From the IMG/VR virus record IMGVR_UViG_3300027972_000007, positions 62,001-126,000 of that record: a stretch of DNA of 64,000 nt; one strand, 5' to 3'. This stretch comes from a virus. The translations under genes were made by a program, and so were the position numbers. The first letter of the stretch is position 1; every line of letters begins with the position of its first letter. This document shows positions 1 to 64,000 of this stretch, in pieces. A model generated the notes under the pieces. It saw nothing but the letters and a program-made list of their open reading frames with translations, had not been told where the DNA came from and ran no database searches.

Positions 1-2
1 CA

Positions 3-140
3 AATATATGCATAGCAGAGACAAAAGTATCAGTATCACAGTGGAATTTAGATAAACCGGAATGTGCTTGCGGCGGCAAAGTTATACTGGTTCAAGAAAA
101 ATATCGTTGTGATTGCGGACGAGTATTTTATAAAATATAG
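3..140 (+). CDS. Partial zinc-ribbon protein (C-terminus only)
   Basis: An open frame enters from the left edge and ends at TAG 138-140. The visible 45 residues contain two close Cys pairs (CACGG and CDCG spaced about 13 residues apart), a typical small zinc ribbon. The next gene starts 22 bases later. Only the C-terminus is present, so function cannot be assigned. Confidence 0.6.
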   Translation, partial: NICIAETKVSVSQWNLDKPECACGGKVILVQEKYRCDCGRVFYKI

Positions 141-162
141 TATAAAAATAAAGGGAGTAATT

Positions 163-582
163 GTGAGACAAATAAATGTTATTAAACGTGACAAAAAGCA
201 TTTCCAATACTATCATAAAAAGGTATGGAATAAAATTATTGAATATATTAAAAGAGATTTTCCTGACAATAATACTCTAATATATTCTTCTGTTATTTAT
301 GAATATAAATATGAAGCATTTAAAGAGATATTTAATATAGAAGAAGGAATTAGATCCCAATGTTTTGGATGTCATTGGTCAAAAATATCAATTGAAGATA
401 ATGAATGTTATTGTAAAGATTGCCTATTTAAGATAAAATATAAAAAAGCTTTATTTGAATATGACTCAGAAAGACAATGTCTAAATGGTTTGTATTTTAA
501 ACTTATTGATTCAGATAATAATTTAAATGTTAAAGAGTACATCAAAATCTGTATCAAAATCAGAGATTTTCCAATTAAATGA
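163..582 (+). CDS. Hypothetical Cys-rich protein
   Basis: 139 residues. I chose the GTG at 163 because an AAGGGAG ribosome site sits about 5 bases upstream; an upstream ATG at 64 would overlap the preceding zinc-ribbon gene. The middle holds a Cys cluster (CFGC, then CYCKDC) that probably binds zinc. No family recognised. First complete gene of the plus-strand run. Confidence 0.6.
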   Translation: MRQINVIKRDKKHFQYYHKKVWNKIIEYIKRDFPDNNTLIYSSVIYEYKYEAFKEIFNIEEGIRSQCFGCHWSKISIEDNECYCKDCLFKIKYKKALFEYDSERQCLNGLYFKLIDSDNNLNVKEYIKICIKIRDFPIK

Positions 583-603
583 AACATAAAAAGGAATTTT
601 ACA

Positions 604-999
604 ATGGAAACTACAGCAAAAAAACTATTAATTAAAGCAATAAGTATATGGCAAAAAACTCATGAAAGTCTATTAGAAGTAGAAGGAGAGAAGATTGATA
701 GAAATAATTTCATAGCTCCGTCAACGGTATATATAAATGAAAAAATAATTATGAAACATGGTATTTATCAATGTCCATTATGTATAGAATACCATAGAGA
801 CAATGATTGTAGCGGATGCCCAATAAAAGAACATACTGGTTATAATCATTGTGATAACACTCCATATAGAACATTAACATATTATATGATTAAAACTAAA
901 CCCAAAACAGTAACTAAAAAACTAATTCGAATCCATCAAGAAATGATAGATTTAATGAAAAAGATATTAAAAGATACACTCTGGAAATTGTATATTTAA
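604..999 (+). CDS. Hypothetical protein, CPLC/GCPIKE family, copy 1 of 3
   Basis: 131 residues with an AAGGAA ribosome site. It shares an architecture with the proteins at 6179-6583 and 12795-13163: an N-terminal KKLLIKAISIW-like helix, a central CPLC pair, a CxGCPIKE motif, a Cys-x-NTPY motif, and a C-terminal helix ending with a QEMI/LMKKI-type segment. The four conserved Cys positions suggest one bound metal. It is a phage-internal paralogous family of unknown function; this copy is on the opposite strand from the other two. Confidence 0.75.
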   Translation: METTAKKLLIKAISIWQKTHESLLEVEGEKIDRNNFIAPSTVYINEKIIMKHGIYQCPLCIEYHRDNDCSGCPIKEHTGYNHCDNTPYRTLTYYMIKTKPKTVTKKLIRIHQEMIDLMKKILKDTLWKLYI

Positions 1000-1028
1000 G
1001 ATAAAATATTAAAATGAGGTTAAATATC

Positions 1029-1292
1029 ATGAAAATATTGTTAATAATTTTATTATTTATAGGGTGTAGTAATTATTATAAAGAAATGAACGATATTGAA
1101 CTCGCAAAACATAATGAATTTATCAGTTATACTATATTAAATGAATTTCAATCTATTGCTGTTGATACATTACATAATATATGGCTTATCGAACATCACG
1201 GTAATGGTACTATAACTGATAAAAGACTAATATATTCTCCTATAAAAGAATATGAATTATTCATTATGCCAGCAGAAAAATATGGAAAATAA
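1029..1292 (+). CDS. Small putative lipoprotein
   Basis: 87 residues. The start at 1029 is preferred over 1014 because GAGGT sits just upstream of it. A short hydrophobic signal (ILLIILLF) ends in the lipobox-like LFIGC at about residues 10-14, so the product is probably an outer-face lipoprotein. The rest is polar with no recognised domain. Phage lipoproteins of this kind can act in superinfection exclusion, but nothing here proves that. Confidence 0.6.
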   Translation: MKILLIILLFIGCSNYYKEMNDIELAKHNEFISYTILNEFQSIAVDTLHNIWLIEHHGNGTITDKRLIYSPIKEYELFIMPAEKYGK

Positions 1293-1313
1293 TAACAGAT
1301 AAAAAGGAATTTT

Positions 1314-1528
1314 ATGTGTTTAGATATAATTAATAAAAAATATGATATCCAACAGAAATATAAAAAGTACAAAGTAAAAAAGAATACAAAGAATATGAAT
1401 TAGAAACTATTACAAATCATTATTATGCAAGAATAGTGTATGGAATATATGATAATAGACTTGGTTATTACTATATCTGTATAAAATGTAAGAGTAAAAA
1501 TAGAACAGAAAAACTTATTAATATATGA
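1314..1528 (+). CDS. Small gene readable only with a -1 frameshift at A-AAA-AAG
   Basis: An ATG with an AAGGAA site at 1314 opens a frame that closes early at a TAG near 1401. At 1376-1382 the zero frame reads A AAA AAG, the classic -1 slippery heptamer. Shifting -1 there gives a continuous protein of about 70 residues ending in a CIKC pair, and its TGA (1526-1528) overlaps the next ATG as ATGA. The overlap argues that the second frame is translated. Programmed frameshift, recent indel and sequencing error in the A run remain alternatives. Confidence 0.45.
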
Positions 1529-1785
1529 AAGATAAAAAGCAAAACAATTTTGAAACAATGTATTTAGGAAAATGGATAGCTCAATGTGCAGTATGTGATA
1601 ACAAAAGGCAACATTGTCCGGATGAACCCATTCATTATGTAGAATATCGAGATGAAAAAGTAGGTTTATGTGAAAGATGTTTTTCTAATTTTCAAAATGG
1701 AGCATTTGATTATTCCCGAGTTAGAAAGATACCAAGAGAAGAACGTTTATATATTTGTACTAAAAATGGAAGGATATTAAGATAA
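1525..1785 (+). CDS. Small zinc-finger protein
   Basis: 86 residues. It starts in an ATGA overlap with the frameshifted gene upstream, which suggests translational coupling. Cys pairs CAVC (about residues 21-24) and CERC (about 49-52) are spaced like a treble-clef or zinc-ribbon site; a YICTKNG turn lies near the end. No specific family recognised. Confidence 0.65.
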   Translation: MKDKKQNNFETMYLGKWIAQCAVCDNKRQHCPDEPIHYVEYRDEKVGLCERCFSNFQNGAFDYSRVRKIPREERLYICTKNGRILR

Positions 1786-1787
1786 TC

Positions 1788-1973
1788 ATGCAATTTAAAT
1801 CAGTATCTTATAATTATGCTTTAGATACAAATCTATCTACTAATTTTAAAGGTAGCAATATTCCTCATTCAGATATAGTTAAGAATATTACAACAGAAAT
1901 GATCAATAAATTAATTGGAAAGATGAGTGATATGGATATCCCTGATATTCTATATATCTATCAATATGACTGA
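1788..1973 (+). CDS. Hypothetical short protein
   Basis: 61 residues starting 2 bases after the preceding stop, with AAGGATATTAAG upstream as a possible ribosome site. No transmembrane segment, Cys pair or recognisable motif. Its end overlaps the ATG of a 21-residue ORF at 1966. Kept because of the tight operon spacing. Confidence 0.45.
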   Translation: MQFKSVSYNYALDTNLSTNFKGSNIPHSDIVKNITTEMINKLIGKMSDMDIPDILYIYQYD

Positions 1974-2031
1974 TAAACCATATTTGCAACAAGAGCAAGA
2001 AGAAAAAGAAGATTGGAGTGGAAACTTATGA
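1966..2031 (+). CDS. Possible 21-residue coupling peptide
   Basis: A 21-codon frame begins inside the end of the previous gene and stops with an ATGA overlap at 2028-2031. The peptide is very acidic/Gln-rich. It lacks a clear ribosome site, but the ORF exactly bridges two genes and would carry ribosomes to the start at 2028. It may be no more than a linker. Confidence 0.3.
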   Translation: MTDKPYLQQEQEEKEDWSGNL

Positions 2032-2357
2032 AAAATTATTATGTTGTTTTTAAAAGAAAAGGTGAAAAAGAACTTTCTCCAAGTGATTATTATATTATAA
2101 ATTCTATAGATGAAAAAACAGCAAGAAAAGAAGCGAGAGAATTACTTAAATTAAACTTTTTCGATAGTAATATACCTAAAATTGCTCGGGTTGATGTTAT
2201 TGAAGAAAAAAATTACTGTTTAGAATGCAAACTTTGGAACCCGCATATTGATGATATGAGTCCAGAAAAAATTGCTAAATATAATTTGCCAAGAATTAAA
2301 GATAATTGTAGTGCATGGTTATGTAATAATGGAACATGCCCATTTACTATCATATAA
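2028..2357 (+). CDS. Hypothetical Cys-containing protein
   Basis: 109 residues. The ATG at 2028 is chosen over 2013 because GGAG lies about 9 bases upstream. The C-terminal half carries a Cys cluster (CLEC, later CSAWLC and C-PF) compatible with a single zinc site. The N-terminal part is a short alpha/beta segment (YYVVFKRKGEKEL). No family recognised. Confidence 0.6.
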   Translation: MKNYYVVFKRKGEKELSPSDYYIINSIDEKTARKEARELLKLNFFDSNIPKIARVDVIEEKNYCLECKLWNPHIDDMSPEKIAKYNLPRIKDNCSAWLCNNGTCPFTII

Positions 2358-2382
2358 AAAATAAAGATTAAAGGAACAAAAT

Positions 2383-2619
2383 ATGGAATATAAAGTTATT
2401 AATTTAAAAAATAATAATCCGTACTTTCTACCAATACCAAACCAAATAACTGAAGGTGAAATAAATTGGTATAATAAGATTATTCTTGAATTACAAGAAA
2501 AGATTGAAGAATTGGAAAAGGTTATTGAGTTGGTTAGCAAAGAATTAGAAGAATCTCTCTGTTACAAAGGTCGTAGCGTAAACGAGATTATCGTTTCTTT
2601 GAGACAAAGAATTAAATAG
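2383..2619 (+). CDS. Hypothetical coiled-coil protein
   Basis: 78 residues with an AAAGGA site. Residues about 28-60 are rich in Leu/Ile at heptad spacing with Glu/Lys between (ELQEKIEELEKVIELV), indicating a coiled coil and likely oligomerisation. No catalytic motif. Confidence 0.6.
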   Translation: MEYKVINLKNNNPYFLPIPNQITEGEINWYNKIILELQEKIEELEKVIELVSKELEESLCYKGRSVNEIIVSLRQRIK

Positions 2620-2648
2620 AACAATATTAAATAAAAAGGATATAACTA

Positions 2649-2813
2649 ATGGATAATAATTCTAATGTTAAAAAACTAATCTATGAAATAAGAGACGAAT
2701 TCTTTAAAAGATTACTTGCTAAAACTGGTTGGGGAAGAAATGATATTAAAGAAGTATATAACGATTCATTAATTTTTATATTATCAGATAAAGTAGAAGG
2801 AGAAGTAAAATGA
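2649..2813 (+). CDS. Hypothetical short protein
   Basis: 54 residues with an AAAAGGA site about 10 bases upstream. Mostly helical and charged, with no known motif. Its TGA overlaps the next start (ATGA at 2810), consistent with translational coupling in the plus-strand operon. Confidence 0.5.
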   Translation: MDNNSNVKKLIYEIRDEFFKRLLAKTGWGRNDIKEVYNDSLIFILSDKVEGEVK

Positions 2814-3295
2814 ATTATAGTAAAATGAATTATAGTAAAATGAATTATTATGCAGAATTAATTGAAAGTTTTAAAGGTAATAACAAAAATTATTTAAAAG
2901 AGATTTCTGATGAGATAGATAATTTTAGTGCCGCACTTGCAGCCTTCACTCATGATAAATTTGGAGTAAAAATATTCTTTATAAAAGATTCTACTAACTA
3001 CATTGAAAAAGGCAATAATAATTTTGCATATTCATTATTTATTAGATCAGGATTAAAACGTATTGTATTATATTTTCATTTTAGTGAAGAAGGATACCCA
3101 ATAACAACCACATTTGATAATAAAAATATAAGTATTAGAAGTATTTCCGAGTTAAAAGACTTTTTCAAGCATTTGATACATTCTTCTTCATTCATGAAGG
3201 CTATTTTAGAATTTGTTGATAGAATTAAATTAGAAAGAGAACATAATAAAAAAGAATCTATAGATTGGGCGGATTTACGCGGATTAGAAAATTAA
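2810..3295 (+). CDS. Hypothetical protein with triplicated start region
   Basis: 161 residues. The 5' end is a tandem repeat of a 15-base unit (ATGAATTATAGTAAA) present twice and then partially, so three in-phase ATGs follow each other (MNYSK-MNYSK-MNYY). AGAAGG lies just before the first. The remainder is alpha/beta with no recognised fold. It is the last gene before an 830-base region with only one small ORF. Confidence 0.6.
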   Translation: MNYSKMNYSKMNYYAELIESFKGNNKNYLKEISDEIDNFSAALAAFTHDKFGVKIFFIKDSTNYIEKGNNNFAYSLFIRSGLKRIVLYFHFSEEGYPITTTFDNKNISIRSISELKDFFKHLIHSSSFMKAILEFVDRIKLEREHNKKESIDWADLRGLEN

Positions 3296-3333
3296 ATGGT
3301 TAGTAGAATTCTAATAAAAGGAGTAATGTTACA

Positions 3334-3398
3334 CCAATTCACTCGTTAATCATCGCTATATCGAGTAATAGCGGTATTGGAAAAGGCATTAGCGTGCC
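3334..3398 (+). other. Structured leader/ncRNA candidate
   Basis: Nested stems: CCAAT (3334-3338) pairs with ATTGG (3376-3380), enclosing CGCTAT (3354-3359) with ATAGCG (3368-3373); a second small hairpin GGCA/TGCC follows at 3385-3398. A 7-codon ORF (ATG 3327, stop TAA) with an AAAGGAG site opens just before and runs into the first stem. This could be a leader peptide with an attenuator-like fold, or an independent small RNA. Confidence 0.35.
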
Positions 3399-3426
3399 AG
3401 TAGCATTATTCCCTTAATATAATGAG

Positions 3427-3617
3427 TGTACATTTTTTGTACAATATCACATGAGGAGGTTTAAAATGAATGATATGAGCTGGCCGGGTGCTTTAGTGAA
3501 TTTAGGTCTTTTATGTGCAATAGTTGTAATAGTTTATATCTGTAAAAAATATAAAAAGGATGATTAAATTGTATGTGTGTACATTTTTTGTATATTATAA
3601 TGTACATTTTTTGTACA
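3427..3617. repeat. Three TGTACA-T5-TGTACA repeats
   Basis: The 17-base unit TGTACATTTTTTGTACA occurs at 3427-3443 and 3601-3617, with a near copy ending TGTATA at 3578-3594. Each carries two copies of the palindrome TGTACA half a helical turn or more apart. The first and second flank the small gene at 3466 and the last two are 23 bases apart, like operators or iterons. Confidence 0.7.
3466..3567 (+). CDS. 33-residue single-pass membrane peptide
   Basis: A strong GAGGAGGT site 5 bases upstream and a clean hydrophobic stretch (GALVNLGLLCAIVVIVYI) followed by a Lys-rich tail (KKYKKDD). Predicted orientation is N-out, C-in. It sits alone in the repeat-rich region, flanked by TGTACA repeats that may regulate it. 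Too small for a family call; holin-like or toxin-like roles are possible but not shown. Confidence 0.6.
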   Translation: MNDMSWPGALVNLGLLCAIVVIVYICKKYKKDD

Positions 3618-3868
3618 CTGTTATGATTTAATTTATTATAATATACTTAATCTATTATAATATACAATTATAAATTAAAGGAAGTTTTTTGAACAGATTT
3701 GACCGTTTATAATTTGAATATTGATTATATTAACAAATTTATTTTGATGTTTTATGAGATATTTTATGAATTTGAGCAGATTTGTGTTTATACAGAAGTG
3801 TTTGAATGAGAATGAGTTAATGAGGATGATGGCATGAGAATATTGGAGAAAATTTCATGATGGCGCAT

Positions 3869-4041
3869 GATGTTTTGAGAAGTTGCATGAGAATTGCAAG
3901 TTTTTCAGGATGTTTTGAGAATTTGCATGAAGCTTCATGATATAAGTAACAATATCACCCACGTCATCATGAAAAAATTCTCGAAAAAATCTTGCACAAA
4001 ATTGTCTTCATAAAATTCTCATGAAAAAATCTTGCACAAAA
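3869..4041. repeat. 40-bp-period repeats with overall dyad symmetry
   Basis: GATGTTTTGAGAA-N-TTGCATGA occurs at 3869-3890 and again exactly 40 bases on at 3909-3930. Downstream, GAAAAAATCTTGCACAAAA occurs at 3983-4001 and exactly 40 bases on at 4023-4041. The second pair is roughly the inverse complement of motifs in the first (GCAAG-T5-CA versus TG-A6-TCTTGC), so the block can fold or bind a symmetric protein. No ORF covers it; candidate origin or regulatory region. Confidence 0.55.
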
Positions 4042-4072
4042 ATATTATTTGTAAATCATTTAATTATTAGAT

Positions 4073-4101
4073 TTGACTTTTCCTGGCAAATAAGTTATTT
4101 T
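4073..4101 (+). promoter_or_regulatory. Sigma70-type promoter for the 4128 gene
   Basis: TTGACT (4073-4078), 17-base spacer, TATTTT (4096-4101). The start codon with its AAGGAG site follows at 4128. It uses the same -35 hexamer as the minus-strand promoter family, but lacks that family's palindromic -10 region. Confidence 0.5.
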
Positions 4102-4127
4102 AATATTAATCAAATATAAGGAGTTTT

Positions 4128-4538
4128 ATGAAATATCTTTTTAATTCAGGTTCTTTCAGCATTAGTGAGCCTTTAGATATTGGTAATTCTAAAGGAGTAT
4201 TAGAAGTTAAATTAAATTGTGGTTGTGGAAGTGTAACAACTTCATATATTTCTATTGGAGATTTCTTAAGGGCTGTAAAAAGTATTGATGATACATTAAG
4301 TCGAGCAGAATCAAATGCAATTTTTTCAACAATTTCACGATGGGGTCCGCCAACGCCTTCTAATCCAATATCTTATAACCCATATAATGTTAAGTGTTCA
4401 AAATATGGTTGCTGTAAGGAAAGTATTAAAAAAATAGATGAGAATAATTGCCCTTGTTGTGGAGAATTAGACGGGTATAAAAGATTAATTGCATTAGGAA
4501 TATTTAATAATTGTCCAAGATGTGGGAGAAAGCTATAA
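4128..4538 (+). CDS. Zinc-binding protein with several Cys pairs
   Basis: 136 residues, AAGGAG site, own promoter. Cys motifs: CGCG near residue 28, CSKYGCC near 88, CPCC near 105 and CPRCG near the C-terminus, enough for two zinc sites. The last pair is a typical zinc-ribbon knuckle. No catalytic residues recognised; likely nucleic-acid or protein binding. Confidence 0.65.
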   Translation: MKYLFNSGSFSISEPLDIGNSKGVLEVKLNCGCGSVTTSYISIGDFLRAVKSIDDTLSRAESNAIFSTISRWGPPTPSNPISYNPYNVKCSKYGCCKESIKKIDENNCPCCGELDGYKRLIALGIFNNCPRCGRKL

Positions 4539-4566
4539 ATCTTTAATACAATAGTCCAAATACTGC

Positions 4567-4628
4567 CTACAATTAAGGATAAACGAAAAGTAATACTTTG
4601 ATACGTCGAAAATTATCTTCAATTCTAG
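4567..4628 (+). repeat. 62-bp palindromic element, copy A (core orientation 1)
   Basis: Arms CTACAATTAAGGATAA (4567-4582) and TTATCTTCAATTCTAG (4613-4628) form an imperfect inverted repeat. The core reads GTAA-TACTTTGATA-C. It lies between two plus-strand genes, 35 bases before the start at 4663. The same 62-bp length recurs at 6035, 35586 and 61555. Confidence 0.85.
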
Positions 4629-4662
4629 GGTTAAAATAATATATACGTATTAAAGGAGTTTT

Positions 4663-4923
4663 ATGAAATTGATTTGTGGCGATTTTAAATGTGATATATG
4701 TTTCCGTTATACTTCTCATATAGTTCAAATAAGAATTGTGAAAGATTTGTTTTGGCCAGTAATAAGTGTTGTATGTACTGATTGTTTAACTTCTAAAGAG
4801 TTTTTCTATTTGGATGACGATGATGTTTTAAAATTTAATAGAGTGGAAACTACAAAAATTAAAGAGTTATATTTTAATTCATTGCATAGTAGTTCATTAA
4901 GTAAAAAGCTTGGAATAAAATAG
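4663..4923 (+). CDS. Small zinc-binding protein
   Basis: 86 residues with an AAAGGAG site. CDIC (about residues 10-13) and CTDC (about 38-41) form a probable zinc site, followed by an acidic patch (DDDD) and a basic C-terminus. Last gene of the plus-strand unit before the terminator at 5013. Confidence 0.65.
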   Translation: MKLICGDFKCDICFRYTSHIVQIRIVKDLFWPVISVVCTDCLTSKEFFYLDDDDVLKFNRVETTKIKELYFNSLHSSSLSKKLGIK

Positions 4924-5012
4924 AATTCAATACTTTATTGACTTCATTTAAAGTATTACATTAGTAAATCAATTTAGAGCTGGCTGAAATGGTGTTTTCT
5001 TTAACTACAATA

Positions 5013-5036
5013 AAATCAATGTGGTTGATTTTTTTA
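5013..5036 (+). terminator. Rho-independent terminator of the plus-strand unit
   Basis: Perfect 7-bp stem AAATCAA / TTGATTT with loop TGTGG, followed by a T run. It ends the plus-strand genes 90 bases after the last stop, facing the minus-strand terminator at 5155. Confidence 0.75.
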
Positions 5037-5154
5037 TCCCGGGGATAATTTCAAAAATATTGAAAAGTGAATCAATGAGTTATAATTCTTTTAAATACTA
5101 TTAGAAAAGCTATGTTGTAGGATAATAGGAATGATGTTATATTGGGTATAGAAT

Positions 5155-5189
5155 AAAAAACCTTATTAGAGTGATTCTAATAAGGTTTT
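5155..5189 (-). terminator. Rho-independent terminator of a minus-strand unit
   Basis: A perfect 14-bp stem (5157-5170 with 5176-5189, loop of 5) that ends in six T on the minus strand. It lies just downstream of the gene ending at 5210. Between stop and hairpin is the minus-strand sequence TCTCCTGTTT, the complement of the AAACAGGAGA leader found before several genes. Confidence 0.85.
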
Positions 5190-5209
5190 AAACAGGAGAA
5201 ACGAGAAAA

Positions 5210-5359
5210 TTATTTTATTACTTCTTCGATACGTATTATCCAGCCTGATGGTATTGCAATACTTGATTTTGCTATTTTACCTTTTGCTCCTTTGATTGTT
5301 TTGCAGTCTTTAATCTCTCCCACAACTTTTCCTGTTTCTGTTACTATGTATACTTTCAT
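5210..5359 (-). CDS. Short basic protein
   Basis: 49 residues starting after the leader TAAACAGGAGTTGATT. Begins MKVYIVTETGKVVGEIK and is beta-rich with a basic middle (KGAKGKIAK). No family recognised. Second gene of the unit driven from the promoter at 5606-5634, followed by a terminator. Confidence 0.6.
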   Translation of the reverse strand: MKVYIVTETGKVVGEIKDCKTIKGAKGKIAKSSIAIPSGWIIRIEEVIK

Positions 5360-5409
5360 AATCAACTCCTGTTTAAATTGTTTATGTTTAAGGATTAAAA
5401 ATTTATTCT

Positions 5410-5565
5410 TTATTCATCGCAACGGGTAGCACAGCATTCACAACCAGTCGTATCGCATGCTGGTTGCCACTTTGCTATTCTCGGCCACCAGACAAAACGG
5501 CGCATATACCATAAGCGTATGCGTTGTAAAAAACTTTTTTTCCTTCTCACTATTCTTCTTTTCAT
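5410..5565 (-). CDS. Short Arg/Trp/Cys-rich protein
   Basis: 51 residues, same AACAGGAGTTGATT leader as its neighbour. The N-terminal half is very basic (MKRRIVRRKK) with Trp residues and the C-terminus carries CDTTGCECC...C, a tight Cys knot. GC-richer than its surroundings. Could bind nucleic acid; function unknown. Confidence 0.55.
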   Translation of the reverse strand: MKRRIVRRKKSFLQRIRLWYMRRFVWWPRIAKWQPACDTTGCECCATRCDE

Positions 5566-5605
5566 AATCAACTCCTGTTTATTGTTTATTTTCTATTACT
5601 ATTAT

Positions 5606-5634
5606 AATATATATTATAACGCAAAATAAGTCAA
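5606..5634 (-). promoter_or_regulatory. Phage promoter (TTGACT-N17-TATATT)
   Basis: Reading the minus strand: TTGACT (5634-5629), 17-base spacer, TATATT (5611-5606), the -10 lying inside ATTATAATATATATTATAA. One of nine near-identical copies in the window. It drives the two small genes at 5410 and 5210. Confidence 0.8.
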
Positions 5635-5637
5635 GAA

Positions 5638-5892
5638 TTATTTTTTAAAAGGCATGGCCAATTCATCTTTAGAAATTTCTTTATAATTTATATAATATCC
5701 ATCAGAATTATATGACATCCACTGAAAATATCTATTCTGATATGTTATAACTTTTGGCCACTTCCAAGGGTCTTTGTCAGAATCTGAATATTTAAACATA
5801 AGCCATAAACCATTTGTACATAATGATTCTGTATGTACATTGTGAGAAAAAGGTATCATTGCATCTTTAACAACTTTAACTTGATCACACAT
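5638..5892 (-). CDS. Hypothetical protein
   Basis: 84 residues with an ACAGGAGAGAAAT leader. Aromatic-rich (WLMFKYSD, WKWPK, YFQWMSY), no Cys pairs or membrane segment. Single-gene unit: promoter immediately upstream and the next promoter begins right after its stop. Confidence 0.55.
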   Translation of the reverse strand: MCDQVKVVKDAMIPFSHNVHTESLCTNGLWLMFKYSDSDKDPWKWPKVITYQNRYFQWMSYNSDGYYINYKEISKDELAMPFKK

Positions 5893-5932
5893 ATTTCTCT
5901 CCTGTTTAATGTTTATTTTCTATTACTATTAT

Positions 5933-5962
5933 AATATATATTATAATAACAATAAAAGTCAA
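5933..5962 (-). promoter_or_regulatory. Phage promoter (TTGACT-N18-TATATT)
   Basis: TTGACT (5962-5957) and TATATT (5938-5933) on the minus strand with an 18-base spacer, inside the perfect 20-bp palindrome at 5928-5947. Drives the gene at 5638-5892. Confidence 0.8.
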
Positions 5963-6034
5963 GAAGTATTTTAACTATTTTTTAATCTATTACTACAAGC
6001 TCGAAATTCCGTATACATATACGTTATTTTCACC

Positions 6035-6096
6035 CTACAATTAAGGATAATTGGAAAGTAATACTTTGATACATCGAAAATTATCCTCAATTCTAG
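6035..6096 (+). repeat. 62-bp palindromic element, copy B (core orientation 1)
   Basis: Arms CTACAATTAAGGATAA (6035-6050) and TTATCCTCAATTCTAG (6081-6096); core GTAA-TACTTTGATA-C as in copy A. Flanked on the left by ACGTTATTTTCAC, similar to the flank of copies C and D. Confidence 0.85.
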
Positions 6097-6111
6097 ACTC
6101 TAAATATAGCT

Positions 6112-6145
6112 AAAAAACCCTATTAGAAGAATTCCTAATAGGGTT
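6112..6145 (-). terminator. Rho-independent terminator
   Basis: An 11-bp perfect stem AACCCTATTAG / CTAATAGGGTT (6116-6126 with 6135-6145) followed on the minus strand by a T run. It lies 33 bases after the stop of the 6179 gene, with the same TCTCCTGTTT tail between stop and hairpin as at 5190. Confidence 0.8.
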
Positions 6146-6178
6146 CTAAACAGGAGAAACGAGAAAAGTATTTTATAT

Positions 6179-6583
6179 CTATATGTCTTTTTGAAAGTGA
6201 ATCAATATCTTTTCCATCAAATTTATCATTCTCTGATGATAGAGAATCAATTTTTTAGTTACTGTTTTGGGTTTGGCATACTTCATATAATTTGATAATG
6301 TTCTATATGGAGTATTATTACATGAATATTTTTTTGTATATTCTTTTATTGGGCAACCTTCACATTCATTCCAAATATCTTTTTCTAGCTCGATTATATT
6401 ATATTTTAAACATAAAGGACAATTCTCCGAGTCGTGCTCGAAAATTTTCTTTCCTTCTACATATAATATATGATAGCCGCGAATGATAGTTATTTTTTTC
6501 CCATACACTTTCACTAATCTTTTATGTGCAGTTTTCCATTTATTTATCGATTTAATTAATAGTTTTTTTGCTATACTATTCAT
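6179..6583 (-). CDS. Hypothetical protein, CPLC/GCPIKE family, copy 2 of 3
   Basis: 134 residues, AAGGAATAAA site. Same layout as the proteins at 604 and 12795: KKLLIKSINKWKTAH helix, CPLC, CEGCPIKEYT, CNNTPYRTL, then KPKTVTKKLI and a C-terminal helix. Closest to copy 1 by eye (shared KPKTVTKKLI). Followed by its own terminator. Function unknown; zinc binding inferred from four conserved Cys. Confidence 0.75.
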   Translation of the reverse strand: MNSIAKKLLIKSINKWKTAHKRLVKVYGKKITIIRGYHILYVEGKKIFEHDSENCPLCLKYNIIELEKDIWNECEGCPIKEYTKKYSCNNTPYRTLSNYMKYAKPKTVTKKLILYHQRMINLMEKILIHFQKDI

Positions 6584-6649
6584 ATTTTATTCCTTTGGTT
6601 CAATTCAATTTGAAGAAATAATAAAAACAGTTTTTTCGTTATAACAATT

Positions 6650-6835
6650 TCAAGGTATCTCGGTTACAAAACGTTTTAACTTCCCACATTTATTACATTT
6701 GCAAATAGTAACGGTTTTAGACGTAAACAGCCAACGATATGAGTCAACAGCGGAAACCTTCACATTAACAAGTTTATCGATGGGTGCTGGAAACGTTTCT
6801 TTATCGAGAACAACCCAATCATGTTTGCAAAACAT
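6650..6835 (-). CDS. Small zinc protein (CKHDW type)
   Basis: 61 residues, AAAAGGAAAAT site. N-terminal CKHDW and C-terminal CKCNKCGKLK supply likely zinc ligands. Small phage proteins with CxHxW followed by CxxC are common; no specific role known. Just downstream lies the end of the 6583 gene start. Confidence 0.6.
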   Translation of the reverse strand: MFCKHDWVVLDKETFPAPIDKLVNVKVSAVDSYRWLFTSKTVTICKCNKCGKLKRFVTEIP

Positions 6836-6880
6836 ACTATTTTCCTTTTAATAATTGTTTATCTTTTTTCTGTATAAAAA

Positions 6881-6969
6881 ATGAGTGACCCTAGTCATCG
6901 AAAGTAATTCCAGATTCGATTCTTCAGAGTTACTTGGGCAAGATTTTAACCTTTGCAAGAATCACTCAT
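6881..6969 (-). ncRNA. Candidate structured RNA with pseudoknot
   Basis: An 8-bp closing stem ATGAGTGA (6881-6888) / TCACTCAT (6962-6969) encloses stem GCAA/TTGC (6938-6941, 6953-6956) and stem AAGTAA/TTACTT (6902-6907, 6930-6935). The loop of the latter contains TTCGAT (6915-6920), able to pair with ATCGAA (6897-6902) next to it, a pseudoknot. On the minus strand the last stem runs into TTTTTT. It lies between two minus-strand genes. Not a tRNA: the arms do not fit. Strand inferred from neighbours. Confidence 0.45.
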
Positions 6970-7004
6970 AATTTTTTTATCGTTACGGGAGAAACAATAA
7001 AAAT

Positions 7005-7253
7005 CTATTTAAATCTTATAGTAGCATTTTTGAAAAATCCTTCACAAATACATCCTTCAACTTCTTTTCCTGCTTGGGATGTTGCAATAAATCCAGTAGC
7101 ATAAATATCGTCTCTGCCGCATGCAAACCAATCATATCCAGTTATTCTAATATTTGTATAACCTTGATTTGCAAGTATTTTTCTTGCAGATGATTCATTT
7201 GTGCAGCTAATAATGAATACCGATAAAATTACTGTTAAAATAAACTTGATCAT
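7005..7253 (-). CDS. Putative phage lipoprotein
   Basis: 82 residues, GAAAGGAAATAAT site. Signal peptide MIKFILTVILSVFIISC with lipobox IISC at about residues 14-17. The mature part (SARKILANQGYTNIRITGY, GFIAT, GCICEGFF, ATIRF) has the look of small phage lipoproteins with this GYTNI.ITGY...ATIRF pattern; two Cys pairs could be disulfides in the periplasm. Confidence 0.65.
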   Translation of the reverse strand: MIKFILTVILSVFIISCTNESSARKILANQGYTNIRITGYDWFACGRDDIYATGFIATSQAGKEVEGCICEGFFKNATIRFK

Positions 7254-7268
7254 ATTATTTCCTTTCTT

Positions 7269-7433
7269 TTATCTCCACGGCTTGGGTTCAGGTACTTGAA
7301 ATCCATATACTGCCTTTTTCTCGCAATAAGTACTCTTTCTTCCATACTTGCTCATTCCAGAAGGATGAGCAGCTTCTGATTTTTTTCTTGCAGATTTTTC
7401 TGCAGCAAGTTTCAGTCTTGATTTACCCTTCAT
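7269..7433 (-). CDS. Short basic protein
   Basis: 54 residues, AAAAAGGAGTAAATC site. Lys/Arg/Ser-rich N-terminus (MKGKSRLKLAAEKSARKKSE) and a HPSGMSKYGRKS motif. Likely nucleic-acid binding by charge only; no family recognised. Confidence 0.55.
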   Translation of the reverse strand: MKGKSRLKLAAEKSARKKSEAAHPSGMSKYGRKSTYCEKKAVYGFQVPEPKPWR

Positions 7434-7468
7434 GATTTACTCCTTTTTACGTTTAGAATGTTTATAAT

Positions 7469-8014
7469 TTAATGAAGATTTCTTAACATTTCGTCATATG
7501 CTGCAATACCTTCTTTAAGATAAAAAATATCTTTGCCGGGAAATTCTTTCTGAAATTCTACCCAAATATTTCCTAGAGAAAAAAGATTATACAATCTATC
7601 TTTTGCTGTACATTGATTATTTGTTTGGGCAACCAGAGCTATTTTTATATTAGCATAATGTTCAGCCAACCAGTCCAATAATTTTTTATGTTCTTTATAT
7701 AAATTTTCGTTGAATATATAATAGCTTTTATTTTCTATTGTTTTAATATATTCCATTATCGATTTAACTTCATGTGCAGGCAAAGGAACTGGTATTGTCA
7801 TATTGTTTTTAACTGCGTAACCAATATTATCCCATATACAAACACATGCACCGCGATTAGGAAATTCTTTTTCTATTTGTTGTATATTATAACGTATCTC
7901 AATAAAATTTTTAAGTTGTAATGCTTTTCTTTCTTGTTCGTTTTTCTGTATTCTTTCTTCGACTTTCTTACCTTCTTTTTTCATCAATTTCTTTATCTGA
8001 TTATTGTTCAGCAT
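7469..8014 (-). CDS. Hypothetical protein with N-terminal coiled coil
   Basis: 181 residues. The ATG at 8014 is preferred because CGGGAGAAATGT precedes it; it overlaps the end of the upstream gene by 7 bases. Residues 1-45 are a charged helix (KKLMKKEGKKVEERIQKNEQ). The remainder is alpha/beta with Trp-rich segments. No recognised family. Confidence 0.55.
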   Translation of the reverse strand: MLNNNQIKKLMKKEGKKVEERIQKNEQERKALQLKNFIEIRYNIQQIEKEFPNRGACVCIWDNIGYAVKNNMTIPVPLPAHEVKSIMEYIKTIENKSYYIFNENLYKEHKKLLDWLAEHYANIKIALVAQTNNQCTAKDRLYNLFSLGNIWVEFQKEFPGKDIFYLKEGIAAYDEMLRNLH

Positions 8015-8229
8015 ACATTTCTCCCGTTCTCCTTTATTAATGGACAAATTAAATCTTTATTTTTTTGTTTGGCTGCATTATATCCTCTATCATAACCCGC
8101 CATAAATGCTCTTTTACGAACTTCATGTGTTATACCTGCAATTTGTATAGCTATATCATGTGGTATTCCCCATTCAACCATATCTGTTACGAATGCCTTT
8201 TGAAAATCATCCATATTAATTTTTTTCAT
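8008..8229 (-). CDS. Hypothetical protein, probably from a near-leaderless mRNA
   Basis: 73 residues. The promoter at 8241-8270 places the transcription start only about 5 bases before the ATG at 8229, and there is no ribosome site; an internal ATG at 8214 is the alternative start. Sequence is helical (FQKAFVTDMVEWGIPHDIAIQIAG) with a YDRGYNAAKQ stretch. Confidence 0.55.
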   Translation of the reverse strand: MKKINMDDFQKAFVTDMVEWGIPHDIAIQIAGITHEVRKRAFMAGYDRGYNAAKQKNKDLICPLIKENGRNVC

Positions 8230-8240
8230 TTTTCTATTAT

Positions 8241-8270
8241 AATATATATTATAGTAACAATAAAAGTCAA
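8241..8270 (-). promoter_or_regulatory. Phage promoter giving a near-leaderless transcript
   Basis: TTGACT (8270-8265), 18-base spacer, TATATT (8246-8241) on the minus strand. The predicted +1 is near 8234, about five bases before the ATG at 8229. Confidence 0.75.
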
Positions 8271-8288
8271 GAAGTATTTAAAAGTTTA

Positions 8289-8723
8289 TCATTGTGATAC
8301 AGTTAATTCGTTATATAATTTTATTTCTTTTCCATCCCAATATTGTACTGGCAAATTATTTTCTCGTAGATATTTAACCATACGTTTGAAATGATCTGAT
8401 TTGAAATCTTTTACTGCATCATATTCTGAAAAATATTCTGAATTTTTAATTAAATGTTGTCTATAACATTTTTCTTTTCCTAGTGAATCGCCATAGCCAT
8501 TATCTCTACATGCCCATAAAATTGGCTCACCGAAGTGGTTATTAAATTTTTCATAAGTTATAACACAAAACGTTATATTTTTATAAAAATCTTGTTGTAT
8601 CATTACATATTTTGGTGCAGATTCAATATTAAATCTGCCTTTATTTTCACACCGTTGTATACTATCTTTATTTACCGATATTTTGCCACATATTTCACAT
8701 TCATATATAGTTTTTGTTTTCAT
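8289..8723 (-). CDS. Hypothetical zinc-finger-type protein
   Basis: 144 residues, AAAAGGTAAATAAT site. N-terminal CEICGK and a Cys about 16 residues on (QRCENKG) form a partial zinc-finger-like knuckle; further Cys near WACRDNGYG and KCYRQH. C-terminal half is helical and charged. No specific family recognised. Confidence 0.55.
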   Translation of the reverse strand: MKTKTIYECEICGKISVNKDSIQRCENKGRFNIESAPKYVMIQQDFYKNITFCVITYEKFNNHFGEPILWACRDNGYGDSLGKEKCYRQHLIKNSEYFSEYDAVKDFKSDHFKRMVKYLRENNLPVQYWDGKEIKLYNELTVSQ

Positions 8724-8728
8724 ATTAT

Positions 8729-9289
8729 TTACCTTTTATATGCACATATTAATTTTTTTACTTCTTCAGGAAATTTATTTATTCTTTCTTTTGTTTTATT
8801 ATATAATATCTGAAAATCTTCTTTATTTAAACATACATTATTATGATCCATCCAATGGCAGAGAAAAGGAAATGGGCAATATTTCCAAGGTTTTAAGAGA
8901 ATTCCTTCGCTGATTATATGATCGATGAAATAATTCATCTTTTCTCGTGCATCAAAATAACCAGAAACTATTGTAAATTTTCCTTCTTGGTTATATCTCC
9001 CACTTATTGGTAATGTATTTCTTTGATGGTTTAAAAATTGCCAATTAAAGTAAATATGTACACTATTTAAGCTAATCTTTGATGTATAATTGAATGTATC
9101 AAATGCTAATAACAGCCCCCTTTCATAATTAAAATAGAAATTGAAACTATCTCGCTTTTGAAATTTATTTATAAATTCTTCTTTATATATCTCATTGAAT
9201 CCTGCTTCTTTGAATGCAGCTATATATTCTTCTAATGACATTTTGAAATTTGTATCCATTTTCATTGTATTACTTGAATTAATAGACAT
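8729..9289 (-). CDS. Hypothetical protein
   Basis: 186 residues starting at 9289, where TTGAGGTATAAT precedes the ATG. Mixed alpha/beta with many aromatics, and a C-terminal CPFPFLCHWMDHNNVC stretch with three Cys and His residues. Separated by 5 bases from the next gene. No family recognised. Confidence 0.5.
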   Translation of the reverse strand: MSINSSNTMKMDTNFKMSLEEYIAAFKEAGFNEIYKEEFINKFQKRDSFNFYFNYERGLLLAFDTFNYTSKISLNSVHIYFNWQFLNHQRNTLPISGRYNQEGKFTIVSGYFDAREKMNYFIDHIISEGILLKPWKYCPFPFLCHWMDHNNVCLNKEDFQILYNKTKERINKFPEEVKKLICAYKR

Positions 9290-9311
9290 ATTATACCTCA
9301 ATTAAAAACAT

Positions 9312-9572
9312 TTATATTACCTCGGCATCAAATAAATCAACTTTAAAGGTATCTGATAAAATACATTGGCAATCACTTTTTCCCTCTTCTTGAAGACACC
9401 CTAGAATTATTAAATAATTACGAAAATTATCTATATTTCTTCTTAAATCTTCAACTGGAATAATTACTCTATCCATATCAGTATCTTCGCATATAGAATT
9501 ATTTAATTTTTTAACAATATTGTTATACTCCCTAATTATCTTTTTACGAAATTCATTAAAATTTATTTCCAC
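9312..9572 (-). CDS. Hypothetical acidic protein
   Basis: 86 residues, GGAGAAACAAAGTGGAA site. N-terminal helix (FNEFRKKIIREYNNIVKKL) then an acidic C-terminal half with two Cys. No motif recognised. Confidence 0.5.
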   Translation of the reverse strand: MEINFNEFRKKIIREYNNIVKKLNNSICEDTDMDRVIIPVEDLRRNIDNFRNYLIILGCLQEEGKSDCQCILSDTFKVDLFDAEVI

Positions 9573-9590
9573 TTTGTTTCTCCATTAAAA

Positions 9591-9683
9591 TTATTCAATT
9601 ACTTGAAATATATGTTTATTATCTTCAATACGATTTAAAATTATACTTTCATGGCAAGGGAAGTTTTGCAATGTCGCATACAT
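9591..9683 (-). CDS. Possible 30-residue ORF
   Basis: ATG at 9683, stop at 9591. It overlaps the methyltransferase-like fragment in another frame and begins without a clear ribosome site. Sequence MYATLQNFPCHESIILNRIE continues to a Val-Ile-Glu end. It could be a real small gene or the out-of-frame tail of a decayed gene. Confidence 0.3.
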   Translation of the reverse strand: MYATLQNFPCHESIILNRIEDNKHIFQVIE

Positions 9684-9753
9684 GGTCAACACGAACCCAA
9701 TCACACCCCAAGTCCACCTTGCCGCAACCTAAATGTAATTTTATACTGCCCAT
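9649..9753 (-). pseudogene. Remnant of a SAM-dependent methyltransferase N-terminus
   Basis: 34 codons beginning MGSIKLHLGCGK, which is the class I methyltransferase motif I (LHLGCG), followed by WVRVDHV and CDIAKLPLP, matching the motif II / DIxxLPxP region of such enzymes. It then stops at TGA, so the catalytic body is missing. Start overlaps the preceding gene. Probably a truncated relic; a functional mini-protein is unlikely. Confidence 0.4.
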
Positions 9754-10070
9754 TTATTTAACACCTTTGGAATAAATATAATATAAAAAAATACCACCCC
9801 AAATAAAATATATACAGGCCAACATAATATATGGTATGTAAATAATTCACACCGGCAAATCGGATCGCTCTCGATATTCTTAACAACAGCTTTGTGTGAC
9901 AATATTCCACCAATTAATCCTATTAAAACATAAAAAAACATTGTTTTTTCAGATATAACAAGATAATCACAACGTAACCCAATAAAGAATAAAATTACTG
10001 TAAACAATGTAGCAAAACACCACACAAAATACAACCTTAATTTTATATATATTTTATCTATATCGTCCAT
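9741..10070 (-). CDS. Three-helix membrane protein
   Basis: 109 residues, AAAGGATATTAGA site. Hydrophobic segments at about residues 12-32, 44-58 and 80-100 (FATLFTVILFFIGL, FYVLIGLIGGIL, YILFGVVFFYIIFI) indicate an inner-membrane protein with three passes. No family recognised; phage membrane proteins of this size are often exclusion or lysis accessory factors. Confidence 0.6.
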   Translation of the reverse strand: MDDIDKIYIKLRLYFVWCFATLFTVILFFIGLRCDYLVISEKTMFFYVLIGLIGGILSHKAVVKNIESDPICRCELFTYHILCWPVYILFGVVFFYIIFIPKVLNKWAV

Positions 10071-10181
10071 TCTAATATCCTTTCCATTAGACTTATCATT
10101 CTCTGATGGTATTATCAGAAATTTTTCTTATTTTTCTGATATTAATATAAAGATCAGTATTGAATTTTGTATTGAACATAT

Positions 10182-10391
10182 TTAAAATGCTTTTGTTAAT
10201 TCTATATCAAGATAAGGATATTGTCCTCTTTTATCTACGCAATGAGTTATCATACATATTTTTAAATAAGTACCATCTGATAATTGTACCATATCTCCTA
10301 TCATTGGACGACACGAAAAAACATCAGGAAAAGTAGGATGAAATTTCAAATCTAAATTAGTATGACATCTTACTTTTATTTCATTATTCAT
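10182..10391 (-). CDS. Hypothetical short protein
   Basis: 69 residues, AACAGGAGATAAAAT leader as in other units. Beta-rich (VRCHTNLDLKFHPTFP, GDMVQLSDGTYLKICMITHC), like a small barrel. Three to four Cys without pairing spacing. The 110 bases before it hold nothing but a weak CTGATGG hairpin. Confidence 0.5.
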   Translation of the reverse strand: MNNEIKVRCHTNLDLKFHPTFPDVFSCRPMIGDMVQLSDGTYLKICMITHCVDKRGQYPYLDIELTKAF

Positions 10392-10412
10392 ATTTTATCT
10401 CCTGTTATAATT

Positions 10413-10868
10413 TTATCCATAACATGCAGACAATAACCATTTTGGTTCTGCATCAATATTAAGATATGTTTTGCAAAACTCTTTGAATAGTTGAACATTG
10501 TTTTCATTAGCTATTAATGAAGGTATTTCTGTTACGTTACTCCAGTCAGCATAATTTCTCGTATCTTTAACTGCTATAATATATTCAGTTCCATCATCAT
10601 ACATAAGGGAACCATAACATACTATTTCGACAGGTATGGGATGCAATTTTTCAAACTCTTTCTTAATTTTATAATATAAATCTATTTTTGATTTTTCTGG
10701 CTTGATACCATTTATATAATTACCAGTATCGTCATAAATTTTAAACGTCGGCACATATTTACAAATATCCCATATCCACCAATCTTTAATATATCGATCT
10801 TTCCAAGGAAGAGAATCTCGGCGTATTTTTATTCCATAACAAATATTAGCATTTGCAGACGAACCCAT
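10413..10868 (-). CDS. Hypothetical phage protein (MGSSANANICYG type)
   Basis: 151 residues, GAGGAGTAAATT site. It starts MGSSANANICYGIKI, a phage-like N-terminus I have an impression of seeing in other phage hypothetical proteins, then a Trp-rich segment (WWIWDICKYVP) and IPVEIVCYGSLMYDDGTEYIIAV. Soluble, alpha/beta. Role unknown. Confidence 0.6.
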   Translation of the reverse strand: MGSSANANICYGIKIRRDSLPWKDRYIKDWWIWDICKYVPTFKIYDDTGNYINGIKPEKSKIDLYYKIKKEFEKLHPIPVEIVCYGSLMYDDGTEYIIAVKDTRNYADWSNVTEIPSLIANENNVQLFKEFCKTYLNIDAEPKWLLSACYG

Positions 10869-10922
10869 AATTTACTCCTCATTTATTCTATAAACTTTAA
10901 AGATATCTGATAAAATTTCTTT

Positions 10923-11741
10923 TTAAAACTCTTGCAATAAATCTGATACCTTTAATATATCAATTTCTGCAGTATAATCCGTGGAGTATATATGAAACTT
11001 TATTTTTTCTCCAATTAAGTTAAACGTAAAATTGATTACAATGCCGTTTTCGAAAGTTACTTTTATCGTTTTATATGTAGTATAAGTATTCTTATACCCT
11101 GCGCAATGCAACAATTTTTCATTTTTCTCACACTTTGCTTTTGGGTATCTTTCAGATAATTCTTTTAATGCATTATCAAAAAGATTGTTCGAATATATTT
11201 CATTTTTTTCTTTTGTTTCCTTTTGTTTCAAATATTCATCAATCTTTTCCATTACTGTTGATACTTTTGAATATGCTTTATTTTCTTTATCGTAACTAAT
11301 TCCTTCGATGAACATTTTGAGACCTTTTGAATTACTATGATAATGCCATCTATTACCATTATATACTTTATGTTCTCGTACCAATACTTTTATGTTAGAA
11401 TTATTACGAACAATGATTGATTCAAGATAAGTAATCTCCTTCGTCCAAGTAATATTTCTTTTCGTGCCGTCATATTCAGAAATTACATATATTTTTGTTT
11501 TAATGGTTTTTTTTAATTCGTAGTAATTCTTATCGAACTCTGCAAAGAATGTTTCATAAGACTTATTGATTATATCTTGCTCGACGAGAAATTTTGCAAT
11601 TTCTGCTTCCTTATCCACAATTTCTTTCGCCCTTTTTATTTCTACTTCTGCTGCTTTCACTTTCTTCTCGGCTTCTTCTTTTTCCCTTTTAGCTTTTATT
11701 AAGGACAACTCTTCCAGGCTTAATGTAATTTGATCTGACAT
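10923..11741 (-). CDS. Large hypothetical protein with N-terminal coiled coil
   Basis: 272 residues, own promoter, AAACAGGAGAGAGAT leader. Residues about 8-50 are a long charged helix (LSLIKAKREKEEAEKKVKAAEVEIKRAKEI is the pattern, heptad-like). The rest is beta-rich with repeated Thr/Lys segments. No catalytic motif recognised; possibly a scaffold or virion-associated protein. Confidence 0.55.
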   Translation of the reverse strand: MSDQITLSLEELSLIKAKREKEEAEKKVKAAEVEIKRAKEIVDKEAEIAKFLVEQDIINKSYETFFAEFDKNYYELKKTIKTKIYVISEYDGTKRNITWTKEITYLESIIVRNNSNIKVLVREHKVYNGNRWHYHSNSKGLKMFIEGISYDKENKAYSKVSTVMEKIDEYLKQKETKEKNEIYSNNLFDNALKELSERYPKAKCEKNEKLLHCAGYKNTYTTYKTIKVTFENGIVINFTFNLIGEKIKFHIYSTDYTAEIDILKVSDLLQEF

Positions 11742-11785
11742 ATCTCTCTCCTGTTTAAATTGTTTATAATTTCTATTACTATTAT

Positions 11786-11814
11786 AATATATATTATAGT
11801 AGAATAAAAGTCAA
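11786..11814 (-). promoter_or_regulatory. Phage promoter (TTGACT-N17-TATATT)
   Basis: TTGACT (11814-11809), 17-base spacer, TATATT (11791-11786) on the minus strand, with the same palindromic -10 surround and the AAACAGGAG leader. Drives the 10923-11741 gene. Confidence 0.8.
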
Positions 11815-11832
11815 GATATAAATTAAATTATT

Positions 11833-12225
11833 TTATAGAGTTGTTACACCAAATATCTTTAATAGCATTTTCGTTTGCGCCACATCTACATCTAAACCGT
11901 GAGTGGCGGGAGGACATGAAATTAAATTCTTATCCTCAAATTTAGCCCATTCTGGAGCATTTTTAGCCCAATCAGGAGTATTCAGTTTCTTTTCTACTTG
12001 CTTTTCTTTTATAATACTTTCTACTTTTTTCATGCCAACCATTTCTCTAACTTCATTCCAATTTTCAAATCCTAAATAAATTGAAACATCTGGAATATCT
12101 GTTATTGGTGGTTTGTAAAAATGTGCTACTGCATTCTCTACATTGCAATGCACGACATTTCTTCCCCATTCAAAAATTGCAATATTGTTTTTTTCGTCAA
12201 AACTTTTCAACATCTTTTTTTCCAT
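11833..12225 (-). CDS. Hypothetical protein
   Basis: 130 residues, AGAGGTGTATT site. Contains FEWGRNVVHCNVENAVAHFY and a helix with EVREMVGMKKVESIIKEKQ. C-terminus PPATHGLDVDVAQ. No recognised family. Confidence 0.5.
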   Translation of the reverse strand: MEKKMLKSFDEKNNIAIFEWGRNVVHCNVENAVAHFYKPPITDIPDVSIYLGFENWNEVREMVGMKKVESIIKEKQVEKKLNTPDWAKNAPEWAKFEDKNLISCPPATHGLDVDVAQTKMLLKIFGVTTL

Positions 12226-12234
12226 AATACACCT

Positions 12235-12744
12235 CTATGATCTTCTATTGCATTTTGTGATATCAGTATATGCACGACATTTATTATCAATATTTAAACT
12301 ACATTTAGTATTACATTGACCGGGTGTATCAGATTTTGTTTTAGCTTCATCTATAAGTTGTTTTAATTTTTTCAACAGTTTGGGATCAGGATATACTATA
12401 ATTTTCTGATTAGGCTGGGAAGGCGAGGAGGAAGATGACGACGAAGATGGCGAAGAATTTGTTAAATTAAAAAATAAACTCAAAATATATTCTATTTTTT
12501 CATAGTGTTTTACTTCATAATTTAAATCGGCTATTAAATGTGATAATACATTCAAACCATTAAGGATATTTGTTGTGTTCAAAATCGTGCCGTTATTAAC
12601 ATAATCGTCAACTTCTTTTACTGCAATTTCAAGATGTTTAATTCGTAGTGTTGAATTGTCTTTATAATTATTAAATAAATCGTTCACTTTCTTTTGTATT
12701 CGACTGGAAGTATTTTTTAAAAGATTCAACATTAACTGCTTCAT
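12235..12744 (-). CDS. Hypothetical protein with poly-Ser linker and Cys tail
   Basis: 169 residues, GGGAGAACAGT site. A helical N-terminal domain (1-95) is joined by a Ser/Pro run (SSPSSSSSSSSPSQP) to a basic helix and a Cys-rich C-terminus (CNTKCSLNIDNKCRAYTDITKC). The Ser run is encoded by varied codons, so it is selected as protein rather than slippage alone. Function unknown. Confidence 0.55.
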   Translation of the reverse strand: MKQLMLNLLKNTSSRIQKKVNDLFNNYKDNSTLRIKHLEIAVKEVDDYVNNGTILNTTNILNGLNVLSHLIADLNYEVKHYEKIEYILSLFFNLTNSSPSSSSSSSSPSQPNQKIIVYPDPKLLKKLKQLIDEAKTKSDTPGQCNTKCSLNIDNKCRAYTDITKCNRRS

Positions 12745-12794
12745 ACTGTTCTCCCATTTAAATTTAAGAATTATTTTAGTTTTCTCTTTTCATA

Positions 12795-13163
12795 CTATTC
12801 ATTAGTTTCAGTTAATTCTTTATATAGTTTTTCCATCCATCTAATCATTTTTAAATGGTTTTTGATGTCATTGTTTGTAATTTCTCTTGTTTTATATTCT
12901 CTTTTATTAACAACACAATATGGTGTGTTAACACATGATTCTCTTCCAGTATATTCTTTTATTGGACATCCGTTACAATCGTTATCAAAATAATTTTTGC
13001 ATAATGGACAATTTAAATATCCGTGGCAGTATATTTCATTATCATTTATAGATAAAAACGCTCCATTAAAAAGGCCCATTTTGCCTTTTACTGCAATTAG
13101 TTTTTCATGTGCAGCTTTCCAAATATCAATAGATTCTTTAAGTAATTGAATTGATTTCTTCAT
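12795..13163 (-). CDS. Hypothetical protein, CPLC/GCPIKE family, copy 3 of 3
   Basis: 122 residues. The start at 13163 is chosen because GGGAGAACAGT precedes it; longer frames would add a membrane-like extension from an overlapping small ORF. Shares KKSIQLLKESIDIWKAAH, CPLC, CNGCPIKEYT, CVNTPY with copies at 604 and 6179. Unknown function, probable zinc site. Confidence 0.75.
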   Translation of the reverse strand: MKKSIQLLKESIDIWKAAHEKLIAVKGKMGLFNGAFLSINDNEIYCHGYLNCPLCKNYFDNDCNGCPIKEYTGRESCVNTPYCVVNKREYKTREITNNDIKNHLKMIRWMEKLYKELTETNE

Positions 13164-13189
13164 ACTGTTCTCCCATTTAAATTTAAGAA

Positions 13190-13267
13190 TTATTTTATAA
13201 ATAAAAAATATGAATAAACTCCAGCAACTATATAGATAATTATACATACCATAATCCACAGATACAT
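13190..13267 (-). CDS. Possible 25-residue membrane peptide
   Basis: ATG at 13267 with AGAGG only two bases upstream. The product is a single hydrophobic helix (MVCIIIYIVAGVYSYFLFI). It overlaps in another frame the N-terminal extension of the next gene. Weak evidence. Confidence 0.3.
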   Translation of the reverse strand: MYLWIMVCIIIYIVAGVYSYFLFIK

Positions 13268-13360
13268 AGCCTCTGGTCTGTTCTCAAATCTATCAAAATA
13301 TCATCAAAATATCTTATTATTTTTTCTTTAATATTATACATAAATATACCTATATAAATT

Positions 13361-13448
13361 TGGTGCCCAAGACCGGACTTGAACCGGTACGGTACTAAGT
13401 ACCGAGGGATTTTAAGTCCCTTGTGTATGCCAATTCCACCACTTGGGC
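13361..13448 (-). tRNA. tRNA-Leu (UAA anticodon), CCA encoded
   Basis: Minus strand: acceptor GCCCAAG/CTTGGGC, D arm with TGG loop, anticodon stem AGGGA/TCCCT around loop CTTAAAA (anticodon TAA), a long class II variable arm CGGTACTTAGTACCG, and a T arm with GGTTCAAGTCC. The discriminator A is followed by an encoded CCA. All arms pair well. TTA is a heavily used codon in this AT-rich genome, which explains keeping this tRNA. Confidence 0.95.
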
Positions 13449-13450
13449 TT

Positions 13451-13606
13451 TTAAAGATATTTAAATAATGTCAATGTCAATCCCATAGCCATTAAAAATA
13501 TATTAATACCTGGGATTGCTCGTTTATGAATAATGAGCAAAGTATTAATCGTAAAAAACCAAATAAACAAAAAAAATCCAATAAATTGAACTATTTCTTG
13601 AAACAT
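13451..13606 (-). CDS. Two-helix small membrane protein
   Basis: 51 residues, AGGGAGTAAAT site. Two hydrophobic stretches (IVQFIGFFLFIWFFTINTLLII and INIFLMAMGLTLTLF) around a basic turn HKRAIPG. It lies between the tRNA and the CCA-adding enzyme and ends 3 bases before the tRNA 5' end. Confidence 0.6.
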   Translation of the reverse strand: MFQEIVQFIGFFLFIWFFTINTLLIIHKRAIPGINIFLMAMGLTLTLFKYL

Positions 13607-13615
13607 ATTTACTCC

Positions 13616-14929
13616 CTATTCATAACGCAGCCAACTATAATTTTCTTGTATATATTTTATTGCTTCTTCTTTTGAATTAATAATTTCTTCCAGTTGTTTA
13701 TCTTCTATATCGGAAAATATAACTTTAAATATCTTTCCTTGTATAAAACCCAAACTTAATAAATCAAAACCAGTTATTAGACGAGTTGGTTTTATTTGTT
13801 CAGGAGGAATTTCATCCATTTTTTTAATTATGAAATTATAATTATCAAGATTTTTATTTGAAGCCGAACAATCGCAATAATGCAAAATTAAATGTTCGTC
13901 AAAATTAGGAATTCTAATAAATCTTTTCAATTTTGCCATTCTCATATTTTGTACGAATCTAAATTTCATGTGATTTTCAATTAATGAAACAACTCTTTCA
14001 ATAAAAGAATTTGAAAATTTCATTCTTTTTAACATTTCATTTGCCAATTTTGCTCCAACTTCGTCGTGTGAATTAAATCTGATTCTCGTATCTATATAAA
14101 AAGTATTTGGTTTTCCTATATCATGTAATAACGTACCCATTAATAATTCATCGGAAACATTAATGGGAAGATTTTCTAACGCTTGAATAGTATGTTCAAA
14201 AACATCTCCCTCAGGATGAAATTGTATTGGTTGTTGAATATTTTTTAAATTATGAACTTCGGGCAATATATATTTTAGAATATTAGTTTCATAAAGGAGA
14301 TTGAATATTTTTCTTGGTTTATGGAGCCTCAACATTTTTAATAATTCTTCTGAAATTCTTTCAACTGATATATTTACTATTTCTTCTGCATGATTTTTTA
14401 TTGAATAAAAAGTATTTGTTTCGATTTCAAAATCAAATTTTACTGCAAATCTAATTGCACGTAAAATTCTCAATTTGTCTTCCTGTATTCGTTTTTCTGG
14501 ATCGCCAATAAAACGAATTATTTTATTGTTCAAATCGTATTGACCACCAACGAAATCTATTATCTTATCTTCAATAGGATCAAAGAACATTCCGTTGATA
14601 GACAAATCTCTTCTCAAAGAATCTTCTTTCATTGAGCTGAAAGAAACAGAATCCGGTCTTCTATTATCAGTATAATTTCCATCATTTCTAAAAGTTGCAA
14701 CTTCAAATTCTGTATTATCGATTACTACTATAATAACACCAAAAGATTTTCCAACTGGAATAGTCTTATCGAAAAGTTTTTCGACTTGGTCGGGCGTTGC
14801 ATTAGTGGCAATATCTATATCATTTGATTCTATTCCGAGAATCATATCACGAACACAACCACCAGCAAACACGGCTTGAAAATTATTTTCATTTAACTTT
14901 TTTATTATTGCCAATGCTTTATTTTTCAT
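13616..14929 (-). CDS. cca: CCA-adding tRNA nucleotidyltransferase
   Basis: 437 residues, adds or repairs the 3' CCA of tRNAs using CTP and ATP. Visible hallmarks: GGCVRD near residue 22, the metal-binding DIDIATNA near 36, RRDLSINGMFFDP near 103, and the ERxxxE-like neck, followed by an HD domain (HPEGDVFEHT, LLHDIGKP, HDEVGA). Length fits bacterial class II enzymes with HD domain. The promoter at 14936-14964 puts +1 at the A of ATG, so the mRNA looks leaderless. It is 170 bases from tRNA-Leu, which already encodes CCA, so repair is the likely role. Confidence 0.93.
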   Translation of the reverse strand: MKNKALAIIKKLNENNFQAVFAGGCVRDMILGIESNDIDIATNATPDQVEKLFDKTIPVGKSFGVIIVVIDNTEFEVATFRNDGNYTDNRRPDSVSFSSMKEDSLRRDLSINGMFFDPIEDKIIDFVGGQYDLNNKIIRFIGDPEKRIQEDKLRILRAIRFAVKFDFEIETNTFYSIKNHAEEIVNISVERISEELLKMLRLHKPRKIFNLLYETNILKYILPEVHNLKNIQQPIQFHPEGDVFEHTIQALENLPINVSDELLMGTLLHDIGKPNTFYIDTRIRFNSHDEVGAKLANEMLKRMKFSNSFIERVVSLIENHMKFRFVQNMRMAKLKRFIRIPNFDEHLILHYCDCSASNKNLDNYNFIIKKMDEIPPEQIKPTRLITGFDLLSLGFIQGKIFKVIFSDIEDKQLEEIINSKEEAIKYIQENYSWLRYE

Positions 14930-14935
14930 AATTAT

Positions 14936-14964
14936 AATATATATTATAATGCAAAATAAGTCAA
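14936..14964 (-). promoter_or_regulatory. Phage promoter giving a leaderless cca mRNA
   Basis: TTGACT (14964-14959), 17-base spacer, TATATT (14941-14936) within a perfect 20-bp palindrome (14931-14950). The expected +1, seven bases after the -10, is 14929, the first base of the cca start codon. Confidence 0.8.
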
Positions 14965-14977
14965 GGAATATTTTTAA

Positions 14978-15097
14978 TTATTTTATTTTTTGTATTCTAA
15001 CGATTTTGCCAGTTTTGTCACAATAAGAATAAATCCATTTTTTGTTAGATTTTCTTTTGATTTTTTTATTACAAAACTTGCAATAATAGGTATTCAT
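14978..15097 (-). CDS. Short basic protein with CxxC
   Basis: 39 residues: MNTYYCKFCNKKIKRKSNKK then a YSYC segment and a basic end. A minimal zinc knuckle in a highly basic context. The next gene upstream ends within 2 bases of its start. Confidence 0.5.
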   Translation of the reverse strand: MNTYYCKFCNKKIKRKSNKKWIYSYCDKTGKIVRIQKIK

Positions 15098-15098
15098 T

Positions 15099-15263
15099 TC
15101 AATTTTCAATTCTGGTTATAGAAAGAACGTTATAGCGATCATAAACAATTTCTCTTGCTTCAGATTCACAGTCGGCTTCTACTGTGACTTTTTTAGAATG
15201 GATAATACTTTTAGTATTTAAATAATAAGTAATTTGAAATGTATATTCTTCTTTGTTGAACAT
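15099..15263 (-). CDS. Hypothetical short protein
   Basis: 54 residues, AAAGGTATATT site. Pattern YTFQITYYLNTKSIIHSKKVTVEADCESEAREIVYDRY is a beta-beta-alpha unit typical of small phage proteins with a VTVEA-(x)-EA-(R) helix. No enzymatic motif. Confidence 0.55.
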   Translation of the reverse strand: MFNKEEYTFQITYYLNTKSIIHSKKVTVEADCESEAREIVYDRYNVLSITRIEN

Positions 15264-15328
15264 AATATACCTTTATACGTTTAAAAGAGAACATACTCTT
15301 TTAATTATTTATAAAGGTATATATTTAT

Positions 15329-15556
15329 TTATAAAAATAATTGAATTTTACAATCGGGATAATCGCCTTCTTCAGCTAAAAGTTCTATTTTATCCATTTC
15401 TCGTTCAAAAACAAACCCACAATCTTTTTCATTTAGATATTGTTGTACTTTTTTTAGCGCTTCTTGTGGATTTTCTGCAACTACAAAAGGACGGCCATGA
15501 GCAACACTGCTAATTTTTGATTGCATGCCTCGCAAATAAACTCTATATAATTTCAT
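15329..15556 (-). CDS. Hypothetical conserved phage protein (MKLYRVYLRGM type)
   Basis: 75 residues, AAAGGTTAATTT site. Reads MKLYRVYLRGM...SYVVAENP-type: here VVAENPQEALKKVQQYLNEKDCGF and EREMDKIELLAEEGDYPDC. This beta-alpha-beta pattern recurs in many phage small proteins, possibly host-interaction factors. Role unknown. Confidence 0.6.
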   Translation of the reverse strand: MKLYRVYLRGMQSKISSVAHGRPFVVAENPQEALKKVQQYLNEKDCGFVFEREMDKIELLAEEGDYPDCKIQLFL

Positions 15557-15574
15557 AAATTAACCTTTCTTGTT

Positions 15575-15826
15575 TTATATTCTTTCATTTTCTTTTCTCA
15601 AATTTATCTCCCATCTCACACATTCTAATGCAGCTTCTAATTGATCTAAAGTTGCGCGTTTCCAATAATCGAACAAACCAGAAGATTTACTATTTTTAAC
15701 ATATATGGAAGAATCTTCGCAATCAATATGAACCCATTTATCTGGACATTTACTTTCAAATTCCCACTTAAATGGTTTATTTAATTCTTTTACTTTTTTG
15801 TCATTAACTAATATTCTATTTTTCAT
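15575..15826 (-). CDS. Hypothetical protein
   Basis: 83 residues, AAGGTGTTAAT site. Contains WVHIDCEDSSIYVKN and a C-terminal helix (LDQLEAALECVRWEINLRKENE). No family recognised. Start lies 2 bases from the sugar gene upstream. Confidence 0.5.
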   Translation of the reverse strand: MKNRILVNDKKVKELNKPFKWEFESKCPDKWVHIDCEDSSIYVKNSKSSGLFDYWKRATLDQLEAALECVRWEINLRKENERI

Positions 15827-15827
15827 A

Positions 15828-16748
15828 TTAACACCTTATATTAGGATAATTATCTTCAAACCAATCAATTGTTTTATCTAATCCTTGCGGCAAAGGTGTA
15901 AAAGAGAATGATGGGTATAAAGAATTTAATTTTGAAACGTCTGACGGTTTTCTTTTTTGCCCATCTGGTTTTGTTTTATCAAAAATTATATTGCCTCTAA
16001 AATTCATTTTTTCTGCTATCATTTCTACTATTTTTGCAATACTTATTTCATTACCATTCGAAAATATTATCGGACTTTCTTCGTTGTAATAATTTAATGC
16101 CCACATAGATAAACGAGCTATATCAAAAGAGTATATAAATTCTCTTAATGGTTCTCCACTACCCCATATTACAAAATCTGTATTGTTCATTTTTGCTAAA
16201 TAACATTTATGAATTAATGATGGTATTACATGACCGTCTGTTAAACTGAAATTATCATTAGGGCCATATATATTAGTTGGAATTACTGTAATAAAATTAC
16301 ATCCATATTCTTTTCTATATGCTAAACTCTGTACTTCTAACATTCTTTTAGCATACGCATAAGCGAAATTTGATGGATGTGGCGGCCCATTATGCAAATC
16401 CTTTTCATTTAATGGATAATTACATTTATCAGGAAATACACAAGTAGACATAAATGAAACTAATTTTTTTACTCCTGCTAATCTCGCACATTCTAAAACA
16501 TTAAAATTAATCATAGTATTATCAGCATAAAATTTTCCTGGGCATTCACTATTAATTCCAACCCCGCCAACCTTAGCAGCAAGATGAATGATATGAGTAG
16601 GTTTGATATAATTAAAAATTGTTTTCGTTTCTTCAAAATTTCTTAAATCAACATATTTATGGGAAAGATAACAAGTGTCATAAAAATGTAATTCTTTCAT
16701 AGCATGGCCAACCAACCCATCTGCTCCTGTTATTAATAATTTACCCAT
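15828..16748 (-). CDS. fcl: GDP-L-fucose synthase (NAD(P)-dependent SDR)
   Basis: 306 residues, AAAAGGATTAAAA site. Converts GDP-4-keto-6-deoxy-mannose to GDP-L-fucose by epimerisation and reduction. Hallmarks: dinucleotide motif TGADGLVG, LAAKVGG.GIN typical of this family, catalytic STCVFP and YAKRM (YxxxK), IPTNIYGPNDNF, GSGEPLREF and DVSKL near the end. Length is usual. Paired in the window with a GT10 fucosyltransferase at 51448. No GDP-mannose dehydratase is seen here, so the substrate must come from the host or another phage region. Confidence 0.92.
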   Translation of the reverse strand: MGKLLITGADGLVGHAMKELHFYDTCYLSHKYVDLRNFEETKTIFNYIKPTHIIHLAAKVGGVGINSECPGKFYADNTMINFNVLECARLAGVKKLVSFMSTCVFPDKCNYPLNEKDLHNGPPHPSNFAYAYAKRMLEVQSLAYRKEYGCNFITVIPTNIYGPNDNFSLTDGHVIPSLIHKCYLAKMNNTDFVIWGSGEPLREFIYSFDIARLSMWALNYYNEESPIIFSNGNEISIAKIVEMIAEKMNFRGNIIFDKTKPDGQKRKPSDVSKLNSLYPSFSFTPLPQGLDKTIDWFEDNYPNIRC

Positions 16749-16750
16749 TT

Positions 16751-17776
16751 TTAATCCTTTTTATTATATAATAATTTTTGCCATTTTATGGTTTTCTTTA
16801 ACCCATCATTTAATTTTGTAAATGTTGGATTAAATTCATTTTTTATTTTATCAATATTCAAACCCACTTCTGAAGGCGATCCGTCCAACGATAAATTAGT
16901 ATTTAATTTAACTGGTGCATTTAATATATTTCCTATATTATTTGCCAAGTCAAGAATCGAGATTTTTTCATTCCCGCCAACATTATAAAGTCTTTCTTTT
17001 CCTTCAAATAATATTTTCCACAATAATTCAATCGCATCAGAAATATATATGTATGTTCTTTTTGCTAATCCTAAATCTAATAATTGAATTTTTTTCTTGA
17101 GTATTGCATTTCTAATAAATGTATTTAATACTCTCTCGTCATTTTTACGAGTCCCCATACCATACGCTAAAGCAAGTCGAATACTTTTTACATCAAAATT
17201 ATCTTTATAATTATCTACTATTGTTTCACCGCATCTTTTACCTTCAATGTAACATGCCCTCGGATGATATGGGTCGCTTTTTCCAATATTCTTTTCTTCA
17301 GGATTTGTATATAAAAGTCCACTATACACTTCACTCGAACTTAAGAAAAGAAATTTTCCATTACTTTTTAAATTTTCAAAAAGATTGAAAAGAACTGAAG
17401 TATTCAATTTCAATGTTTTTATTGGATCAGCAAGAAATTTTCCTGGTTGCCCATAAGTGGCTGCATGTATAATAATATCATAATGTGAGTTACATTTTTC
17501 AATAGTTAAATCAAAAGAACTAACATTACATGAGCTAAAATTATACAAATCTTTCAATTGTTCGTTTCTATTAATCGCTCTTACAATAAAATTACAATTA
17601 TATTTCTTGTTTAAAACATGTAAACACGCAATTAAATTAACGCCAATTAAACCACTTGCGCCAGTTATTAATATTGATTTTTCATTAATATTATTAACAA
17701 ACAAATCAACATTATTATCAACTATCTTTTCTGCTTCAGCATAAATCATTTTACTCAATATATTCATATTACTCAT
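16751..17776 (-). CDS. NAD-dependent epimerase/dehydratase (sugar-nucleotide SDR)
   Basis: 341 residues. Rossmann motif ILITGASGLIGVNL at about residue 35, catalytic SSSEVYSG and YxxxK as YIEGKR, then LALAYGMGTRKNDERVLNTFI, YIYISDAIELLWKI and VGGNEKISILDL. The N-terminal 30-residue helix before the Rossmann fold and overall layout resemble NAD-dependent dehydratases/decarboxylases of UDP- or dTDP-sugars. Exact substrate not assignable. Neighbours GDP-fucose synthase, same operon. Confidence 0.85.
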   Translation of the reverse strand: MSNMNILSKMIYAEAEKIVDNNVDLFVNNINEKSILITGASGLIGVNLIACLHVLNKKYNCNFIVRAINRNEQLKDLYNFSSCNVSSFDLTIEKCNSHYDIIIHAATYGQPGKFLADPIKTLKLNTSVLFNLFENLKSNGKFLFLSSSEVYSGLLYTNPEEKNIGKSDPYHPRACYIEGKRCGETIVDNYKDNFDVKSIRLALAYGMGTRKNDERVLNTFIRNAILKKKIQLLDLGLAKRTYIYISDAIELLWKILFEGKERLYNVGGNEKISILDLANNIGNILNAPVKLNTNLSLDGSPSEVGLNIDKIKNEFNPTFTKLNDGLKKTIKWQKLLYNKKD

Positions 17777-17930
17777 CTTCTGAAAATAGAGTATCTATTT
17801 CACTTCTTCTCATTTCAATCGCATCATTTAAAGAATCTATAATTTCTACTAAAAAATCGATGTATTCTTCGTCCGTCATACCTACTGTCGAATCAAAAAT
17901 TTCAGATACAAATTCCATTGTAGTTTTCAT
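17769..17930 (-). CDS. Short acidic protein
   Basis: 53 residues, GAAAGGAGATTTAAA site. Very acidic and helical (MTDEEYIDFLVEIIDSLNDAIEM). Its stop overlaps the SDR start by 8 bases, suggesting coupling. Function unknown. Confidence 0.55.
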   Translation of the reverse strand: MKTTMEFVSEIFDSTVGMTDEEYIDFLVEIIDSLNDAIEMRRSEIDTLFSEDE

Positions 17931-17948
17931 TTTAAATCTCCTTTCTTA

Positions 17949-18341
17949 TTATTTATTTTCTATCAATTTATATTTTTTAATAATTTTTTGCAAATTTTCA
18001 ATAGATATATTTATCCATAAAAAATAATCGATAATTTTTGAAGTAGAGAAACAAATTTCTCCAATTTCTTCGTCTCCATTTATTCCAAAAAAATTATGCA
18101 TTCTATGTATAATAACAAAGTGACAAGAATTATTAAATTTTTTCATTATATCTTCATAAGACATTTCAATTCTTTGTCTCATAGAACTTTTAGAACAATC
18201 TAATATATCTACCCACCAATTCACGGATACTTTTTTAGCATCATTAATAATAGCAATTTTTTTCTTTAATGATAAATTATTTGTTTTATAAAAAATATCG
18301 TGTTTATACATTAGAAAAAATACTTTCCAATTATCAGACAT
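17949..18341 (-). CDS. Hypothetical protein
   Basis: 130 residues, AATAGGTGT site. Contains WWVDILDCSKSSMRQRIEMSY and a His/Phe-rich segment (HFVIIHRMHNFFGI). No recognised family; overlaps by 31 bases with the next small membrane gene upstream. Confidence 0.5.
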   Translation of the reverse strand: MSDNWKVFFLMYKHDIFYKTNNLSLKKKIAIINDAKKVSVNWWVDILDCSKSSMRQRIEMSYEDIMKKFNNSCHFVIIHRMHNFFGINGDEEIGEICFSTSKIIDYFLWINISIENLQKIIKKYKLIENK

Positions 18342-18469
18342 ACACCTATTGACATTAATACAACATCTTTTAAAGAAAATGATAATTTATTAAGTAATAC
18401 AAAAATATTGGCGAACCCATAAAAAACAAATAAAAATACTCCAAGGATTTGTAGTATAGGTATTAACAT
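18311..18469 (-). CDS. Two-helix small membrane protein
   Basis: 52 residues, AGGAGTGAAAT site. Hydrophobic segments ILQILGVFLFVFYGFANIFVLL and VVLMSIGVCLIIG with a short polar turn. One of several two-helix peptides in the window (13451, 21242). Confidence 0.55.
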   Translation of the reverse strand: MLIPILQILGVFLFVFYGFANIFVLLNKLSFSLKDVVLMSIGVCLIIGKYFF

Positions 18470-18478
18470 ATTTCACTC

Positions 18479-19357
18479 CTATAATTTGATTAGTTTTTCT
18501 ATCTTTTCTTTAATATTTTGAACTGTAAATCCATATTCTTTATCATGTTCTTCTTTAGTACCATATTTATTTGAAAATATTAACGGCATTCCAATATAAT
18601 CAATTACTATTGGTTTTGGATAAACTGCTTTCATTATTTTAGTTGATAATGATCCTTCATAAAATGGCTCACAAATTAAAAATTTATTAGAATTTAAAGA
18701 ATGTAATATTTCAAAATCAAAAGGTTTTAATGTAGTATAATATATTATTTTTACTGATAAATCTTTTGTTGCTTCTATTACCATATCTAAAATATTACCA
18801 GTTACTATAATACTCACATCTCCAGTATTTTTAATTAAATTAGCTTCGCCAAAATTAACAATATTATCAAAACTATTTTTGTAATCACTCAATCTAAAAA
18901 ATGTTGGGAAACCATTATTATAACTTTGGTGAAAAAGTGTATCAAATTCTTTACTGGTTCCAGGAACTACAATTTGCATATTTGGCAAATTCATTAATAT
19001 GCCAACATCTTCAGGACAATGATGAGTGGAGCCTAATGAAGCATAATCGTAAGAAGAACCAACCCCAACAAAATTACCATTTAATTTTTGGTAACAAAAA
19101 TCTAATTTCAATTGTTCAAATGCCCTATCAATCATAAATGGAGTTATTGTATGAACTATTGGAATGAAATTAGTTAAAGATAGACCTGCAGCAACAGAAA
19201 CCATAGATTGTTCGAGTATACCAATATTATATGTTCTATTAGGATAATCTTTAAAACAATTTCTAAATCCAAAGACGCCAATATCACCCAAAAGAAGAAC
19301 TATTTTTTTGTCTTCTTTCATTAATGATTCGACTGTTTTAATAAATTGTTTACGCAT
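18479..19357 (-). CDS. Transketolase-like C-terminal half (pyrimidine-binding subunit)
   Basis: 292 residues from the ATG at 19357, which overlaps the previous stop as TAATG. Contains the pyrimidine-binding domain features LLLGDIGVFGF, YNIGILEQSMVSVAAGLSLTNFIPIVHTITPF (the GI-E-Q motif with catalytic Glu), and a C-terminal Rossmann-like domain with TGNILDMVIEA. It is the partner of the N-terminal half at 20410. Together they would make a two-subunit transketolase. Three small Cys-rich genes lie between the halves. Confidence 0.85.
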   Translation of the reverse strand: MRKQFIKTVESLMKEDKKIVLLLGDIGVFGFRNCFKDYPNRTYNIGILEQSMVSVAAGLSLTNFIPIVHTITPFMIDRAFEQLKLDFCYQKLNGNFVGVGSSYDYASLGSTHHCPEDVGILMNLPNMQIVVPGTSKEFDTLFHQSYNNGFPTFFRLSDYKNSFDNIVNFGEANLIKNTGDVSIIVTGNILDMVIEATKDLSVKIIYYTTLKPFDFEILHSLNSNKFLICEPFYEGSLSTKIMKAVYPKPIVIDYIGMPLIFSNKYGTKEEHDKEYGFTVQNIKEKIEKLIKL

Positions 19358-19548
19358 TATTTTTCCGATATGTTTGTCAGTTTTTTTCCACATCTTTTAC
19401 AAAGACTATTTTCTTTAGCGCAAGAAGGACATGGCTGATTAACCCAACCAGCCCAATATCTACCATGTTTTTCGCACAAACCATCGCCTCGAATGGACGG
19501 AATTTGCCATTTCTTTTTACATCTATCACAAATAAGTTCTATACCCAT
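19357..19548 (-). CDS. Small protein with three CxxC pairs
   Basis: 63 residues, TAGGATAAA site. CDRC, CPSC and CKRC plus a CEKHGRYW segment give one or two zinc sites, rubredoxin/zinc-ribbon-like. Sits between the transketolase halves and overlaps the C-half start. Confidence 0.6.
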   Translation of the reverse strand: MGIELICDRCKKKWQIPSIRGDGLCEKHGRYWAGWVNQPCPSCAKENSLCKRCGKKLTNISEK

Positions 19549-19554
19549 TTTATC

Positions 19555-19833
19555 CTATTTCATTTTAGTCTTCAGCGCATCTGCGGTCTGTGGCGCGATC
19601 TTTTTCTGAGCATTTTCGCAAATAGTACAAACATCAGATTTAAAACTACCCCACAAAGAACATAAATCGTGAGCTTTAAGCCAAGCACAAATTGCGGGTT
19701 GTGTGTAATTTGCATAAGTAAATCTTTCTAACATATATTCGCAAGCAGCATTCCAATATTCTGTTGCTTCCGGTTCTCGACCTTGGGAAAACAAACAATA
19801 ATCACGAAAATCTTCGGGTGATGTAGATGCCAT
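19555..19833 (-). CDS. Hypothetical protein
   Basis: 92 residues, AAGGAGGAGAGTAT site, strong. Trp/Cys-containing helical protein (YWNAACEYMLERFTYANYTQPAICAWLKAHDLC; CTIC). GC-richer than its neighbours. No recognised family. Confidence 0.5.
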   Translation of the reverse strand: MASTSPEDFRDYCLFSQGREPEATEYWNAACEYMLERFTYANYTQPAICAWLKAHDLCSLWGSFKSDVCTICENAQKKIAPQTADALKTKMK

Positions 19834-19852
19834 ATACTCTCCTCCTTAACAA

Positions 19853-20398
19853 CTATTCCAAATGTTTTGTGTATAATCCTAAATCTAAACCCTGTTCTTG
19901 TGCTATATAATTAATAAAATCAACTAATATAGCATCGATAGTATTTTGAGAAATTCTTTCGCCATTATAATTATTCATATGTTTATTTTGCTTTATTGAT
20001 TTCAATACTCCCTGTTTTCTATAATCATTTAAACAATTTTCTAATAATTTGCATAATTTTCCTTTAGTTAAAATATTATCATATTCTCCATCGGGTTCTG
20101 TGGTATGTTGGCCCGAGCAATCATTTTCTCGAAGTTGTGAAATACAATCAGTAATAACTATTCTTGCTTCAAGTACAGTTGTCGGTACAATATAATGTCG
20201 TGCATCAATTTTATTAATTTCCATTTCGATATTGTCCAGTAATTTTGTTGTGGTAGTATTAATGCCAATAGTTTTACCTGTGAGGGCAAGGTATTCTTTT
20301 TTATTATGTTCATCACACCGAGTATCGAATGCGTCATTTCGATAGATAACTTTATTACATATTTCGCAATTAAGAGTATATACTGGTTTATTTTCCAT
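19853..20398 (-). CDS. Hypothetical protein with N-terminal zinc knuckle
   Basis: 181 residues, AAAAGGAATTTTT site. CEIC near residue 11 followed by CDEHNKK resembles the CxxC...CxxH knuckle of other phage proteins here. Then a helical body of unknown function, ending in IVDFINYIAQEQGLDLG-like sequence. Confidence 0.55.
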   Translation of the reverse strand: MENKPVYTLNCEICNKVIYRNDAFDTRCDEHNKKEYLALTGKTIGINTTTTKLLDNIEMEINKIDARHYIVPTTVLEARIVITDCISQLRENDCSGQHTTEPDGEYDNILTKGKLCKLLENCLNDYRKQGVLKSIKQNKHMNNYNGERISQNTIDAILVDFINYIAQEQGLDLGLYTKHLE

Positions 20399-20409
20399 AA
20401 AAATTCCTT

Positions 20410-21237
20410 TTAATACGTTCCATTTTTATGATCCTCCGCGAGAGAAAACCCCGACCCTCGTGGTCGGGGTAGTTGACTCATTATCATTTCATATTCTTCT
20501 TTACTTGGTATTTTATGATGCCATTCAGGATTATTTTCCATCATTTTACATCTATGTCCCTTAATTGTATTTGCTATAATTGCAACAGGCAAAGTATCTT
20601 TTTTAGTAAAATTTTCAAAACAATTTATAGCATCTTTTATTTCTTTATGATTATGGCCATTTATTTCAAAACTAAACCACCCAAATGAATTAAATTTATC
20701 GACTAAATTATCAATTTCTATTGCTCTATCATTAGAGTGATTATAATCTACAATACAATACAAATTATTTAATTTATGTTGTGCAGCTATTAAAGCACTT
20801 TCCCAGATAGTTCCTTCATTACATTCGCCGTCACCAATTATCACATATACTTTAGCATTAGATTTTTTAATTTTCAAAGCTAAAGCAATTCCAACTGCCA
20901 TAGGAAATCCATGCCCTAATGAGCCAGTAGAACATTCAATTCCGGGTACTTTATTTTTATCGGCATGACCGCCAAATATACTATCATATTTCCCAAAATT
21001 TTCTAATTCGCTTATTTTAAAAAAATGATTTTTGGCTAATATAGCATAATGAGCTAATGCAGCATGTCCTTTACTCAAAATAATTCTATCTCTATTATCA
21101 TTATTAATATTTAATGGATTTATATTGCAATTTGAATAAAGAACATCTAATATATCAAGTACTGATAATGAAGATGGAATGTGCCCTTCTTTAGCATTAT
21201 ATGCCGTTTCAATAATTATTTTTATTAATTCTTTCAT
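20410..21237 (-). CDS. Transketolase-like N-terminal half (TPP-binding subunit)
   Basis: 275 residues. TPP motif GDGECNEGTIWESALIAAQ...N, plus AKEGHIPSSLSVLDIL, RIILSKGHAALAHYA and GSLGHGFPMAVGIALALK. It binds thiamine diphosphate and transfers two-carbon units between sugar phosphates with the C-half at 18479. The expected end is near residue 255; the last about 20 residues (from QLPRPRGSG) are encoded by a GC-rich terminator-like hairpin and look added. Context is sugar-nucleotide genes. Confidence 0.88.
   Translation of the reverse strand: MKELIKIIIETAYNAKEGHIPSSLSVLDILDVLYSNCNINPLNINNDNRDRIILSKGHAALAHYAILAKNHFFKISELENFGKYDSIFGGHADKNKVPGIECSTGSLGHGFPMAVGIALALKIKKSNAKVYVIIGDGECNEGTIWESALIAAQHKLNNLYCIVDYNHSNDRAIEIDNLVDKFNSFGWFSFEINGHNHKEIKDAINCFENFTKKDTLPVAIIANTIKGHRCKMMENNPEWHHKIPSKEEYEMIMSQLPRPRGSGFSLAEDHKNGTY
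20441..20469 (-). terminator. GC-rich terminator hairpin inside the 3' end of a gene
   Basis: Minus strand: CCCCGACC / GGTCGGGG with loop ACGAG, then TTTTCTCT. A perfect 8-bp all-strong stem in an AT-rich genome, lying within the last codons of the transketolase N-half. It would stop or attenuate transcription before the following genes. Confidence 0.7.
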
Positions 21238-21241
21238 AATT

Positions 21242-21391
21242 TTAAGAAAATGATGTACCGCAAAGTAAAACTAAAGCGCCTGTCCAACCACAAATAGAAC
21301 AAAACCAACCCAATTTTTCTTCTGCAATACATATTTTATATATTGAAGAAAGTAACACGAAAATATTTAATATCAATAAAAATATAGACAT
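21242..21391 (-). CDS. Two-helix small membrane protein
   Basis: 49 residues, AGGAGTTCATTTAT site. Helices SIFLLILNIFVLLSSIYKI and WTGALVLLCGTSFS, with CSIC between. No family recognised. Its stop is 5 bases before the transketolase N-half start. Confidence 0.55.
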   Translation of the reverse strand: MSIFLLILNIFVLLSSIYKICIAEEKLGWFCSICGWTGALVLLCGTSFS

Positions 21392-21431
21392 ATAAATGAA
21401 CTCCTAAATTAATATTTTATTTTTTAATTGA

Positions 21432-21457
21432 GTAGAATACCAAAAATGATATTCTAC
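21432..21457 (-). terminator. Hairpin after a minus-strand gene
   Basis: GTAGAATA / TATTCTAC 8-bp stem with a 10-base loop, placed after the stop at 21492 with the same AAACAGGAGA complement between stop and hairpin as at 5190 and 6148. It lacks a strong T run, so it may stabilise a 3' end instead of terminating. Confidence 0.45.
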
Positions 21458-21491
21458 CCTTTAGAACAGTCATAAACAGGAGAGAAAATGA

Positions 21492-21878
21492 CTATTCTTT
21501 TTCGACTTTTTCTGCTTTATTTGGCTTTAATTCATCTAACCATTCATTGGCTATACCAATTATTTTGTTTGGTATTTTTTGAATCTCTTCGTTATTAACA
21601 ATTTTTGGTACAATAATAATTGCAGACATTTCTTTTGTTGATGGCATAAGAATGCCAATTAATAGAATAATACTTCCTAATATTCCAATAAGAACTGGTT
21701 TCGTTTTTTTAGCATGCGTGTTATAATATTCACTATAATCAATCATATTTTCGCTGGCAGAAATTCCACAAAATAACATCACACCTGCGGCATATAATAA
21801 CATTAAAGTTCCTAAAACACCAAATAAATGTGAAAGAGCATCCAATTTCAACAAACAATAAATCTGAAATGCATTCAT
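21492..21878 (-). CDS. Two-pass membrane protein
   Basis: 128 residues from the ATG at 21878, preceded by AAAGGAGTTTGT. Helices at about 14-40 (LFGVLGTLMLLYAAGVMLFCGI) and 62-82 (PVLIGILGSIILLIGILM), then a cytoplasmic charged C-terminus (DELKPNKAEKVEKE). Inner-membrane phage protein of unknown role. Confidence 0.6.
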   Translation of the reverse strand: MNAFQIYCLLKLDALSHLFGVLGTLMLLYAAGVMLFCGISASENMIDYSEYYNTHAKKTKPVLIGILGSIILLIGILMPSTKEMSAIIIVPKIVNNEEIQKIPNKIIGIANEWLDELKPNKAEKVEKE

Positions 21879-21891
21879 ACAAACTCCTTTG

Positions 21892-22278
21892 TTACATACA
21901 AAATTCAATACCTAATTTATTTTTTGAACAAATTTTAAAAAAATCTTTTAAAAGATAATAGTATTTATCTTCTATTTTATTCTTTAAAATTTGTTTATAA
22001 CAATACTCGACTTCGAGACTATTTAATTTCCTGCCCGGATAACTATCAATTTTCACAATATTATTTAAAATATTGATACAATTTTCAATATTAATAATAG
22101 CAATATTAATTAAACAATCTATATTATATTTTTCTAACATTTTTTTATAAGAATTTTGAAATTGTTTTCTTAACATGCTATCAACCAACATTCTTTTATA
22201 TCTTTTTGTCCAGAAGTTAGTTTTGAGCAATTGAGAATTTTTCGTTGCTTTTATTAACCACATTTTGCCATCCAGCAA
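21892..22278 (-). CDS. Hypothetical helical protein
   Basis: About 128 residues; start uncertain because the frame overlaps the end of the previous gene by 60 bases. An internal ATG at about 22188 is the alternative. Basic N-terminus (TKRYKRMLVDSMLRKQFQNSYKKM) then Ile/Asn-rich helices. No recognised family. Confidence 0.45.
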   Translation of the reverse strand: MLDGKMWLIKATKNSQLLKTNFWTKRYKRMLVDSMLRKQFQNSYKKMLEKYNIDCLINIAIINIENCINILNNIVKIDSYPGRKLNSLEVEYCYKQILKNKIEDKYYYLLKDFFKICSKNKLGIEFCM

Positions 22279-22459
22279 AAGAAATTGTTAAACATTTTTT
22301 ATCATGATTAGCATGAATATTTACTGCTATTTTTTTAGCTGCAGCAGAATTTCTAATGCTGCATCTTTTTTTATGTATAATTTTTTGGTTTGATAAATCA
22401 AATGGGCAGTCAAATGGCCTGCCATTGACTATATCTTCCCACGGGTATTTGCGTTGCAT
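22217..22459 (-). CDS. Small basic protein (KYPWEDIVNGRPFDCPF type)
   Basis: 80 residues, AAAGGAGTTAT site. N-terminus MQRKYPWEDIVNGRPFDCPF followed by a basic helix with SAAAKKIAVNIHANH, plausibly a DNA-binding surface. Function unknown. Directly downstream of the ligase gene. Confidence 0.55.
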   Translation of the reverse strand: MQRKYPWEDIVNGRPFDCPFDLSNQKIIHKKRCSIRNSAAAKKIAVNIHANHDKKCLTISFAGWQNVVNKSNEKFSIAQN

Positions 22460-22502
22460 ATAACTCCTTTATTTTAAAAAATTTCTTCAATATTTAATTC
22501 AT

Positions 22503-24422
22503 TTACATATTAATCATCTTAAAAAAATCACTTTCACTTAATATTTCCACTCCCAATTTTTTAGCTTTTTGGGTTTTAGAACTTACTGAATTAGGATCTG
22601 CCACAACCAAATAACTTAATCCTTTTTTAACTGATACTTCAACCACGCCGCCGTTTTCTAAAACAATATCCCACATATTTTCACGGGTTAATCTTTTTCC
22701 GTCTTCGCATCGCTGTATTGCACCAGTAAAACAAAAGGATTTTCCTTCTAAATTATTATTCATAGCCTTTTTTCTTTCTATTTGTTTAATGGTAATAACT
22801 TTCAATAATTTTTCAATAATAATTTTTTTATCATTCAATCCATTTATAATCTGATCTGCAGTTTTTTCGCCAATTCCTGATATTTTTACTAATTCTTCTT
22901 TTGATAAATTTTGTATTTTATCAATAGTATCATAACCAGATTTAATAATAGATTCGGCAGTTTTGCCCGAAAAATTTGGCATATTCAAACCAGAAATAAA
23001 TTGCGGAATTGTGATTTCTTTTTTCGAATTAATATTTTCGAGAAGTTTATTGGTTGATCTTTCACCCATTCTTTCAAGTTTTAGAATATCTTCTTTTTTC
23101 AAAGTATATAAATCTGCAGGATCTTTAATTAAAGAATGTTTATATAATTGTTCTATAATTTTATCGCCAACATCCATAATTTCAATACTGTTAATCCATT
23201 TATTAATATTGCCCAGCATCAATCCGTCACATTTCGGGTTTTTGCAAACTAAATATTCTCCTTCAATGGTTGTTTTATCATTACATATTGGACAATATAT
23301 AGGAAATTCAATTTTTTTACTTTTTTCGTCTGAAAATATTACTTTTTCGAAGTATGGAATTACATCATTGGCTCGTTTTATTTGGACTTTATCATTATAT
23401 CTCAAATTATGAACTAGAAATGTGTTCACATTATGTAATGTTACATGAGTAATATTTACTCCGCCGCAAGGAACTTTTTCTACAATTGCAACAGGTGTTA
23501 TTCTTCCAGAATTTCCTAAACTCCATTCAACATCTAACAACGTAGTTTCGGCGCTCATAGCTTCAAATTTCCATGCAATTGCTGCTTTTAAATTAGCTCC
23601 AAGAAACCCATGTTTTTCTTGTAACTTAATATTATTACATTTTATGACTAAACCGTCGATGTCATATTTTGTCTTTGCTCTCAAATAATTTTCAAAATTA
23701 TGAAAGATTTCTATAACATGTTCTTTTTTAGCTAATTCATGAAAACAGATTTTAATTTCATTTTTATCAAAAAACAAAAACTTTTCACTTTCCGAATCGA
23801 CATCAATGCCAATAATATCGTAATGAAGCACTGACAAGTATTCCGACCAGTTTCTGTCAAATCTTTTTGCAATACCATTTGCTGCATTGCGAGGATTGGA
23901 AAATTCTTTTTCTTCATTTTCTCTTTTGATTCTATTTATTTCTTCAAAATCCTCTCTTAAAAGAAATATTTCTGCCCTTAATGAACCTGTAAAATTTGGA
24001 ATATTCTTTTTCACATTTTTCATTTTCAGAACATTAGATAAAATCATTTCACCTTCTATACCATCTCCTCTTGTTGTTGCTGCTACCAGATTCCCATTTT
24101 TATAATCTAAAGAAAGCGAAGCCCCATCTAATTTATCCATAACCATATAATATTCGTCATTAATTTCATTTGCCCACTTAGTAAATTCTTCAACAGAATT
24201 TACTTTATTGAGCGAATACATAGGAATAGTGTGTTTATATTTTTTCCATTCTGTCATTTCAACATTTGCGCCAATTTGTTTAAGATAAGGATCCTCCGGG
24301 TTTATTTTTCTTAAAATATCTTTATGTATATCATATTCTTTATCACTCATTGTAGAATTTGATAAATTATAATATGCATTATCAGCTGCTATAAGAGTAT
24401 TCCTGATTTCATTTACGTTCAT
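22503..24422 (-). CDS. ligA: NAD-dependent DNA ligase
   Basis: 639 residues, own promoter, ATAGGAGAAAAAATA site. Joins DNA nicks using NAD+. Domains in order: Ia helices (1-60), adenylation domain with the active Lys in KLDGASL (about 115) and the AWKFEA motif, OB fold (VEWSLGNSGRITPVAIVEKV), zinc finger (CPICND...CKNPKCDG), helix-hairpin-helix repeats, and a BRCT domain at the end (SFCFTGAI). Slightly shorter than the usual bacterial 670. It lies downstream of the phage NAD operon, which would supply its cofactor. Confidence 0.95.
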   Translation of the reverse strand: MNVNEIRNTLIAADNAYYNLSNSTMSDKEYDIHKDILRKINPEDPYLKQIGANVEMTEWKKYKHTIPMYSLNKVNSVEEFTKWANEINDEYYMVMDKLDGASLSLDYKNGNLVAATTRGDGIEGEMILSNVLKMKNVKKNIPNFTGSLRAEIFLLREDFEEINRIKRENEEKEFSNPRNAANGIAKRFDRNWSEYLSVLHYDIIGIDVDSESEKFLFFDKNEIKICFHELAKKEHVIEIFHNFENYLRAKTKYDIDGLVIKCNNIKLQEKHGFLGANLKAAIAWKFEAMSAETTLLDVEWSLGNSGRITPVAIVEKVPCGGVNITHVTLHNVNTFLVHNLRYNDKVQIKRANDVIPYFEKVIFSDEKSKKIEFPIYCPICNDKTTIEGEYLVCKNPKCDGLMLGNINKWINSIEIMDVGDKIIEQLYKHSLIKDPADLYTLKKEDILKLERMGERSTNKLLENINSKKEITIPQFISGLNMPNFSGKTAESIIKSGYDTIDKIQNLSKEELVKISGIGEKTADQIINGLNDKKIIIEKLLKVITIKQIERKKAMNNNLEGKSFCFTGAIQRCEDGKRLTRENMWDIVLENGGVVEVSVKKGLSYLVVADPNSVSSKTQKAKKLGVEILSESDFFKMINM

Positions 24423-24461
24423 TATTTTTTCTCCTATTATGTTTATTTTCTTTCTTATTAT

Positions 24462-24490
24462 AATATATATTAAATTTCAATAAAAGTCAA
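24462..24490 (-). promoter_or_regulatory. Phage promoter for ligA (TTGACT-N17-TATATT)
   Basis: TTGACT (24490-24485), 17-base spacer, TATATT (24467-24462) on the minus strand. It lies directly after the stop of the 24497 gene and gives ligA a transcript independent of the NAD operon. Confidence 0.8.
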
Positions 24491-24496
24491 GAACTA

Positions 24497-24895
24497 TTAT
24501 ATATTAAGTAAATTTAAATTCATTTCACATATCATATTTGTTCTTTTATCAGAACGAAATATCATTTTTTCTATTTTTAATTTTGTTTTATCTTCAGCTT
24601 CAACGATATAATAAGATATATCCTTCGCTATATCATAAGGAAGCAATTGCTCTAATTGGTTTTTTGAAAATAATTTATAAGTAACTCTATTTTCAAATTT
24701 TTTATCAGTTAAACGAAAAAGCAAATTATCAATTCTTTTTCTTACTATTTTTAGTGCTTCTTTTTTCGAAAAAATATCAGCTTTTAAAAATGGTTTAGCA
24801 TACGCCATCAATAAATTATTATCGTGCTTTTGAAACATAACAGTATATTTAGGTACTGAATTGCCATCTCTTCCATGAAAAATAATTTCTTTCAT
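24497..24895 (-). CDS. Hypothetical protein at the end of the NAD operon
   Basis: 132 residues, AAGGAGACGAT site. Alpha/beta with EALKIVRKRIDNLLFRLTD and VEAEDKTKLKIEKMIF. No recognised motif. Being last in the NAD/kinase operon, it may belong to the same function. Confidence 0.55.
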   Translation of the reverse strand: MKEIIFHGRDGNSVPKYTVMFQKHDNNLLMAYAKPFLKADIFSKKEALKIVRKRIDNLLFRLTDKKFENRVTYKLFSKNQLEQLLPYDIAKDISYYIVEAEDKTKLKIEKMIFRSDKRTNMICEMNLNLLNI

Positions 24896-24907
24896 ATCGT
24901 CTCCTTT

Positions 24908-25504
24908 TTATTTGTACAAATTATGTTTATTAATATAATTAGCTACATTCTTTGATACTAATTCTTCGAACTCAATATTATGTTTAATATTTTCTCTTAT
25001 TTTTGTACTAGAAATATTGAAAATTATTTTTTTATATACTTCAAAATTAGAAGATAATTCTCTATTAATATGATACTGATCCCTTCGTATAACTAAAAAA
25101 TCAAATTCCTTCATCAATCGAACACCTTCGTACCATTTCGATTCTATTTCACACTTCCCGTTTTTCTGAAATATTAAATCAGATCCAATTATAAATTTCA
25201 ATTTAGTCTGATGAAATTCTTCTTTTAATTGTCTTAACATTAGAATCGAAAAAGTATTTGTTGAATAAACATTATTGTAACGAATAATAAATTCAGTTTT
25301 ATAATTAAAATCTCTAAATTTTCCGAATGCTAATTCAGACATATTTACTCTATGATCAGGACAAACATATTTTTTATCATTTCTTTCTCCTGATAAAATT
25401 AAAATAATTTTTTCGAATACTTCGTCGTCCATTAAATTTGATATTAATGCTTCGTGACCTATATGTGGAGGATTTGCAGAAATTCCTAATATTCCTATCA
25501 TCAT
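24908..25504 (-). CDS. nadD: Nicotinate-nucleotide adenylyltransferase
   Basis: 198 residues. Adenylates nicotinate mononucleotide to deamido-NAD. The nucleotidyltransferase HIGH motif appears as NPPHIGHEAL at residue 11, and the C-terminal ISSTKIRENI matches the family's ISSTxIR signature; GSDLIF corresponds to the GxD motif. Length fits NadD. Start overlaps the nadE stop as ATGA (25501-25504), indicating coupling. NMN as an alternative substrate cannot be excluded. Confidence 0.9.
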   Translation of the reverse strand: MMIGILGISANPPHIGHEALISNLMDDEVFEKIILILSGERNDKKYVCPDHRVNMSELAFGKFRDFNYKTEFIIRYNNVYSTNTFSILMLRQLKEEFHQTKLKFIIGSDLIFQKNGKCEIESKWYEGVRLMKEFDFLVIRRDQYHINRELSSNFEVYKKIIFNISSTKIRENIKHNIEFEELVSKNVANYINKHNLYK

Positions 25505-26331
25505 TCACCATCCCATGAAAAAATATTTTCTCTCGAAAAATTATATGGATTTTTTCTTTTAAATTCTGAATTAAAATGTCGTTCAACTACCGCATCTGGA
25601 AGAAAAAAACTATCTGTTTCAATATAATTTTGCAAAATTTTATCAACTTCTTCATATGCATTTCTACAATTTTGAAACTTTTTATTCCAGTTTGGCATTA
25701 TTTGGTCTAAATCAGAATTTGTTATACCTAATCCGTCAGTGGGAATTGCATCAATGCAATCTTTTAATCCTTCTGAATGATTAATAGAATATAAATATTC
25801 TGATAAAGTATAAACTTCAGTTTTCCAAAGTGATTGAATCATACCCAAATCACCCACATCGCCATGCAAAGTCCAAAATCCAAGCAAATATTCTGTATAA
25901 TTATCGGTAGAAAGAACAAGACCTTTTTTATCGCCTGCAATCCAATATAAATATTTCATTCTTATTCTAGCCTTTAAATTTCCTTGGGCTATTTTTGACA
26001 TTATAACATATTCTGAAACTTCAAAAACTCTCTTTTCTTCTAAATATAAATTTGTTAAATCTGCTTCTGCAAAACTTGTGCATAATTCATAACCTACCAA
26101 TCTTGCTCTTTTAATTTCATCATCTTTATTAGTTTCAATTGGTATACTTCTCCCTATTAAAGGAATATTCAATTTATCGCAAACTGGTTTTGCTATTGCA
26201 CAACATAATGCACTATCAATTCCGCCACTAACTCCAATAACCAAACATTTAATATGATGCTGTTCAATATAATTTATTAATTCTTTTCTAATATTGAATG
26301 TTAATTTTTGCATATCAATAAAAACATTCAT
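25501..26331 (-). CDS. nadE: NH3-dependent NAD synthetase
   Basis: 276 residues. Amidates deamido-NAD to NAD+ with ATP and ammonia. The PP-loop SGGIDSALCCA is at about residue 34; STDNYTEYLLGFWTLHGDVGDLG and KTEVYTL match the deamido-NAD and dimer regions. No glutaminase domain, so it uses free ammonia. Overlaps nadD by 4 bases; 8 bases after the kinase gene. Confidence 0.93.
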   Translation of the reverse strand: MNVFIDMQKLTFNIRKELINYIEQHHIKCLVIGVSGGIDSALCCAIAKPVCDKLNIPLIGRSIPIETNKDDEIKRARLVGYELCTSFAEADLTNLYLEEKRVFEVSEYVIMSKIAQGNLKARIRMKYLYWIAGDKKGLVLSTDNYTEYLLGFWTLHGDVGDLGMIQSLWKTEVYTLSEYLYSINHSEGLKDCIDAIPTDGLGITNSDLDQIMPNWNKKFQNCRNAYEEVDKILQNYIETDSFFLPDAVVERHFNSEFKRKNPYNFSRENIFSWDGE

Positions 26332-26339
26332 AATTTAAC

Positions 26340-28019
26340 TCATTTCATTGTTACATAATATAATTTTTTATCATCAACAAACAGTACTTGCATTTGTTCG
26401 TTATATAATCTTACTGATGCATCAAAAGGACAATTTGTTATTTCTTTTCTTTTTATATTGTCAATAAATATTATCAATTTTTCATCGTCAATAGAAATAC
26501 AATAATTATTTGGTAAAACAATAAAATTCGATAAATGAAAATTTAAAATATCTTCTACCCTTATTGTATACTTTGAATGATCTGCATTAAAACAAATAAA
26601 AAATCTTAAATATTTATTTAGTTTTTCCGCAATTACAATACAAATTCTTTTATCATATTTAGCGTCTACAATTCTGTATCCATCCAATTCTTTAACATGA
26701 ATATTTACACATTTATCTTTTTCAAATGGAATTGCTAAATGACAAACCATAAAATCATCCTGAACGACTACTCCTTTAAACATTTTATATGATGAACCAA
26801 TATTGCAAATATTCTTTGTCATATGAACGATTTTACCAATACGTTCAAAAGTATTTTCTATGAGATGATTATTATTTATTGTATAAAGAATATTATTATA
26901 CCCCATCATATCTTCTGCTTGTATTGAACTAATATTACTACCATTTAAATCATAAAATGTTGCTAAATTATCTATTAATTGAACTACAAGAGGTTTGTCA
27001 TTAAAAACTTCGCACATTCCAGTCAAAAATGATTTTGCAGATTTTTTTATTGCAAAAACATTTTTATTATTATCATAAATTCCTTCTGATGTTAAAATAT
27101 AACGTTTATTATTTAAATAAAAAATACTTCTTATCTGTTTTTCCATTTCAACAATTTCTTTTATGATAAAATCATCAGAACTTCCAATCTTTCTAGTTAT
27201 AATTCCAGAAACAGTATCGTCTGCGAATGGAGGTATTGATCTTTCATTTTTTTGAAATACTAATTTATACCAATCTAATTGTGCTTTAGGAATAACTGAA
27301 AAATCCTGGCATATTTTAGGAAGAATTACATCTTTATCAAAAACTGAAATTCCTAAATCCATCCTTTTACTCCATTCGTCGGGCTTAAATTTTGGGTGTT
27401 TACCTTTATAAGGATGGATTCCAGTATACATCTGAAACGTAACAACAGCCCATGCAAACCAATCAGATAATTCTGTAAATTTATCTGTCGTTCTGTCTCG
27501 TATTGATTCCATAATTGCATTAACTTTAAAATTTTTTGTCTGCCACGAATCAACATCAATATGAAAAACTGTTGTTATCATCTTATCAAGAAGAAAATTC
27601 ATTTCATTATAATCAACTACTAAAATTTTATTATCATGAATATACTGTAACGTTTTTTGCATTTCTGTTATTAATGAAACAATATTTGTCTGATTTATTC
27701 CTTTACTGTCTTTGAAATTTTTTGTAAAAATTTGACAAAGAAATTCAATATCTTTGACAAATTTCATAGTAAATCCTATAGGTTTATTTGTCGTATAATC
27801 ATATAATGTAGATATTGGACCTAAAATATTATCGCGTTTCAATTCACTTAATTCTTGAATTTTAGCTTCTGGTATCATTTTTTGTGGGTCGTGGTATATT
27901 TTATACGCTAAATCTCCCTTACAAAAAACAACTCCCTGCCCACCTGCTGCTTTATATTCTTTTTCAGTAAGAGTTATGATATTTTTTTTATCGGTGACTT
28001 TGTATGTTGTTTTATTCAT
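26340..28019 (-). CDS. Protein kinase-like protein of a TerY-P-type trio
   Basis: 559 residues. N-terminal kinase domain (about 10-300): Gly-rich loop AAGGQGVVF, the ATP Lys in AYKIYHD, a catalytic loop DYNEMNFLLD and a DFG-equivalent IDVDSW, then WFAWAVVTFQMYTGIHPY. The remaining 250 residues are beta-rich with repeated aromatic/Asn blades (LATFYDLNG, YLRFFICF), possibly a propeller-like sensor; I see no zinc ribbon or HhH tail as in many TerY-P kinases. Start overlaps the PP2C stop as ATGA. Known TerY-P systems join VWA, PP2C and kinase in one operon. Confidence 0.8.
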   Translation of the reverse strand: MNKTTYKVTDKKNIITLTEKEYKAAGGQGVVFCKGDLAYKIYHDPQKMIPEAKIQELSELKRDNILGPISTLYDYTTNKPIGFTMKFVKDIEFLCQIFTKNFKDSKGINQTNIVSLITEMQKTLQYIHDNKILVVDYNEMNFLLDKMITTVFHIDVDSWQTKNFKVNAIMESIRDRTTDKFTELSDWFAWAVVTFQMYTGIHPYKGKHPKFKPDEWSKRMDLGISVFDKDVILPKICQDFSVIPKAQLDWYKLVFQKNERSIPPFADDTVSGIITRKIGSSDDFIIKEIVEMEKQIRSIFYLNNKRYILTSEGIYDNNKNVFAIKKSAKSFLTGMCEVFNDKPLVVQLIDNLATFYDLNGSNISSIQAEDMMGYNNILYTINNNHLIENTFERIGKIVHMTKNICNIGSSYKMFKGVVVQDDFMVCHLAIPFEKDKCVNIHVKELDGYRIVDAKYDKRICIVIAEKLNKYLRFFICFNADHSKYTIRVEDILNFHLSNFIVLPNNYCISIDDEKLIIFIDNIKRKEITNCPFDASVRLYNEQMQVLFVDDKKLYYVTMK

Positions 28020-28861
28020 GATTTAGTAAATACTTGTTTGTTAAAAATTGTAGAAATTGAAACATCGTCATAATGTGTCCACAAATTCTCTATTGATTTT
28101 TTAAAAAATGACATTCGTTTTTTAATAAACTCGCCCGTTGTTGATTTAAAATTTATAATTTGAGGAACAATTTTAGAAATTTCTATTGAATTTTTATTTA
28201 AATCTCTATATGAACAAACACCATCAGAACAAATTGTTAAAGAAACAAAATCTTCCGCGTATTTTGAATGAAAAATATATGGCGTGAAAAATTCAAATTC
28301 TTCATATTCTTTTTCTATTTTTGAATCAAAACCCGAAATATGCGTTATTTCATAATTAACTTTTGGAACGATTGATCGATTAATTAGTGCGTCTGAATAA
28401 TCATCTTTATTTGTTGACAAATAAAATGGCATATTATTTGGATAATCTATTTTTGTTATTTTAATATTATTATTTTTATCTTTTAAAATTACCAGCCCGT
28501 CTCCCCAAGCAAAAACATAAATATCATTTTCTATTTGTAGTGAAATAAGCAATGTAGCTTGTAATGATAATGAAGAAACTGAATATAATTTATGTAAAAC
28601 GTCTGCTCTTTTTAAAATACTATTACCCAATAATCTAGATAATGTTTGTTCTGAACACTCTTTAAACAAACCGGCTTTATAATAAAGTATTAAACAGCAT
28701 TTTGCTGCATGGCATAAAATTTGAGCCCCAATTTCAGAATATTCTGCTGACGAACACCCATCAGAAATAATTCCGTATGTCATTTTATCTACAGTTCCAT
28801 GCAATACATAATCTTGGCAAACTAAATGTGAATTGCCAATTTCAGAATATGAATCAATCAT
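28016..28861 (-). CDS. PP2C-type Ser/Thr phosphatase
   Basis: 281 residues. Metal-binding motifs of the PPM family: CQDYVLHG near the start, ISDGCSSAEYSEIGA, WGDGLVIL and TICSDGVCSY. It would remove phosphates placed by the kinase that follows with a 4-base overlap. Preceded by the VWA gene. The order VWA - PP2C - kinase matches the TerY-phosphorylation triad described in tellurium-resistance-like systems. Confidence 0.85.
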   Translation of the reverse strand: MIDSYSEIGNSHLVCQDYVLHGTVDKMTYGIISDGCSSAEYSEIGAQILCHAAKCCLILYYKAGLFKECSEQTLSRLLGNSILKRADVLHKLYSVSSLSLQATLLISLQIENDIYVFAWGDGLVILKDKNNNIKITKIDYPNNMPFYLSTNKDDYSDALINRSIVPKVNYEITHISGFDSKIEKEYEEFEFFTPYIFHSKYAEDFVSLTICSDGVCSYRDLNKNSIEISKIVPQIINFKSTTGEFIKKRMSFFKKSIENLWTHYDDVSISTIFNKQVFTKS

Positions 28862-28917
28862 ATTTTCTCCTAAATATAGGTCTTTATATTCCTATAAAAA
28901 CCCATATAAATTTCGTA

Positions 28918-29694
28918 CTAAAATTTAAAATCTATTGGCTGGGATGCTCCGCCAGTTCCGAGTGCTTGAGACGTCGAAGAAACACTTTGTGAAATAAATT
29001 GTGCTAATTTAGCCAATTTCTTTTCGGAAACTTCGCCGACTGAAATATATTCATCTATTCCAGCATCATTTTTAAAAGTTTCTAAACACTTTTTAAAATG
29101 AGGATCGGTATCATTAACACCAATTAAAATGACCTTAATTGACTCCATCACCTCTTCTTTTTTTATTGCATTAATTGCTTCTTTCACGTCTGAAGTAAAA
29201 GATTTTGACGCATTGTCGTCGCCGTCAGTAATAACAAAAATAATGGCATTGGCATTAAAAACATTTTCTCCGTCATACAATTTTTTTGCATAATCTCTTG
29301 TCGTGTCAATTGCTTCGAGAGTTGCATCATACAGCGGAGTACTCCCACTTGGCTGAATAGTATTTTTAAAATTTACTGTATCTATTGTACTCAACAATGT
29401 AAATCCATGTATTTCTTCAATATCGCTATTGCGTCTGCCTGAATTTGCACTAAATGCGGTTGTTCTTGCAAGAAGATTTAAAGATCTCGGAGATCTTTTG
29501 CAAGATTCCATACAAGCTATTAACATCTGTTCCAACAAATCTTTAAACGGTTCAACCGAACCGGTTTTATCAACGACATTAGTGACAAAAGTGTATTCTG
29601 TTGCGCCGAGTTTATCAACAGAAATAGTAGTATAACCAAAACCTTGAAGGGTCTGGCTAACTTCGGTTGCATCAACTCCCATTAATTTTGGCAT
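28918..29694 (-). CDS. VWA domain protein, TerY-like
   Basis: 258 residues, strong GGAGGAAATTTT site. MIDAS metal site visible: DKTGS (variant DxTxS) at about residue 41, the Thr in PSGSTPLYDA near 117, and the Asp in VITDGDDNAS near 155. VWA domains bind partners through Mg2+. First of the VWA-PP2C-kinase trio, immediately after the nicotinamidase gene. C-terminal tail is Ser/Gly/Gln-rich and flexible. Confidence 0.85.
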   Translation of the reverse strand: MPKLMGVDATEVSQTLQGFGYTTISVDKLGATEYTFVTNVVDKTGSVEPFKDLLEQMLIACMESCKRSPRSLNLLARTTAFSANSGRRNSDIEEIHGFTLLSTIDTVNFKNTIQPSGSTPLYDATLEAIDTTRDYAKKLYDGENVFNANAIIFVITDGDDNASKSFTSDVKEAINAIKKEEVMESIKVILIGVNDTDPHFKKCLETFKNDAGIDEYISVGEVSEKKLAKLAQFISQSVSSTSQALGTGGASQPIDFKF

Positions 29695-29744
29695 AAAATT
29701 TCCTCCAATTAATTTTTAAATGTTATTAAAATTTACTTTTCAAT

Positions 29745-30569
29745 TTAAAAGAATGATGTCGTCGTGGAAATCTGCATTCCTTTTTGTTTGTACTCATCGA
29801 TGAAACTTTCTCCCATAAACTCACAACCAGGAACATTCGACGTCGCATCTTTAAGCAACACAAATTTCTTAATCTGGTCTGCAGAAAATTCAGAAAAAAC
29901 ATCGCGCATTGTATTTGCAAAACAGTGAGATAATGCTTCGCCTGCACCGAGAATAACATCATATTTTTTCAATATATTAATAAAAGGGGTATTTAATCTT
30001 GTCAATGGGTCATTAGGATCTTCGACATCGGCTTTCACTGCGCTATAATGTTCTGTAAAAGGATTTGATCCTTTTGTTGTTCTTGGCGCAACAGCATGAA
30101 ATCTATCTTCCCATTGATCTACTGCTTGTAGAAAAACAGATTCCAAACATTGTCCTGGTGAGCCAATTATACAATGTTCAGGCCAAATCATCAGTTTATA
30201 ACGCTTATTGTCGTCCAGAGCTTTCAAATATTTGAGATATCTTGCTTGAAAATCTGGATTATATGCTCTCCAATCACCTTTTTCAGCCATTTCATAAGTT
30301 AAGAAAGTAGGAACTGTGCTGCCTGAATTTAAAAAGATTGGCAGTGGATGCTTACCAGAATTATTTACCCAACATCTTGCATGTGCAATGTGAACCTTAT
30401 AATGACTATCCATCGTAATTTGAATTTCTTCAATATCGTCTCCATATTTTTTAATCATGGTTGCCAATCTCTTCATGTCTTCATCTGCACCAGGCACAAA
30501 CAAATTACCTTTTGGATTGCAGAAATCAAATTGTGGGTCGATTACCAACAAACAAACCTTTTTATTCAT
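29745..30569 (-). CDS. pncA: Nicotinamidase (isochorismatase-like cysteine hydrolase)
   Basis: 274 residues, AAAGGAGTTGAT site. Deamidates nicotinamide to nicotinate. Catalytic pieces: Asp in LLVIDPQFDFCNP, ITMDSHYKVHIAH metal-site region (DxHxxxHIAH), IWPEHCIIGSPG, and the nucleophile Cys in GEALSHCFANTM. Longer than standalone bacterial PncA (about 210) owing to inserts around 80-160. Feeds PncB encoded next upstream. Adjacent to the VWA gene downstream. Confidence 0.88.
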   Translation of the reverse strand: MNKKVCLLVIDPQFDFCNPKGNLFVPGADEDMKRLATMIKKYGDDIEEIQITMDSHYKVHIAHARCWVNNSGKHPLPIFLNSGSTVPTFLTYEMAEKGDWRAYNPDFQARYLKYLKALDDNKRYKLMIWPEHCIIGSPGQCLESVFLQAVDQWEDRFHAVAPRTTKGSNPFTEHYSAVKADVEDPNDPLTRLNTPFINILKKYDVILGAGEALSHCFANTMRDVFSEFSADQIKKFVLLKDATSNVPGCEFMGESFIDEYKQKGMQISTTTSFF

Positions 30570-30592
30570 ATCAACTCCTTTAAAAGTTTTTA

Positions 30593-31765
30593 TTAAAATA
30601 TTTTCAAAATTTGTTTACATAGTTTTATTGTTTCAATATCGCCAGTATTTTTATTGGGGTCGTCTGATAATTTAACTGATTTTACCCATAAACCATCAAC
30701 CACACATTCAGTTAATTTAATAACAATATTTAGTGGTTTTGCTCCCACATCATTGGTAAACCATGTACCAACTCCATAAAAATCGTTTATAAAACCATTA
30801 CATGCTTTATGAATTACAGAAATTTGTGAAACACTTTTTAAATTATCTGAAAAAACTATTTGTTTCGTCTGCGAATCAATACTCAAATTATGATACTTCG
30901 AAATTATTTTTCTAGCAAATTCTATCGGATCGCCGCTATCTTGTCTAACTCCATCAAAAATTCTTGCATATAATGAATCAAAACTATTTAAAAAATTATT
31001 AGTAGTAAAAGTATCAGGTAAAGCAATACCTAAATTTCCTTTATAAACATCTACCCAATTTTTCATCGCCATTCGATTTGCCCACTGGAACCCGAAGCGT
31101 GCTGCATGAAATTGAGTCCATTCATGTGCTTGAGTTCCTATAGGTAATATATCAAATTCTTTTGCGATACTTAAATTGCTCGACCCAAATAAAAAATTTC
31201 CATGCTCAATAAAATCTCTAACAACATTAAAATGATTATTATAAGAAAATCTTCTTCTAGTACCAAAATCTGTAATAACAACATCAAGTTTATTTAATTC
31301 TTTTGCTTTTCTCTTATTATATAATCTCAAATCTTCTGCAGATTTTTGTGTTCCTGCAGTTTTTTCAAAATAAAGTTGAGATATAGTTGCCATTAAAGGC
31401 ACTTCCCAAAGAATAGTTCTATACCAGTAACCTTCGATATGAATTTTTAATTCTGAACCAACTTGTTCGATTATTACTTCGCTCGGATCATATTCATAAC
31501 CATCGAGAAAATCTAAATAAAATGGATTTAAATAATAACATTTCTGTCTTAAAAACTTCTTTTCTTCTTTTGTTAATTTAATTCCTCTGAAAGTTTCAAC
31601 TATTCGTTTTAATTCGTCTGCAAAACCATTAGGAAATGATCTATTATCCCTATTAAAAAATTCATATCTTACTACTTTATCTGGATATAATTTGCATACT
31701 GCATTTTGCATTGTAAATTTATATAAATCATTATCTAAAAAATCATTCACATATCCATTACTCAT
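30593..31765 (-). CDS. pncB: Nicotinate phosphoribosyltransferase
   Basis: 390 residues, AAAGGAATGAC site. Makes nicotinate mononucleotide from nicotinate and PRPP. Features: NDLYKFTMQNAVCKLYP, FFNRDNRSFP, TDFGTRRRFSYNNHFNVV, GTQAHEWTQFH, FDGVRQDSGDP and NDVGAKPLNIVIKL, which match the bacterial PncB type rather than the longer NadV type. First NAD enzyme in the operon. Confidence 0.92.
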   Translation of the reverse strand: MSNGYVNDFLDNDLYKFTMQNAVCKLYPDKVVRYEFFNRDNRSFPNGFADELKRIVETFRGIKLTKEEKKFLRQKCYYLNPFYLDFLDGYEYDPSEVIIEQVGSELKIHIEGYWYRTILWEVPLMATISQLYFEKTAGTQKSAEDLRLYNKRKAKELNKLDVVITDFGTRRRFSYNNHFNVVRDFIEHGNFLFGSSNLSIAKEFDILPIGTQAHEWTQFHAARFGFQWANRMAMKNWVDVYKGNLGIALPDTFTTNNFLNSFDSLYARIFDGVRQDSGDPIEFARKIISKYHNLSIDSQTKQIVFSDNLKSVSQISVIHKACNGFINDFYGVGTWFTNDVGAKPLNIVIKLTECVVDGLWVKSVKLSDDPNKNTGDIETIKLCKQILKIF

Positions 31766-31797
31766 AATGTCATTCCTTTATCACATTAGTTCAAGAT

Positions 31798-31992
31798 TTA
31801 GTAATCGAATTTTCCAGTTAATTTAGTATATAATTTACGTAACAAATCGATTTGGTTGGCTATAACGTTGGGATATAGAGAACCGACCATCATACTTTTT
31901 AGTTCCGTTCGCGCTTTAATTTCTTCTTTGATTTTTTCTGGTTCTGTTAATCTTAAAGCGTTTTCGATTGACAACGTTTTTGGTAATGCCAT
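31798..31992 (-). CDS. Hypothetical short helical protein
   Basis: 64 residues, GATGAGGATAAAATC site. Helical: TEPEKIKEEIKARTELKSMMVGSLYPNVIANQIDLLRKLYTKL. No motif. Directly upstream of pncB in the operon. Confidence 0.55.
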   Translation of the reverse strand: MALPKTLSIENALRLTEPEKIKEEIKARTELKSMMVGSLYPNVIANQIDLLRKLYTKLTGKFDY

Positions 31993-32007
31993 GATTTTAT
32001 CCTCATC

Positions 32008-32325
32008 TTATAGTATTGTAACATCAAAATCTTTAAAATGCTGCGACATAATATATGCAGTAAAAGCTATTTTATATTCATTTTCGATATTTGAAGTTAA
32101 TAAAGCTCTTAAATATCTCATTATTTTTTTCTTATCTTCAAATTCAGGTATTAAAATATCTATATGATCTCTTGTTAATTTTTCCTTTATCCATAAAGAA
32201 ACAAATTTATTCCATTTATTATTTTTTGTTTTAAATGTATGCGGAATTTCTTCATATTTTAATGTATATAAAGATTCGTTACCACAAATTACTGACCAAT
32301 TATCGACATCTTTAATTTCTATCAT
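32008..32325 (-). CDS. Hypothetical protein
   Basis: 105 residues, GAGGATTGA site. Alpha/beta with WSVICGNESLYTLKYEEIPHTF and a basic helix. No recognised family. Operon member upstream of the NAD genes. Confidence 0.5.
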   Translation of the reverse strand: MIEIKDVDNWSVICGNESLYTLKYEEIPHTFKTKNNKWNKFVSLWIKEKLTRDHIDILIPEFEDKKKIMRYLRALLTSNIENEYKIAFTAYIMSQHFKDFDVTIL

Positions 32326-32502
32326 TCAATCCTCATAAACATCAATTCCACAAATATTTTCGTCTTGCCATTGAAATTTGAAAATGTATATTGTATTATT
32401 ATATTTTATTTTTATTTCTTCTGTTGGATATGCAACTTTTTTAATTACTGTTCTAAAAATAGAAAAAAATTTTGAATGTTCATTAACAAAAATTTCTTTC
32501 AT
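32326..32502 (-). CDS. Hypothetical short protein
   Basis: 58 residues. Overlaps the stop of the preceding gene by 4 bases and ends as the next starts. Beta-rich (IKIKYNNTIYIFKFQWQDENICGIDVYED). Function unknown. Confidence 0.5.
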   Translation of the reverse strand: MKEIFVNEHSKFFSIFRTVIKKVAYPTEEIKIKYNNTIYIFKFQWQDENICGIDVYED

Positions 32503-32717
32503 GATATTTTCTTTTTCTTGTTCTTTTTTAAAACAATTTTTTCTAAATCAGTTATTCTCTTTTTAAGTTTTTTAAACTCTTCTTGAATTACATATAACGA
32601 TCCGAGCATTTGATTAGATTGAATTGGAGGATCTGGAAATAATTCCGGAGCTTTATATGGATTTTTTTCCACACGAAGTTTCATACACTCTTCATTTGCT
32701 TTTTCTATTAAAGTCAT
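32499..32717 (-). CDS. Hypothetical coiled-coil protein, first gene of the NAD operon
   Basis: 72 residues, TTAAACAGGAGATTGAT leader. C-terminal coiled coil (VIQEEFKKLKKRITDLEKIV) and a very basic end (KKNKKKKIS). It is the promoter-proximal gene of the transcript running to 24497. Confidence 0.55.
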   Translation of the reverse strand: MTLIEKANEECMKLRVEKNPYKAPELFPDPPIQSNQMLGSLYVIQEEFKKLKKRITDLEKIVLKKNKKKKIS

Positions 32718-32759
32718 ATCAATCTCCTGTTTAACTTGTTCAATTTCTTTTCATGTTAT

Positions 32760-32788
32760 AATATATATTATAAAAAGAAATAAGTCAA
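32760..32788 (-). promoter_or_regulatory. Phage promoter for the NAD / VWA-PP2C-kinase operon
   Basis: TTGACT (32788-32783), 17-base spacer, TATATT (32765-32760) on the minus strand. No other promoter of this family occurs until 24490, so this one probably drives all genes from 32717 to 24497. Confidence 0.75.
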
Positions 32789-32815
32789 TAAGTATTTTAA
32801 ATTATTTTTGATATA

Positions 32816-33136
32816 TTATATAGCTATAAAATCTTTATTATCAATATCGGGATTGTGGTATATTAAATTATCTTGTTTAATTGTTTGTTCCATTAATTCT
32901 CTACCACAATTTTGAAACCCTTTTTGATATGTCTCATTTAATAAATCATTCATAAATTTAATAAACGTATCATTTGACCCATATTTATCTTTATATATCC
33001 CACCTTTAAGAGAACAAATAAATTGGTTTTTATATTTAATCACAAATTTTTCATAACCATCTTCTAATTCTTCTTCTACTGTATATGGTTTTTCTAAAGT
33101 AATGCAACCACAAATACAACCTTCTTGTTTATTCAT
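32816..33136 (-). CDS. Hypothetical protein with CxCxC N-terminus
   Basis: 106 residues, GAGGAAATTTAAAT site. N-terminal GCICGCITL and acidic EEELEDGYEKF, then a helix with FQNCGRELMEQTI. No recognised family. Ends the long minus-strand transcript from the glycosyltransferase block. Confidence 0.5.
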   Translation of the reverse strand: MNKQEGCICGCITLEKPYTVEEELEDGYEKFVIKYKNQFICSLKGGIYKDKYGSNDTFIKFMNDLLNETYQKGFQNCGRELMEQTIKQDNLIYHNPDIDNKDFIAI

Positions 33137-33138
33137 AT

Positions 33139-34383
33139 TTAAATTTCCTCCATAGTAAATTTTAAAGATTGTGATTTTTCCTTCTTTTCTTTTTCTTCTT
33201 CAACATCATTAAACCAAATTTTCTTTTCTTTTAAAATCTCATTTTTTCCTGTAAACATTGAACTGTTTTCGTCATAAATAAATTCGGCATTATCTTTAAA
33301 ATAATCAATTTTAAATATATATCCAATTTCAATGTAATTATCTATTATTGTCAAATAATTTTTTTCTAAACTAAAATTATTTAATGTTTGTATTATATTA
33401 CCAAATAATTTAGTTGAAGGATTAAATGTATTATTCAATAACATAATATATGGTGTTTTTATTTCATTAAAAAATTCAGAATTAATTTCTTTTGAAACTT
33501 CGTCTATTTTAAAATATTTAATGAAATTTTTATACTTTTCTAAATCTAAATTACTTTCAACATTCTCATCAATTAAAATTAAATCAAATATTCCTAAATC
33601 TTTAAATGTTTTTTTGATCATTTTTTTTACTATTTCAATATCATTTTTTTCTTTTTTAATCATATAAAATGTTAATATTTTTTTATTTTTCTCTCCAAAT
33701 TCTTCAATTAATGAAGTATATTCAAAACAATTTAAATTATTTTTCTTATTACCACAAATTACTATTTTAATATTTTTTCCTTCAATCTGCTTTTCTAATG
33801 TTTTCCAAAAACCTTTTTTTGCTTCTGAAAGATTCGATTCTATACCTATAATGATAATTTTTTTATACCCTAATTCAATTGCCATTTTAACAGTATTAGT
33901 TTCATTATTAGAGCATTCATTATTAAGATAATTTATACTGAAAGGTTTTGACAAATCAAGTATAATAGTTTTATCATTAGTATCATTTTTACTGTCTTCA
34001 GTTTCGTTTTCGAAAAAACTACAATAATATGTTGGCTGCCAATTAGATTTTTGACAATAATCGTCAAATTCTTTCATCAAAAAAGTATCAACATTTTCGG
34101 GTATATTATGAATGCCATATTCTTCTAATGTTTTTATAGAATTTTCATTATTTAATACTATTAATGCTGTTTTTTCATTATTTTTTATTTCTGAAATATC
34201 AGTAATTTCTTTTTTAATATCAGGTATTTCTATCATTTGTTGTCCAATAACTTTAAATATATCTTTATATTTCAAAGCAAAATCATTAGAAACAAGATAA
34301 TATTTTCCCATCTCATACATTTTATTTTCAACTTTCTGCGTGATTCCGTCCTTTAAAACTACCTTAAAAAACATTTGATTCAT
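33139..34383 (-). CDS. DUF115/MptE-like plus glycosyltransferase-like protein (tentative)
   Basis: 414 residues, AATGGAGTAATT site. The centre reads ALIVLNNENSIKTLEEYGIHNIP and later MAIELGYKKIIIIGIES, resembling the Rossmann-like motility-associated-factor/DUF115 fold found next to glycosyltransferases. The C-terminal half (LLNNTFNPSTKLFGNIIQTLNNFS) could be a second GT-A-like domain, with an acidic Lys/Glu tail. Function inferred only from fold hints and neighbours. Confidence 0.45.
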   Translation of the reverse strand: MNQMFFKVVLKDGITQKVENKMYEMGKYYLVSNDFALKYKDIFKVIGQQMIEIPDIKKEITDISEIKNNEKTALIVLNNENSIKTLEEYGIHNIPENVDTFLMKEFDDYCQKSNWQPTYYCSFFENETEDSKNDTNDKTIILDLSKPFSINYLNNECSNNETNTVKMAIELGYKKIIIIGIESNLSEAKKGFWKTLEKQIEGKNIKIVICGNKKNNLNCFEYTSLIEEFGEKNKKILTFYMIKKEKNDIEIVKKMIKKTFKDLGIFDLILIDENVESNLDLEKYKNFIKYFKIDEVSKEINSEFFNEIKTPYIMLLNNTFNPSTKLFGNIIQTLNNFSLEKNYLTIIDNYIEIGYIFKIDYFKDNAEFIYDENSSMFTGKNEILKEKKIWFNDVEEEKEKKEKSQSLKFTMEEI

Positions 34384-34393
34384 AATTACTCCA

Positions 34394-35080
34394 TTATTTT
34401 AGATTTAGTTTATTTTTTAAATTTTCATATTCGTTATTTGTAATAAAATTAAAAATTCTTTCTTTAAATTTTATTAATTTAACTATAGAATTTTTATTTA
34501 TTGAAAAATTATACTTTTCTCGTACTCTTTTACTCCATTCTACATCTTCGCCATACCCCCATATTAAATTTTCATTTAAAGGAAATTCTTCCATAATTCT
34601 TTTTTTGGCAACCCAATATGCGCCGGAAATATACATAAATTTGCTTAATCTTGTTTCTTCATATGGTAAAAGATAATTACTAATTCCTAATTTATTAGCA
34701 TCTTCAGCCCATAAAGTCCAATCGCGATATCTATCTTCCGTTGTATTCAATATTTGATTCATACAAATATCAAAATTATTACCGAAGATAACAAAATTTT
34801 TATACCAATTTTCATCAAAAATAATATAGTCATGCAAATAAACTATATTATCAAAATTAGCTTCTTCAGTTATAATATTCTTTTTTCTAGTTATCCATAA
34901 AGATTTGGTATTTTCATCGAAACTGATAACACTCATATTTTTTCTATCAAGATTAGAATTGCCAACTATAATAATCTCATAATCACTATCGTTTATATTT
35001 AATCGTTCTATTGAATTAAGAATCTGTTCAATTCTGCTATCATTTTTACCATTAGTAATTATTCCAAATGTGAATTGCAT
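34394..35080 (-). CDS. Glycosyltransferase, family 2-like (GT-A)
   Basis: 228 residues. Starts FTFGIITNGKNDSRIEQILNSIE, has ITRKKNIITEEANFDNIVYLHDYI (donor and DxD-like LHDY) and the acceptor/catalytic WGYGEDVEWSKRVRE. This layout is that of GT-A enzymes of the N-acetyl-hexosaminyl type. Acts in the cytosol on an unknown acceptor. Confidence 0.78.
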   Translation of the reverse strand: MQFTFGIITNGKNDSRIEQILNSIERLNINDSDYEIIIVGNSNLDRKNMSVISFDENTKSLWITRKKNIITEEANFDNIVYLHDYIIFDENWYKNFVIFGNNFDICMNQILNTTEDRYRDWTLWAEDANKLGISNYLLPYEETRLSKFMYISGAYWVAKKRIMEEFPLNENLIWGYGEDVEWSKRVREKYNFSINKNSIVKLIKFKERIFNFITNNEYENLKNKLNLK

Positions 35081-35082
35081 AA

Positions 35083-35529
35083 TTATCTCAATTGTTTTGA
35101 ATATTTTTCAATAAAATTGCTACAAATACCGCCACAACCTACCAATAAAGAATTACCATATCTCGATAATTCGGGCATCACTAAAATACATTTTCTGTTA
35201 ATATTTTCTGATGGAAACGTCCATATCCAACCATCTGAAGTTAATGTGTATGAATCTCTTTCATGCCAGAAACATCGAATATTATTTTCTAATAAAAACG
35301 TTAAAGTTTCTAATGATTTTGCGTGGCACCAAAAACGATCATTTTTTAAATAATTTAAATCTATTTTATATTTAGGAGAATCATGACCGAGATATATATT
35401 AATATTATCTACCCAAACATCAATTTCAACATCAAATCCCATTTTAAGAGTTTTTTCAATATATCCGGGATAATTTTCTAATGATGGATTTGGTCCTTCT
35501 ATATTTCCTCTATGTGATATGAATAACAT
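35083..35529 (-). CDS. Glycerophosphodiester phosphodiesterase-like protein
   Basis: 148 residues; ATG at 35529 with AAAGGAGTG just upstream. Begins FISHRGNIEGPNPSLENYPGYI and has FDVEIDVWV and YLGHDSPKY, matching the GDPD-fold His-Arg, Glu-x-Asp and GHD positions. Much shorter than true GDPDs (240+), so it may be a reduced family member in polysaccharide gene sets. Confidence 0.65.
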   Translation of the reverse strand: MLFISHRGNIEGPNPSLENYPGYIEKTLKMGFDVEIDVWVDNINIYLGHDSPKYKIDLNYLKNDRFWCHAKSLETLTFLLENNIRCFWHERDSYTLTSDGWIWTFPSENINRKCILVMPELSRYGNSLLVGCGGICSNFIEKYSKQLR

Positions 35530-35585
35530 AATCACTCCTTTATCGATTTCATTATAATATAGGTAAAATATACGTTATTTCATAC

Positions 35586-35647
35586 CTAGAATTGAGGATA
35601 ATTTTTAATGTACTTTGATATTACTTTCCAATTATCTTCAATTGTAG
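35586..35647 (-). repeat. 62-bp palindromic element, copy C (core orientation 2)
   Basis: Arms CTAGAATTGAGGATAA (35586-35601) and TTATCTTCAATTGTAG (35632-35647); read on the minus strand the core is GTAA-TATCAAAGTA-C, the exact inverse of copies A and B. Flanked by ACGTTATTTCATA as in copy D. It lies upstream of the GDPD-like gene. Confidence 0.85.
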
Positions 35648-35685
35648 TGTTAAAATCTACCCTATTTTACATAGTTTTTAACCTT

Positions 35686-36726
35686 TTAATTAATTGTTAA
35701 ATCCAACTTCTCAAATCTTCTATTTTGGGTAGTTAAACCTTTAATAGAATCTATAGTTCCGAGCATTTTAATACATTCCGTTTCTTCTATTAATTCTGTA
35801 TGATAACTCGTATAGCTCAAATTTGGAATGCCGAACATTAGAATACTTATATTGAATTTAGTGAATAAATCTCTAAAACAATTTTTCATCCATTCATTAT
35901 CAACAATATTCAACGTATTTTCAAATCCAATTCTTCTATCCCATAATCTTTCTCTTTGTTTATCATAAAATGTATTATTTTTCAAATATTTTTTAATTTC
36001 TTCATTAACACAAATAAAATTATAATTATATTTTTCATTAAAATGATATATGAACCACTCATATAATGGAAATTCAAAAATGGGTTTAATTTGCAATAAA
36101 ACATCTAATAATGATTTATTATTAATTTTTTCAATATGATCTTTCATATCATTTAGAATATTTTTATCGAAAAACCAATTACCAACTTCCCAAAAATAGT
36201 ATGGTTTATAATTTGTTCTTAAAATAATATTACAATTTTCCATTAATGTTGCATACGACATTTTAGGATATTCAGCATTATCATCATTATTAGTATAAAA
36301 ATAATATTTTTCTTTTTCAAAAAAGTTAGTAAAAATATCTTCAATCTTACATTGCCTGATAAACAACGATTCAGAATCAACAACTAAATTAAATCTATTT
36401 TCACTATAATATAAACCCAATAATTTTTTTACTGCTTGAAATGACCATTTTCCTTGTGAAATATTATCGTACAATCTTCTATATAATTCATCACCGGAAA
36501 TATCAACATTAAATAATGATTTTATTATATTATCAATAGAAACTATTTTAATATTCCATTTAACATCATCTAAATAATCTATCAATTCGAGACATTCTTT
36601 ATTTGATGAAGTTACACAAATTATATTCAATTTATCTATATCTTGAACAAATTTATTACAAGATTCGATAAATTTTTTTACTCTATAAAAATGTGGAAAA
36701 TAAGTCGAAATTATTATTGAGTACAT
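35686..36726 (-). CDS. Putative glycosyltransferase (DUF6492-like)
   Basis: 346 residues. N-terminal IIISTYFPHFYRVKKFI, then AVKKLLGLYYSENRFNLVVDSESLFIR, which carries the K...LGLYY...VVDSE pattern of nucleotide-sugar binding in GT-like proteins, and WEVGNWFFDKNIL. No signal peptide. The donor is unknown. Start overlaps the preceding gene by 13 bases. Confidence 0.55.
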   Translation of the reverse strand: MYSIIISTYFPHFYRVKKFIESCNKFVQDIDKLNIICVTSSNKECLELIDYLDDVKWNIKIVSIDNIIKSLFNVDISGDELYRRLYDNISQGKWSFQAVKKLLGLYYSENRFNLVVDSESLFIRQCKIEDIFTNFFEKEKYYFYTNNDDNAEYPKMSYATLMENCNIILRTNYKPYYFWEVGNWFFDKNILNDMKDHIEKINNKSLLDVLLQIKPIFEFPLYEWFIYHFNEKYNYNFICVNEEIKKYLKNNTFYDKQRERLWDRRIGFENTLNIVDNEWMKNCFRDLFTKFNISILMFGIPNLSYTSYHTELIEETECIKMLGTIDSIKGLTTQNRRFEKLDLTIN

Positions 36727-36887
36727 TTTTCTAATTTTGTTTCTTTTTCTTTTAAATTAATATGACTAATTTCAACATCAAATATTTTTAGCGATTCATT
36801 TAAATTTTTAATTTCTTCAGTATCTATTATTTTTTCATGATATTTTGTTTTATTAAAATCCAGATACTGTCTAACTCTTAAAAGCAT
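36714..36887 (-). CDS. Hypothetical short protein
   Basis: 57 residues, AAGGATAAAG site. Helical and charged (HEKIIDTEEIKNLNESLKIF). No motif. Overlaps the following glycosyltransferase-like gene. Confidence 0.45.
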   Translation of the reverse strand: MLLRVRQYLDFNKTKYHEKIIDTEEIKNLNESLKIFDVEISHINLKEKETKLEKCTQ

Positions 36888-36890
36888 TCT

Positions 36891-37136
36891 TTATCCTTTC
36901 TTTTTGTTGGGGTTTTTAGTATTTTTTTTAGTATTAAATAATGTTTTTTGAGGTATGAAAAATGCGCTAGTCATATACGTCTCATTTTCTAATATATCTT
37001 TCGAACAAAATTTTTTATAATCTAAACACTCCGAAAAATTAGCTATATCGGGTCTTTTACATTCTGCTTTTGCCGTAAAAGATATTCTATCCATGAACCA
37101 TAATATTCTTTCTCTACAAGAATCACATTTACTCAT
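36891..37136 (-). CDS. Small Cys-rich protein
   Basis: 81 residues. CDSC at residues 4-7, later CKRP, CLDYKKFC. Similar spacing to small phage zinc proteins (CDSCRERILWF). Basic C-terminus rich in Lys/Asn. Overlaps the methyltransferase gene end by 8 bases. Confidence 0.55.
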   Translation of the reverse strand: MSKCDSCRERILWFMDRISFTAKAECKRPDIANFSECLDYKKFCSKDILENETYMTSAFFIPQKTLFNTKKNTKNPNKKKG

Positions 37137-37851
37137 AATTTATCTTTCTATTGTAACTAACTCCCGTGCTCATTAATGGGTAATCGGTATAATCGTTCCA
37201 TTCTTTAAAATCCCATTTTGTTGTATTTAATTCATCGAAAAATTTCTTTACTTGCCAATGTCTTGAATCGTATAAATCATCAAATATAATTATAGTATCG
37301 TCGTGAGATGATATTTTACTATATTGCCAATCAAATCCAACTCCTTTATAACTGTGGTCGCCATCTATTAAAATCAAATCATAATCATTCTTTGGTTTAA
37401 TGAAATCTAATATGGTTGAATTATGAAATTGTATTTTTTCGTTAGTTAAATCTTTAAAATCAGAATGAACAATATTTTTATTGGTATATTTCCATATATC
37501 ATAATCTGTATGATGAGGATACCAAAAATGAGCATGAACTTTTTTATTTGTTGGGTATTTTCCTTGTTCGTCATACCCTCCTCTAATAATATCAAAACTA
37601 TCAACATATCCATCAATATTCAATTCGTCTAATGCTTGAGCCATAATATTAGCTGAATCATAATGCATACTTCCAATCTCTAATATATATGTTGGTTTTA
37701 ACATTTTAACCAATGTATACATGCATGAACGTGTATGATTACGCCTATTATTATACATAGAATTATTATTTTGAACATTTCCTTCGGGAACATTTGAAAT
37801 GTCTTTAAAATAATTACCGAATTCTCTTTTAATAAATTCTATTTTATTCAT
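37129..37851 (-). CDS. SAM-dependent methyltransferase (Methyltransf_24-like)
   Basis: 240 residues. Motif I LEIGSMHYDSANIM near residue 56 and DLILIDGDHSYKGVGFDW near 155, then IIIFDDLYDSRHW, the pattern of class I methyltransferases often found in polysaccharide clusters. It probably methylates a sugar or lipid-linked acceptor. Lies in the glycosyltransferase block. Confidence 0.75.
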   Translation of the reverse strand: MNKIEFIKREFGNYFKDISNVPEGNVQNNNSMYNNRRNHTRSCMYTLVKMLKPTYILEIGSMHYDSANIMAQALDELNIDGYVDSFDIIRGGYDEQGKYPTNKKVHAHFWYPHHTDYDIWKYTNKNIVHSDFKDLTNEKIQFHNSTILDFIKPKNDYDLILIDGDHSYKGVGFDWQYSKISSHDDTIIIFDDLYDSRHWQVKKFFDELNTTKWDFKEWNDYTDYPLMSTGVSYNRKINYE

Positions 37852-38011
37852 TATTTTTTTCCAAAAATTCTACAATATTATTTAATTCGGTTAATTTTGC
37901 TTTTTCACAGTTTTGTTTATACCCATTACCTGTTATTTCTTCTTCTGCAATACGATTTTCTATTTCTATTTTACGATTTCGAATATATTTCAATAAATTT
38001 ATTATTAACAC
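37844..38011 (-). CDS. Short helical protein, GTG start
   Basis: 55 residues beginning with GTG at 38011 after a perfect GGAGGT site. Charged helices (KIEIENRIAEEEI; KLTELNNIVEFLEKN). Its stop overlaps the methyltransferase start by 8 bases. Function unknown. Confidence 0.55.
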   Translation of the reverse strand: MLIINLLKYIRNRKIEIENRIAEEEITGNGYKQNCEKAKLTELNNIVEFLEKNNE

Positions 38012-38028
38012 CTGATTACCTCCAGTTT

Positions 38029-38532
38029 TTATATACCCATTCTTTCTTCAAAATCTTTTCTTATATGTTCAAAATATAAATTAAAAATTGGCAATTTATA
38101 ATATTTTGCTATTCTTAAAGCTTGCGCAGTCCCCCCAGCTAACCCACCATTTTTAGTCCAACAAATTACAAAAGAACTTAATGTTTTTAAATCTTTTCCT
38201 AATATTTGTAATACATTTCTTGCATGCAATAATTTTACTGGTTCGCTTAATTTATTCCATACTGGATGAAATTTCTCGGCTATTTTAAAAGCTTCATAAG
38301 GAATATTATATAATTCACTTTTAGAATTATTAAATCCTTTCCAAGGAATAAAAATTTCCTTTTTATCGTTTGCCCCACTTTCAAATGCTAAATCCGCACC
38401 GTCTGCGCCGCCACTTCTTAAAATATAATTTTTATTGCACAAATAATTAGCGATATTTTTTATTAAAATTAAAATATTATCTGGAGTTTGCCTTGAACCA
38501 ATTCCAGTATAATATTTAACGATGTTTTTCAT
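38029..38532 (-). CDS. SLOG-fold protein (DprA/LOG-like)
   Basis: 167 residues. YYTGIGSRQTP, ILRSGGADGADLAFESGA, IFIPWKGFNNS and GGLAGGTAQALRIA reproduce the Rossmannoid SLOG pattern in phage DprA-like proteins: nucleotide-binding GSRxTP and SGGADGAD. SLOG proteins bind nucleotides or nucleotide-derived signals, and some act in anti-phage signalling, so an NAD-derivative or nucleotide sponge role is conceivable but unproven. Confidence 0.8.
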   Translation of the reverse strand: MKNIVKYYTGIGSRQTPDNILILIKNIANYLCNKNYILRSGGADGADLAFESGANDKKEIFIPWKGFNNSKSELYNIPYEAFKIAEKFHPVWNKLSEPVKLLHARNVLQILGKDLKTLSSFVICWTKNGGLAGGTAQALRIAKYYKLPIFNLYFEHIRKDFEERMGI

Positions 38533-38536
38533 AATA

Positions 38537-38875
38537 TTATTTTACTTCTTCGTATGTTTGTTCGAAAATGTCTGGTTTGCATGGATAATACTCTCCCTTT
38601 ACGCCAGTTATAATCCAATCACCAGGACATACATTATGGCCGTCTTCTAGTGTATCTATCCAGCCATGTTCATACATTTTATGATTACATTTAGAACATA
38701 ATATGTCGTTGGTAACGTCTGGCCGCCGAAAATATCTGACTACTTCACCCTCGCGAGCAATTACTGGAATTTTTCCTGTATCTTCGAATGGTCTAAAACA
38801 ATCATCTTTAGGATGATCTCCATTTTTAAACCACTGAAAAGCTTCAACAACTATTGGTTTTTTCCTGCATTTCAT
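38537..38875 (-). CDS. Conserved phage protein (PGDWIITGVKGE type)
   Basis: 112 residues, GGTAGGTAATT site. RKKPIVVEAFQW at the N-terminus, a CSKCNHKM zinc knuckle, and PGDWIITGVKGEYYPCKPDIFEQTYE at the C-terminus, a signature repeated in many phage and prophage proteins of unknown function. Confidence 0.75.
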   Translation of the reverse strand: MKCRKKPIVVEAFQWFKNGDHPKDDCFRPFEDTGKIPVIAREGEVVRYFRRPDVTNDILCSKCNHKMYEHGWIDTLEDGHNVCPGDWIITGVKGEYYPCKPDIFEQTYEEVK

Positions 38876-38881
38876 AATTAC

Positions 38882-39541
38882 CTACCTTTCATACATTTCT
38901 TTTGTAAATCTATGTAAATGTCTTTCATATACTGGTATCCCCGAATCATATAAACTAAAATGATTGCCATTTTCAGAACAAATCCAAAATTCGTTTTTAT
39001 GGCGATATGAACCAATAGCGTCTGGTGCTTGTCTTGGATGGCATATTTTTTTTAAATAATTACTATTAGCCCACCACATACCTCCAGAATAATGAAGTAC
39101 TGGCTCTGTTCTTAAGTCGACACCGCATGTATCATTAAGTTTTAATTTTTCAATGCATGTTTCATATTTTTCGAGCAAAAAATAAAGCATATATTTTCGC
39201 CAATCCTCTAAACACTCATTTTTTTGTTTTATATTATAATTAATTCCTTTTGAATGAACATAACAAATATTTCTATCATTTTTTTGTGCAAAATCATATA
39301 ATTTTTCTAATGTTGGGTATTCATAGTCATTAGCATTATTATCAATTAAATTATATTCTTTTATTTCATTTTTATCTAATATTATTCTTATATCGTTGAT
39401 AGAACCTTCAATACAATTAACACAAATAAATTTTTCCGAACAATCATTATCCAAAAAAATTTTAGCTTTTTTTATTATTTCATCAACTATAATTTTATAC
39501 CTATTCATAGTTGTTATATGAAAGAAGAATGAATTTTTCAT
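38882..39541 (-). CDS. Glycosyltransferase-like protein
   Basis: 219 residues from the ATG at 39541 (TTGGAGAATAAA upstream). YPTLEKLYDFAQKNDRNICYVHSKGI, DWRKYMLYFL, GVDLRTEP.LHYSGGMWWANSNYLKKI form the pattern of a known GT-A-like family acting on polysaccharides, with VHSKG at the nucleotide-sugar site. Acceptor unknown. Confidence 0.65.
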   Translation of the reverse strand: MKNSFFFHITTMNRYKIIVDEIIKKAKIFLDNDCSEKFICVNCIEGSINDIRIILDKNEIKEYNLIDNNANDYEYPTLEKLYDFAQKNDRNICYVHSKGINYNIKQKNECLEDWRKYMLYFLLEKYETCIEKLKLNDTCGVDLRTEPVLHYSGGMWWANSNYLKKICHPRQAPDAIGSYRHKNEFWICSENGNHFSLYDSGIPVYERHLHRFTKEMYER

Positions 39542-39645
39542 TTTATTCTCCAAAATATTTTATACCCGCAAATAATTGGTGTTATTACTAACAAAATAGT
39601 AAGATATGCAATTAAGAATAATAGCAAACGAAAAATAATAATCAT
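39538..39645 (-). CDS. 35-residue membrane peptide
   Basis: One or two hydrophobic segments (IIFRLLLFLIAYLTILLVITPIICG), basic C-terminus. Overlaps neighbours on both sides by 4 bases (ATGA type), which supports its reality. Function unknown. Confidence 0.5.
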   Translation of the reverse strand: MIIIFRLLLFLIAYLTILLVITPIICGYKIFWRIK

Positions 39646-40595
39646 TTCATTTTACCATAATAATTATCAAAAAATTGACGATCAACATTATCAAAATCAC
39701 TTGAAATAGTATTATAAACGTTATGTATAGCAAATGAATTTTTAATCCCTAACATTTTAGTTTTCTTTTCTTCTCGCAATAAATTCAATGGAACTTCATC
39801 AAACATATCAAGAAACAAATCTTTTCTTCTGAACATTTCTTCCCATAAATCAGTTTTAATAAAGAAAAATGAATTGCAAAGATATGGCATATTTATTTCA
39901 AAAAAACTATACTCTTTTTTCTCTAAAAACTTGCCACAATTATCTAATAAAAAATTATGCATTATTATTGTGGATTCCCTACTGATTCTGATAGGATGAA
40001 TTCCTTTAAAATATTTTCTTGCACAATTTAATTCTTCGACGCCCTTATAAAAATTATCTTGATTCCATATATTAGTTTCAGTTGTATATTTATTTAATGG
40101 CGAATAATTAACTCCCCAATGATTAGCTAAAAATTTTGTTTTAAGAAAAGAGTCGAATATTTCTTTTTTATACTTTTCATCAAAATGATCTTCGATAAAA
40201 TAATCAATAGTTGGTATACCAGTAGATAAACTTGGGGCAATTAAAAAATTATCTTCATTATCTAAAACATTAATATTCTCAATAATATAATCCCATAAAT
40301 AATTATTAAGAAAAATATCTTCGTCTAATTTACAGGAATATTCACATTCGTGATTACAAAAATTGGCATACTTTTTTTGATAATTAAATCCATAAGGATA
40401 GAACAACAATTCAACTATAATACCATTTTCTTTTAATTTATCCATATTAGATTTTAAAACTGTATCATTTTTTTCTAAATGACAACGAAACAATATTTCT
40501 TTTTTGTTTTCTTCTTTAATTTTAATTAAAAAATCAACTAAAAAAGAACTATAGTGATAACGGCGATATGGAAGATAGTTTATACAGATTTTCAT
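39642..40595 (-). CDS. Putative glycosyltransferase
   Basis: 317 residues. YRRYHYSSFLVDFLIKIK start, CEYSCKLDEDIFLNNYLWDYI contains a DxD-like LDEDIF motif, and WDYIIENINVLDNEDNFLIAP follows. The rest holds many aromatics. GT-A-like by pattern and context; donor unknown. Confidence 0.55.
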   Translation of the reverse strand: MKICINYLPYRRYHYSSFLVDFLIKIKEENKKEILFRCHLEKNDTVLKSNMDKLKENGIIVELLFYPYGFNYQKKYANFCNHECEYSCKLDEDIFLNNYLWDYIIENINVLDNEDNFLIAPSLSTGIPTIDYFIEDHFDEKYKKEIFDSFLKTKFLANHWGVNYSPLNKYTTETNIWNQDNFYKGVEELNCARKYFKGIHPIRISRESTIIMHNFLLDNCGKFLEKKEYSFFEINMPYLCNSFFFIKTDLWEEMFRRKDLFLDMFDEVPLNLLREEKKTKMLGIKNSFAIHNVYNTISSDFDNVDRQFFDNYYGKMK

Positions 40596-40783
40596 ATTTT
40601 TTTATTTTCCCAAGATAGTCCATAATATACAAAAAGAATTATTGCCAATATTACAATACTCCTAATTGGGTCTTCAATAGTTCTTTTAATAGTATTTGTA
40701 ATTGCTGGCGGTAACATTATAATGATAGCTAAATAAATAATACACAAAGAAATGATATTTGCTATTTTTTTAAATTTTACCAT
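40592..40783 (-). CDS. Two-helix small membrane protein
   Basis: 63 residues, GAGGTAGTAAAAAT site. Hydrophobic IISLCIIYLAIIIMLPPAI and SIVILAIILFVYYGL. Overlaps neighbouring starts. Membrane role unknown. Confidence 0.55.
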   Translation of the reverse strand: MVKFKKIANIISLCIIYLAIIIMLPPAITNTIKRTIEDPIRSIVILAIILFVYYGLSWENKKI

Positions 40784-40950
40784 ATTTTTACTACCTCAAT
40801 AAAATGATAATCTTTATTTTCAATACCTAATTTTAATGTTTCTGCTATTTTTTTCATAGTATTAATATCAGAAACACATAATTCTTTTTTTGTTTTCTTT
40901 CTTAATAATCCTCTTCCAACTTTATCAAATATTGCATATAATTTTTTCAT
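40777..40950 (-). CDS. Short basic protein
   Basis: 57 residues. Basic N-terminus (VGRGLLRKKTKKE) then a helix KKIAETLKL. Overlaps the genes on both sides by 4-7 bases. Function unknown. Confidence 0.5.
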   Translation of the reverse strand: MKKLYAIFDKVGRGLLRKKTKKELCVSDINTMKKIAETLKLGIENKDYHFIEVVKIW

Positions 40951-41144
40951 AAACCAGTTTCTTCTTCTATTATTTTTCTTGCAAGTATTAACCCTCGATA
41001 ATAATTTTTATAGATGTTAATTCTACTAGATTCTTCAATACAATTATCTATTCTTTCAATAATATTTTTTAAATAATTCGAAATTTTTGGTGGAAGATTT
41101 GGTCTTTCTTCTTTTATATTTTCTGGCTTTATTTTATTTTCCAT
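40947..41144 (-). CDS. Short helical protein
   Basis: 65 residues, GAGGAAATA site. Charged N-terminus, helices YLKNIIERIDNCIEES and RGLILARKIIEEE. No motif. Starts at the last base of the RNA ligase stop codon. Confidence 0.5.
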   Translation of the reverse strand: MENKIKPENIKEERPNLPPKISNYLKNIIERIDNCIEESSRINIYKNYYRGLILARKIIEEETGL

Positions 41145-41734
41145 TATTTCCTCATTCCTTTATGTTCTTCGTCTTTTTCTAAAGTTTTTTTCAGACCAAA
41201 GTTACCTTGAATATGAAAACAAACAACTCCTTCTGGACGCATAAACCCCGGAGATGCTTGACTTCCATTTTTCCTTAAAAATTCTATACTATCTTCTATT
41301 GCTTGAGTAGTAAAAATCCCTTTATACAAAACTGGAACCAAACTGCAACATTCAGGTAATCTTTCTTGATATTTCTCAATTCTTGGATCGACAGTTTCTA
41401 TTCTTTGAGGTTCCTGATTATGCAAACACCATCTTATTGTATTAAATAATGAAAACCTTTTTTCTTCTAAATTATATTTTCTTTGTATGCCTTGTCCCCA
41501 CCATTCCCCATAATGTTTTCCGACCCCAAGTTTCAATAATTCTTCTTTATTTGTATAAGCCCATTTGGCAAACCCATAATTATCGTCTTCGGAAGTGACC
41601 CATCTTTGCCTCGAACCAACTAAAAATCTCCCATCATCAGTAATACATATTTGACCATTAGTTCCATCAATTTTTTCAGTAATAACACACGGTCTCGATA
41701 CTCTATATATTTTTGGAAATTCTACAAAATCCAT
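41144..41734 (-). CDS. RNA ligase (Rnl2/KxDG family)
   Basis: 196 residues from the ATG at 41734. The adenylated Lys lies in TEKIDGTNGQI near residue 20. GSRQRWVTSEDDNYGF, GEWWGQGIQRKY, LFNTIRW and EGVVCFH give the later nucleotidyltransferase motifs III-IV of RNA-ligase-family proteins. It lacks the C-terminal domain of T4 Rnl2, so it is a minimal enzyme that may repair tRNAs cleaved by host defences. Confidence 0.82.
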   Translation of the reverse strand: MDFVEFPKIYRVSRPCVITEKIDGTNGQICITDDGRFLVGSRQRWVTSEDDNYGFAKWAYTNKEELLKLGVGKHYGEWWGQGIQRKYNLEEKRFSLFNTIRWCLHNQEPQRIETVDPRIEKYQERLPECCSLVPVLYKGIFTTQAIEDSIEFLRKNGSQASPGFMRPEGVVCFHIQGNFGLKKTLEKDEEHKGMRK

Positions 41735-41747
41735 AATTATTCTCACT

Positions 41748-42803
41748 CTATAAAAAATTAATATCCATTTCATCTTTTGGATTTTTAATAAAATCTAAAA
41801 ATTTATTAATTTCACATAATTTACAACATACCTGGCAATACTTAAAATAATTTAATTTTCTAACAAAATCAATAGATTTCTTTCTTTTTATTGATTTCCA
41901 TATTTCTTCTAAACTATTTTCGTATATATTACCAAAAGTGAAATTTTCATTATTTGGATGATACATACACACTTTAACGTCTCCGTTAGCATTTAAAATA
42001 GGTTCAAAAAAGTGACCGTCACACACTTTAAATGGAAATAAATTCTTTTCTTTTAAATCTGTAAATTTATCTAAACTTAAATTGATTTTTTTATCACTTA
42101 TTTTTTTAATATAATTCCATACTTTATTATTTAAACTAATTTTTTCATTCTTAAAAAATCTTGGTAATACTGGTCTAAATTGAATATATGAACAATCATT
42201 CTTCAATAACAAAATATCTTCTATATCTTTAATGCTTGTTTTATTGCTAACATTACAATTAATTCCTAATTTTATTGGATATTTTTTTAACAATTTTATA
42301 TTTTTTAAAACTATATCGACTGCATCAATCCCTTTATATTTTTTATATTTTTTCTTATCAATAAAATCTAATGATATTCTAACCCATTTAAAATTATTTC
42401 CAATAATTGGTATTAATCTCTCATTAAAAACTCCATTAGTCATTAATCCAATTTCTAATCCAACATCAATACAATGTTCAACTATTTTTTCAAAATAATG
42501 ATGTAAAGTTGGTTCGCCTCCACCAGAAAATGTAACTGCTTTTCCACCCAATATTTTAAATTCAGTTAAAAATTTTAATAGTTCTCTAATTTTTAATTCT
42601 TGTATATTATTATTTCTATTTTCAGAAATACACCACGAACATTTTAAATTACATCTATCAGTTAGATTCAACTCCATAAAAATTGGAAATGTATCACCGG
42701 ATAAAATATATTGGGAAACTCTGTCTGAATGAAATAACATTTTTGCCTGTGAAGCAAAAGGATTATTCCCAAATTCTAAATATGTATTAAAATTACTTTT
42801 CAT
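41748..42803 (-). CDS. Radical SAM/SPASM protein
   Basis: 351 residues. The radical SAM CxxxCxxC site is DRCNLKCSWC at about residue 50, with SGGGEPTLHHY following. The C-terminal part carries CDGHFFEPILNANGDVKVCMYHPN, ENSLEEIWKS and CQVCCKLCEIN, the SPASM auxiliary FeS-cluster cysteines. Such enzymes modify peptides, sugars or carrier-bound substrates. It lies 9 bases from an acyl-carrier-like gene, suggesting a carrier-bound substrate. Confidence 0.9.
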   Translation of the reverse strand: MKSNFNTYLEFGNNPFASQAKMLFHSDRVSQYILSGDTFPIFMELNLTDRCNLKCSWCISENRNNNIQELKIRELLKFLTEFKILGGKAVTFSGGGEPTLHHYFEKIVEHCIDVGLEIGLMTNGVFNERLIPIIGNNFKWVRISLDFIDKKKYKKYKGIDAVDIVLKNIKLLKKYPIKLGINCNVSNKTSIKDIEDILLLKNDCSYIQFRPVLPRFFKNEKISLNNKVWNYIKKISDKKINLSLDKFTDLKEKNLFPFKVCDGHFFEPILNANGDVKVCMYHPNNENFTFGNIYENSLEEIWKSIKRKKSIDFVRKLNYFKYCQVCCKLCEINKFLDFIKNPKDEMDINFL

Positions 42804-42812
42804 TAAAAAATT

Positions 42813-43055
42813 TCATTCACCAATTTTATATTTTTTAACTAAATCTATTAAATCTTTTACTGTTTCTATTGCATTTAAACTAAAAATATCTTCAGCTAAT
42901 TTAATATTATATTGATACTCTAAATCTGAAATAAAATCTCTTTGTGCATAAGAATCAAAACTCAAAATATTTAAATACATATTTTCCTTTATTTCTTTTA
43001 CTTCTTTATAAAGAACTTCAGCCAATATACCCTTTACTATTTTGGAAATATTCAT
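42813..43055 (-). CDS. Acyl carrier protein-like
   Basis: 80 residues from the ATG at 43055 with AAAGGTAAT upstream. The helix-2 motif LSFDSYAQRDFISDLEYQYNI places a Ser in the DSx position that normally receives phosphopantetheine (canonical DSL reads DSY here), followed by IKLAEDIF and ETVKDLIDLVKKY, the ACP C-terminal pattern. It would carry an acyl or other thioester; partner enzymes in the window are the radical SAM protein and sugar enzymes. No ACP synthase seen. Confidence 0.7.
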   Translation of the reverse strand: MNISKIVKGILAEVLYKEVKEIKENMYLNILSFDSYAQRDFISDLEYQYNIKLAEDIFSLNAIETVKDLIDLVKKYKIGE

Positions 43056-43066
43056 ATTACCTTTCA

Positions 43067-43336
43067 TTATTTTATTTTTTGTTTCTGAAGCAAATCAATC
43101 ATTTCATTATATTTTTTTATAACATATTCTTTTAATGGTTCATAATCGTCTTTATCTTCAAGAAATTCTCTTTCTTCGTTTTCTGAACTCCAAATAATAT
43201 TATCTAAAAATTTTATAAGACAACAAAAACCATTAGAACAAAATTCTAATGTATTTTCTTTTAGTTCATCTTCTAGTATCGACCAATTTAATTCAGCAAC
43301 AATTTCTAAACATTCTAATTCTTGTTTGAAATTCAT
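43067..43336 (-). CDS. Hypothetical acidic protein
   Basis: 89 residues, AAAGGTAATTATT site. Acidic and helical with CSNGFCCLIKFLDNIIW and EDKDDYEPLKEYVIKKYNEMIDLL. No recognised family. Confidence 0.5.
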   Translation of the reverse strand: MNFKQELECLEIVAELNWSILEDELKENTLEFCSNGFCCLIKFLDNIIWSSENEEREFLEDKDDYEPLKEYVIKKYNEMIDLLQKQKIK

Positions 43337-43341
43337 AATAA

Positions 43342-44286
43342 TTACCTTTCATTACATTTTTCTATTTCATATTGTCGAATAACTTTTTTAATGCCTTCAG
43401 TTATCGTTATTTTTTGCTGCCAACCAAGTTCAATTAAAGGTGAAATATCACAATAAAAATCATCAATACCAACAGCTTTATGAAAATCTGGTGATTCAAC
43501 TATTTCGACTTTACCTTTTCCTGATTCTTTCAAAATAATATCGACTAAATTTCTTAAAGAAATAGACCTGCCATAAGAAACATAATAAATTTGATCTAAT
43601 GAATTTCTACCTTTTTGTTCTATTATTTCTAATGCGCTAATCACATCATCAATATAGATATAATCCCTTTTTATTTTACCGTTATCATACAGTTTTATTG
43701 TATCATTACTAACTGCTAACCATATCATTCTATTAAATGCTGCTTTTTTATTATTAGTATTTTGTTCCCCAATTCCGAAAACATTTGATAATCTCGCAAT
43801 TTTAGTTTTTAAACCAAATACTCTTGCGTATGTATTAATAATATGTTCTGCACATAATTTAGTTGCACCATATAAACCTAATGGATTTTCTTTGATTCTA
43901 TCAGTTACTGGCAATATTTCAGGATTCCCATTAACAAAAAAAGTACTCGTAAATATTATTTCTGCTTCTGGATTATGATTTCTACATGCTTCTAATAATG
44001 CTATAGTACCAAGAATATTTGTTTTTACGTCTATATATGGTTTATCAAAAATATTATAATTATCAACCGTAGAAGCGCAATGGAATATTTTATCAATTCC
44101 TTTTATATCGCATTTTTTAATATTTCTAACATCTTTTTCTATTACATTTATTTTATCTTCAAATCCTTGCAGATTATTTTTTGGACTTTTTCGAGTAATA
44201 ATAGTTACATTATGTCCTTTATTGATATATTTTTTGGCTAAATGTGAACCTATAAAACCTTTTCCGCCAGTAATTAAAATATTCAT
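43342..44286 (-). CDS. NAD-dependent epimerase/dehydratase
   Basis: 314 residues from the ATG at 44286 (AAGGAGTGGATAAA). Rossmann motif ILITGGKGFIGSHL, catalytic STFFVNG and YGATK (YxxxK), FGIGEQNTNNK, KRDYIYIDDVISAL. Fits UDP- or CDP-sugar 4-epimerases of the GalE family. Start overlaps the fused HAD/nucleotidyltransferase stop, so both act on one sugar nucleotide. Confidence 0.85.
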   Translation of the reverse strand: MNILITGGKGFIGSHLAKKYINKGHNVTIITRKSPKNNLQGFEDKINVIEKDVRNIKKCDIKGIDKIFHCASTVDNYNIFDKPYIDVKTNILGTIALLEACRNHNPEAEIIFTSTFFVNGNPEILPVTDRIKENPLGLYGATKLCAEHIINTYARVFGLKTKIARLSNVFGIGEQNTNNKKAAFNRMIWLAVSNDTIKLYDNGKIKRDYIYIDDVISALEIIEQKGRNSLDQIYYVSYGRSISLRNLVDIILKESGKGKVEIVESPDFHKAVGIDDFYCDISPLIELGWQQKITITEGIKKVIRQYEIEKCNER

Positions 44287-45662
44287 TTTATCCACTCCTT
44301 CCCAACTTTCAAAAACGATTGTAAATCTTCCGGAGTACCTAATCCAAACATTTTTTCTACTGAATAGATTTTAATTTTCTTTCCATCTTTTATCGCTTGA
44401 TTAAAAACTGGACAAACATAATATTCATTATTAACTCTAATATTTTCTTTAATCATTTCTTCTGCATATTTTACATAATCTTTTCCTCTACTCCAATAAT
44501 AAATACCAACTGTTGCATTATCACTTATTGGTTTTTTCTCTGCAACTTCACTAACTATTCCATTTTCATCAGCTTTAGCATAAGACCATTTTGGATGAAC
44601 ATTTTTGAATGTTAAAATTCCGCCATCTACTCTATTTTCTATCATATTATACATAAAATCGCTACTATCCCAAACAATAAATTGATCTGAATTAGCAACA
44701 ATTAAACTTTCATCATTATCAATATATTCTTTAGCTAATAACGTCGTACATGCAGCTCCTTCAGTAGTATCTTTAACTGTGATTATCTTACAGTTTGGGG
44801 CTAATATATTTAATAAATAATTCAAATTATATTTATTATAGTGTTCTTCTTTCACAATAAAGATATAATTGGCGTCAATATCTAAATTATCGACGACAAC
44901 TTGTATCATTGGTTTACCTAAAACGTCTATCAATGGTTTTGGAAAAGTATAATTGGCATCGATAAACCGTTTCCCATCTCCTGCCATTGGTATTAAAATA
45001 TTCATATTATCACCTTTCCATTTTTTTCTATTTTTCAAATTTTCTAACTTATTTATAAATCCAATTATATTTTTTCTATTAGTTTCTTCAATATTTTTTA
45101 CAATAAATAAATTTGCTTTGCTTGCCATTGCAGAACTAACTCCTACTTTTGAATCTTCAATTATGACAGTTTCATCAGGCGAAACAGAACATGAAGTCAT
45201 ACATTTTAAATATATTTCACAATTTGGTTTAGGAGTTTTTACATCTTCATTACTCAAATAATCATCTATAAACTCAATTAAACCCAATTTTAATAAATAT
45301 ATTTTAGTTGTTTCACGAATAGAATTTGACGCGACCCAAATTTTTATATTTTTACTTTTTAATTCTTTAAATAATTCAATTATTTCATTGTTTGGATGAA
45401 TTAATGTTTTTATTTCATCAATAGTAAATTTTTGCTTATCATTCCAAATTTGTTGATATTTTGATTTAGGTAATTTTTTTGTTTTTGATAATATTTGCAA
45501 CTTTTTATTTGTTGGTAATCCGTCAAAAATAGAAAGATGTTCAGCATAAGAAATTACATATTTTTTATTAACTTTTTCTAATGCTTTGTTTAAAGCATTA
45601 AAATGAGCTTCTTTGCTCTTAACCAACACGCCGTCTAAATCAAAAATTATCAATTTTATCAT
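44283..45662 (-). CDS. Fusion: HAD phosphatase + sugar nucleotidyltransferase
   Basis: 459 residues. N-terminal HAD domain (1-210): IFDLDGVLVKS, VASNS, KTPKPNCEIY, VIIEDSKVGVSSA. C-terminal nucleotidyltransferase (220-459): ILIPMAGDGKRFIDANYTFPKPLIDVLGKPMIQVVVDNL with the GxGxR-like and PKP motifs, and IVANSDQFI. One chain could dephosphorylate and activate the same sugar. Such fusions occur in surface-polysaccharide gene sets. Bifunctional by sequence. Confidence 0.88.
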   Translation of the reverse strand: MIKLIIFDLDGVLVKSKEAHFNALNKALEKVNKKYVISYAEHLSIFDGLPTNKKLQILSKTKKLPKSKYQQIWNDKQKFTIDEIKTLIHPNNEIIELFKELKSKNIKIWVASNSIRETTKIYLLKLGLIEFIDDYLSNEDVKTPKPNCEIYLKCMTSCSVSPDETVIIEDSKVGVSSAMASKANLFIVKNIEETNRKNIIGFINKLENLKNRKKWKGDNMNILIPMAGDGKRFIDANYTFPKPLIDVLGKPMIQVVVDNLDIDANYIFIVKEEHYNKYNLNYLLNILAPNCKIITVKDTTEGAACTTLLAKEYIDNDESLIVANSDQFIVWDSSDFMYNMIENRVDGGILTFKNVHPKWSYAKADENGIVSEVAEKKPISDNATVGIYYWSRGKDYVKYAEEMIKENIRVNNEYYVCPVFNQAIKDGKKIKIYSVEKMFGLGTPEDLQSFLKVGKEWIK

Positions 45663-45663
45663 G

Positions 45664-45942
<279 letters not shown>

Positions 45943-46335
45943 TTATTTTATTTTTAATAAAATGTCGCATTTATTGAGAGGCCAAATTTCTTTACAAACA
46001 TTTGAAAGTCCTGTTTCGCAATTTGTTCCATCTATCCAAACTTCATAACTTTTTCCTGTATCTTCATCTATTTCAGGTAAATTTTTTACATATTCCTTTA
46101 ACTGTTTTATGGTTAATCCATTTTCATTAACTAATTTTTCATGTTTTTTGATAATAGAAACATTTTTTAAAATTGTAAAAAATTTCTGACCAAGAAAATC
46201 AACTTTTGTTACTGTTTTTAAATCGTCTCCAAAATTTCTTAAAACAAAATGTTCAAATTCATTTTCTGGGTATATTTCTATCGAATTTTCTACAAATAAT
46301 TTATTTAATTCGCCGTTATGAAATGTAACTTTCAT
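45943..46335 (-). CDS. Hypothetical protein
   Basis: 130 residues, AAAGGAATGATAC site. Beta/alpha: VTKVDFLGQKFFTILKNV, LTIKQLKEYVKNLPEIDE, SYEVWIDGTNCETGLSNVC. No recognised family. Confidence 0.5.
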   Translation of the reverse strand: MKVTFHNGELNKLFVENSIEIYPENEFEHFVLRNFGDDLKTVTKVDFLGQKFFTILKNVSIIKKHEKLVNENGLTIKQLKEYVKNLPEIDEDTGKSYEVWIDGTNCETGLSNVCKEIWPLNKCDILLKIK

Positions 46336-46347
46336 GTATCATTCCTT

Positions 46348-46971
46348 TCATAAACAATATTTCTTAACTAAATATAAAAATTTATCTGGCAATTTTTTAT
46401 AACTTTTTTGAAATACTTCAGGCATTTCTCTAACAATTTCTTTTACTTCATATGGAGCTTTTTTATACCATTTTCTTAACTCTCTAACTGAAGAAATAAA
46501 ATATAGATATGCATTCATTTCTTGTATTTCTTTATTTATTTTAAATGGCAAATTATATTTTTTTATTAAATCAATTACTCTTTTCTCGCAATCCAATTCC
46601 AATAATATATCTGTATCGATCATTAAATCAATTTCTTTTTTAGTAAAATTCTTTCCAGCGAGCCAATCATCACTATTATATTGTCTCGAAATTTTATCAT
46701 AATACTTCCAAATTTTATTCTTTTCTTTCCATTGCAAAAAATGACAATATTCATGAATAAAATTTTTATACCACCGTAATACTGGTTTTCTAGTTCCTAT
46801 AGTTAGAGTTTTTGCGTCGTCATCCCAACAAGCACTAGATTTTATACCGTTTTCGACAATAATTTTTTCTTTATTTTCAAAAATAACTTTACAATTATTT
46901 GTTAAAATATCAATTAAAATATGGCCTAAAAAGAATTTTTTATAAAAAGCGTCGAGGGATTTATTTTTCAT
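46348..46971 (-). CDS. Putative zinc metallopeptidase (HExxH)
   Basis: 207 residues. NFIHEYCHFLQW contains HEYCH (HExxH) and a downstream LLELDCEKRVID supplies a third ligand candidate Glu. Family resembles the phage/plasmid ImmA-like or DUF-type short metallopeptidases. Substrate unknown; could cleave a host regulator. Confidence 0.6.
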   Translation of the reverse strand: MKNKSLDAFYKKFFLGHILIDILTNNCKVIFENKEKIIVENGIKSSACWDDDAKTLTIGTRKPVLRWYKNFIHEYCHFLQWKEKNKIWKYYDKISRQYNSDDWLAGKNFTKKEIDLMIDTDILLELDCEKRVIDLIKKYNLPFKINKEIQEMNAYLYFISSVRELRKWYKKAPYEVKEIVREMPEVFQKSYKKLPDKFLYLVKKYCL

Positions 46972-46973
46972 AA

Positions 46974-47819
46974 TTAATAATTTTCAAATAAATAATCTAC
47001 TTCAAAATGACATGAATTAACATCTAAATTATACAGATTCTTCGTACTAATTACAAAATTATTTATAAACTTTTCGTTTAATGACTTTAATGAATAATCT
47101 TCTTTATTCCCACATACATTTTTAAAAACTGTTTGCGTTAAATTATTTGGTATTGATAGTGTTTTTGCTTTTTCAAAAAACAATATTTTTTCATTAAAAT
47201 TCCATTTTAACTGATGCATACCTGATTCTAATGTATTTGGATTATTAAAAGATATTCTTTTTAAAATATTTTTCAATAAAATTGTTGTATAAATATGAGT
47301 ATTAATACATGAAGGATACGACCAATCTGAATATTCAATTTTGCTATCTATTAAATATTGTTTCCAATTCCACGAATATGCCTGTTGATTACTATTAATT
47401 GAATGATATGTTTCAAAATATCTTGGAGGATCTGAATGTGTTTTGGAAGGGTATGAATAATTTAATGTTGGATGCATTCTTAATGATATACAATGTAATT
47501 TATCAAATTTTAAAAAATCTAAAAAACCAGAAATAGGAAAATTGCGTATAATAACTTCATCATCTACTAAAATGAGTGAATATTGTTCTTTAATATTATT
47601 TACATAATTTCTAAAATCATTAACAAAATTATTTTCGTTAATCCAATTTAAATTTGGATATTTAGATATAATTTTATCATAACCAATTTTAAAATAATTA
47701 TCAGAATATTTATATAAAATTCCTATATTTTTTAATTCTGTAAAATTATCATAAATTGATCTCAGCAATAAATCGAGCTGGCATGCACGATCTTTAGAAA
47801 AAATTAAACAATTTAACAT
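46974..47819 (-). CDS. Putative glycosyltransferase, GT2-like
   Basis: 281 residues, AAAGGTAAAAAATA site. CLIFSKDRACQLDLLLRSIYDNF is the typical GT2 start and ILVDDEVIIRNFP gives the DxD-type VDDE motif. Rest has WNWKQYL and HFEVDYLFENY. Acceptor unknown. Downstream neighbour of the GC-rich island. Confidence 0.65.
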   Translation of the reverse strand: MLNCLIFSKDRACQLDLLLRSIYDNFTELKNIGILYKYSDNYFKIGYDKIISKYPNLNWINENNFVNDFRNYVNNIKEQYSLILVDDEVIIRNFPISGFLDFLKFDKLHCISLRMHPTLNYSYPSKTHSDPPRYFETYHSINSNQQAYSWNWKQYLIDSKIEYSDWSYPSCINTHIYTTILLKNILKRISFNNPNTLESGMHQLKWNFNEKILFFEKAKTLSIPNNLTQTVFKNVCGNKEDYSLKSLNEKFINNFVISTKNLYNLDVNSCHFEVDYLFENY

Positions 47820-47903
47820 TATTTTTTACCTTTATGATGTTGCGGTTGGAATGCCAAATAAAATACAAAATACTGACGATATAACCAACAAACAAAAACT
47901 CTA

Positions 47904-48104
47904 TCACTCGCATCTTTTGCCGTGGTAAAGCCTGCATTTGTTGCGCGATTTAGGAGGTTGCCTCCATAATTTCAGCGGTGCGGGGCTTACGGCTATATAA
48001 GGGTGGCCGGATTCATACGCCAGCACGCCTTCCCGACTTCGAGCATATAGCAACCCCTGGCAGCCGTCAACCCTAATGCTGTCTATCGCACAGCCTATAA
48101 TCAT
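47904..48104 (-). CDS. Hypothetical protein in the cassette-like island
   Basis: 66 residues, AAGAGGTTGCTTTT site, start immediately after the attC-like site at 48124. Cys at both ends; GLLYARSREGVLAYESGHPYIAVSPAPL. GC-richer than the rest of the phage. No family recognised. The 85 bases downstream hold no clear attC. Confidence 0.5.
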   Translation of the reverse strand: MIIGCAIDSIRVDGCQGLLYARSREGVLAYESGHPYIAVSPAPLKLWRQPPKSRNKCRLYHGKRCE

Positions 48105-48123
48105 AAAAGCAACCTCTTATTTC

Positions 48124-48154
48124 GCGCAACGACTGGCTATGCCTGAAGTTGCCG
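48124..48154 (-). other. attC-like recombination site 1
   Basis: In gene orientation: GGCAAC-TTC...GTC-GTTGCGC, i.e. inverted core sites AAC/GTT around a GGC-ATA-GCC mini-hairpin (48134-48142). It separates the 48137 gene end from the 47904 gene start. Same layout as sites at 49573 and 49965. Confidence 0.55.
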
Positions 48155-48448
48155 CTTTACAATATCTAACATAGCTTTCGCGCCTGCCATATACCATCGT
48201 ACTAACAGCGGATCATTATTTTTTCGCAAACCACCGGATAATTCTTCCTTATATTTGCTGAATAACGGCAATTTTAGGCATGTTTTGTTGGTGGATGGTT
48301 TATGGCATTCCTTAATGTAAGCACGAATGTACTTCCACGCTTCGGTTTGCCAACCATACAGTTTCGGTGGTAACATCGGACTATCACACACACTATCCAT
48401 AACACAACAGGCATGTTCAATATTTGTATAAATTACAGATTCATTCAT
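48137..48448 (-). CDS. Hypothetical protein (second gene of a cassette)
   Basis: 103 residues from the ATG at 48448, which overlaps the stop of the 48445 gene as ATGA and has GGAGGCACGA upstream. Cys-containing (ACCVMDSVC) then helical (YGWQTEAWKYIRAYIKEC, LVRWYMAGAKAMLDIVKR). Function unknown. Confidence 0.6.
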   Translation of the reverse strand: MNESVIYTNIEHACCVMDSVCDSPMLPPKLYGWQTEAWKYIRAYIKECHKPSTNKTCLKLPLFSKYKEELSGGLRKNNDPLLVRWYMAGAKAMLDIVKRQLQA

Positions 48449-48654
48449 TCGTGCCTCCAATGTAAAATTGCCAAAACTTTTCCGAGCGATTCTTTGGCAC
48501 ACTGAAGCATCTCACCTATAGTAATATTAGAAGCAGGCTCAAAAGCCAGTTGCTCATAATACCCACGATATGAATGCGGCGAGTTAAACCCATTTGGAAC
48601 AACAAGGTCGGCTTCCTCTTGTTCGAGACGAGAAATTAAACTTTGTAAATCCAT
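48445..48654 (-). CDS. Conserved phage protein (GFNSPHSYRGYYEQLAFEP type)
   Basis: 69 residues from the ATG at 48654 (AAAGGAACAGAAAC). The segment PHSYRGYYEQLAFEPASNITIGEML is a signature of small phage/prophage proteins of unknown function. Overlaps the next gene as ATGA, so the two form a two-gene cassette between attC-like sites. Confidence 0.7.
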   Translation of the reverse strand: MDLQSLISRLEQEEADLVVPNGFNSPHSYRGYYEQLAFEPASNITIGEMLQCAKESLGKVLAILHWRHE

Positions 48655-48707
48655 GTTTCTGTTCCTTTCTTGGCGCGGCATATAACTTAAAAAGTCAAGG
48701 CTATTGC

Positions 48708-48807
48708 GCCTAACGTTCTCAGCAACGGGTGCTGGAAACGCCTATAATAAAATCTAATCATTAATATCCTGCGTTTCTGGCATCCCTTGCTGTGTTGTGC
48801 GAAGTTT
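48708..48807 (-). other. attC-like recombination site 2 (long hairpin)
   Basis: In gene orientation it ends with GTTAGGC (48714-48708), a perfect GTTRRRY core. Two 22-base arms (48720-48741 and 48771-48792) pair almost perfectly, CAGCAA/TTGCTG outside and GAAACGC/GCGTTTC inside, with unpaired extrahelical bases and a 29-base loop, the hallmark architecture of folded attC sites. The left core reads AAACTTCGC. The gene at 48754 ends within the loop. Confidence 0.6.
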
Positions 48808-48933
48808 GCGATGATTCCTTAATTTAGCCACCGCATAATCGTATGTATCGCACTTATCAACTTCAAAAATCTTACATGGAAGCGTACACATTTTTTGGAT
48901 GGGGCACTTTTGGCATAAAGAAACAAATGGCAT
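48754..48933 (-). CDS. Small Cys-rich cassette protein
   Basis: 59 residues, GGGAGGTATT site. Cys cluster CQKCPIQKMC then CKIFEVDKC, likely a metal site; DYAVAKLRNHRKLRTTQQGMP basic tail. The C-terminal codons are part of the attC-like hairpin, which suggests a tightly trimmed cassette. Confidence 0.55.
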   Translation of the reverse strand: MPFVSLCQKCPIQKMCTLPCKIFEVDKCDTYDYAVAKLRNHRKLRTTQQGMPETQDIND

Positions 48934-48980
48934 AATACCTCCCTGCGGTGGCCTACTTATATATACTCATCGCAAATTTT

Positions 48981-49065
48981 GCACAACGTCCGACAAATGG
49001 TGAAGTTTTTGTACTCAAAAATTTGCGGGTACTCCCCACCATTTGTTTGTTGTACGAAGTTAATT
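48981..49065 (-). other. attC-like recombination site 3
   Basis: In gene orientation: TTAAC-TTCGTACAAC...GGAC-GTTGTGC. Perfect 10-bp inverted arms ACAAATGGTG / CACCATTTGT (48993-49002, 49037-49046) enclose a 34-base loop. Core AAC and GTT at both ends. Lies between the genes ending 49060 and starting 48933. Confidence 0.6.
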
Positions 49066-49248
49066 GGCGACTCCGCTTTCTTCTGCCGCCACATCTTCGA
49101 CGAACTCCGCCGAAGCGTCAGGATTTTTTTCAAGCTGCTTGATAGCGTTACAGAGTTGCTCTTTGCCAATAGCCAACTGGAAACCAATACGCGCTTCGGT
49201 CAAATTGTGCCTTGCATTTTCGAGAACTTCCAAAACCGATAGAGACAT
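49060..49248 (-). CDS. Short helical cassette protein
   Basis: 62 residues, AAAGGATCGGTT site. Fully helical (VLEVLENARHNLTEARIGFQLAIGKEQLCNAIKQLEKN) with an acidic end (EFVEDVAAEES). No family recognised. Preceded by TTTATTATAGGCCGCC, the island's common leader. Confidence 0.6.
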   Translation of the reverse strand: MSLSVLEVLENARHNLTEARIGFQLAIGKEQLCNAIKQLEKNPDASAEFVEDVAAEESGVAN

Positions 49249-49300
49249 AACCGATCCTTTCTTTGTGGCGGCCTATAATAAAGACTCACCAATTAATTTT

Positions 49301-49327
49301 GTACAACGTTCTTCGCTACTGGTGCTG
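49301..49327 (-). other. attC-like half-site 4
   Basis: In gene orientation CAGCACCAGTAGCGAAGAAC-GTTGTAC, the right-hand GTT core with GAAC before it. No clear left-hand AACTTC partner is present, so this is a half or degenerate site. It overlaps the stop of the 49316 gene. Confidence 0.4.
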
Positions 49328-49546
49328 TTTGTGTGGACACTCGCCCACGTAAATACACGCCAGTTTATCACCAACATTGCCTGTTGAATGCTCACACTCC
49401 GCACTATTGAGAGCACAAATGGCATCCATAGCGCTGTTGTGCGATATAAAATTTTTTTCAACAAGTATTAATGCTTCTGTAACCTCTATTGAGTGTGGAA
49501 AAGGTATTGAATTTAATATTATATCATAAGCATCTTTATTAGTCAT
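49316..49546 (-). CDS. Hypothetical cassette protein
   Basis: 76 residues from the ATG at 49546 (CTGGAGATTAT).  ALILVEKNFISHNSAMDAICALNSAECEHSTGNVG is the recognisable middle, with scattered Cys near the end. Function unknown. Confidence 0.55.
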   Translation of the reverse strand: MTNKDAYDIILNSIPFPHSIEVTEALILVEKNFISHNSAMDAICALNSAECEHSTGNVGDKLACIYVGECPHKQHQ

Positions 49547-49572
49547 ATAATCTCCAGAAAAAATTTTATTGC

Positions 49573-49605
49573 GTACAACGTTCACCGCACTGCGCGAAGT
49601 TGCGC
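49573..49605 (-). other. attC-like recombination site 5
   Basis: In gene orientation GCGCAAC-TTCGCGCAGTGCGG-TGAAC-GTTGTAC: inverted cores AAC/GTT with a CGC-ACT-GCG mini-stem between. It follows a 70-base stretch with no complete gene. Confidence 0.55.
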
Positions 49606-49677
49606 TAAAACTGCATTAAAATCATCATATTGAGCTAATGTTAATTTATCAGACAACTGTTGTTGTAAAGAAATTAT

Positions 49678-49920
49678 TCACCGTTCAATAAAAGCAATTT
49701 TGTTGCTGCGGTTGTTGGCTGTGCCCAGCCCACCTGCTACACCCCCGCTGTGCTGCGCTTCAATGTTTCCTTCTTGCCGGGCGATCTTCCAATCTTTTTC
49801 GTCAACAATAACGTGGCCTTCTGGTAAGTTTTTCTTAAACTCCATGCCCGGATGCCTGTGAAGAAACCCCACCGTATCATTTACTGGATACCCCAAATAT
49901 TCCTGCTTAAACACTTGCAT
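49678..49920 (-). CDS. Cassette protein with shared EAQHSGGVAGG tail
   Basis: 80 residues from the ATG at 49920 (AAAGAAAGGAACTTT). VNDTVGFLHRHPGMEFKKNLPEGHVIVDEKDW then a C-terminal IEAQHSGGVAGGLGTAN module nearly identical to the neighbouring 49991 gene (48-bp DNA repeat, 2 mismatches). The same frame continues 31 codons past its TGA without a further stop until about 49585. Confidence 0.6.
   Translation of the reverse strand: MQVFKQEYLGYPVNDTVGFLHRHPGMEFKKNLPEGHVIVDEKDWKIARQEGNIEAQHSGGVAGGLGTANNRSNKIAFIER
49714..49761 (+). repeat. 48-bp repeat, copy 1
   Basis: Begins GTTGGCTGTGCCC and ends GCTGTGCTGCGCTTC. Copy 2 at 50117-50164 differs at two positions. On the minus strand both copies encode EAQHSGGVAGG-x-GTAN in frame. 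Confidence 0.9.
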
Positions 49921-49942
49921 AAAGTTCCTTTCTTTCGCCCGG

Positions 49943-49996
49943 CCTATAATCAGCGCAGCATTGCAGCCAACGGATTGCAAAGGCATGAAGTTAAGC
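49943..49996 (-). other. attC-like site 6 with 29-bp repeated leader
   Basis: In gene orientation GCTTAAC (a perfect RYYYAAC core, 49996-49990) - TTC...TGC-CTTT-GCA mini-stem - GTTGGCT, then the 29-bp leader to CCTATAAT on the plus strand (49943-49971). The identical 29 bp recur at 50326-50354. The stop TAA of the upstream gene lies inside the core. Confidence 0.6.
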
Positions 49997-50308
49997 CCTA
50001 TAAATAGGACAATAAATAACAGCTCCATGCCCTTTACAATTAAAACCATCCTTTTCACCAACAAAAAACTCGGAACATTCCTTATTATTACAAGGCTTAA
50101 TTTTATTCTTTGTCGTGTTGGCTGTGCCCTGCCCACCTGCTACGCCCCCGCTGTGCTGCGCTTCCACCTGCTCTTGTGCGGCGATCTTTTCTTGTATCAG
50201 TTTTGCTTTCCAAATTTCCAGAAGAGCAATAGATTCCGCAAAAGTATAATCACTCTTATAAACCTGCTGCCCATTAAATTCAACAATTGACATCGTTCTG
50301 GTCTTCAT
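49991..50308 (-). CDS. Cassette protein with shared EAQHSGGVAGG module
   Basis: 105 residues from the ATG at 50308 (GAGGAGTAAAA). MSIVEFNGQQVYKSDYTF, a helix, VEAQHSGGVAGGQGTAN (shared with the 49678 protein), then a C-terminal CNNKECSEFF...C-K-G..YCPIYRA Cys cluster. Stop TAA falls within the attC core. Unknown function. Confidence 0.6.
   Translation of the reverse strand: MKTRTMSIVEFNGQQVYKSDYTFAESIALLEIWKAKLIQEKIAAQEQVEAQHSGGVAGGQGTANTTKNKIKPCNNKECSEFFVGEKDGFNCKGHGAVIYCPIYRA
50117..50164 (+). repeat. 48-bp repeat, copy 2
   Basis: Second copy of the repeat at 49714-49761, two mismatches. Inside the 49991 gene, encoding the same peptide module. Confidence 0.9.
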
Positions 50309-50325
50309 TTTTACTCCTCGCCGCA

Positions 50326-50354
50326 CCTATAATCAGCGCAGCATTGCAGCCAAC
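50326..50354 (-). repeat. 29-bp cassette leader, copy 2, with terminal GTTGGCT core
   Basis: Identical to 49943-49971. In gene orientation it starts GTTGGCTGCAATGC and ends ATTATAGG. It is the right boundary of the GC-rich island; beyond it the sequence returns to AT-rich phage DNA. Confidence 0.8.
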
Positions 50355-50387
50355 TATACAAAGTATGTAATAACTATATATGTATAT

Positions 50388-50585
50388 CTATTTCTTCTTT
50401 TCATTATAACTCAATATATTATCAACATTTACATGCATTTCTTTTAACATTTTAATTGCTGCTTTTTCTAAAAAATATGATAATGAACCACAAGACTTTT
50501 TACAACCTAATTTTTTAGAATTTAAACAACAAGTTTCAGTTAATTTACTATTCCACATAATTGTTGTCGTTTTTTTATTTATCAT
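50388..50585 (-). CDS. Small Cys-rich protein from a leaderless mRNA
   Basis: 65 residues. The promoter at 50592-50620 predicts +1 at 50585, the first base of ATG, and there is no ribosome site. Cys cluster TCCLNSKKLGCKKSCG near the middle, basic N- and C-termini. Function unknown. Confidence 0.6.
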   Translation of the reverse strand: MINKKTTTIMWNSKLTETCCLNSKKLGCKKSCGSLSYFLEKAAIKMLKEMHVNVDNILSYNEKKK

Positions 50586-50591
50586 ATTTAT

Positions 50592-50620
50592 AATATATAT
50601 TATAATAAGAAATAAGTCAA
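50592..50620 (-). promoter_or_regulatory. Phage promoter giving a leaderless transcript
   Basis: TTGACT (50620-50615), 17-base spacer, TATATT (50597-50592) on the minus strand. Spacing to the ATG is the same as for cca at 14929. Confidence 0.8.
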
Positions 50621-50632
50621 GATAAAAATAAA

Positions 50633-51451
50633 TTATTTTCGGATTAATGACGCTATAATATCGTCATTTAAAATTTCTATCTTAACCATAGTTGTTGACA
50701 TTTCAACCCAATTAGCCTGTCCTGGTTGTATTATAACTGTTTTGCCAATATTAGTTTTCCATACGCCGGTAATAGAATAAGATTCATGAATGTGGCCACA
50801 TAATACTAATAATGGTTGAGTTTTTTCTATCCACTTATATATTGATTTCGAACCGACTCGTTTGCCATTAGAACAAACATCTAATTCCAATCCATGTGGT
50901 GGCTGGTGAATAGACATTATAGTTTTATTATCAACATTTATTTTATCTAAATCTTCTTCTATAGTTGTTCTCTCTCTAAAATATTTTTCTACGTCGTTTA
51001 TTATATAATAACCATTTTTATCAAAATCGCATGGCGTTCCAATATATGGTTCATTACATTTCCAACCAGAATAATCTAATTTGCATGCTGCTTTTAATCC
51101 GAACGGGTAATCTAATACATAAGGATACGATTTAAAATCGTATTCGCCATAATTAAAATATTTCATTTCGTCTAATAATTTACCATATTTTCTGAAATTT
51201 TCTTTCCAAACATACAAATCATCATTACCGAAAGATGTAAGAATTTCTATATCATTTCTTTTGCATGTTGTATAAAAATTCTTTAAAAATCCTTTAATAA
51301 ATTTCTTTTGAGTATTAAATATATCATTTCCTTTTGGCAATATATCTGCACCGAGATGAATTAAATTTATCTCATTTTCAATAGCAAAATTAAAAACATT
51401 TTCATAATGTTTTTCTTTGCCGTGCAAATCTGTAGCATATAAAAATTTCAT
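50633..51451 (-). CDS. Metallophosphoesterase
   Basis: 272 residues. Calcineurin-like metal motifs in order: ATDLHGKE, HLGADILP, FGNDDLY, IHQPPHGLE and CGHIHES, with two-metal ligands Asp/His/Asn. Could be a nucleotide or phosphodiester hydrolase; substrate unknown. Downstream of the GT10 gene with a 4-base overlap. Confidence 0.88.
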   Translation of the reverse strand: MKFLYATDLHGKEKHYENVFNFAIENEINLIHLGADILPKGNDIFNTQKKFIKGFLKNFYTTCKRNDIEILTSFGNDDLYVWKENFRKYGKLLDEMKYFNYGEYDFKSYPYVLDYPFGLKAACKLDYSGWKCNEPYIGTPCDFDKNGYYIINDVEKYFRERTTIEEDLDKINVDNKTIMSIHQPPHGLELDVCSNGKRVGSKSIYKWIEKTQPLLVLCGHIHESYSITGVWKTNIGKTVIIQPGQANWVEMSTTMVKIEILNDDIIASLIRK

Positions 51452-52272
51452 AATTTTTTTAACAGATTATCCCATAACCAATTTTCTGGTACTGTATATT
51501 TTTTTGCTTCTTCAAAATTTTCCTTAACATACTCTAATTTTTCATTATAATCTTTTTCGCTAATATTTTTTAAAATAACATCTAATTCATCTAATGTTCG
51601 AAAATGATAAAAACCATCTAAATTAAAAAATTTACCGATACTTGGGCAACCCCAATAAATAGGAATTACTCCTGTAACAAAACAATCAATAATTTTTTCA
51701 GTAAAATAATAATCAAAACTTCCATTTTCAACTACTATTTGATAACGATAATCTTTCAAAGCTTCCAACTTATACTCAATCTCTTTATATCCTCTTCCGG
51801 CAATAAAATCAATTTTATCTTTAAACTTTTCTATTATTTGATGTCTCAAAATATGACCGTCAGTATGTTTTTTATTACTAAAAATAACAGATAAATTTTT
51901 AGATTTTTCATATAATAACTGATCTTTTTCTTCAATCCAACAGCCTGAAGAAGGAATAAATTTAAAATTCATTCCGCGCTTTAAAATATCTCTATTATAC
52001 GTTAAAATATAGGTAAATTTTTGACTATTATTAAACAAAAAATCATAACCACTTCTATTAATATAAATCGGCTCAAAAATAGTTGCTATATTAATATCAC
52101 TTTTATTATTAATAGTATCTATTTCATGAATATGATTGCCAGTAAAAAAAGTTATTTTTTGTTTTGTATCAGTTCGATTCCAGATAAAGTTTTTTGGAAT
52201 AACTTTTAAATTGCCATTACTGATAGAATGTGTATGTGCAAAAGACGAATCTCTTAATCTTATTTCATTCAT
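51448..52272 (-). CDS. Glycosyltransferase family 10 (fucosyltransferase-like)
   Basis: 274 residues. The GT10 donor-binding signature is clear: YRYQIVVENGSFDYYFTEKI followed by CFVTGVIPIYWGCPSIGKFF. Known GT10 enzymes transfer L-fucose from GDP-fucose in alpha-1,3 or 1,4 linkage. The window also encodes GDP-L-fucose synthase at 15828, supporting this donor. Acceptor unknown; no signal peptide, so it acts in the cytosol. Confidence 0.88.
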   Translation of the reverse strand: MNEIRLRDSSFAHTHSISNGNLKVIPKNFIWNRTDTKQKITFFTGNHIHEIDTINNKSDINIATIFEPIYINRSGYDFLFNNSQKFTYILTYNRDILKRGMNFKFIPSSGCWIEEKDQLLYEKSKNLSVIFSNKKHTDGHILRHQIIEKFKDKIDFIAGRGYKEIEYKLEALKDYRYQIVVENGSFDYYFTEKIIDCFVTGVIPIYWGCPSIGKFFNLDGFYHFRTLDELDVILKNISEKDYNEKLEYVKENFEEAKKYTVPENWLWDNLLKKL

Positions 52273-52300
52273 GTTTATTCTACTTCTTTAATTAATATTA

Positions 52301-52495
52301 TTACTGGACTTTTATCGTAAAATCAACAATATTTATTTTCATATTTTTAATCTGGGATAACCACCAATTTATCATTGTATCATATTCTTTATTACATTTA
52401 TCGCATATATGATATGTTTTAATTCCGCGATAAAGAATCGATATATTTTTCTCCATTTTTCTTCCACAACGATCACAAGTATAAGTTGCTGACAT
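52301..52495 (-). CDS. Small zinc protein
   Basis: 64 residues, GGAGGTTTTTA site. CDRCGRK at residues 7-13 and CDKCNKEY near 31 form a zinc-ribbon. C-terminal WWLSQIKNMK. Unknown function. Confidence 0.6.
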   Translation of the reverse strand: MSATYTCDRCGRKMEKNISILYRGIKTYHICDKCNKEYDTMINWWLSQIKNMKINIVDFTIKVQ

Positions 52496-52516
52496 TAAAA
52501 ACCTCCTAATTCTAAT

Positions 52517-53233
52517 TTATTTCAATTCCATAATTCTTTTAAAACAATCGTGTTGCAACGATACATTAACATCATGGTCATTTAAATTAGTTTCCAAGTT
52601 ATAAATATAATTAATATCTTCAGTATATAAAATTTTATCTTCTCCAGCCATTTCAATCATTGGAGTATATATAGCAGCATCGCCAGCCATTCGCCAATAA
52701 TAATTTGTTACTGGGTCTATTAATTTTTGTTTATCGATTTTTCTGAAAAGAAATGCTTTAAATGTTCTTAAATGAGATGACGACCATGATAATTTTCTTA
52801 ATTGATTAAATGGTTGCGGTTTTTTAGAAAAGCCTTTGATTATGCTATCCTTATTATTATATATTAAAAATTGCCCGAATGTCATTAAAATATTATTTTT
52901 ATAATAATTTACTATTCTATCAAAAACACTTTTATCATTTTCTGGCAACCAATCATCTAAATCAATAGAAACACAAACATCATCATCTTTTATTTCAGGA
53001 TTTTGTATTGTTTCATAATAATTGCCTGGTACATATAATTTTTTTGTATTACTGATTAAATTAAATCGTTTATCATTTTTAATTAAATCTTGCAAATACA
53101 ATTGGCTTCCATCATTCGAACAATCATCACGAATATATGCTTTCCAATCGCCATAATTCTGGTTTAAAATAGAATTTATGGTTCTATGAACGTATGAACT
53201 ATAATTATAGCCGCATAAAATTAATCGTAACAT
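52517..53233 (-). CDS. Glycosyltransferase family 2
   Basis: 238 residues from the ATG at 53233 (AAGGATTAAA). LILCGYNYSSYVHRTINSILNQNYGDWKAYIRDDCSNDGS is the GT2 nucleotide-binding start with the DD motif; CVSIDLDDWLPEN supplies the DxD. Transfers a sugar to an unknown acceptor. Confidence 0.9.
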   Translation of the reverse strand: MLRLILCGYNYSSYVHRTINSILNQNYGDWKAYIRDDCSNDGSQLYLQDLIKNDKRFNLISNTKKLYVPGNYYETIQNPEIKDDDVCVSIDLDDWLPENDKSVFDRIVNYYKNNILMTFGQFLIYNNKDSIIKGFSKKPQPFNQLRKLSWSSSHLRTFKAFLFRKIDKQKLIDPVTNYYWRMAGDAAIYTPMIEMAGEDKILYTEDINYIYNLETNLNDHDVNVSLQHDCFKRIMELK

Positions 53234-53234
53234 T

Positions 53235-53408
53235 TTAATCCTTTTGAAAACAACCACGTAAAAAACTAATAACACCGAAAAGTAGTGCTAAAATAATACC
53301 AATCGTCCAAATTCCACCCTTCGTTGTTGCCTTGGTAACAACTCGCCTTATACTTTTTCCTGCATTTTCAAATCCATTATTAATTTTATCAAATAATATT
53401 ACATCCAT
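53235..53408 (-). CDS. Tail-anchored-like membrane protein
   Basis: 57 residues, TGGAGTTAATTT site. Basic amphipathic N-terminus, one C-terminal hydrophobic helix WTIGIILALLFGVISFL, then RGCFQKD. Function unknown. Confidence 0.55.
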   Translation of the reverse strand: MDVILFDKINNGFENAGKSIRRVVTKATTKGGIWTIGIILALLFGVISFLRGCFQKD

Positions 53409-53421
53409 AAATTAACTCCAT

Positions 53422-53613
53422 TTAATTCATTTTATCAAATAATATTTTTGCTTGTTCATATTCTTCTTTAGATACCATTTTTGGATTATTCATTCTTTCG
53501 ATAATTTTTTTAGCATCTTTCCCTTTTACTAATAAATCATTTCTATTATTAATTAAAAATTTCAAAATAATTAATAATAAAATTATCAAAATAATTTCAA
53601 ATATTAAAATCAT
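53422..53613 (-). CDS. Single-pass membrane protein
   Basis: 63 residues. N-terminal helix ILIFEIILIILLLIILKFLI, then a cytoplasmic Lys-rich part (KGKDAKKIIERMNN). Overlaps the next gene by 4 bases. Function unknown. Confidence 0.55.
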   Translation of the reverse strand: MILIFEIILIILLLIILKFLINNRNDLLVKGKDAKKIIERMNNPKMVSKEEYEQAKILFDKMN

Positions 53614-53804
53614 TCTACTAACAGATCATTTTCTTCTGCTCCGCCTTCTTCAATTTTATTAACCAAATCTAAAGGATTTTCTTGCCATTCATAACCACAA
53701 TTTTTGCATTTTCTTATCATTTTTTCTGAATTTCTATCATATCTCGTAAAAGCATCATTAGCACCACATTTAATACAACCTGAAAAATTTGAAAATAATT
53801 TCAT
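53610..53804 (-). CDS. Small zinc-ribbon protein
   Basis: 64 residues, AGAGGTATAA site. CIKCGANDAF and CKNCGYEWQ form a TFIIS-like zinc ribbon; acidic C-terminus. Possibly transcription- or RNA-related by fold, role unknown. Confidence 0.65.
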   Translation of the reverse strand: MKLFSNFSGCIKCGANDAFTRYDRNSEKMIRKCKNCGYEWQENPLDLVNKIEEGGAEENDLLVE

Positions 53805-53844
53805 TTATACCTCTTTTTATAAATAATTAAAAGGAGAAAAATAT

Positions 53845-54123
53845 ATGGAAAGTAATTTTAGTGCTGACGAAAATAAATCAAAATTAGCCGCAAATACTAA
53901 TCTAGTTAAATCTAAAAGTTTTATACTTTTCACGCTTGACGATATTACTAAAAATATCTCTGTTAATTTATATACTGATATGAATGCAATGGAATTTTCT
54001 GGTTTCATGCAATTCATAATTCGCAGCTGCGAAAATAGATTAGAGGAATTCATGAATGAAATAGAAAATACTGACAAAGACGATGAAAACATAGACGACC
54101 TTGACACTGAAAATTTTAACTAA
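53845..54123 (+). CDS. Isolated plus-strand acidic protein
   Basis: 92 residues, strong AAAGGAGAAAAATAT site, on the opposite strand from all neighbours. Soluble, with a conserved-looking core FILFTLDDITKNISVNLY and a very acidic C-terminus (ENTDKDDENIDDLDTENF). Its end overlaps the minus-strand gene at 54116 by 8 bases. Acidic DNA-mimic or anti-defence roles are conceivable but unproven. Confidence 0.6.
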   Translation: MESNFSADENKSKLAANTNLVKSKSFILFTLDDITKNISVNLYTDMNAMEFSGFMQFIIRSCENRLEEFMNEIENTDKDDENIDDLDTENFN

Positions 54124-54328
54124 TTTTATATTTTTTATTTGGGTTCGTTTTTCCTCTAAAAGAAAACAATGGACATAAAGTCGACGAACAATCTTTTGGG
54201 TTTGCATCAGGCATACAATCTGAACACATCAACTTTATTGCTTTTCTTGGCGAAACAACCATTTCAAATGTTTCGCCATTAATTTGCACCTTCGTGAGTG
54301 GTTTTATTTTTTTAACTACATCTGGCAT
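54116..54328 (-). CDS. Small zinc protein (RKAIKxxCxDC type)
   Basis: 70 residues, GGGAGAAATAA site, own promoter. VSPRKAIKLMCSDCMPDANPKDCSSTLCPLFSFRGK resembles small phage proteins in which CxxC and C..CPL bind zinc. Function unknown. Faces the plus-strand gene at 53845. Confidence 0.65.
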   Translation of the reverse strand: MPDVVKKIKPLTKVQINGETFEMVVSPRKAIKLMCSDCMPDANPKDCSSTLCPLFSFRGKTNPNKKYKIS

Positions 54329-54359
54329 TTATTTCTCCCATTATATTTTTATACTATAA

Positions 54360-54386
54360 AATATATTAATTAACATAAAAAGTCAA
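54360..54386 (-). promoter_or_regulatory. Phage promoter, variant
   Basis: TTGACT (54386-54381) and TATATT (54365-54360) on the minus strand, but with a 15-base spacer and a decayed palindrome. Drives the 54116 gene. Confidence 0.6.
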
Positions 54387-54389
54387 GGA

Positions 54390-54746
54390 TTATTTTTTAT
54401 ATATTTTTCTTTTAAATTCATTTCTATGTTTTGGGCAATATTTTGGATATATATAAGTTCCAGGAAAAATCTTAATGAGAAATTGCTCTTTACAACATTC
54501 ACAATTATAAATCAAAATTTGATTATCAATAAATGTATGTTTAATAATTTGATTATTTAATAATATATTTTCTTTAATTCCATTTAAATCTATTTTATGA
54601 TAAATTTCATTTTTGAATTCTTTTGTTCTATGTTTTGGACAATATTTTGCTGCGGTATGCTTCGAGGTAAATGTATTACCACAATTTGGATATATACACG
54701 TATATGATTTTTGTTTTCTTTCATGAACTTTTTTTGGTGTTTTCAA
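54390..54746 (-). CDS. Duplicated zinc-knuckle protein, probable TTG start
   Basis: About 118 residues from TTG at 54746, which has TTGGAGATAAAA directly upstream. Two similar halves each carry a Cys pair followed by KYCPKHR: CIYPNCGNTF...KYCPKHRTKEF and CECCKEQF...KYCPKHRNEF. This is an internal duplication of a CxxC...CxxH zinc knuckle. Nucleic-acid binding likely. Confidence 0.6.
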   Translation of the reverse strand: MKTPKKVHERKQKSYTCIYPNCGNTFTSKHTAAKYCPKHRTKEFKNEIYHKIDLNGIKENILLNNQIIKHTFIDNQILIYNCECCKEQFLIKIFPGTYIYPKYCPKHRNEFKRKIYKK

Positions 54747-54774
54747 TTTTATCTCCAAATTTTTAATTGTGTTT

Positions 54775-55326
54775 CTACAATTTTACATTACAAATATTAT
54801 CAACAACATTAATATTTTTATATTTTCTGGTATTATAATTATAACGTGTTTTTGAATTAGAAATCAGAAAAGTTTTAATACCTAAATCAACTGCAGATTT
54901 GCACTCTTTAGGATTATCGTCAATCCATATATCTAATTTTTCATTAATGAATTGAAATTTTTTTGGGCTGTCTGGATTAACAAAAATTATTTTATCAAAT
55001 CTATCAAAATAATTATTCAGCATTCTTTTTGTATCTAATCTAACTCTCGAATCTCTTGCAGAAATAACAACTAATGTATGTCCTTTTTTCTTCCACTCTT
55101 CTAATTTAGATTTAAGATTTTTAATTGGTTTAGTATATTTTTTGTTGCACATATAAATAGGATTTTTGTATCTGCGAAATACTTCTTCTCTAATAACATC
55201 AGGCACGCCAGTTAAATCCCATTTAATAATATCTTTTTTAGTATAATTGTAACCATGTTCTTTTGAAACACATTCAATTATATAATTATCAAACATGGTT
55301 CCATCAACGTCAATTCCAATAATCAT
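54775..55326 (-). CDS. HAD-family nucleotidase-like phosphatase
   Basis: 183 residues. HAD motifs IGIDVDGTMFDNY (nucleophile DxDGT), VVISARDSRVR, and IWIDDNPKECKSAV. Matches the 5'(3')-deoxyribonucleotidase-like group. May recycle nucleotides. Its frame overlaps the next gene by 4 bases. Confidence 0.8.
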   Translation of the reverse strand: MIIGIDVDGTMFDNYIIECVSKEHGYNYTKKDIIKWDLTGVPDVIREEVFRRYKNPIYMCNKKYTKPIKNLKSKLEEWKKKGHTLVVISARDSRVRLDTKRMLNNYFDRFDKIIFVNPDSPKKFQFINEKLDIWIDDNPKECKSAVDLGIKTFLISNSKTRYNYNTRKYKNINVVDNICNVKL

Positions 55327-55559
55327 TTTTTATCCTCGCGATCTCTAAACCATCTTTTACCTTCTTCATCGATTTCCATTCTAATATCTTCGCATGATAA
55401 ATTTTCTATTGCTTGTGCATAATGAGAAAATGCTTTTATAAATATTTCACCACATCTACCATAACTTGATAGTATATATTTAACATATTCGTATGCTAAA
55501 TTAGGCACATCTGATATTGGCGCATTAATTAATTCTAATGCTCTTTGTTCAGCCTTCAT
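55323..55559 (-). CDS. Hypothetical protein
   Basis: 78 residues. Helical, LAYEYVKYILSSYGRCGEIFIKAFSHYAQAIENL; no motif. Start 2 bases after the FmdB-like gene. Confidence 0.5.
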   Translation of the reverse strand: MKAEQRALELINAPISDVPNLAYEYVKYILSSYGRCGEIFIKAFSHYAQAIENLSCEDIRMEIDEEGKRWFRDREDKK

Positions 55560-55560
55560 T

Positions 55561-55833
55561 CTAATATGGGTCTCTTTCTCTCGTTAAGACTCTCGCTTGT
55601 TCTGTTAATGGCAGATTTTTTTTCCAAGCATGTTTACCATATTCGTTCATATAACACCATCCAACAATATCGAATGATTGTCTTTGAGTGGAACAGACAC
55701 GTTCTAATATTCCTTCATTACATTTTGGACATTTCAAATCTTTTGGTGGATGGAAATCTTCTGGTAATGAAAAACTATTATTATATTCTTTTTTAAAACC
55801 ACATTTAGGACACAAATAATCGTGAAAAGCCAT
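55561..55833 (-). CDS. FmdB-like zinc-ribbon protein
   Basis: 90 residues, AAAGGAGTTTTAGA site. N-terminal YLCPKCGFKKEYN and CPKCNEG give the two CxxC knuckles typical of the FmdB-type zinc ribbon; the basic C-terminus is phage-specific. Probably regulatory or nucleic-acid binding. Confidence 0.7.
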   Translation of the reverse strand: MAFHDYLCPKCGFKKEYNNSFSLPEDFHPPKDLKCPKCNEGILERVCSTQRQSFDIVGWCYMNEYGKHAWKKNLPLTEQARVLTRERDPY

Positions 55834-55845
55834 TCTAAAACTCCT

Positions 55846-55962
55846 TTATATAAACATTTCTTCACAGTATATATTTTTTGAATATTTATTTATTATACAA
55901 AATCTAAAAATTAAAAATAAAGCAATAAATAAACCAAATACAATTAAAAATATTCTTTTCAT
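55846..55962 (-). CDS. 38-residue membrane peptide
   Basis: GAGGTAAAA site. One hydrophobic segment RIFLIVFGLFIALFLIFRFCII, polar tail. Function unknown. Confidence 0.5.
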   Translation of the reverse strand: MKRIFLIVFGLFIALFLIFRFCIINKYSKNIYCEEMFI

Positions 55963-55964
55963 TT

Positions 55965-56366
55965 TTACCTCGTTTTCCCGTGTTCATACTTTTTAACTAT
56001 TTTTTCTATCTGTTCTTTAGTTAAAATTTCTAAATATCCTGGTAATTCTTTTTCTCCAATTTCATAATACTTCTTTATGCATTCTTTTTGTTCGTTATTA
56101 ATTTCTTTTTCTTTTTTAATATACTTAAAAAACTGTTTTCTTTTGGGTAAAAATGAACGAAAAAATTCATAATGAATATGATTTGGTATATTTTGAAACC
56201 TATTTATTTGATTTACTACTGGAACAAAAATATCAGTCATTGAAACAAAACGATTTATCATAAACTGCGAATATTCTTTTCTAATTTCGTCATTATCGAA
56301 ATCAAACATCTCTTTTGTTTCGGTCATGCCATTAAGAAAAGAAAAAATGTTAATTTTATTTTCCAT
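55965..56366 (-). CDS. Clamp-loader small subunit, T4 gp62-like
   Basis: 133 residues from the ATG at 56366 (ATAGGAATTTTA). Pattern INIFSFLNGMTETKEMF...YSQFMINRFVSMTDIF...NQINRF..IPNHIHYEFF...LPKRKQFFKYIKK follows the gp62 layout: an N-terminal FxFLNxxxxTK motif, YxxFMINRxxS, and a basic KRKxFxKY. It partners the AAA+ subunit at 59185 to load the clamp at 60762. Shorter than T4 gp62 (187). Confidence 0.72.
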   Translation of the reverse strand: MENKINIFSFLNGMTETKEMFDFDNDEIRKEYSQFMINRFVSMTDIFVPVVNQINRFQNIPNHIHYEFFRSFLPKRKQFFKYIKKEKEINNEQKECIKKYYEIGEKELPGYLEILTKEQIEKIVKKYEHGKTR

Positions 56367-56388
56367 TAAAATTCCTATTTTTTTAATT

Positions 56389-56742
56389 TTACCCTGAATA
56401 AGCAACAAATTTATTTCCACACGCATTACATTTTAAAATAATTTTATACACTCCATAATACGACGAAAATTTTTGTGATTCGCCACATCTGCATACAATA
56501 TCACAATTTTTGTCTTTTTGAAATTTAATATTAAATCTATCTTCTATATCATTCAATAATTTTTCATAATACACAAACCAATTACGTTGATGTTCAAAAT
56601 ACACTATTCTATTTTTTTCATAATTTGGTGCATAAATTAATCCGTGTATTTCATAAAAACGATATTCTTTAGTTTTATATTTTTCATTTAAACAATTTTT
56701 CAAATAATAATTCCAAATATCTTTTCTAAAAACTGGTTTCAT
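56389..56742 (-). CDS. Hypothetical protein with C-terminal zinc ribbon
   Basis: 117 residues, AAGGATAAAAT site. C-terminal CRCGESQKF and CNACGNKFV form a zinc ribbon; the N-terminal half is aromatic-rich (WNYYLKNCLNEKYKTKEYRFYEIHG). No family recognised. Confidence 0.55.
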   Translation of the reverse strand: MKPVFRKDIWNYYLKNCLNEKYKTKEYRFYEIHGLIYAPNYEKNRIVYFEHQRNWFVYYEKLLNDIEDRFNIKFQKDKNCDIVCRCGESQKFSSYYGVYKIILKCNACGNKFVAYSG

Positions 56743-56948
56743 ATTTTATCCTTATACTGATACATCCCTAAAAATCTTGGTAATTTTTCGTTACACCACT
56801 TTTTATATTCAACCATAGTGTCGAATATTCTTAAATTACAATCATCTAAAACTGGTCTATATGTTTTTATATACCCACTTTGAATTCTTTCTTTCATACT
56901 TCTCTGTAATGAAAGTTCGAATCTATTTATTTTTTCTTTGTCCAACAT
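56739..56948 (-). CDS. Hypothetical short protein
   Basis: 69 residues. Basic, helical N-terminus then VEYKKWCNEKLPRFLGMYQYKD. Overlaps the nucleotidyltransferase gene end by 26 bases. Function unknown. Confidence 0.5.
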   Translation of the reverse strand: MLDKEKINRFELSLQRSMKERIQSGYIKTYRPVLDDCNLRIFDTMVEYKKWCNEKLPRFLGMYQYKDKI

Positions 56949-57423
56949 ATCTTAAAAAATCCTCTAATTCATCTATACTCAATATATCTTTTTTTCTATT
57001 TGCTGCCTTTTTACTTTTAATAATACCTTCTAAATTCAATAATGGGTATCCATCTTCAATAATTTTATATCTTTTGGCATCGTCATAACTATTAAACCCA
57101 TCTGGAGCAAAAACTATATCGAGTTGAAATGGTTTTTCGAACTGAATAAAATCTTTACCTCTAATTATATCAAGTTCAGTTAAAGTACTAATATCAAAAT
57201 TAAGTTTTTTTAATGCTTTTACTATTTTTTTATTATTTTCTAAATTTTTTTGAGGATATATATCAACATCTTGTGATGTATCTGGAAATCCTTGCATTAT
57301 TGCTGCACCTTTTCCAATAAACATATATTCAATTTGTAATTTATTGAAAACTTTTTTAATTTTTTCAATATTATTTACTATGTTATTTCTTTTATTTTCG
57401 AATAACCATTTTTTAAAATTCAT
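56923..57423 (-). CDS. Nucleotidyltransferase-fold protein
   Basis: 166 residues from the ATG at 57423 (GGAAGATTAGC). MFIGKGAAIMQGFPDTSQDVDIYPQK gives the Pol-beta-type G(S/K)-x-A-x10-DxD motif, and FQLDIVFAPDGF the third Asp. Resembles small nucleotidyltransferases of the AbiEii/MNT type or aminoglycoside-type family. Directly follows the lysozyme gene. Confidence 0.7.
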   Translation of the reverse strand: MNFKKWLFENKRNNIVNNIEKIKKVFNKLQIEYMFIGKGAAIMQGFPDTSQDVDIYPQKNLENNKKIVKALKKLNFDISTLTELDIIRGKDFIQFEKPFQLDIVFAPDGFNSYDDAKRYKIIEDGYPLLNLEGIIKSKKAANRKKDILSIDELEDFLRYVGQRKNK

Positions 57424-57424
57424 G

Positions 57425-57973
57425 CTAATCTTCCATTGGCGAATTTTCGCTTCTATCATCTAAATAATATACTAATTCATTAACTCTATTCATCCAACCA
57501 TTTAAAAATACATTCAGTTTACTATTTTTCAAAACTATTTTTTCATAAAATTCTTTACGTAGTTTTATATATTTTATAATAATTTCATCTTCTTGATATT
57601 GTTTCATTTGTTGTAATGTTATATCTCCAATCAATCCATCATCTTTAGCGCCAATACATCTCTGTAATAATTTATTAGCTTGTCTAACTCCTAAATTAAC
57701 ACAAGTATCGAAATGGAATATTGCAACTTCCGGTTCCATTTTATCGCATTTGCCTTTTAACCAATATAATTGAAAATATATTGCACTAACTTCTAATTTA
57801 GTTATTTTTTTAACAGAATATGGTAATTGCCCTCTTTCTTTTCTAAATGAATCAAAAACGGATTGAGTAATTCCATAGTTTGTTGGACCGCCAGAATCGT
57901 TGGGATTATTTGTATAACCACCTTCAAATTTTAAAACTAATTCTAATGCTTCTGCAAATATACTTTTTTTCAT
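57425..57973 (-). CDS. Endolysin, GH108-family muramidase
   Basis: 182 residues, GAGAAATTATT site. VLKFEGGYTNNPNDSGGPTNYGITQS contains the GH108 EGGY motif with catalytic Glu; AIFHFDTCVNLGVRQANKLLQRC and DGLIGDITLQQM form the peptidoglycan-binding part. Hydrolyses cell-wall glycan at lysis. No signal peptide, so a holin is needed; several small membrane proteins in the window are candidates. Confidence 0.88.
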   Translation of the reverse strand: MKKSIFAEALELVLKFEGGYTNNPNDSGGPTNYGITQSVFDSFRKERGQLPYSVKKITKLEVSAIYFQLYWLKGKCDKMEPEVAIFHFDTCVNLGVRQANKLLQRCIGAKDDGLIGDITLQQMKQYQEDEIIIKYIKLRKEFYEKIVLKNSKLNVFLNGWMNRVNELVYYLDDRSENSPMED

Positions 57974-57996
57974 AATAATTTCTCGTCATTAAAATA

Positions 57997-58257
57997 TTAA
58001 TGCCCACAATATGGTAATCTTTCTCTATCTAATTTAGGTATTTTTTCTGCCCCAATTGGCTTTATTTTCATTAAAGCATACCAATTATTTAATCCTAATG
58101 TTTTTTTAGATTCTATTACTGACAATTGGCGATGAACCTCATCATAATGATATCTACCGCAACATCTGCATAAACCAGACCAGCCAGGATTAACAATAAC
58201 TGAAGCGAAATAACAACATTTATTTGGTTTAACAAATACTGATTTTTCTTTTTTCAT
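57997..58257 (-). CDS. Small Cys-rich protein
   Basis: 86 residues. CCYF, CRCCGRYH and a terminal CGH form a probable zinc site. Basic C-terminus. Overlaps the GT gene stop by 4 bases. Function unknown. Confidence 0.55.
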   Translation of the reverse strand: MKKEKSVFVKPNKCCYFASVIVNPGWSGLCRCCGRYHYDEVHRQLSVIESKKTLGLNNWYALMKIKPIGAEKIPKLDRERLPYCGH

Positions 58258-58985
58258 GATTTAACCTTCAAATTTTCAATTAATTGAATAGTAAAAGGAA
58301 ACAGTATTCCTCTTTTAGTATATTTCTGTATTAATTTCTCTTTTCCTATTTTCCACTCGTCAGTTAATGATCCTAATCCTTCGCTTTTATGCTTTACTAA
58401 TATATCGGCAACTGCAACTTTATATTCGGTATTAATCAACATATCTAAACAAAAAGAAATATCATAAAAATTAAAATCAAATTGTTCATCAAATCTCATT
58501 CCATCCTTTAATATTTTTCCTCTAATCATTAACATTAATCCATCACAACATATTACATTATCGCTATAACCAATATTTCCCTTTATTAGATGTGTTTCTT
58601 CGTTATTGGAATGTTCTTGGACTATATGGCCAACTAATTTATCTGGCTCGTTAGCCCACCACATACAATTTTCTTTATATTCTAAACAACCAATAACTCC
58701 CAATAACCCAATTTTTGGATTACTGAAAACCATTTCAACTTTTTCTTCAAAACACTTATCTAATATTTCAACATCGTTATGTACAAAAATAACAATATCA
58801 TTATCATTTAAAGAATCTTTAATATGTTCGATTGCATCATTATATTTTTTTGTTAAAGTTAATGTTTCGCCTTCTTTATCAAAAACATCATAAGAAACAG
58901 TTTCTCTATTAGAAAAATATTTGCCAATATATTTTTCATATATTTCTTTATCGTCTTTATTTCTTGCAATTACAAATTTTATCAT
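58254..58985 (-). CDS. Glycosyltransferase-like protein
   Basis: 243 residues from the ATG at 58985. Pattern VIFVHNDVEIL, LLGVIGC, CDGLMLMIRGKI, FNFYDISFCLDML and VAVADILVKHKS matches a GT2-like family in which HND/DVE acts as the DxD region. Donor and acceptor unknown. Confidence 0.7.
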   Translation of the reverse strand: MIKFVIARNKDDKEIYEKYIGKYFSNRETVSYDVFDKEGETLTLTKKYNDAIEHIKDSLNDNDIVIFVHNDVEILDKCFEEKVEMVFSNPKIGLLGVIGCLEYKENCMWWANEPDKLVGHIVQEHSNNEETHLIKGNIGYSDNVICCDGLMLMIRGKILKDGMRFDEQFDFNFYDISFCLDMLINTEYKVAVADILVKHKSEGLGSLTDEWKIGKEKLIQKYTKRGILFPFTIQLIENLKVKS

Positions 58986-58993
58986 ATTCTCAT

Positions 58994-59182
58994 TCAATCC
59001 TTTTTACATAATTCTTTTTCTAAAAAAATATTTGCATTAACCCAATCATAGAAAATTTTTATGTCATGAATTCCTTCACCTATAATTTTAATTGCTTGTT
59101 CGTAAGTAATTTTATATTTATAAGCAAATTGTTTCGTTTGTGTTATACCATAATTAATTTGATCTTCACTTAATTGTTTCAT
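58994..59182 (-). CDS. Short helical protein
   Basis: 62 residues from the ATG at 59182 (AAGGTAATC). LSEDQINYGITQTKQFAYKYKITYEQAIKIIGEGIHDI; no motif. Lies directly after the clamp-loader gene. Confidence 0.5.
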   Translation of the reverse strand: MKQLSEDQINYGITQTKQFAYKYKITYEQAIKIIGEGIHDIKIFYDWVNANIFLEKELCKKD

Positions 59183-59184
59183 GA

Positions 59185-60126
59185 TTACCTTAAACACTTC
59201 TGAAAAAATTCAATTAATGTAGCACAAAAATTAATTTCTTTGTCAATAACTATAGAATCCCAACGCATACCTTCTGCAATAATAGATATTGCTTGCGCTC
59301 TTTTATCCTCTTTCAATCGAGGAATAATATTATCAAATATTAAACGATATAATTCACTATAATTCATACTCTTTTCTAATAGATATTTTCTTATTTTGGC
59401 ATACTCAACATTCATAATCATATCGTAAAATTCGTCATTCACTGCTTGCATATCCAATATTTGTTCATTAATACAATCATATATACTGGAAAATTGCTGT
59501 AATAGTTTTATCATTGAACGAATATCGGGATAATTTTTATCAATTATTTTATTGATAACTTCTTCTTTATATTCTACTTTTTTATACGAAAGAATTTCAG
59601 TTAATCTCTTCAAAATCTTAGGTTTCATTTCATCTACAACTTTTTTATCTGTCATATTGAAATCGACTAATTCACATCTTGATTGAAGAGGATCAATTAC
59701 TCTTGTAATTTGATTACATGTTAAAATAAATCTACACGTTTGATGAAATTCCTCTATAAATGCACGTAATGCTTTTTGCATAGCTACATTAGAAGTAGAA
59801 TCAATTTCGTCTAATATAACTACTTTCGGTTTTCCATTCAAACTTTTAACAGTCGCAAATTGTTTAACTTTATTTCGTATAGTATCAATACCAGTTTCTT
59901 CAGAAGCATTAATATAAATGAAATCGCAATCAATATCATTGCAAATTGCTTTAGCAGTAGTCGTCTTACCACTTCCAGGCGAAACCGAAAAGAAGATCAT
60001 ATTCTTAATTTCTCTTGCTTCGATCATTTTTGAAAAATATATTTTCAATTTTCGAGGCAAAATAATATTTTTTATATTTTTAGGACGAAAATGTTCAACC
60101 CACAAAAAACAATCGTACTCTTTCAT
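59185..60126 (-). CDS. Clamp-loader large subunit (AAA+), T4 gp44-like
   Basis: 313 residues, AAAGGAAAATAAT site. Walker A SPGSGKTTTAKA, Walker B VVILDEIDST, sensor LTCNQITRVIDPLQSRCE with an SRC arginine-finger motif. Loads the sliding clamp at 60762 onto primed DNA with the gp62-like protein at 55965. Gene order clamp-loader then clamp is T4-like, but with two small genes between. Confidence 0.92.
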   Translation of the reverse strand: MKEYDCFLWVEHFRPKNIKNIILPRKLKIYFSKMIEAREIKNMIFFSVSPGSGKTTTAKAICNDIDCDFIYINASEETGIDTIRNKVKQFATVKSLNGKPKVVILDEIDSTSNVAMQKALRAFIEEFHQTCRFILTCNQITRVIDPLQSRCELVDFNMTDKKVVDEMKPKILKRLTEILSYKKVEYKEEVINKIIDKNYPDIRSMIKLLQQFSSIYDCINEQILDMQAVNDEFYDMIMNVEYAKIRKYLLEKSMNYSELYRLIFDNIIPRLKEDKRAQAISIIAEGMRWDSIVIDKEINFCATLIEFFQKCLR

Positions 60127-60127
60127 A

Positions 60128-60589
60128 TTATTTTCCTTTGCGTTTCATTTGTTTTCTTATTTGCTTTTTATAAAATCTTCTCTGATTGCGGTTCATATTA
60201 ATATTTAACCCCTGCAAATACTGTTTCTGTTTTTCAGAATCAGGAAAAATGCAACCACAAGCAAATGGTTCACCTGTAGTTGCAGACCTCCCCAACCATC
60301 CCCTACCCCCACATTTTCTACAACCTTTTTTTGGTTCTTTAATATTGATTCCATTTTTTTGTGCTATTACTTTTATTATTTGATATGGATTTAAATTTTT
60401 CTTATCAACAATTTCTTTAGAATTTTGATCTAAATATTCTACATGTTCTTCGGGTACTTCGTATTCGTCTTGAAATTGATTTAAATCTGGCACTTTAACA
60501 TCAAAACTATCAGAACTTGCAGAAATAACCTGTTCTTTATATAAATCATTTGGCGTTGCACTCAATAAAATATTTTCTTGTTGTTCCAT
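60128..60589 (-). CDS. Hypothetical protein with DnaJ-like Cys motif
   Basis: 153 residues. Acidic, low-complexity N-terminal 75 residues, then KKGCRKCGGRGWLGRSATTGEPFACGCI, two CxxC-type knuckles as in DnaJ zinc modules, and a basic end (RNQRRFYKKQIRKQMKRK). Probably zinc-binding, possibly RNA- or protein-binding. Confidence 0.6.
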   Translation of the reverse strand: MEQQENILLSATPNDLYKEQVISASSDSFDVKVPDLNQFQDEYEVPEEHVEYLDQNSKEIVDKKNLNPYQIIKVIAQKNGINIKEPKKGCRKCGGRGWLGRSATTGEPFACGCIFPDSEKQKQYLQGLNINMNRNQRRFYKKQIRKQMKRKGK

Positions 60590-60759
60590 TATTTATCCCT
60601 TTTCAATATACGAACCATCCATAAAGGTTTTATTACTTTAATTCTTTTAAATTTCTTCCATCTCTTTTGTTTTTCATTCAAATAAGTGTAAACAACATTT
60701 AAATCTTTTTTAGCTTGTTTACACTTATTTGAAATACTTTTTAAAATATCTTCAACCAT
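60589..60759 (-). CDS. Short basic protein containing a 19-bp DNA inverted repeat
   Basis: 56 residues ending in a Lys/Arg-rich tail (KRWKKFKRIKVIKPLWMVRILKRDK). The gene contains a perfect 19-bp inverted repeat (60677-60695 and 60715-60733) in its first half. Function unknown; the repeat may be regulatory. Confidence 0.5.
   Translation of the reverse strand: MVEDILKSISNKCKQAKKDLNVVYTYLNEKQKRWKKFKRIKVIKPLWMVRILKRDK
60677..60733. repeat. Perfect 19-bp inverted repeat, 19-bp spacer
   Basis: TTCAAATAAGTGTAAACAA and its exact reverse complement. Located in the coding region of a small gene between the clamp and the clamp loader. A long hairpin in the mRNA or DNA is certain from the sequence; function is not. 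Confidence 0.85.
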
Positions 60760-60761
60760 TT

Positions 60762-61484
60762 TTACTCGTCTTTTTCTTCTTTTTCGCTACCTTCATTTAA
60801 TGATGCCACAAAAACTTCAAGATTTACGTTTTCAGTATTATAGACGAATCTAACGATACCGTCAGATGCAATATTAAGAGAATAATCATAATCGGGTATA
60901 AGTGTAAAAACTTTACTTGAAATGGTTATATTAAATCTCTTTTCTATACTTTTCTCCAACTTAAATTCATCTTCCCATGAATTAGAATGTGAATCGTTAA
61001 AACATCTTATAGTAACATTATCGTTGTCAATTTTAAATGATACTTTTTCTGCTTTAATCAAACCAATCATTTTCTTAACATTTCTCAAAATATCTTTATC
61101 GAGTTTCAATGTTACAAATTCTTGAGGGAATGTTATCTCTTTAGGGCCTTTCTGAATACTTTCAACATCAGACACTAGATATTTTACTTTTGATTTTTTA
61201 GAACAAATCAAAATCTTGTTTTCGTCTACTACCATACTCGGTTCGTCAAAAACGTTTAACAACTGATGAAATTCTGGATAATTATAAATTGCTAATGCTT
61301 CATCACCAAAATCAAACGAATCTGATGTGGCTGAAAGTACATACGCAACAGTTACTGCCGGATCAGTTCTTTTAACAATAACTGATTTCGAATCATTTTT
61401 CTCAAAAATGATACTTGGGTTAATAGTTGTAAGATCATTAACCAAATTAAGAAAATCTTTCTTAAACTTCAAAGAATCAGACAT
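60762..61484 (-). CDS. DNA polymerase sliding clamp, T4 gp45-like
   Basis: 240 residues from the ATG at 61484 (AAGGAGTTTGTTT). Three-domain toroid layout typical of gp45: SLKFKKDFLNLVNDL start, EFHQLLNVFDEPSM, VKYLVSDVESI, LKLDKDILRNVKKMIGL, FNITISSKVFTLIPDYDYSLNIASDGIVRF. It encircles DNA and tethers the phage polymerase. A 62-bp palindromic element and a perfect 18-bp palindrome lie upstream. Confidence 0.88.
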   Translation of the reverse strand: MSDSLKFKKDFLNLVNDLTTINPSIIFEKNDSKSVIVKRTDPAVTVAYVLSATSDSFDFGDEALAIYNYPEFHQLLNVFDEPSMVVDENKILICSKKSKVKYLVSDVESIQKGPKEITFPQEFVTLKLDKDILRNVKKMIGLIKAEKVSFKIDNDNVTIRCFNDSHSNSWEDEFKLEKSIEKRFNITISSKVFTLIPDYDYSLNIASDGIVRFVYNTENVNLEVFVASLNEGSEKEEKDE

Positions 61485-61532
61485 AAACAAACTCCTTATT
61501 TTAATTGTTTATTATTTACTTGAAATATACCC

Positions 61533-61550
61533 TATTTAAACGTTTAAATA
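61533..61550. promoter_or_regulatory. Perfect 18-bp palindrome upstream of the clamp gene
   Basis: TATTTAAACGTTTAAATA, identical to its reverse complement. Lies between the clamp start and the 62-bp element D; a likely dimeric repressor or activator site. No protein binding is shown. Confidence 0.5.
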
Positions 61551-61554
61551 CACC

Positions 61555-61616
61555 CTACAATTAAGGATAATAGAAAAGTAATATCAAAGTACAACAAAAA
61601 TTATCCTCAATTCTAG
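61555..61616 (-). repeat. 62-bp palindromic element, copy D (core orientation 2)
   Basis: Arms CTACAATTAAGGATAA (61555-61570) and TTATCCTCAATTCTAG (61601-61616); core GTAA-TATCAAAGTA-C on the plus strand, the inverse of A and B. Flank ...ATGAAATAACGT matches copy C. Lies between the clamp gene and the 61636 gene. Confidence 0.85.
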
Positions 61617-61635
61617 GTATGAAATAACGTGTTTT

Positions 61636-62379
61636 TCAATCTATCATCATAATCTTGTATAATTCTTGGATTTGACTTTCAATTTCAGTTTTTTTAGTAA
61701 TTTCTGCAGCATCTAAACCATCGCCTATTCCCATTTTATTAGTCAATTTTTTATCTTCTTCTATCTTAACTAATAAATCTGCTAATCTGTCTTTATAATC
61801 ATTTCCTCTTTCATCCCAATCAATAAACAACTTCATTATCTGTAATGGTCTTGTCCAATATCCTTTTTTATAATATTTACAAAATCTTAAAGCTGAAGAA
61901 ACAGGACAGTGAATATTTTTAATTGCTAAAAATTGCATTTTTTCGTGTTCTGCAAAATCTTCGTCTGCTATACATTCGTTTTCATTAATTATTGCAATAC
62001 GAGTTACTGTAAAATCAAAATTTTCTAATATCTCTTCAACTGTACCGTTTGTTTTAACATGAAATTCTTCTTTAGGTTTTATTAAATTAACTTTCGGGCA
62101 CGGATAAAAAGAAACTGACGGTTTAAATACTACTGATATTTCATTTTCGTGTTTATTTTCAAATTTATTTGAAGTTAAAATATTTTTCAGTTCATTAAAT
62201 GTTTCTTCATCTTTGCAATAAATATCAACATCGTCAGTTTGAGCTACTTTTTTAGTAGTAGAACAACAATATCTTGCATAGCCGCCGCAAATATATGCAT
62301 TCTTATCTTTCATTAATTCATACAACTTTTTAATTTCCGTAAAACCTCTTAATATTGGCAATTTAACAAAAGTGGTCAT
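61636..62379 (-). CDS. Nucleotidyltransferase-fold protein (poly(A) polymerase head-like)
   Basis: 247 residues. AYICGGYARYCCS, then DDVDIYCK, give the G-G-x9-DxD Pol-beta-type motif; FDFTVTRIAI a later Asp. C-terminal charged helices. Relates to phage nucleotidyltransferases of unknown substrate. Directly downstream of a DHH phosphoesterase. Confidence 0.7.
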   Translation of the reverse strand: MTTFVKLPILRGFTEIKKLYELMKDKNAYICGGYARYCCSTTKKVAQTDDVDIYCKDEETFNELKNILTSNKFENKHENEISVVFKPSVSFYPCPKVNLIKPKEEFHVKTNGTVEEILENFDFTVTRIAIINENECIADEDFAEHEKMQFLAIKNIHCPVSSALRFCKYYKKGYWTRPLQIMKLFIDWDERGNDYKDRLADLLVKIEEDKKLTNKMGIGDGLDAAEITKKTEIESQIQELYKIMMID

Positions 62380-63245
62380 TATTTCCTCAATTCTTCAAAA
62401 TTTTTATATAATATTAACTCTAATTTCTTAATCTTTATTTTCAAATCTTCGAAACTACTAAATTTAAATCCTGCTGCCTTTGCATGTCCGCCGCCCCATT
62501 GTAATTTTTTTATTAATGTTCCAATATTCAAACTATCTACATTATGACGAATACTAACTGAATTTTGACTTTGACTTATTATAAAAATAATTTTATATCT
62601 CTGTTTCAAAAAATATTCTGCTAATTCATTATAAAATTTATCAGTATAAAACATTAAACCAAGTATAATTTCTGTTGGAAAAATTTCTAATTCATCTAAT
62701 GCTTTTTGAAAACTCGCCTTTTCTTTCTGTATTAATTCTTTTTCAAAATCATTCCATTCAACTCTACCATCTTTAAATTCCTGTCTAAATCTTTGAGGAA
62801 AATAATGCCAAAATAAAATATTCAATTCTTTTGATTTAAAATGATTATGAATCCACATATCATAATCGTTTGTTAAATGAACTAATTCATTAAATTTCGA
62901 TAAATCAACTTTAAAATTCTTCTCTAAAAATAATTTTGTTAATTTTGCACCACAATATTTCTTTATTACAAATTTATTTATACTCGGATCGTGCCATTCA
63001 ATAATCGATTCGTGATGATCTATTAAAATAATATTGTCAGATAAATAAATATTATCTCTATTTTCTGGATGAATATCAGTCAAAAAAACTTTTTCATATT
63101 TACTATAATCTATTTTCTTTAATAAATCATCAAGAATACCAAATTTATAGCTAATATATTCAATATTAGGAAATACTTTTCCGAGAAGTATTTGGCACAC
63201 TGTTCCGTCTAAATCATCGTGAGATATTGAAAGTATTGGTTTCAT
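62379..63245 (-). CDS. DHH-family phosphoesterase
   Basis: 288 residues. SHDDLDGTVCQI, FLTDIHPEN, LIDHHES and the DHHA1 end GGGHAKAAGFKF are the catalytic motifs of DHH/DHHA1 nanoRNase/phosphoesterase enzymes. Could degrade short oligonucleotides or cyclic dinucleotides, which would matter against CBASS-type signals, but substrate is unproven. Confidence 0.88.
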   Translation of the reverse strand: MKPILSISHDDLDGTVCQILLGKVFPNIEYISYKFGILDDLLKKIDYSKYEKVFLTDIHPENRDNIYLSDNIILIDHHESIIEWHDPSINKFVIKKYCGAKLTKLFLEKNFKVDLSKFNELVHLTNDYDMWIHNHFKSKELNILFWHYFPQRFRQEFKDGRVEWNDFEKELIQKEKASFQKALDELEIFPTEIILGLMFYTDKFYNELAEYFLKQRYKIIFIISQSQNSVSIRHNVDSLNIGTLIKKLQWGGGHAKAAGFKFSSFEDLKIKIKKLELILYKNFEELRK

Positions 63246-64000
63246 TAAAATTGTGCAAACTTATTTAAATTAGTTGTTACTTCTTCTTTACTGTTATCTA
63301 TTTCTGATATAACATCCCTGTTTCTTAAAATAAAATTTAATGGGTCCTTTTCTTCAAATGCTCTATCAATTAAATTAAAAATTATAAAATCTTTTGAATT
63401 AAAAACTGATTCATAAAGTTCTTTTTCATCTACATTAATGGTATTTTCCATAATATTTTTATAATCTAAAAATTTATATAAATTATGCATAGCAACATAA
63501 TTATAAAAATCTATATTTAATCCCGTTCCTCTCTTACCAACAAATCCTAATAAATCAGAGAATTTCATCGCCTTACAAACTGGACACTGACAAGGCAAAT
63601 TAACATCTAAATTAATTTTTCTCTTTTCTCTATTTATTTTGTTAGAAATACACATATATTTTATTCCGTCTCTACTACACAATAGGCCATATCTCCCAAA
63701 ACCGGCAGAAATTGTAAATATTGATGAATCAAAAGAAATATTAATATTCAAACCCAAATCATTTAATTTCTTTTGTAAATAAAATATATAAGGTAAAGAA
63801 AATAATTTACTATATCCTAAAATATGTATTAAACATTGTTTATTATTATTCTTTTCAATTTCGCCTTTTGAAAACAAAAAGAAAAAACTATATAATATAT
63901 AAAATAAATTAACTGAACAGCCACCCAATGCCCAACCACCAGCAAAAGAAAAATCTTTAACTGAATCATACCACAAACTAATTTTTTCTTTATCTCTTCC
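63245..64000 (-). CDS. tRNA-guanine transglycosylase-like / DpdA-like protein, truncated by the window edge
   Basis: At least 251 residues, N-terminus beyond the right edge. AGGWALGGCS, LIHILGYSKL with ISFDSSIFTISAGFGRYG, and the zinc site LPCQCPVCKAM (CxCxxC) followed by MHNLYKF (His) match the TGT/DpdA fold. Such phage proteins insert 7-deazaguanine bases into DNA. No queuosine-precursor genes are seen in this window. Overlaps the DHH gene by one base. Confidence 0.75.
   Translation of the reverse strand, partial: GRDKEKISLWYDSVKDFSFAGGWALGGCSVNLFYILYSFFFLFSKGEIEKNNNKQCLIHILGYSKLFSLPYIFYLQKKLNDLGLNINISFDSSIFTISAGFGRYGLLCSRDGIKYMCISNKINREKRKINLDVNLPCQCPVCKAMKFSDLLGFVGKRGTGLNIDFYNYVAMHNLYKFLDYKNIMENTINVDEKELYESVFNSKDFIIFNLIDRAFEEKDPLNFILRNRDVISEIDNSKEEVTTNLNKFAQF

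What the first reader, a model, noticed from the sequence alone, without database searches (positions are those of the whole stretch)
24908..29694. A VWA / PP2C / kinase trio (TerY-P-like) inserted inside a phage NAD-synthesis operon
Seen: a VWA protein with a MIDAS motif, a PP2C phosphatase and a kinase-like protein lie consecutively with 4-base overlaps, between the nicotinamidase gene and nadE. Known: VWA-PP2C-kinase triads occur in TerY-P systems linked to tellurium resistance and stress. Inference: embedding such a signalling trio in the middle of an NAD pathway in a phage suggests phosphorylation control of NAD supply, or sensing of NAD loss caused by host immunity.
Basis: partly seen in the sequence, partly recalled or inferred. 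Interest (0 to 1): 0.87.

Follow-up and report, generated by a model that had tools for sequence, protein, structure and literature searches.

The report
Phage NAD-salvage module with kinase switch
Huge phages, and some bacteria, share a four-gene unit that joins a nicotinamide-recycling enzyme to a protein kinase, a phosphatase and a peptide-binding protein beside NAD-making genes, which suggests that these viruses control the supply of a key cell metabolite by protein phosphorylation.

Summary
The trio is real: a VWA protein with a complete MIDAS, a PP2C phosphatase and a kinase, all with catalytic residues intact, lie between pncA and nadE. It is not an insertion. In independent scans the nicotinamidase and the trio form one conserved quartet, PncA-VWA-PP2C-KIN. 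The KIN scan alone gave 55 dereplicated phage places; PncA lies nearby on the same strand in 54, and the exception is cut by a contig end. The four genes co-inherit (distance rho 0.55-0.68), whereas neighbouring pncB and nadE do not (rho about 0). NadE, NAPRTase and Nudix/NrtR genes are still 6-7-fold enriched within 10 kb. Bacteria (Acidobacteriota, Armatimonadota, a Variovorax megaplasmid) carry it too, beside NrtR, PARG, NADAR, PRPP-synthetase, pncB or nadE genes. The kinase is a TerY-P relative of a separate clade whose C-terminal domain is beta-propeller-like instead of a zinc ribbon. Best reading: a complete nicotinamide-to-NAD (Preiss-Handler) salvage pathway whose committing enzyme is governed by a dedicated kinase/phosphatase/VWA switch, used to hold NAD up during infection. 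Phosphorylation itself is untested. I found no published description.

The parts
29745..30569 (-). PncA: nicotinamidase, 274 aa; core gene 1 of the quartet
   Evidence: Profile hits yeast Pnc1 2e-13; AF2 model pLDDT 94.9, best PDB matches are nicotinamidases, 5e-15; D11, D54, H56, H132, K166, C216 invariant in 41 relatives, aligned with the catalytic and metal residues of Pnc1
28918..29694 (-). VWA: TerY-like von Willebrand A protein, 258 aa; core gene 2
   Evidence: PF00092 3e-4; MIDAS D42, S46, T119, D157 invariant in 40 relatives; aligns with R478 TerY-C VWA incl. its C-terminal tail
28016..28861 (-). PP2C-type phosphatase, 281 aa; core gene 3
   Evidence: PF13672 7.7e-15; D17, D34-G35, D121, D213, D265, D266 invariant in 38 relatives
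26340..28019 (-). KIN: protein kinase domain (about 1-265) with an all-beta, propeller-like C-terminal domain (284-558), 559 aa; core gene 4; overlaps PP2C by 4 bases
   Evidence: Pkinase 2.4e-5; K40, D136, N141, D155 invariant in 47 relatives; AF2 pLDDT 91.3, pTM 0.90; Foldseek
25501..26331 (-). NadE: ammonia-type NAD synthetase, 276 aa
   Evidence: TIGR00552 3.7e-35 over cut-off
24908..25504 (-). NadD: nicotinate-nucleotide adenylyltransferase, 198 aa
   Evidence: TIGR00482 9e-28; CTP_transf_like over cut-off
30593..31765 (-). PncB: nicotinate phosphoribosyltransferase, 390 aa
   Evidence: TIGR01514 1e-110 over cut-off
24497..24895 (-). small protein of unknown function in the same gene run
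   Evidence: no family found
22503..24422 (-). LigA: NAD-dependent DNA ligase, a phage NAD consumer next to the run
   Evidence: TIGR00575 6e-145 over cut-off
32743..32804 (-). promoter-like repeat (TTGACT-17-TATATT on the - strand) upstream of the gene run
   Evidence: direct repeat, 74% to 24445-24506; core TTATAATATATATTA 24 strand hits in the contig, 0 in the reversed control
24445..24506 (-). second copy of the promoter-like repeat, just upstream of ligA

Best explanation
The locus encodes a complete nicotinamide-to-NAD (Preiss-Handler) salvage pathway (PncA, PncB, NadD, NadE). Its first, committing enzyme, nicotinamidase, belongs to an older co-inherited unit with a dedicated phospho-switch: a kinase with a propeller-like domain, a PP2C phosphatase, and a TerY-like VWA protein that binds a peptide through Mg2+. 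The unit raises or holds NAD during infection by turning nicotinamide, the product of NADase and ADP-ribosyltransferase reactions, into nicotinate for the phage's or the host's PncB-NadD-NadE. Kinase and phosphatase set the activity or assembly of the PncA-VWA complex in response to NAD, ADP-ribose or nicotinamide state. The likeliest benefit is resistance to NAD-depleting host defences and supply of phage NAD consumers such as the adjacent LigA. Shown: gene content, intact active sites, near-obligate linkage, co-inheritance, NAD/ADP-ribose context. Inferred: that the kinase acts on PncA/VWA, the signal sensed, and the anti-immune benefit. (A role in NAD metabolism I hold at about 0.9; the specific switch-on-PncA mechanism at about 0.5.)
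For: KIN-only scan: PncA in 53 of 55 dereplicated viral places within 10 kb, same strand (the two others: 11 kb away, and a contig end); VWA-only scan: 64 of 66. Order PncA-VWA-PP2C-KIN in 106 of 150 places. Co-inheritance rho 0.55-0.68 among the four, about 0 with PncB/NadE. Enrichment within 10 kb: NadE 23 vs 3.1 expected, Nudix 24 vs 4.2, NAPRTase 17 vs 2.9. The PRTases are NAPRTase, not NAMPT. 10 of 39 neighbouring phage Nudix carry the NrtR winged helix, 5 an adenylyltransferase domain. Bacterial quartets beside NrtR, PARG, NADAR, PRPP synthetase, pncB, nadE. Active sites invariant.
Against: No phosphorylation data and no substrate known. 11 of 50 large contigs show neither NadE nor NAPRTase, though contigs may be fragments and PncA could feed host enzymes. 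NadE and PncB do not co-inherit with the quartet. One MAG contig (L240) has a kinase without the other three within 10 kb. No NAD-depleting defence has been linked to it.
Confidence: 0.6

Rival explanations
1. A TerY-P-like conflict system carried by the phage against competing phages or host factors: kinase, PP2C and VWA form the sensor/effector, and the nicotinamidase only reads out or resets the NAD signal when an NADase or ADP-ribosyl toxin acts.
For: TerY-P-like modules act as antiphage systems (Gao et al. 2020 as cited in PMC11090510); bacterial copies sit beside PARG, NADAR, macro and NrtR genes, a context proposed to counter phage ADP-ribosylation (PMC9503650).
Against: No nuclease, helicase or toxin recurs with the quartet; the partner that never leaves is a metabolic enzyme, with salvage enzymes enriched around it; PADLOC gives only generic kinase hits.
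Confidence: 0.15
2. PncA serves to remove nicotinamide, a product inhibitor of ADP-ribosyltransferases, sirtuins and similar NAD-splitting enzymes, so that phage or host ADP-ribosyl chemistry runs forward; NAD resynthesis is secondary.
For: Tpt1/KptA, macro-like, ADP-ribosylglycohydrolase and Nudix genes recur nearby; some contigs carry the quartet without NadE/NAPRTase. Nicotinamide inhibition of such enzymes is established biochemistry (own knowledge).
Against: NadE and NAPRTase are enriched next to the quartet and all four salvage steps are encoded here.
Confidence: 0.12
3. The kinase trio regulates other proteins (for example host RNA polymerase or translation), and PncA is a member for structural reasons only.
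For: No substrate is known; VWA domains can act as general peptide binders (PMC7159879).
Against: PncA active-site residues are invariant in 41 divergent relatives, so catalysis is under selection.
Confidence: 0.1
4. Chance neighbours: an unrelated signalling trio landed in an NAD operon once.
For: The window alone would allow it; TerY-P-like triads L288, L289, L294 and R478 have no PncA beside them.
Against: Recurrence in over 100 divergent places with co-inheritance and positional enrichment.
Confidence: 0.02

Closest known systems
TerY-P triad (e.g. plasmid R478: TerY-C VWA, PP2C, kinase; Anantharaman et al. 2012 as cited in PMC11090510)
   Same: VWA + PP2C + kinase in adjacent genes; the profiles align with the R478 proteins (hhalign E 3.5e-5, 2.7e-4, 5e-4), including the VWA C-terminal tail and the kinase I-D-V-D motif
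   Different: Adds an inseparable nicotinamidase; kinase C-terminus is propeller-like and lacks CxxC zinc-ribbon motifs; kinases form a separate clade (support 94); no ter genes around; NAD/ADP-ribose context
Phage NAD reconstitution, NARP2-type / NadV-NadM-NadR salvage (PMC9503650; Osterman et al. 2024)
   Same: Phage-encoded resynthesis of NAD from nicotinamide, thought to counter NAD depletion
   Different: Deamidating four-step route (PncA, PncB/NAPRTase, NadD, NadE) instead of NAMPT + NMNAT; a kinase/phosphatase/VWA module is attached; the 2022 survey text mentions no nicotinamidase, NadE or PP2C
NrtR-regulated bacterial NAD salvage
   Same: nrtR lies directly upstream of pncA-VWA-PP2C-KIN in an Acidobacteriota contig (L293/L241)
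   Different: NrtR acts on transcription; a post-translational kinase/phosphatase module in such a locus is not described in the papers I could search
ARG-centric bacterial systems with NrtR/WYL regulators and vWA chaperones (PMC9503650, section 3.8)
   Same: Nudix-type regulator, NADAR/macro enzymes and a VWA protein around ADP-ribose metabolism
   Different: Centred on ADP-ribosylglycohydrolase and rhodanese-type phosphatases; no nicotinamidase, PP2C or kinase described there

Membership tests
TerY-P triad | TerY-like VWA with MIDAS | tested here: met
   MIDAS invariant in 40 relatives; alignment to R478 VWA E 3.5e-5
TerY-P triad | PP2C-type phosphatase with metal-binding aspartates | tested here: met
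   PF13672 7.7e-15; invariant Asp residues
TerY-P triad | Ser/Thr-type kinase with catalytic residues | tested here: met
   invariant K40, D136, N141, D155; kinase fold
TerY-P triad | Kinase fused at the C-terminus to a zinc ribbon (or OB fold) | tested here: not met
   About 24-strand all-beta domain; two or more CxxC motifs in only 1 of 144 relatives
TerY-P triad | Kinase falls among TerY-P kinases in a tree | tested here: not met
   All 59 kinases of this group on one side of a branch, support 94, against 7 TerY-P-like kinases without PncA (quick tree, R478 branch very long)
Nicotinamidase (PncA/Pnc1) | Asp-Lys-Cys triad and metal-binding Asp-His-His, nicotinamidase fold | tested here: met
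   activity itself not testable here
Preiss-Handler (deamidating) NAD salvage | PncA, NAPRTase, NadD and NadE all present | tested here: met
NARP2 / NadV salvage | NAMPT-type PRTase making NMN | tested here: not met
   PRTase is NAPRTase by TIGR01514, over cut-off; long relatives also NAPRTase-like
NARP1 (Adps + Namat) | ADP-ribose pyrophosphate synthesis and nicotinamide ADP-ribose transferase | not tested
   No search with Adps or Namat models was made

The most novel reading that the evidence does not exclude
A previously unrecognised NAD-homeostasis system, shared by huge phages and diverse bacteria, in which a dedicated kinase (propeller-like sensor domain), PP2C phosphatase and TerY-like VWA protein control nicotinamidase and so gate NAD reconstitution post-translationally in response to NAD loss or ADP-ribose signals raised by immunity.
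Probability: 0.45. Interest if true: 0.9.

Novelty: new variant of a known kind. Interest (0 to 1): 0.8.

Why it matters
Phages are known to rebuild NAD against NAD-depleting immunity, but no control of such a pathway by reversible protein phosphorylation is described in the papers I could search, and what TerY-P-like triads phosphorylate is, as far as I know, an open question. A near-obligate partnership of such a triad with one named metabolic enzyme gives a concrete candidate substrate (nicotinamidase) and concrete candidate signals (nicotinamide, NAD, ADP-ribose), and so makes that question directly testable. The system is common in huge phages and occurs on an annotated plasmid of Variovorax sp. 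SRS16, so it can be tried at the bench.

Tried and rejected
Chance neighbours or recent insertion: rejected by survey, co-inheritance and positional enrichment. NAMPT-type pathway: rejected. Ordinary TerY-P membership: rejected on the kinase C-terminus and the tree; the R478 kinase has a very long branch, so its own place is unsure. PADLOC gave only generic kinase hits (PD-T4-6). PHROGs has no family matching the PP2C or kinase, and in 50,697 phage records only three uncultured huge phages match the kinase, which may explain why it was missed. A Nudix gene in the window's own contig: none found. The neighbour cluster I read as macrodomain by eye (L186 5000-5476) had no Pfam hit, so I do not claim it. 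The primary papers on NARP (Osterman 2024) and TerY-P (Anantharaman 2012) are not held.

Full report
OBSERVATION. The window is 62001-126000 of a 170,170-bp IMG/VR contig that also encodes a contractile tail sheath and a phage DNA polymerase. On the - strand, in order of transcription, lie PncB 31765-30593, PncA 30569-29745, VWA 29694-28918, PP2C 28861-28016, kinase 28019-26340, NadE 26331-25501, NadD 25504-24908, an unknown ORF 24895-24497 and the NAD-dependent ligase LigA 24422-22503. Only PP2C/kinase and NadE/NadD overlap by 4 bases; VWA-PP2C has a gap of 56 bp and kinase-NadE of 8 bp. Pfam supports PP2C strongly, but the kinase and the VWA only below its cut-offs; alignments of 38-47 relatives settle the question, with catalytic residues invariant in all four core proteins. 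The kinase model (pLDDT 91, pTM 0.90) has a kinase fold plus about 24 strands in residues 284-558; Foldseek's best hit is LRRK2 (kinase + WD40), and P22 gp10 and Vps18 also appear, so I call the domain propeller-like; this is not proven. The PncA model matches nicotinamidases.

SURVEY. Viral contigs were scanned separately with the kinase, the VWA and the PncA, and genome contigs with the kinase. Overlapping loci were merged into 150 places and annotated with profiles. Starting from the kinase alone, 55 dereplicated viral places have PP2C in 55, VWA in 52 and PncA in 53 within 10 kb, all on the same strand; the two lacking PncA are a contig cut at the PP2C (L051) and a locus with PncA 11 kb away (L036). 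Starting from the VWA alone, 64 of 66 have PncA and 63 have the kinase. The order PncA-VWA-PP2C-KIN is found in 106 of 150 places; five more are circularly permuted (PP2C-KIN-PncA-VWA), which is also the order in three contigs of the phylum of L241, Acidobacteriota (L285-L287). So the unit is a quartet, and the 'trio inserted between pncA and nadE' is better read as a quartet followed by nadE and nadD.

CO-INHERITANCE. For 111 places with all four genes, pairwise protein distances correlate between PncA, VWA, PP2C and KIN (Spearman 0.55-0.68; none of 200 permutations as high). With PncB or NadE of the same places the correlation is about zero (n=34-36), although PncB and NadE correlate with each other (0.58). 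PncA is therefore part of the unit, and the rest of the pathway is repeatedly re-acquired around it.

NAD CONTEXT. On 50 large viral contigs, NadE lies within 10 kb of the quartet 23 times (3.1 expected from contig lengths), Nudix 24 (4.2) and NAPRTase 17 (2.9); 39 of 50 contigs have NadE or NAPRTase somewhere. The long PRTases of relatives are NAPRTase-like, so the route is the deamidating one. Of 39 neighbouring phage Nudix proteins, 10 match the NrtR winged helix and 5 match an adenylyltransferase domain as in NadM. Tpt1/KptA, PRPP synthetase, RtcB, RNA ligase, Thg1 and an ADP-ribosylglycohydrolase also recur.

BACTERIA. The quartet is also on bacterial chromosomes: next to NrtR and PARG in an Acidobacteriota contig (L293), next to NadE and PRPP synthetase on a 1.36-Mb Armatimonadetes contig (L292), and beside PncB (with PncA, VWA and kinase recognised) on a 7.6-Mb contig (L291). 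Variovorax sp. SRS16 plasmid 2 has PncA-VWA and, about 20 kb away with IS elements between, PP2C-KIN-pncB, with NADAR, NAD synthase, Nudix, macro-domain and NAD kinase genes around. In a kinase-domain tree all 59 kinases of this group, phage and bacterial, lie on one side of a branch (support 94) from seven TerY-P-like kinases without PncA; phage and bacterial members interleave (for example L061 with L237, support 100), so genes have moved between phages and bacteria, or some 'viral' contigs are bacterial.

MECHANISM. Shown: four intact enzymes or binding proteins in a near-obligate partnership beside NAD/ADP-ribose genes. From established biochemistry: nicotinamidase commits nicotinamide to nicotinate, which PncB, NadD and NadE make into NAD; nicotinamide is released by NADases and ADP-ribosyltransferases. 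Inferred: kinase and PP2C set the state of PncA or of a PncA-VWA complex; the propeller-like domain, or the Nudix/NrtR partner where present, reads NAD or ADP-ribose; the phage gains by holding NAD up under NAD-depleting immunity and for its LigA. Because PncA alone would feed the host's own enzymes, contigs with the quartet but without PncB/NadE still make sense.

EXPRESSION. A 62-nt intergenic repeat at 32743-32804 and 24445-24506 reads TTGACT-17-TATATT on the - strand; its palindromic core has 24 strand hits in the contig and none in the reversed control. The two copies bracket the gene run, which suggests one transcript from the small genes upstream of PncB through the unknown ORF, and ligA separately. 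This is inference from sequence.

NOVELTY. The 2022 survey of viral NAD-ADPr systems (PMC9503650) lists NadV, NadM and NadR; its text has no nicotinamidase, PncA, NadE, PP2C or TerY. The huge-phage paper (PMC7162821) mentions none of it. A 2026 phage paper (PMC13384950) lists pncB, nadM, nadD, nadE and NAMPT without such a module in the passages read. No held paper has TerY and nicotinamidase together. Subscription papers are not covered. I file it as a new variant of a known kind: TerY-P-like signalling joined to NAD salvage.

LIMITS. IMG/VR contigs are partly fragments and some may be bacterial; ORFs were called mechanically; expected numbers assume uniform gene placement; one MAG contig (L240) has a lone kinase; 13 of 24 kinase-bearing MAG contigs lack part of the quartet, many of them short; function rests on sequence, structure models and context.

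Noticed in passing
window 5602-5619, 5929-5946, 14932-14949, 24458-24472, 32756-32773, 50588-50605: Recurrent intergenic palindromic element TTATAATATATATTATAA next to AAGTCAA; on the - strand it reads TTGACT-17-TATATT, a promoter-like repeat; 24 strand hits in the contig, 0 in the reversed control.
   Followed up: partly
window 20410-21237 (-) and 18479-19393 (-): Transketolase encoded as two separate ORFs, N-terminal and C-terminal halves.
   Followed up: no
window 13361-13448 and 13616-14929 (-): tRNA-Leu (taa) beside a CCA-adding-type tRNA nucleotidyltransferase with HD domain.
   Followed up: no
window 15828-17776 and 44283-45662 (-): Sugar-nucleotide genes: epimerase/dehydratases and a HAD + nucleotidyltransferase fusion, suggesting surface glycan synthesis by the phage (16751-17776 by eye only).
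   Followed up: no
window 41748-42803, 50633-51451, 59185-60126, 62379-63245 (-): Radical SAM/SPASM protein, calcineurin-like phosphoesterase, clamp-loader AAA+ ATPase, DHH/DHHA1 protein.
   Followed up: no
L295-L297 (Variovorax sp. SRS16 plasmid 2, record positions 566000-675500): Megaplasmid with the quartet split by about 20 kb including IS3 and IS21 genes, plus NADAR, NAD synthase, pncB, Nudix, macro domain and NAD kinase.
   Followed up: partly
L285 1892-2728, L286 5337-5852, L293 3803-4660: Microbial-type PARG (PF10021) and NADAR (PF08719) genes near bacterial quartets.
   Followed up: partly
neighbour clusters (e.g. L009 15703-16923, L030 18686-19804, L029 899-1912, L058 1859-2692): RNA-repair genes (RtcB, RNA ligase, Thg1, Tpt1/KptA) recur near the quartet in several phages, suggesting a joint tRNA- and NAD-repair region.
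   Followed up: partly
merged places M009 (L010), M046 (L054), M084 (L132), M116 (L200): A second VWA gene lies near the quartet in several phages.
   Followed up: no
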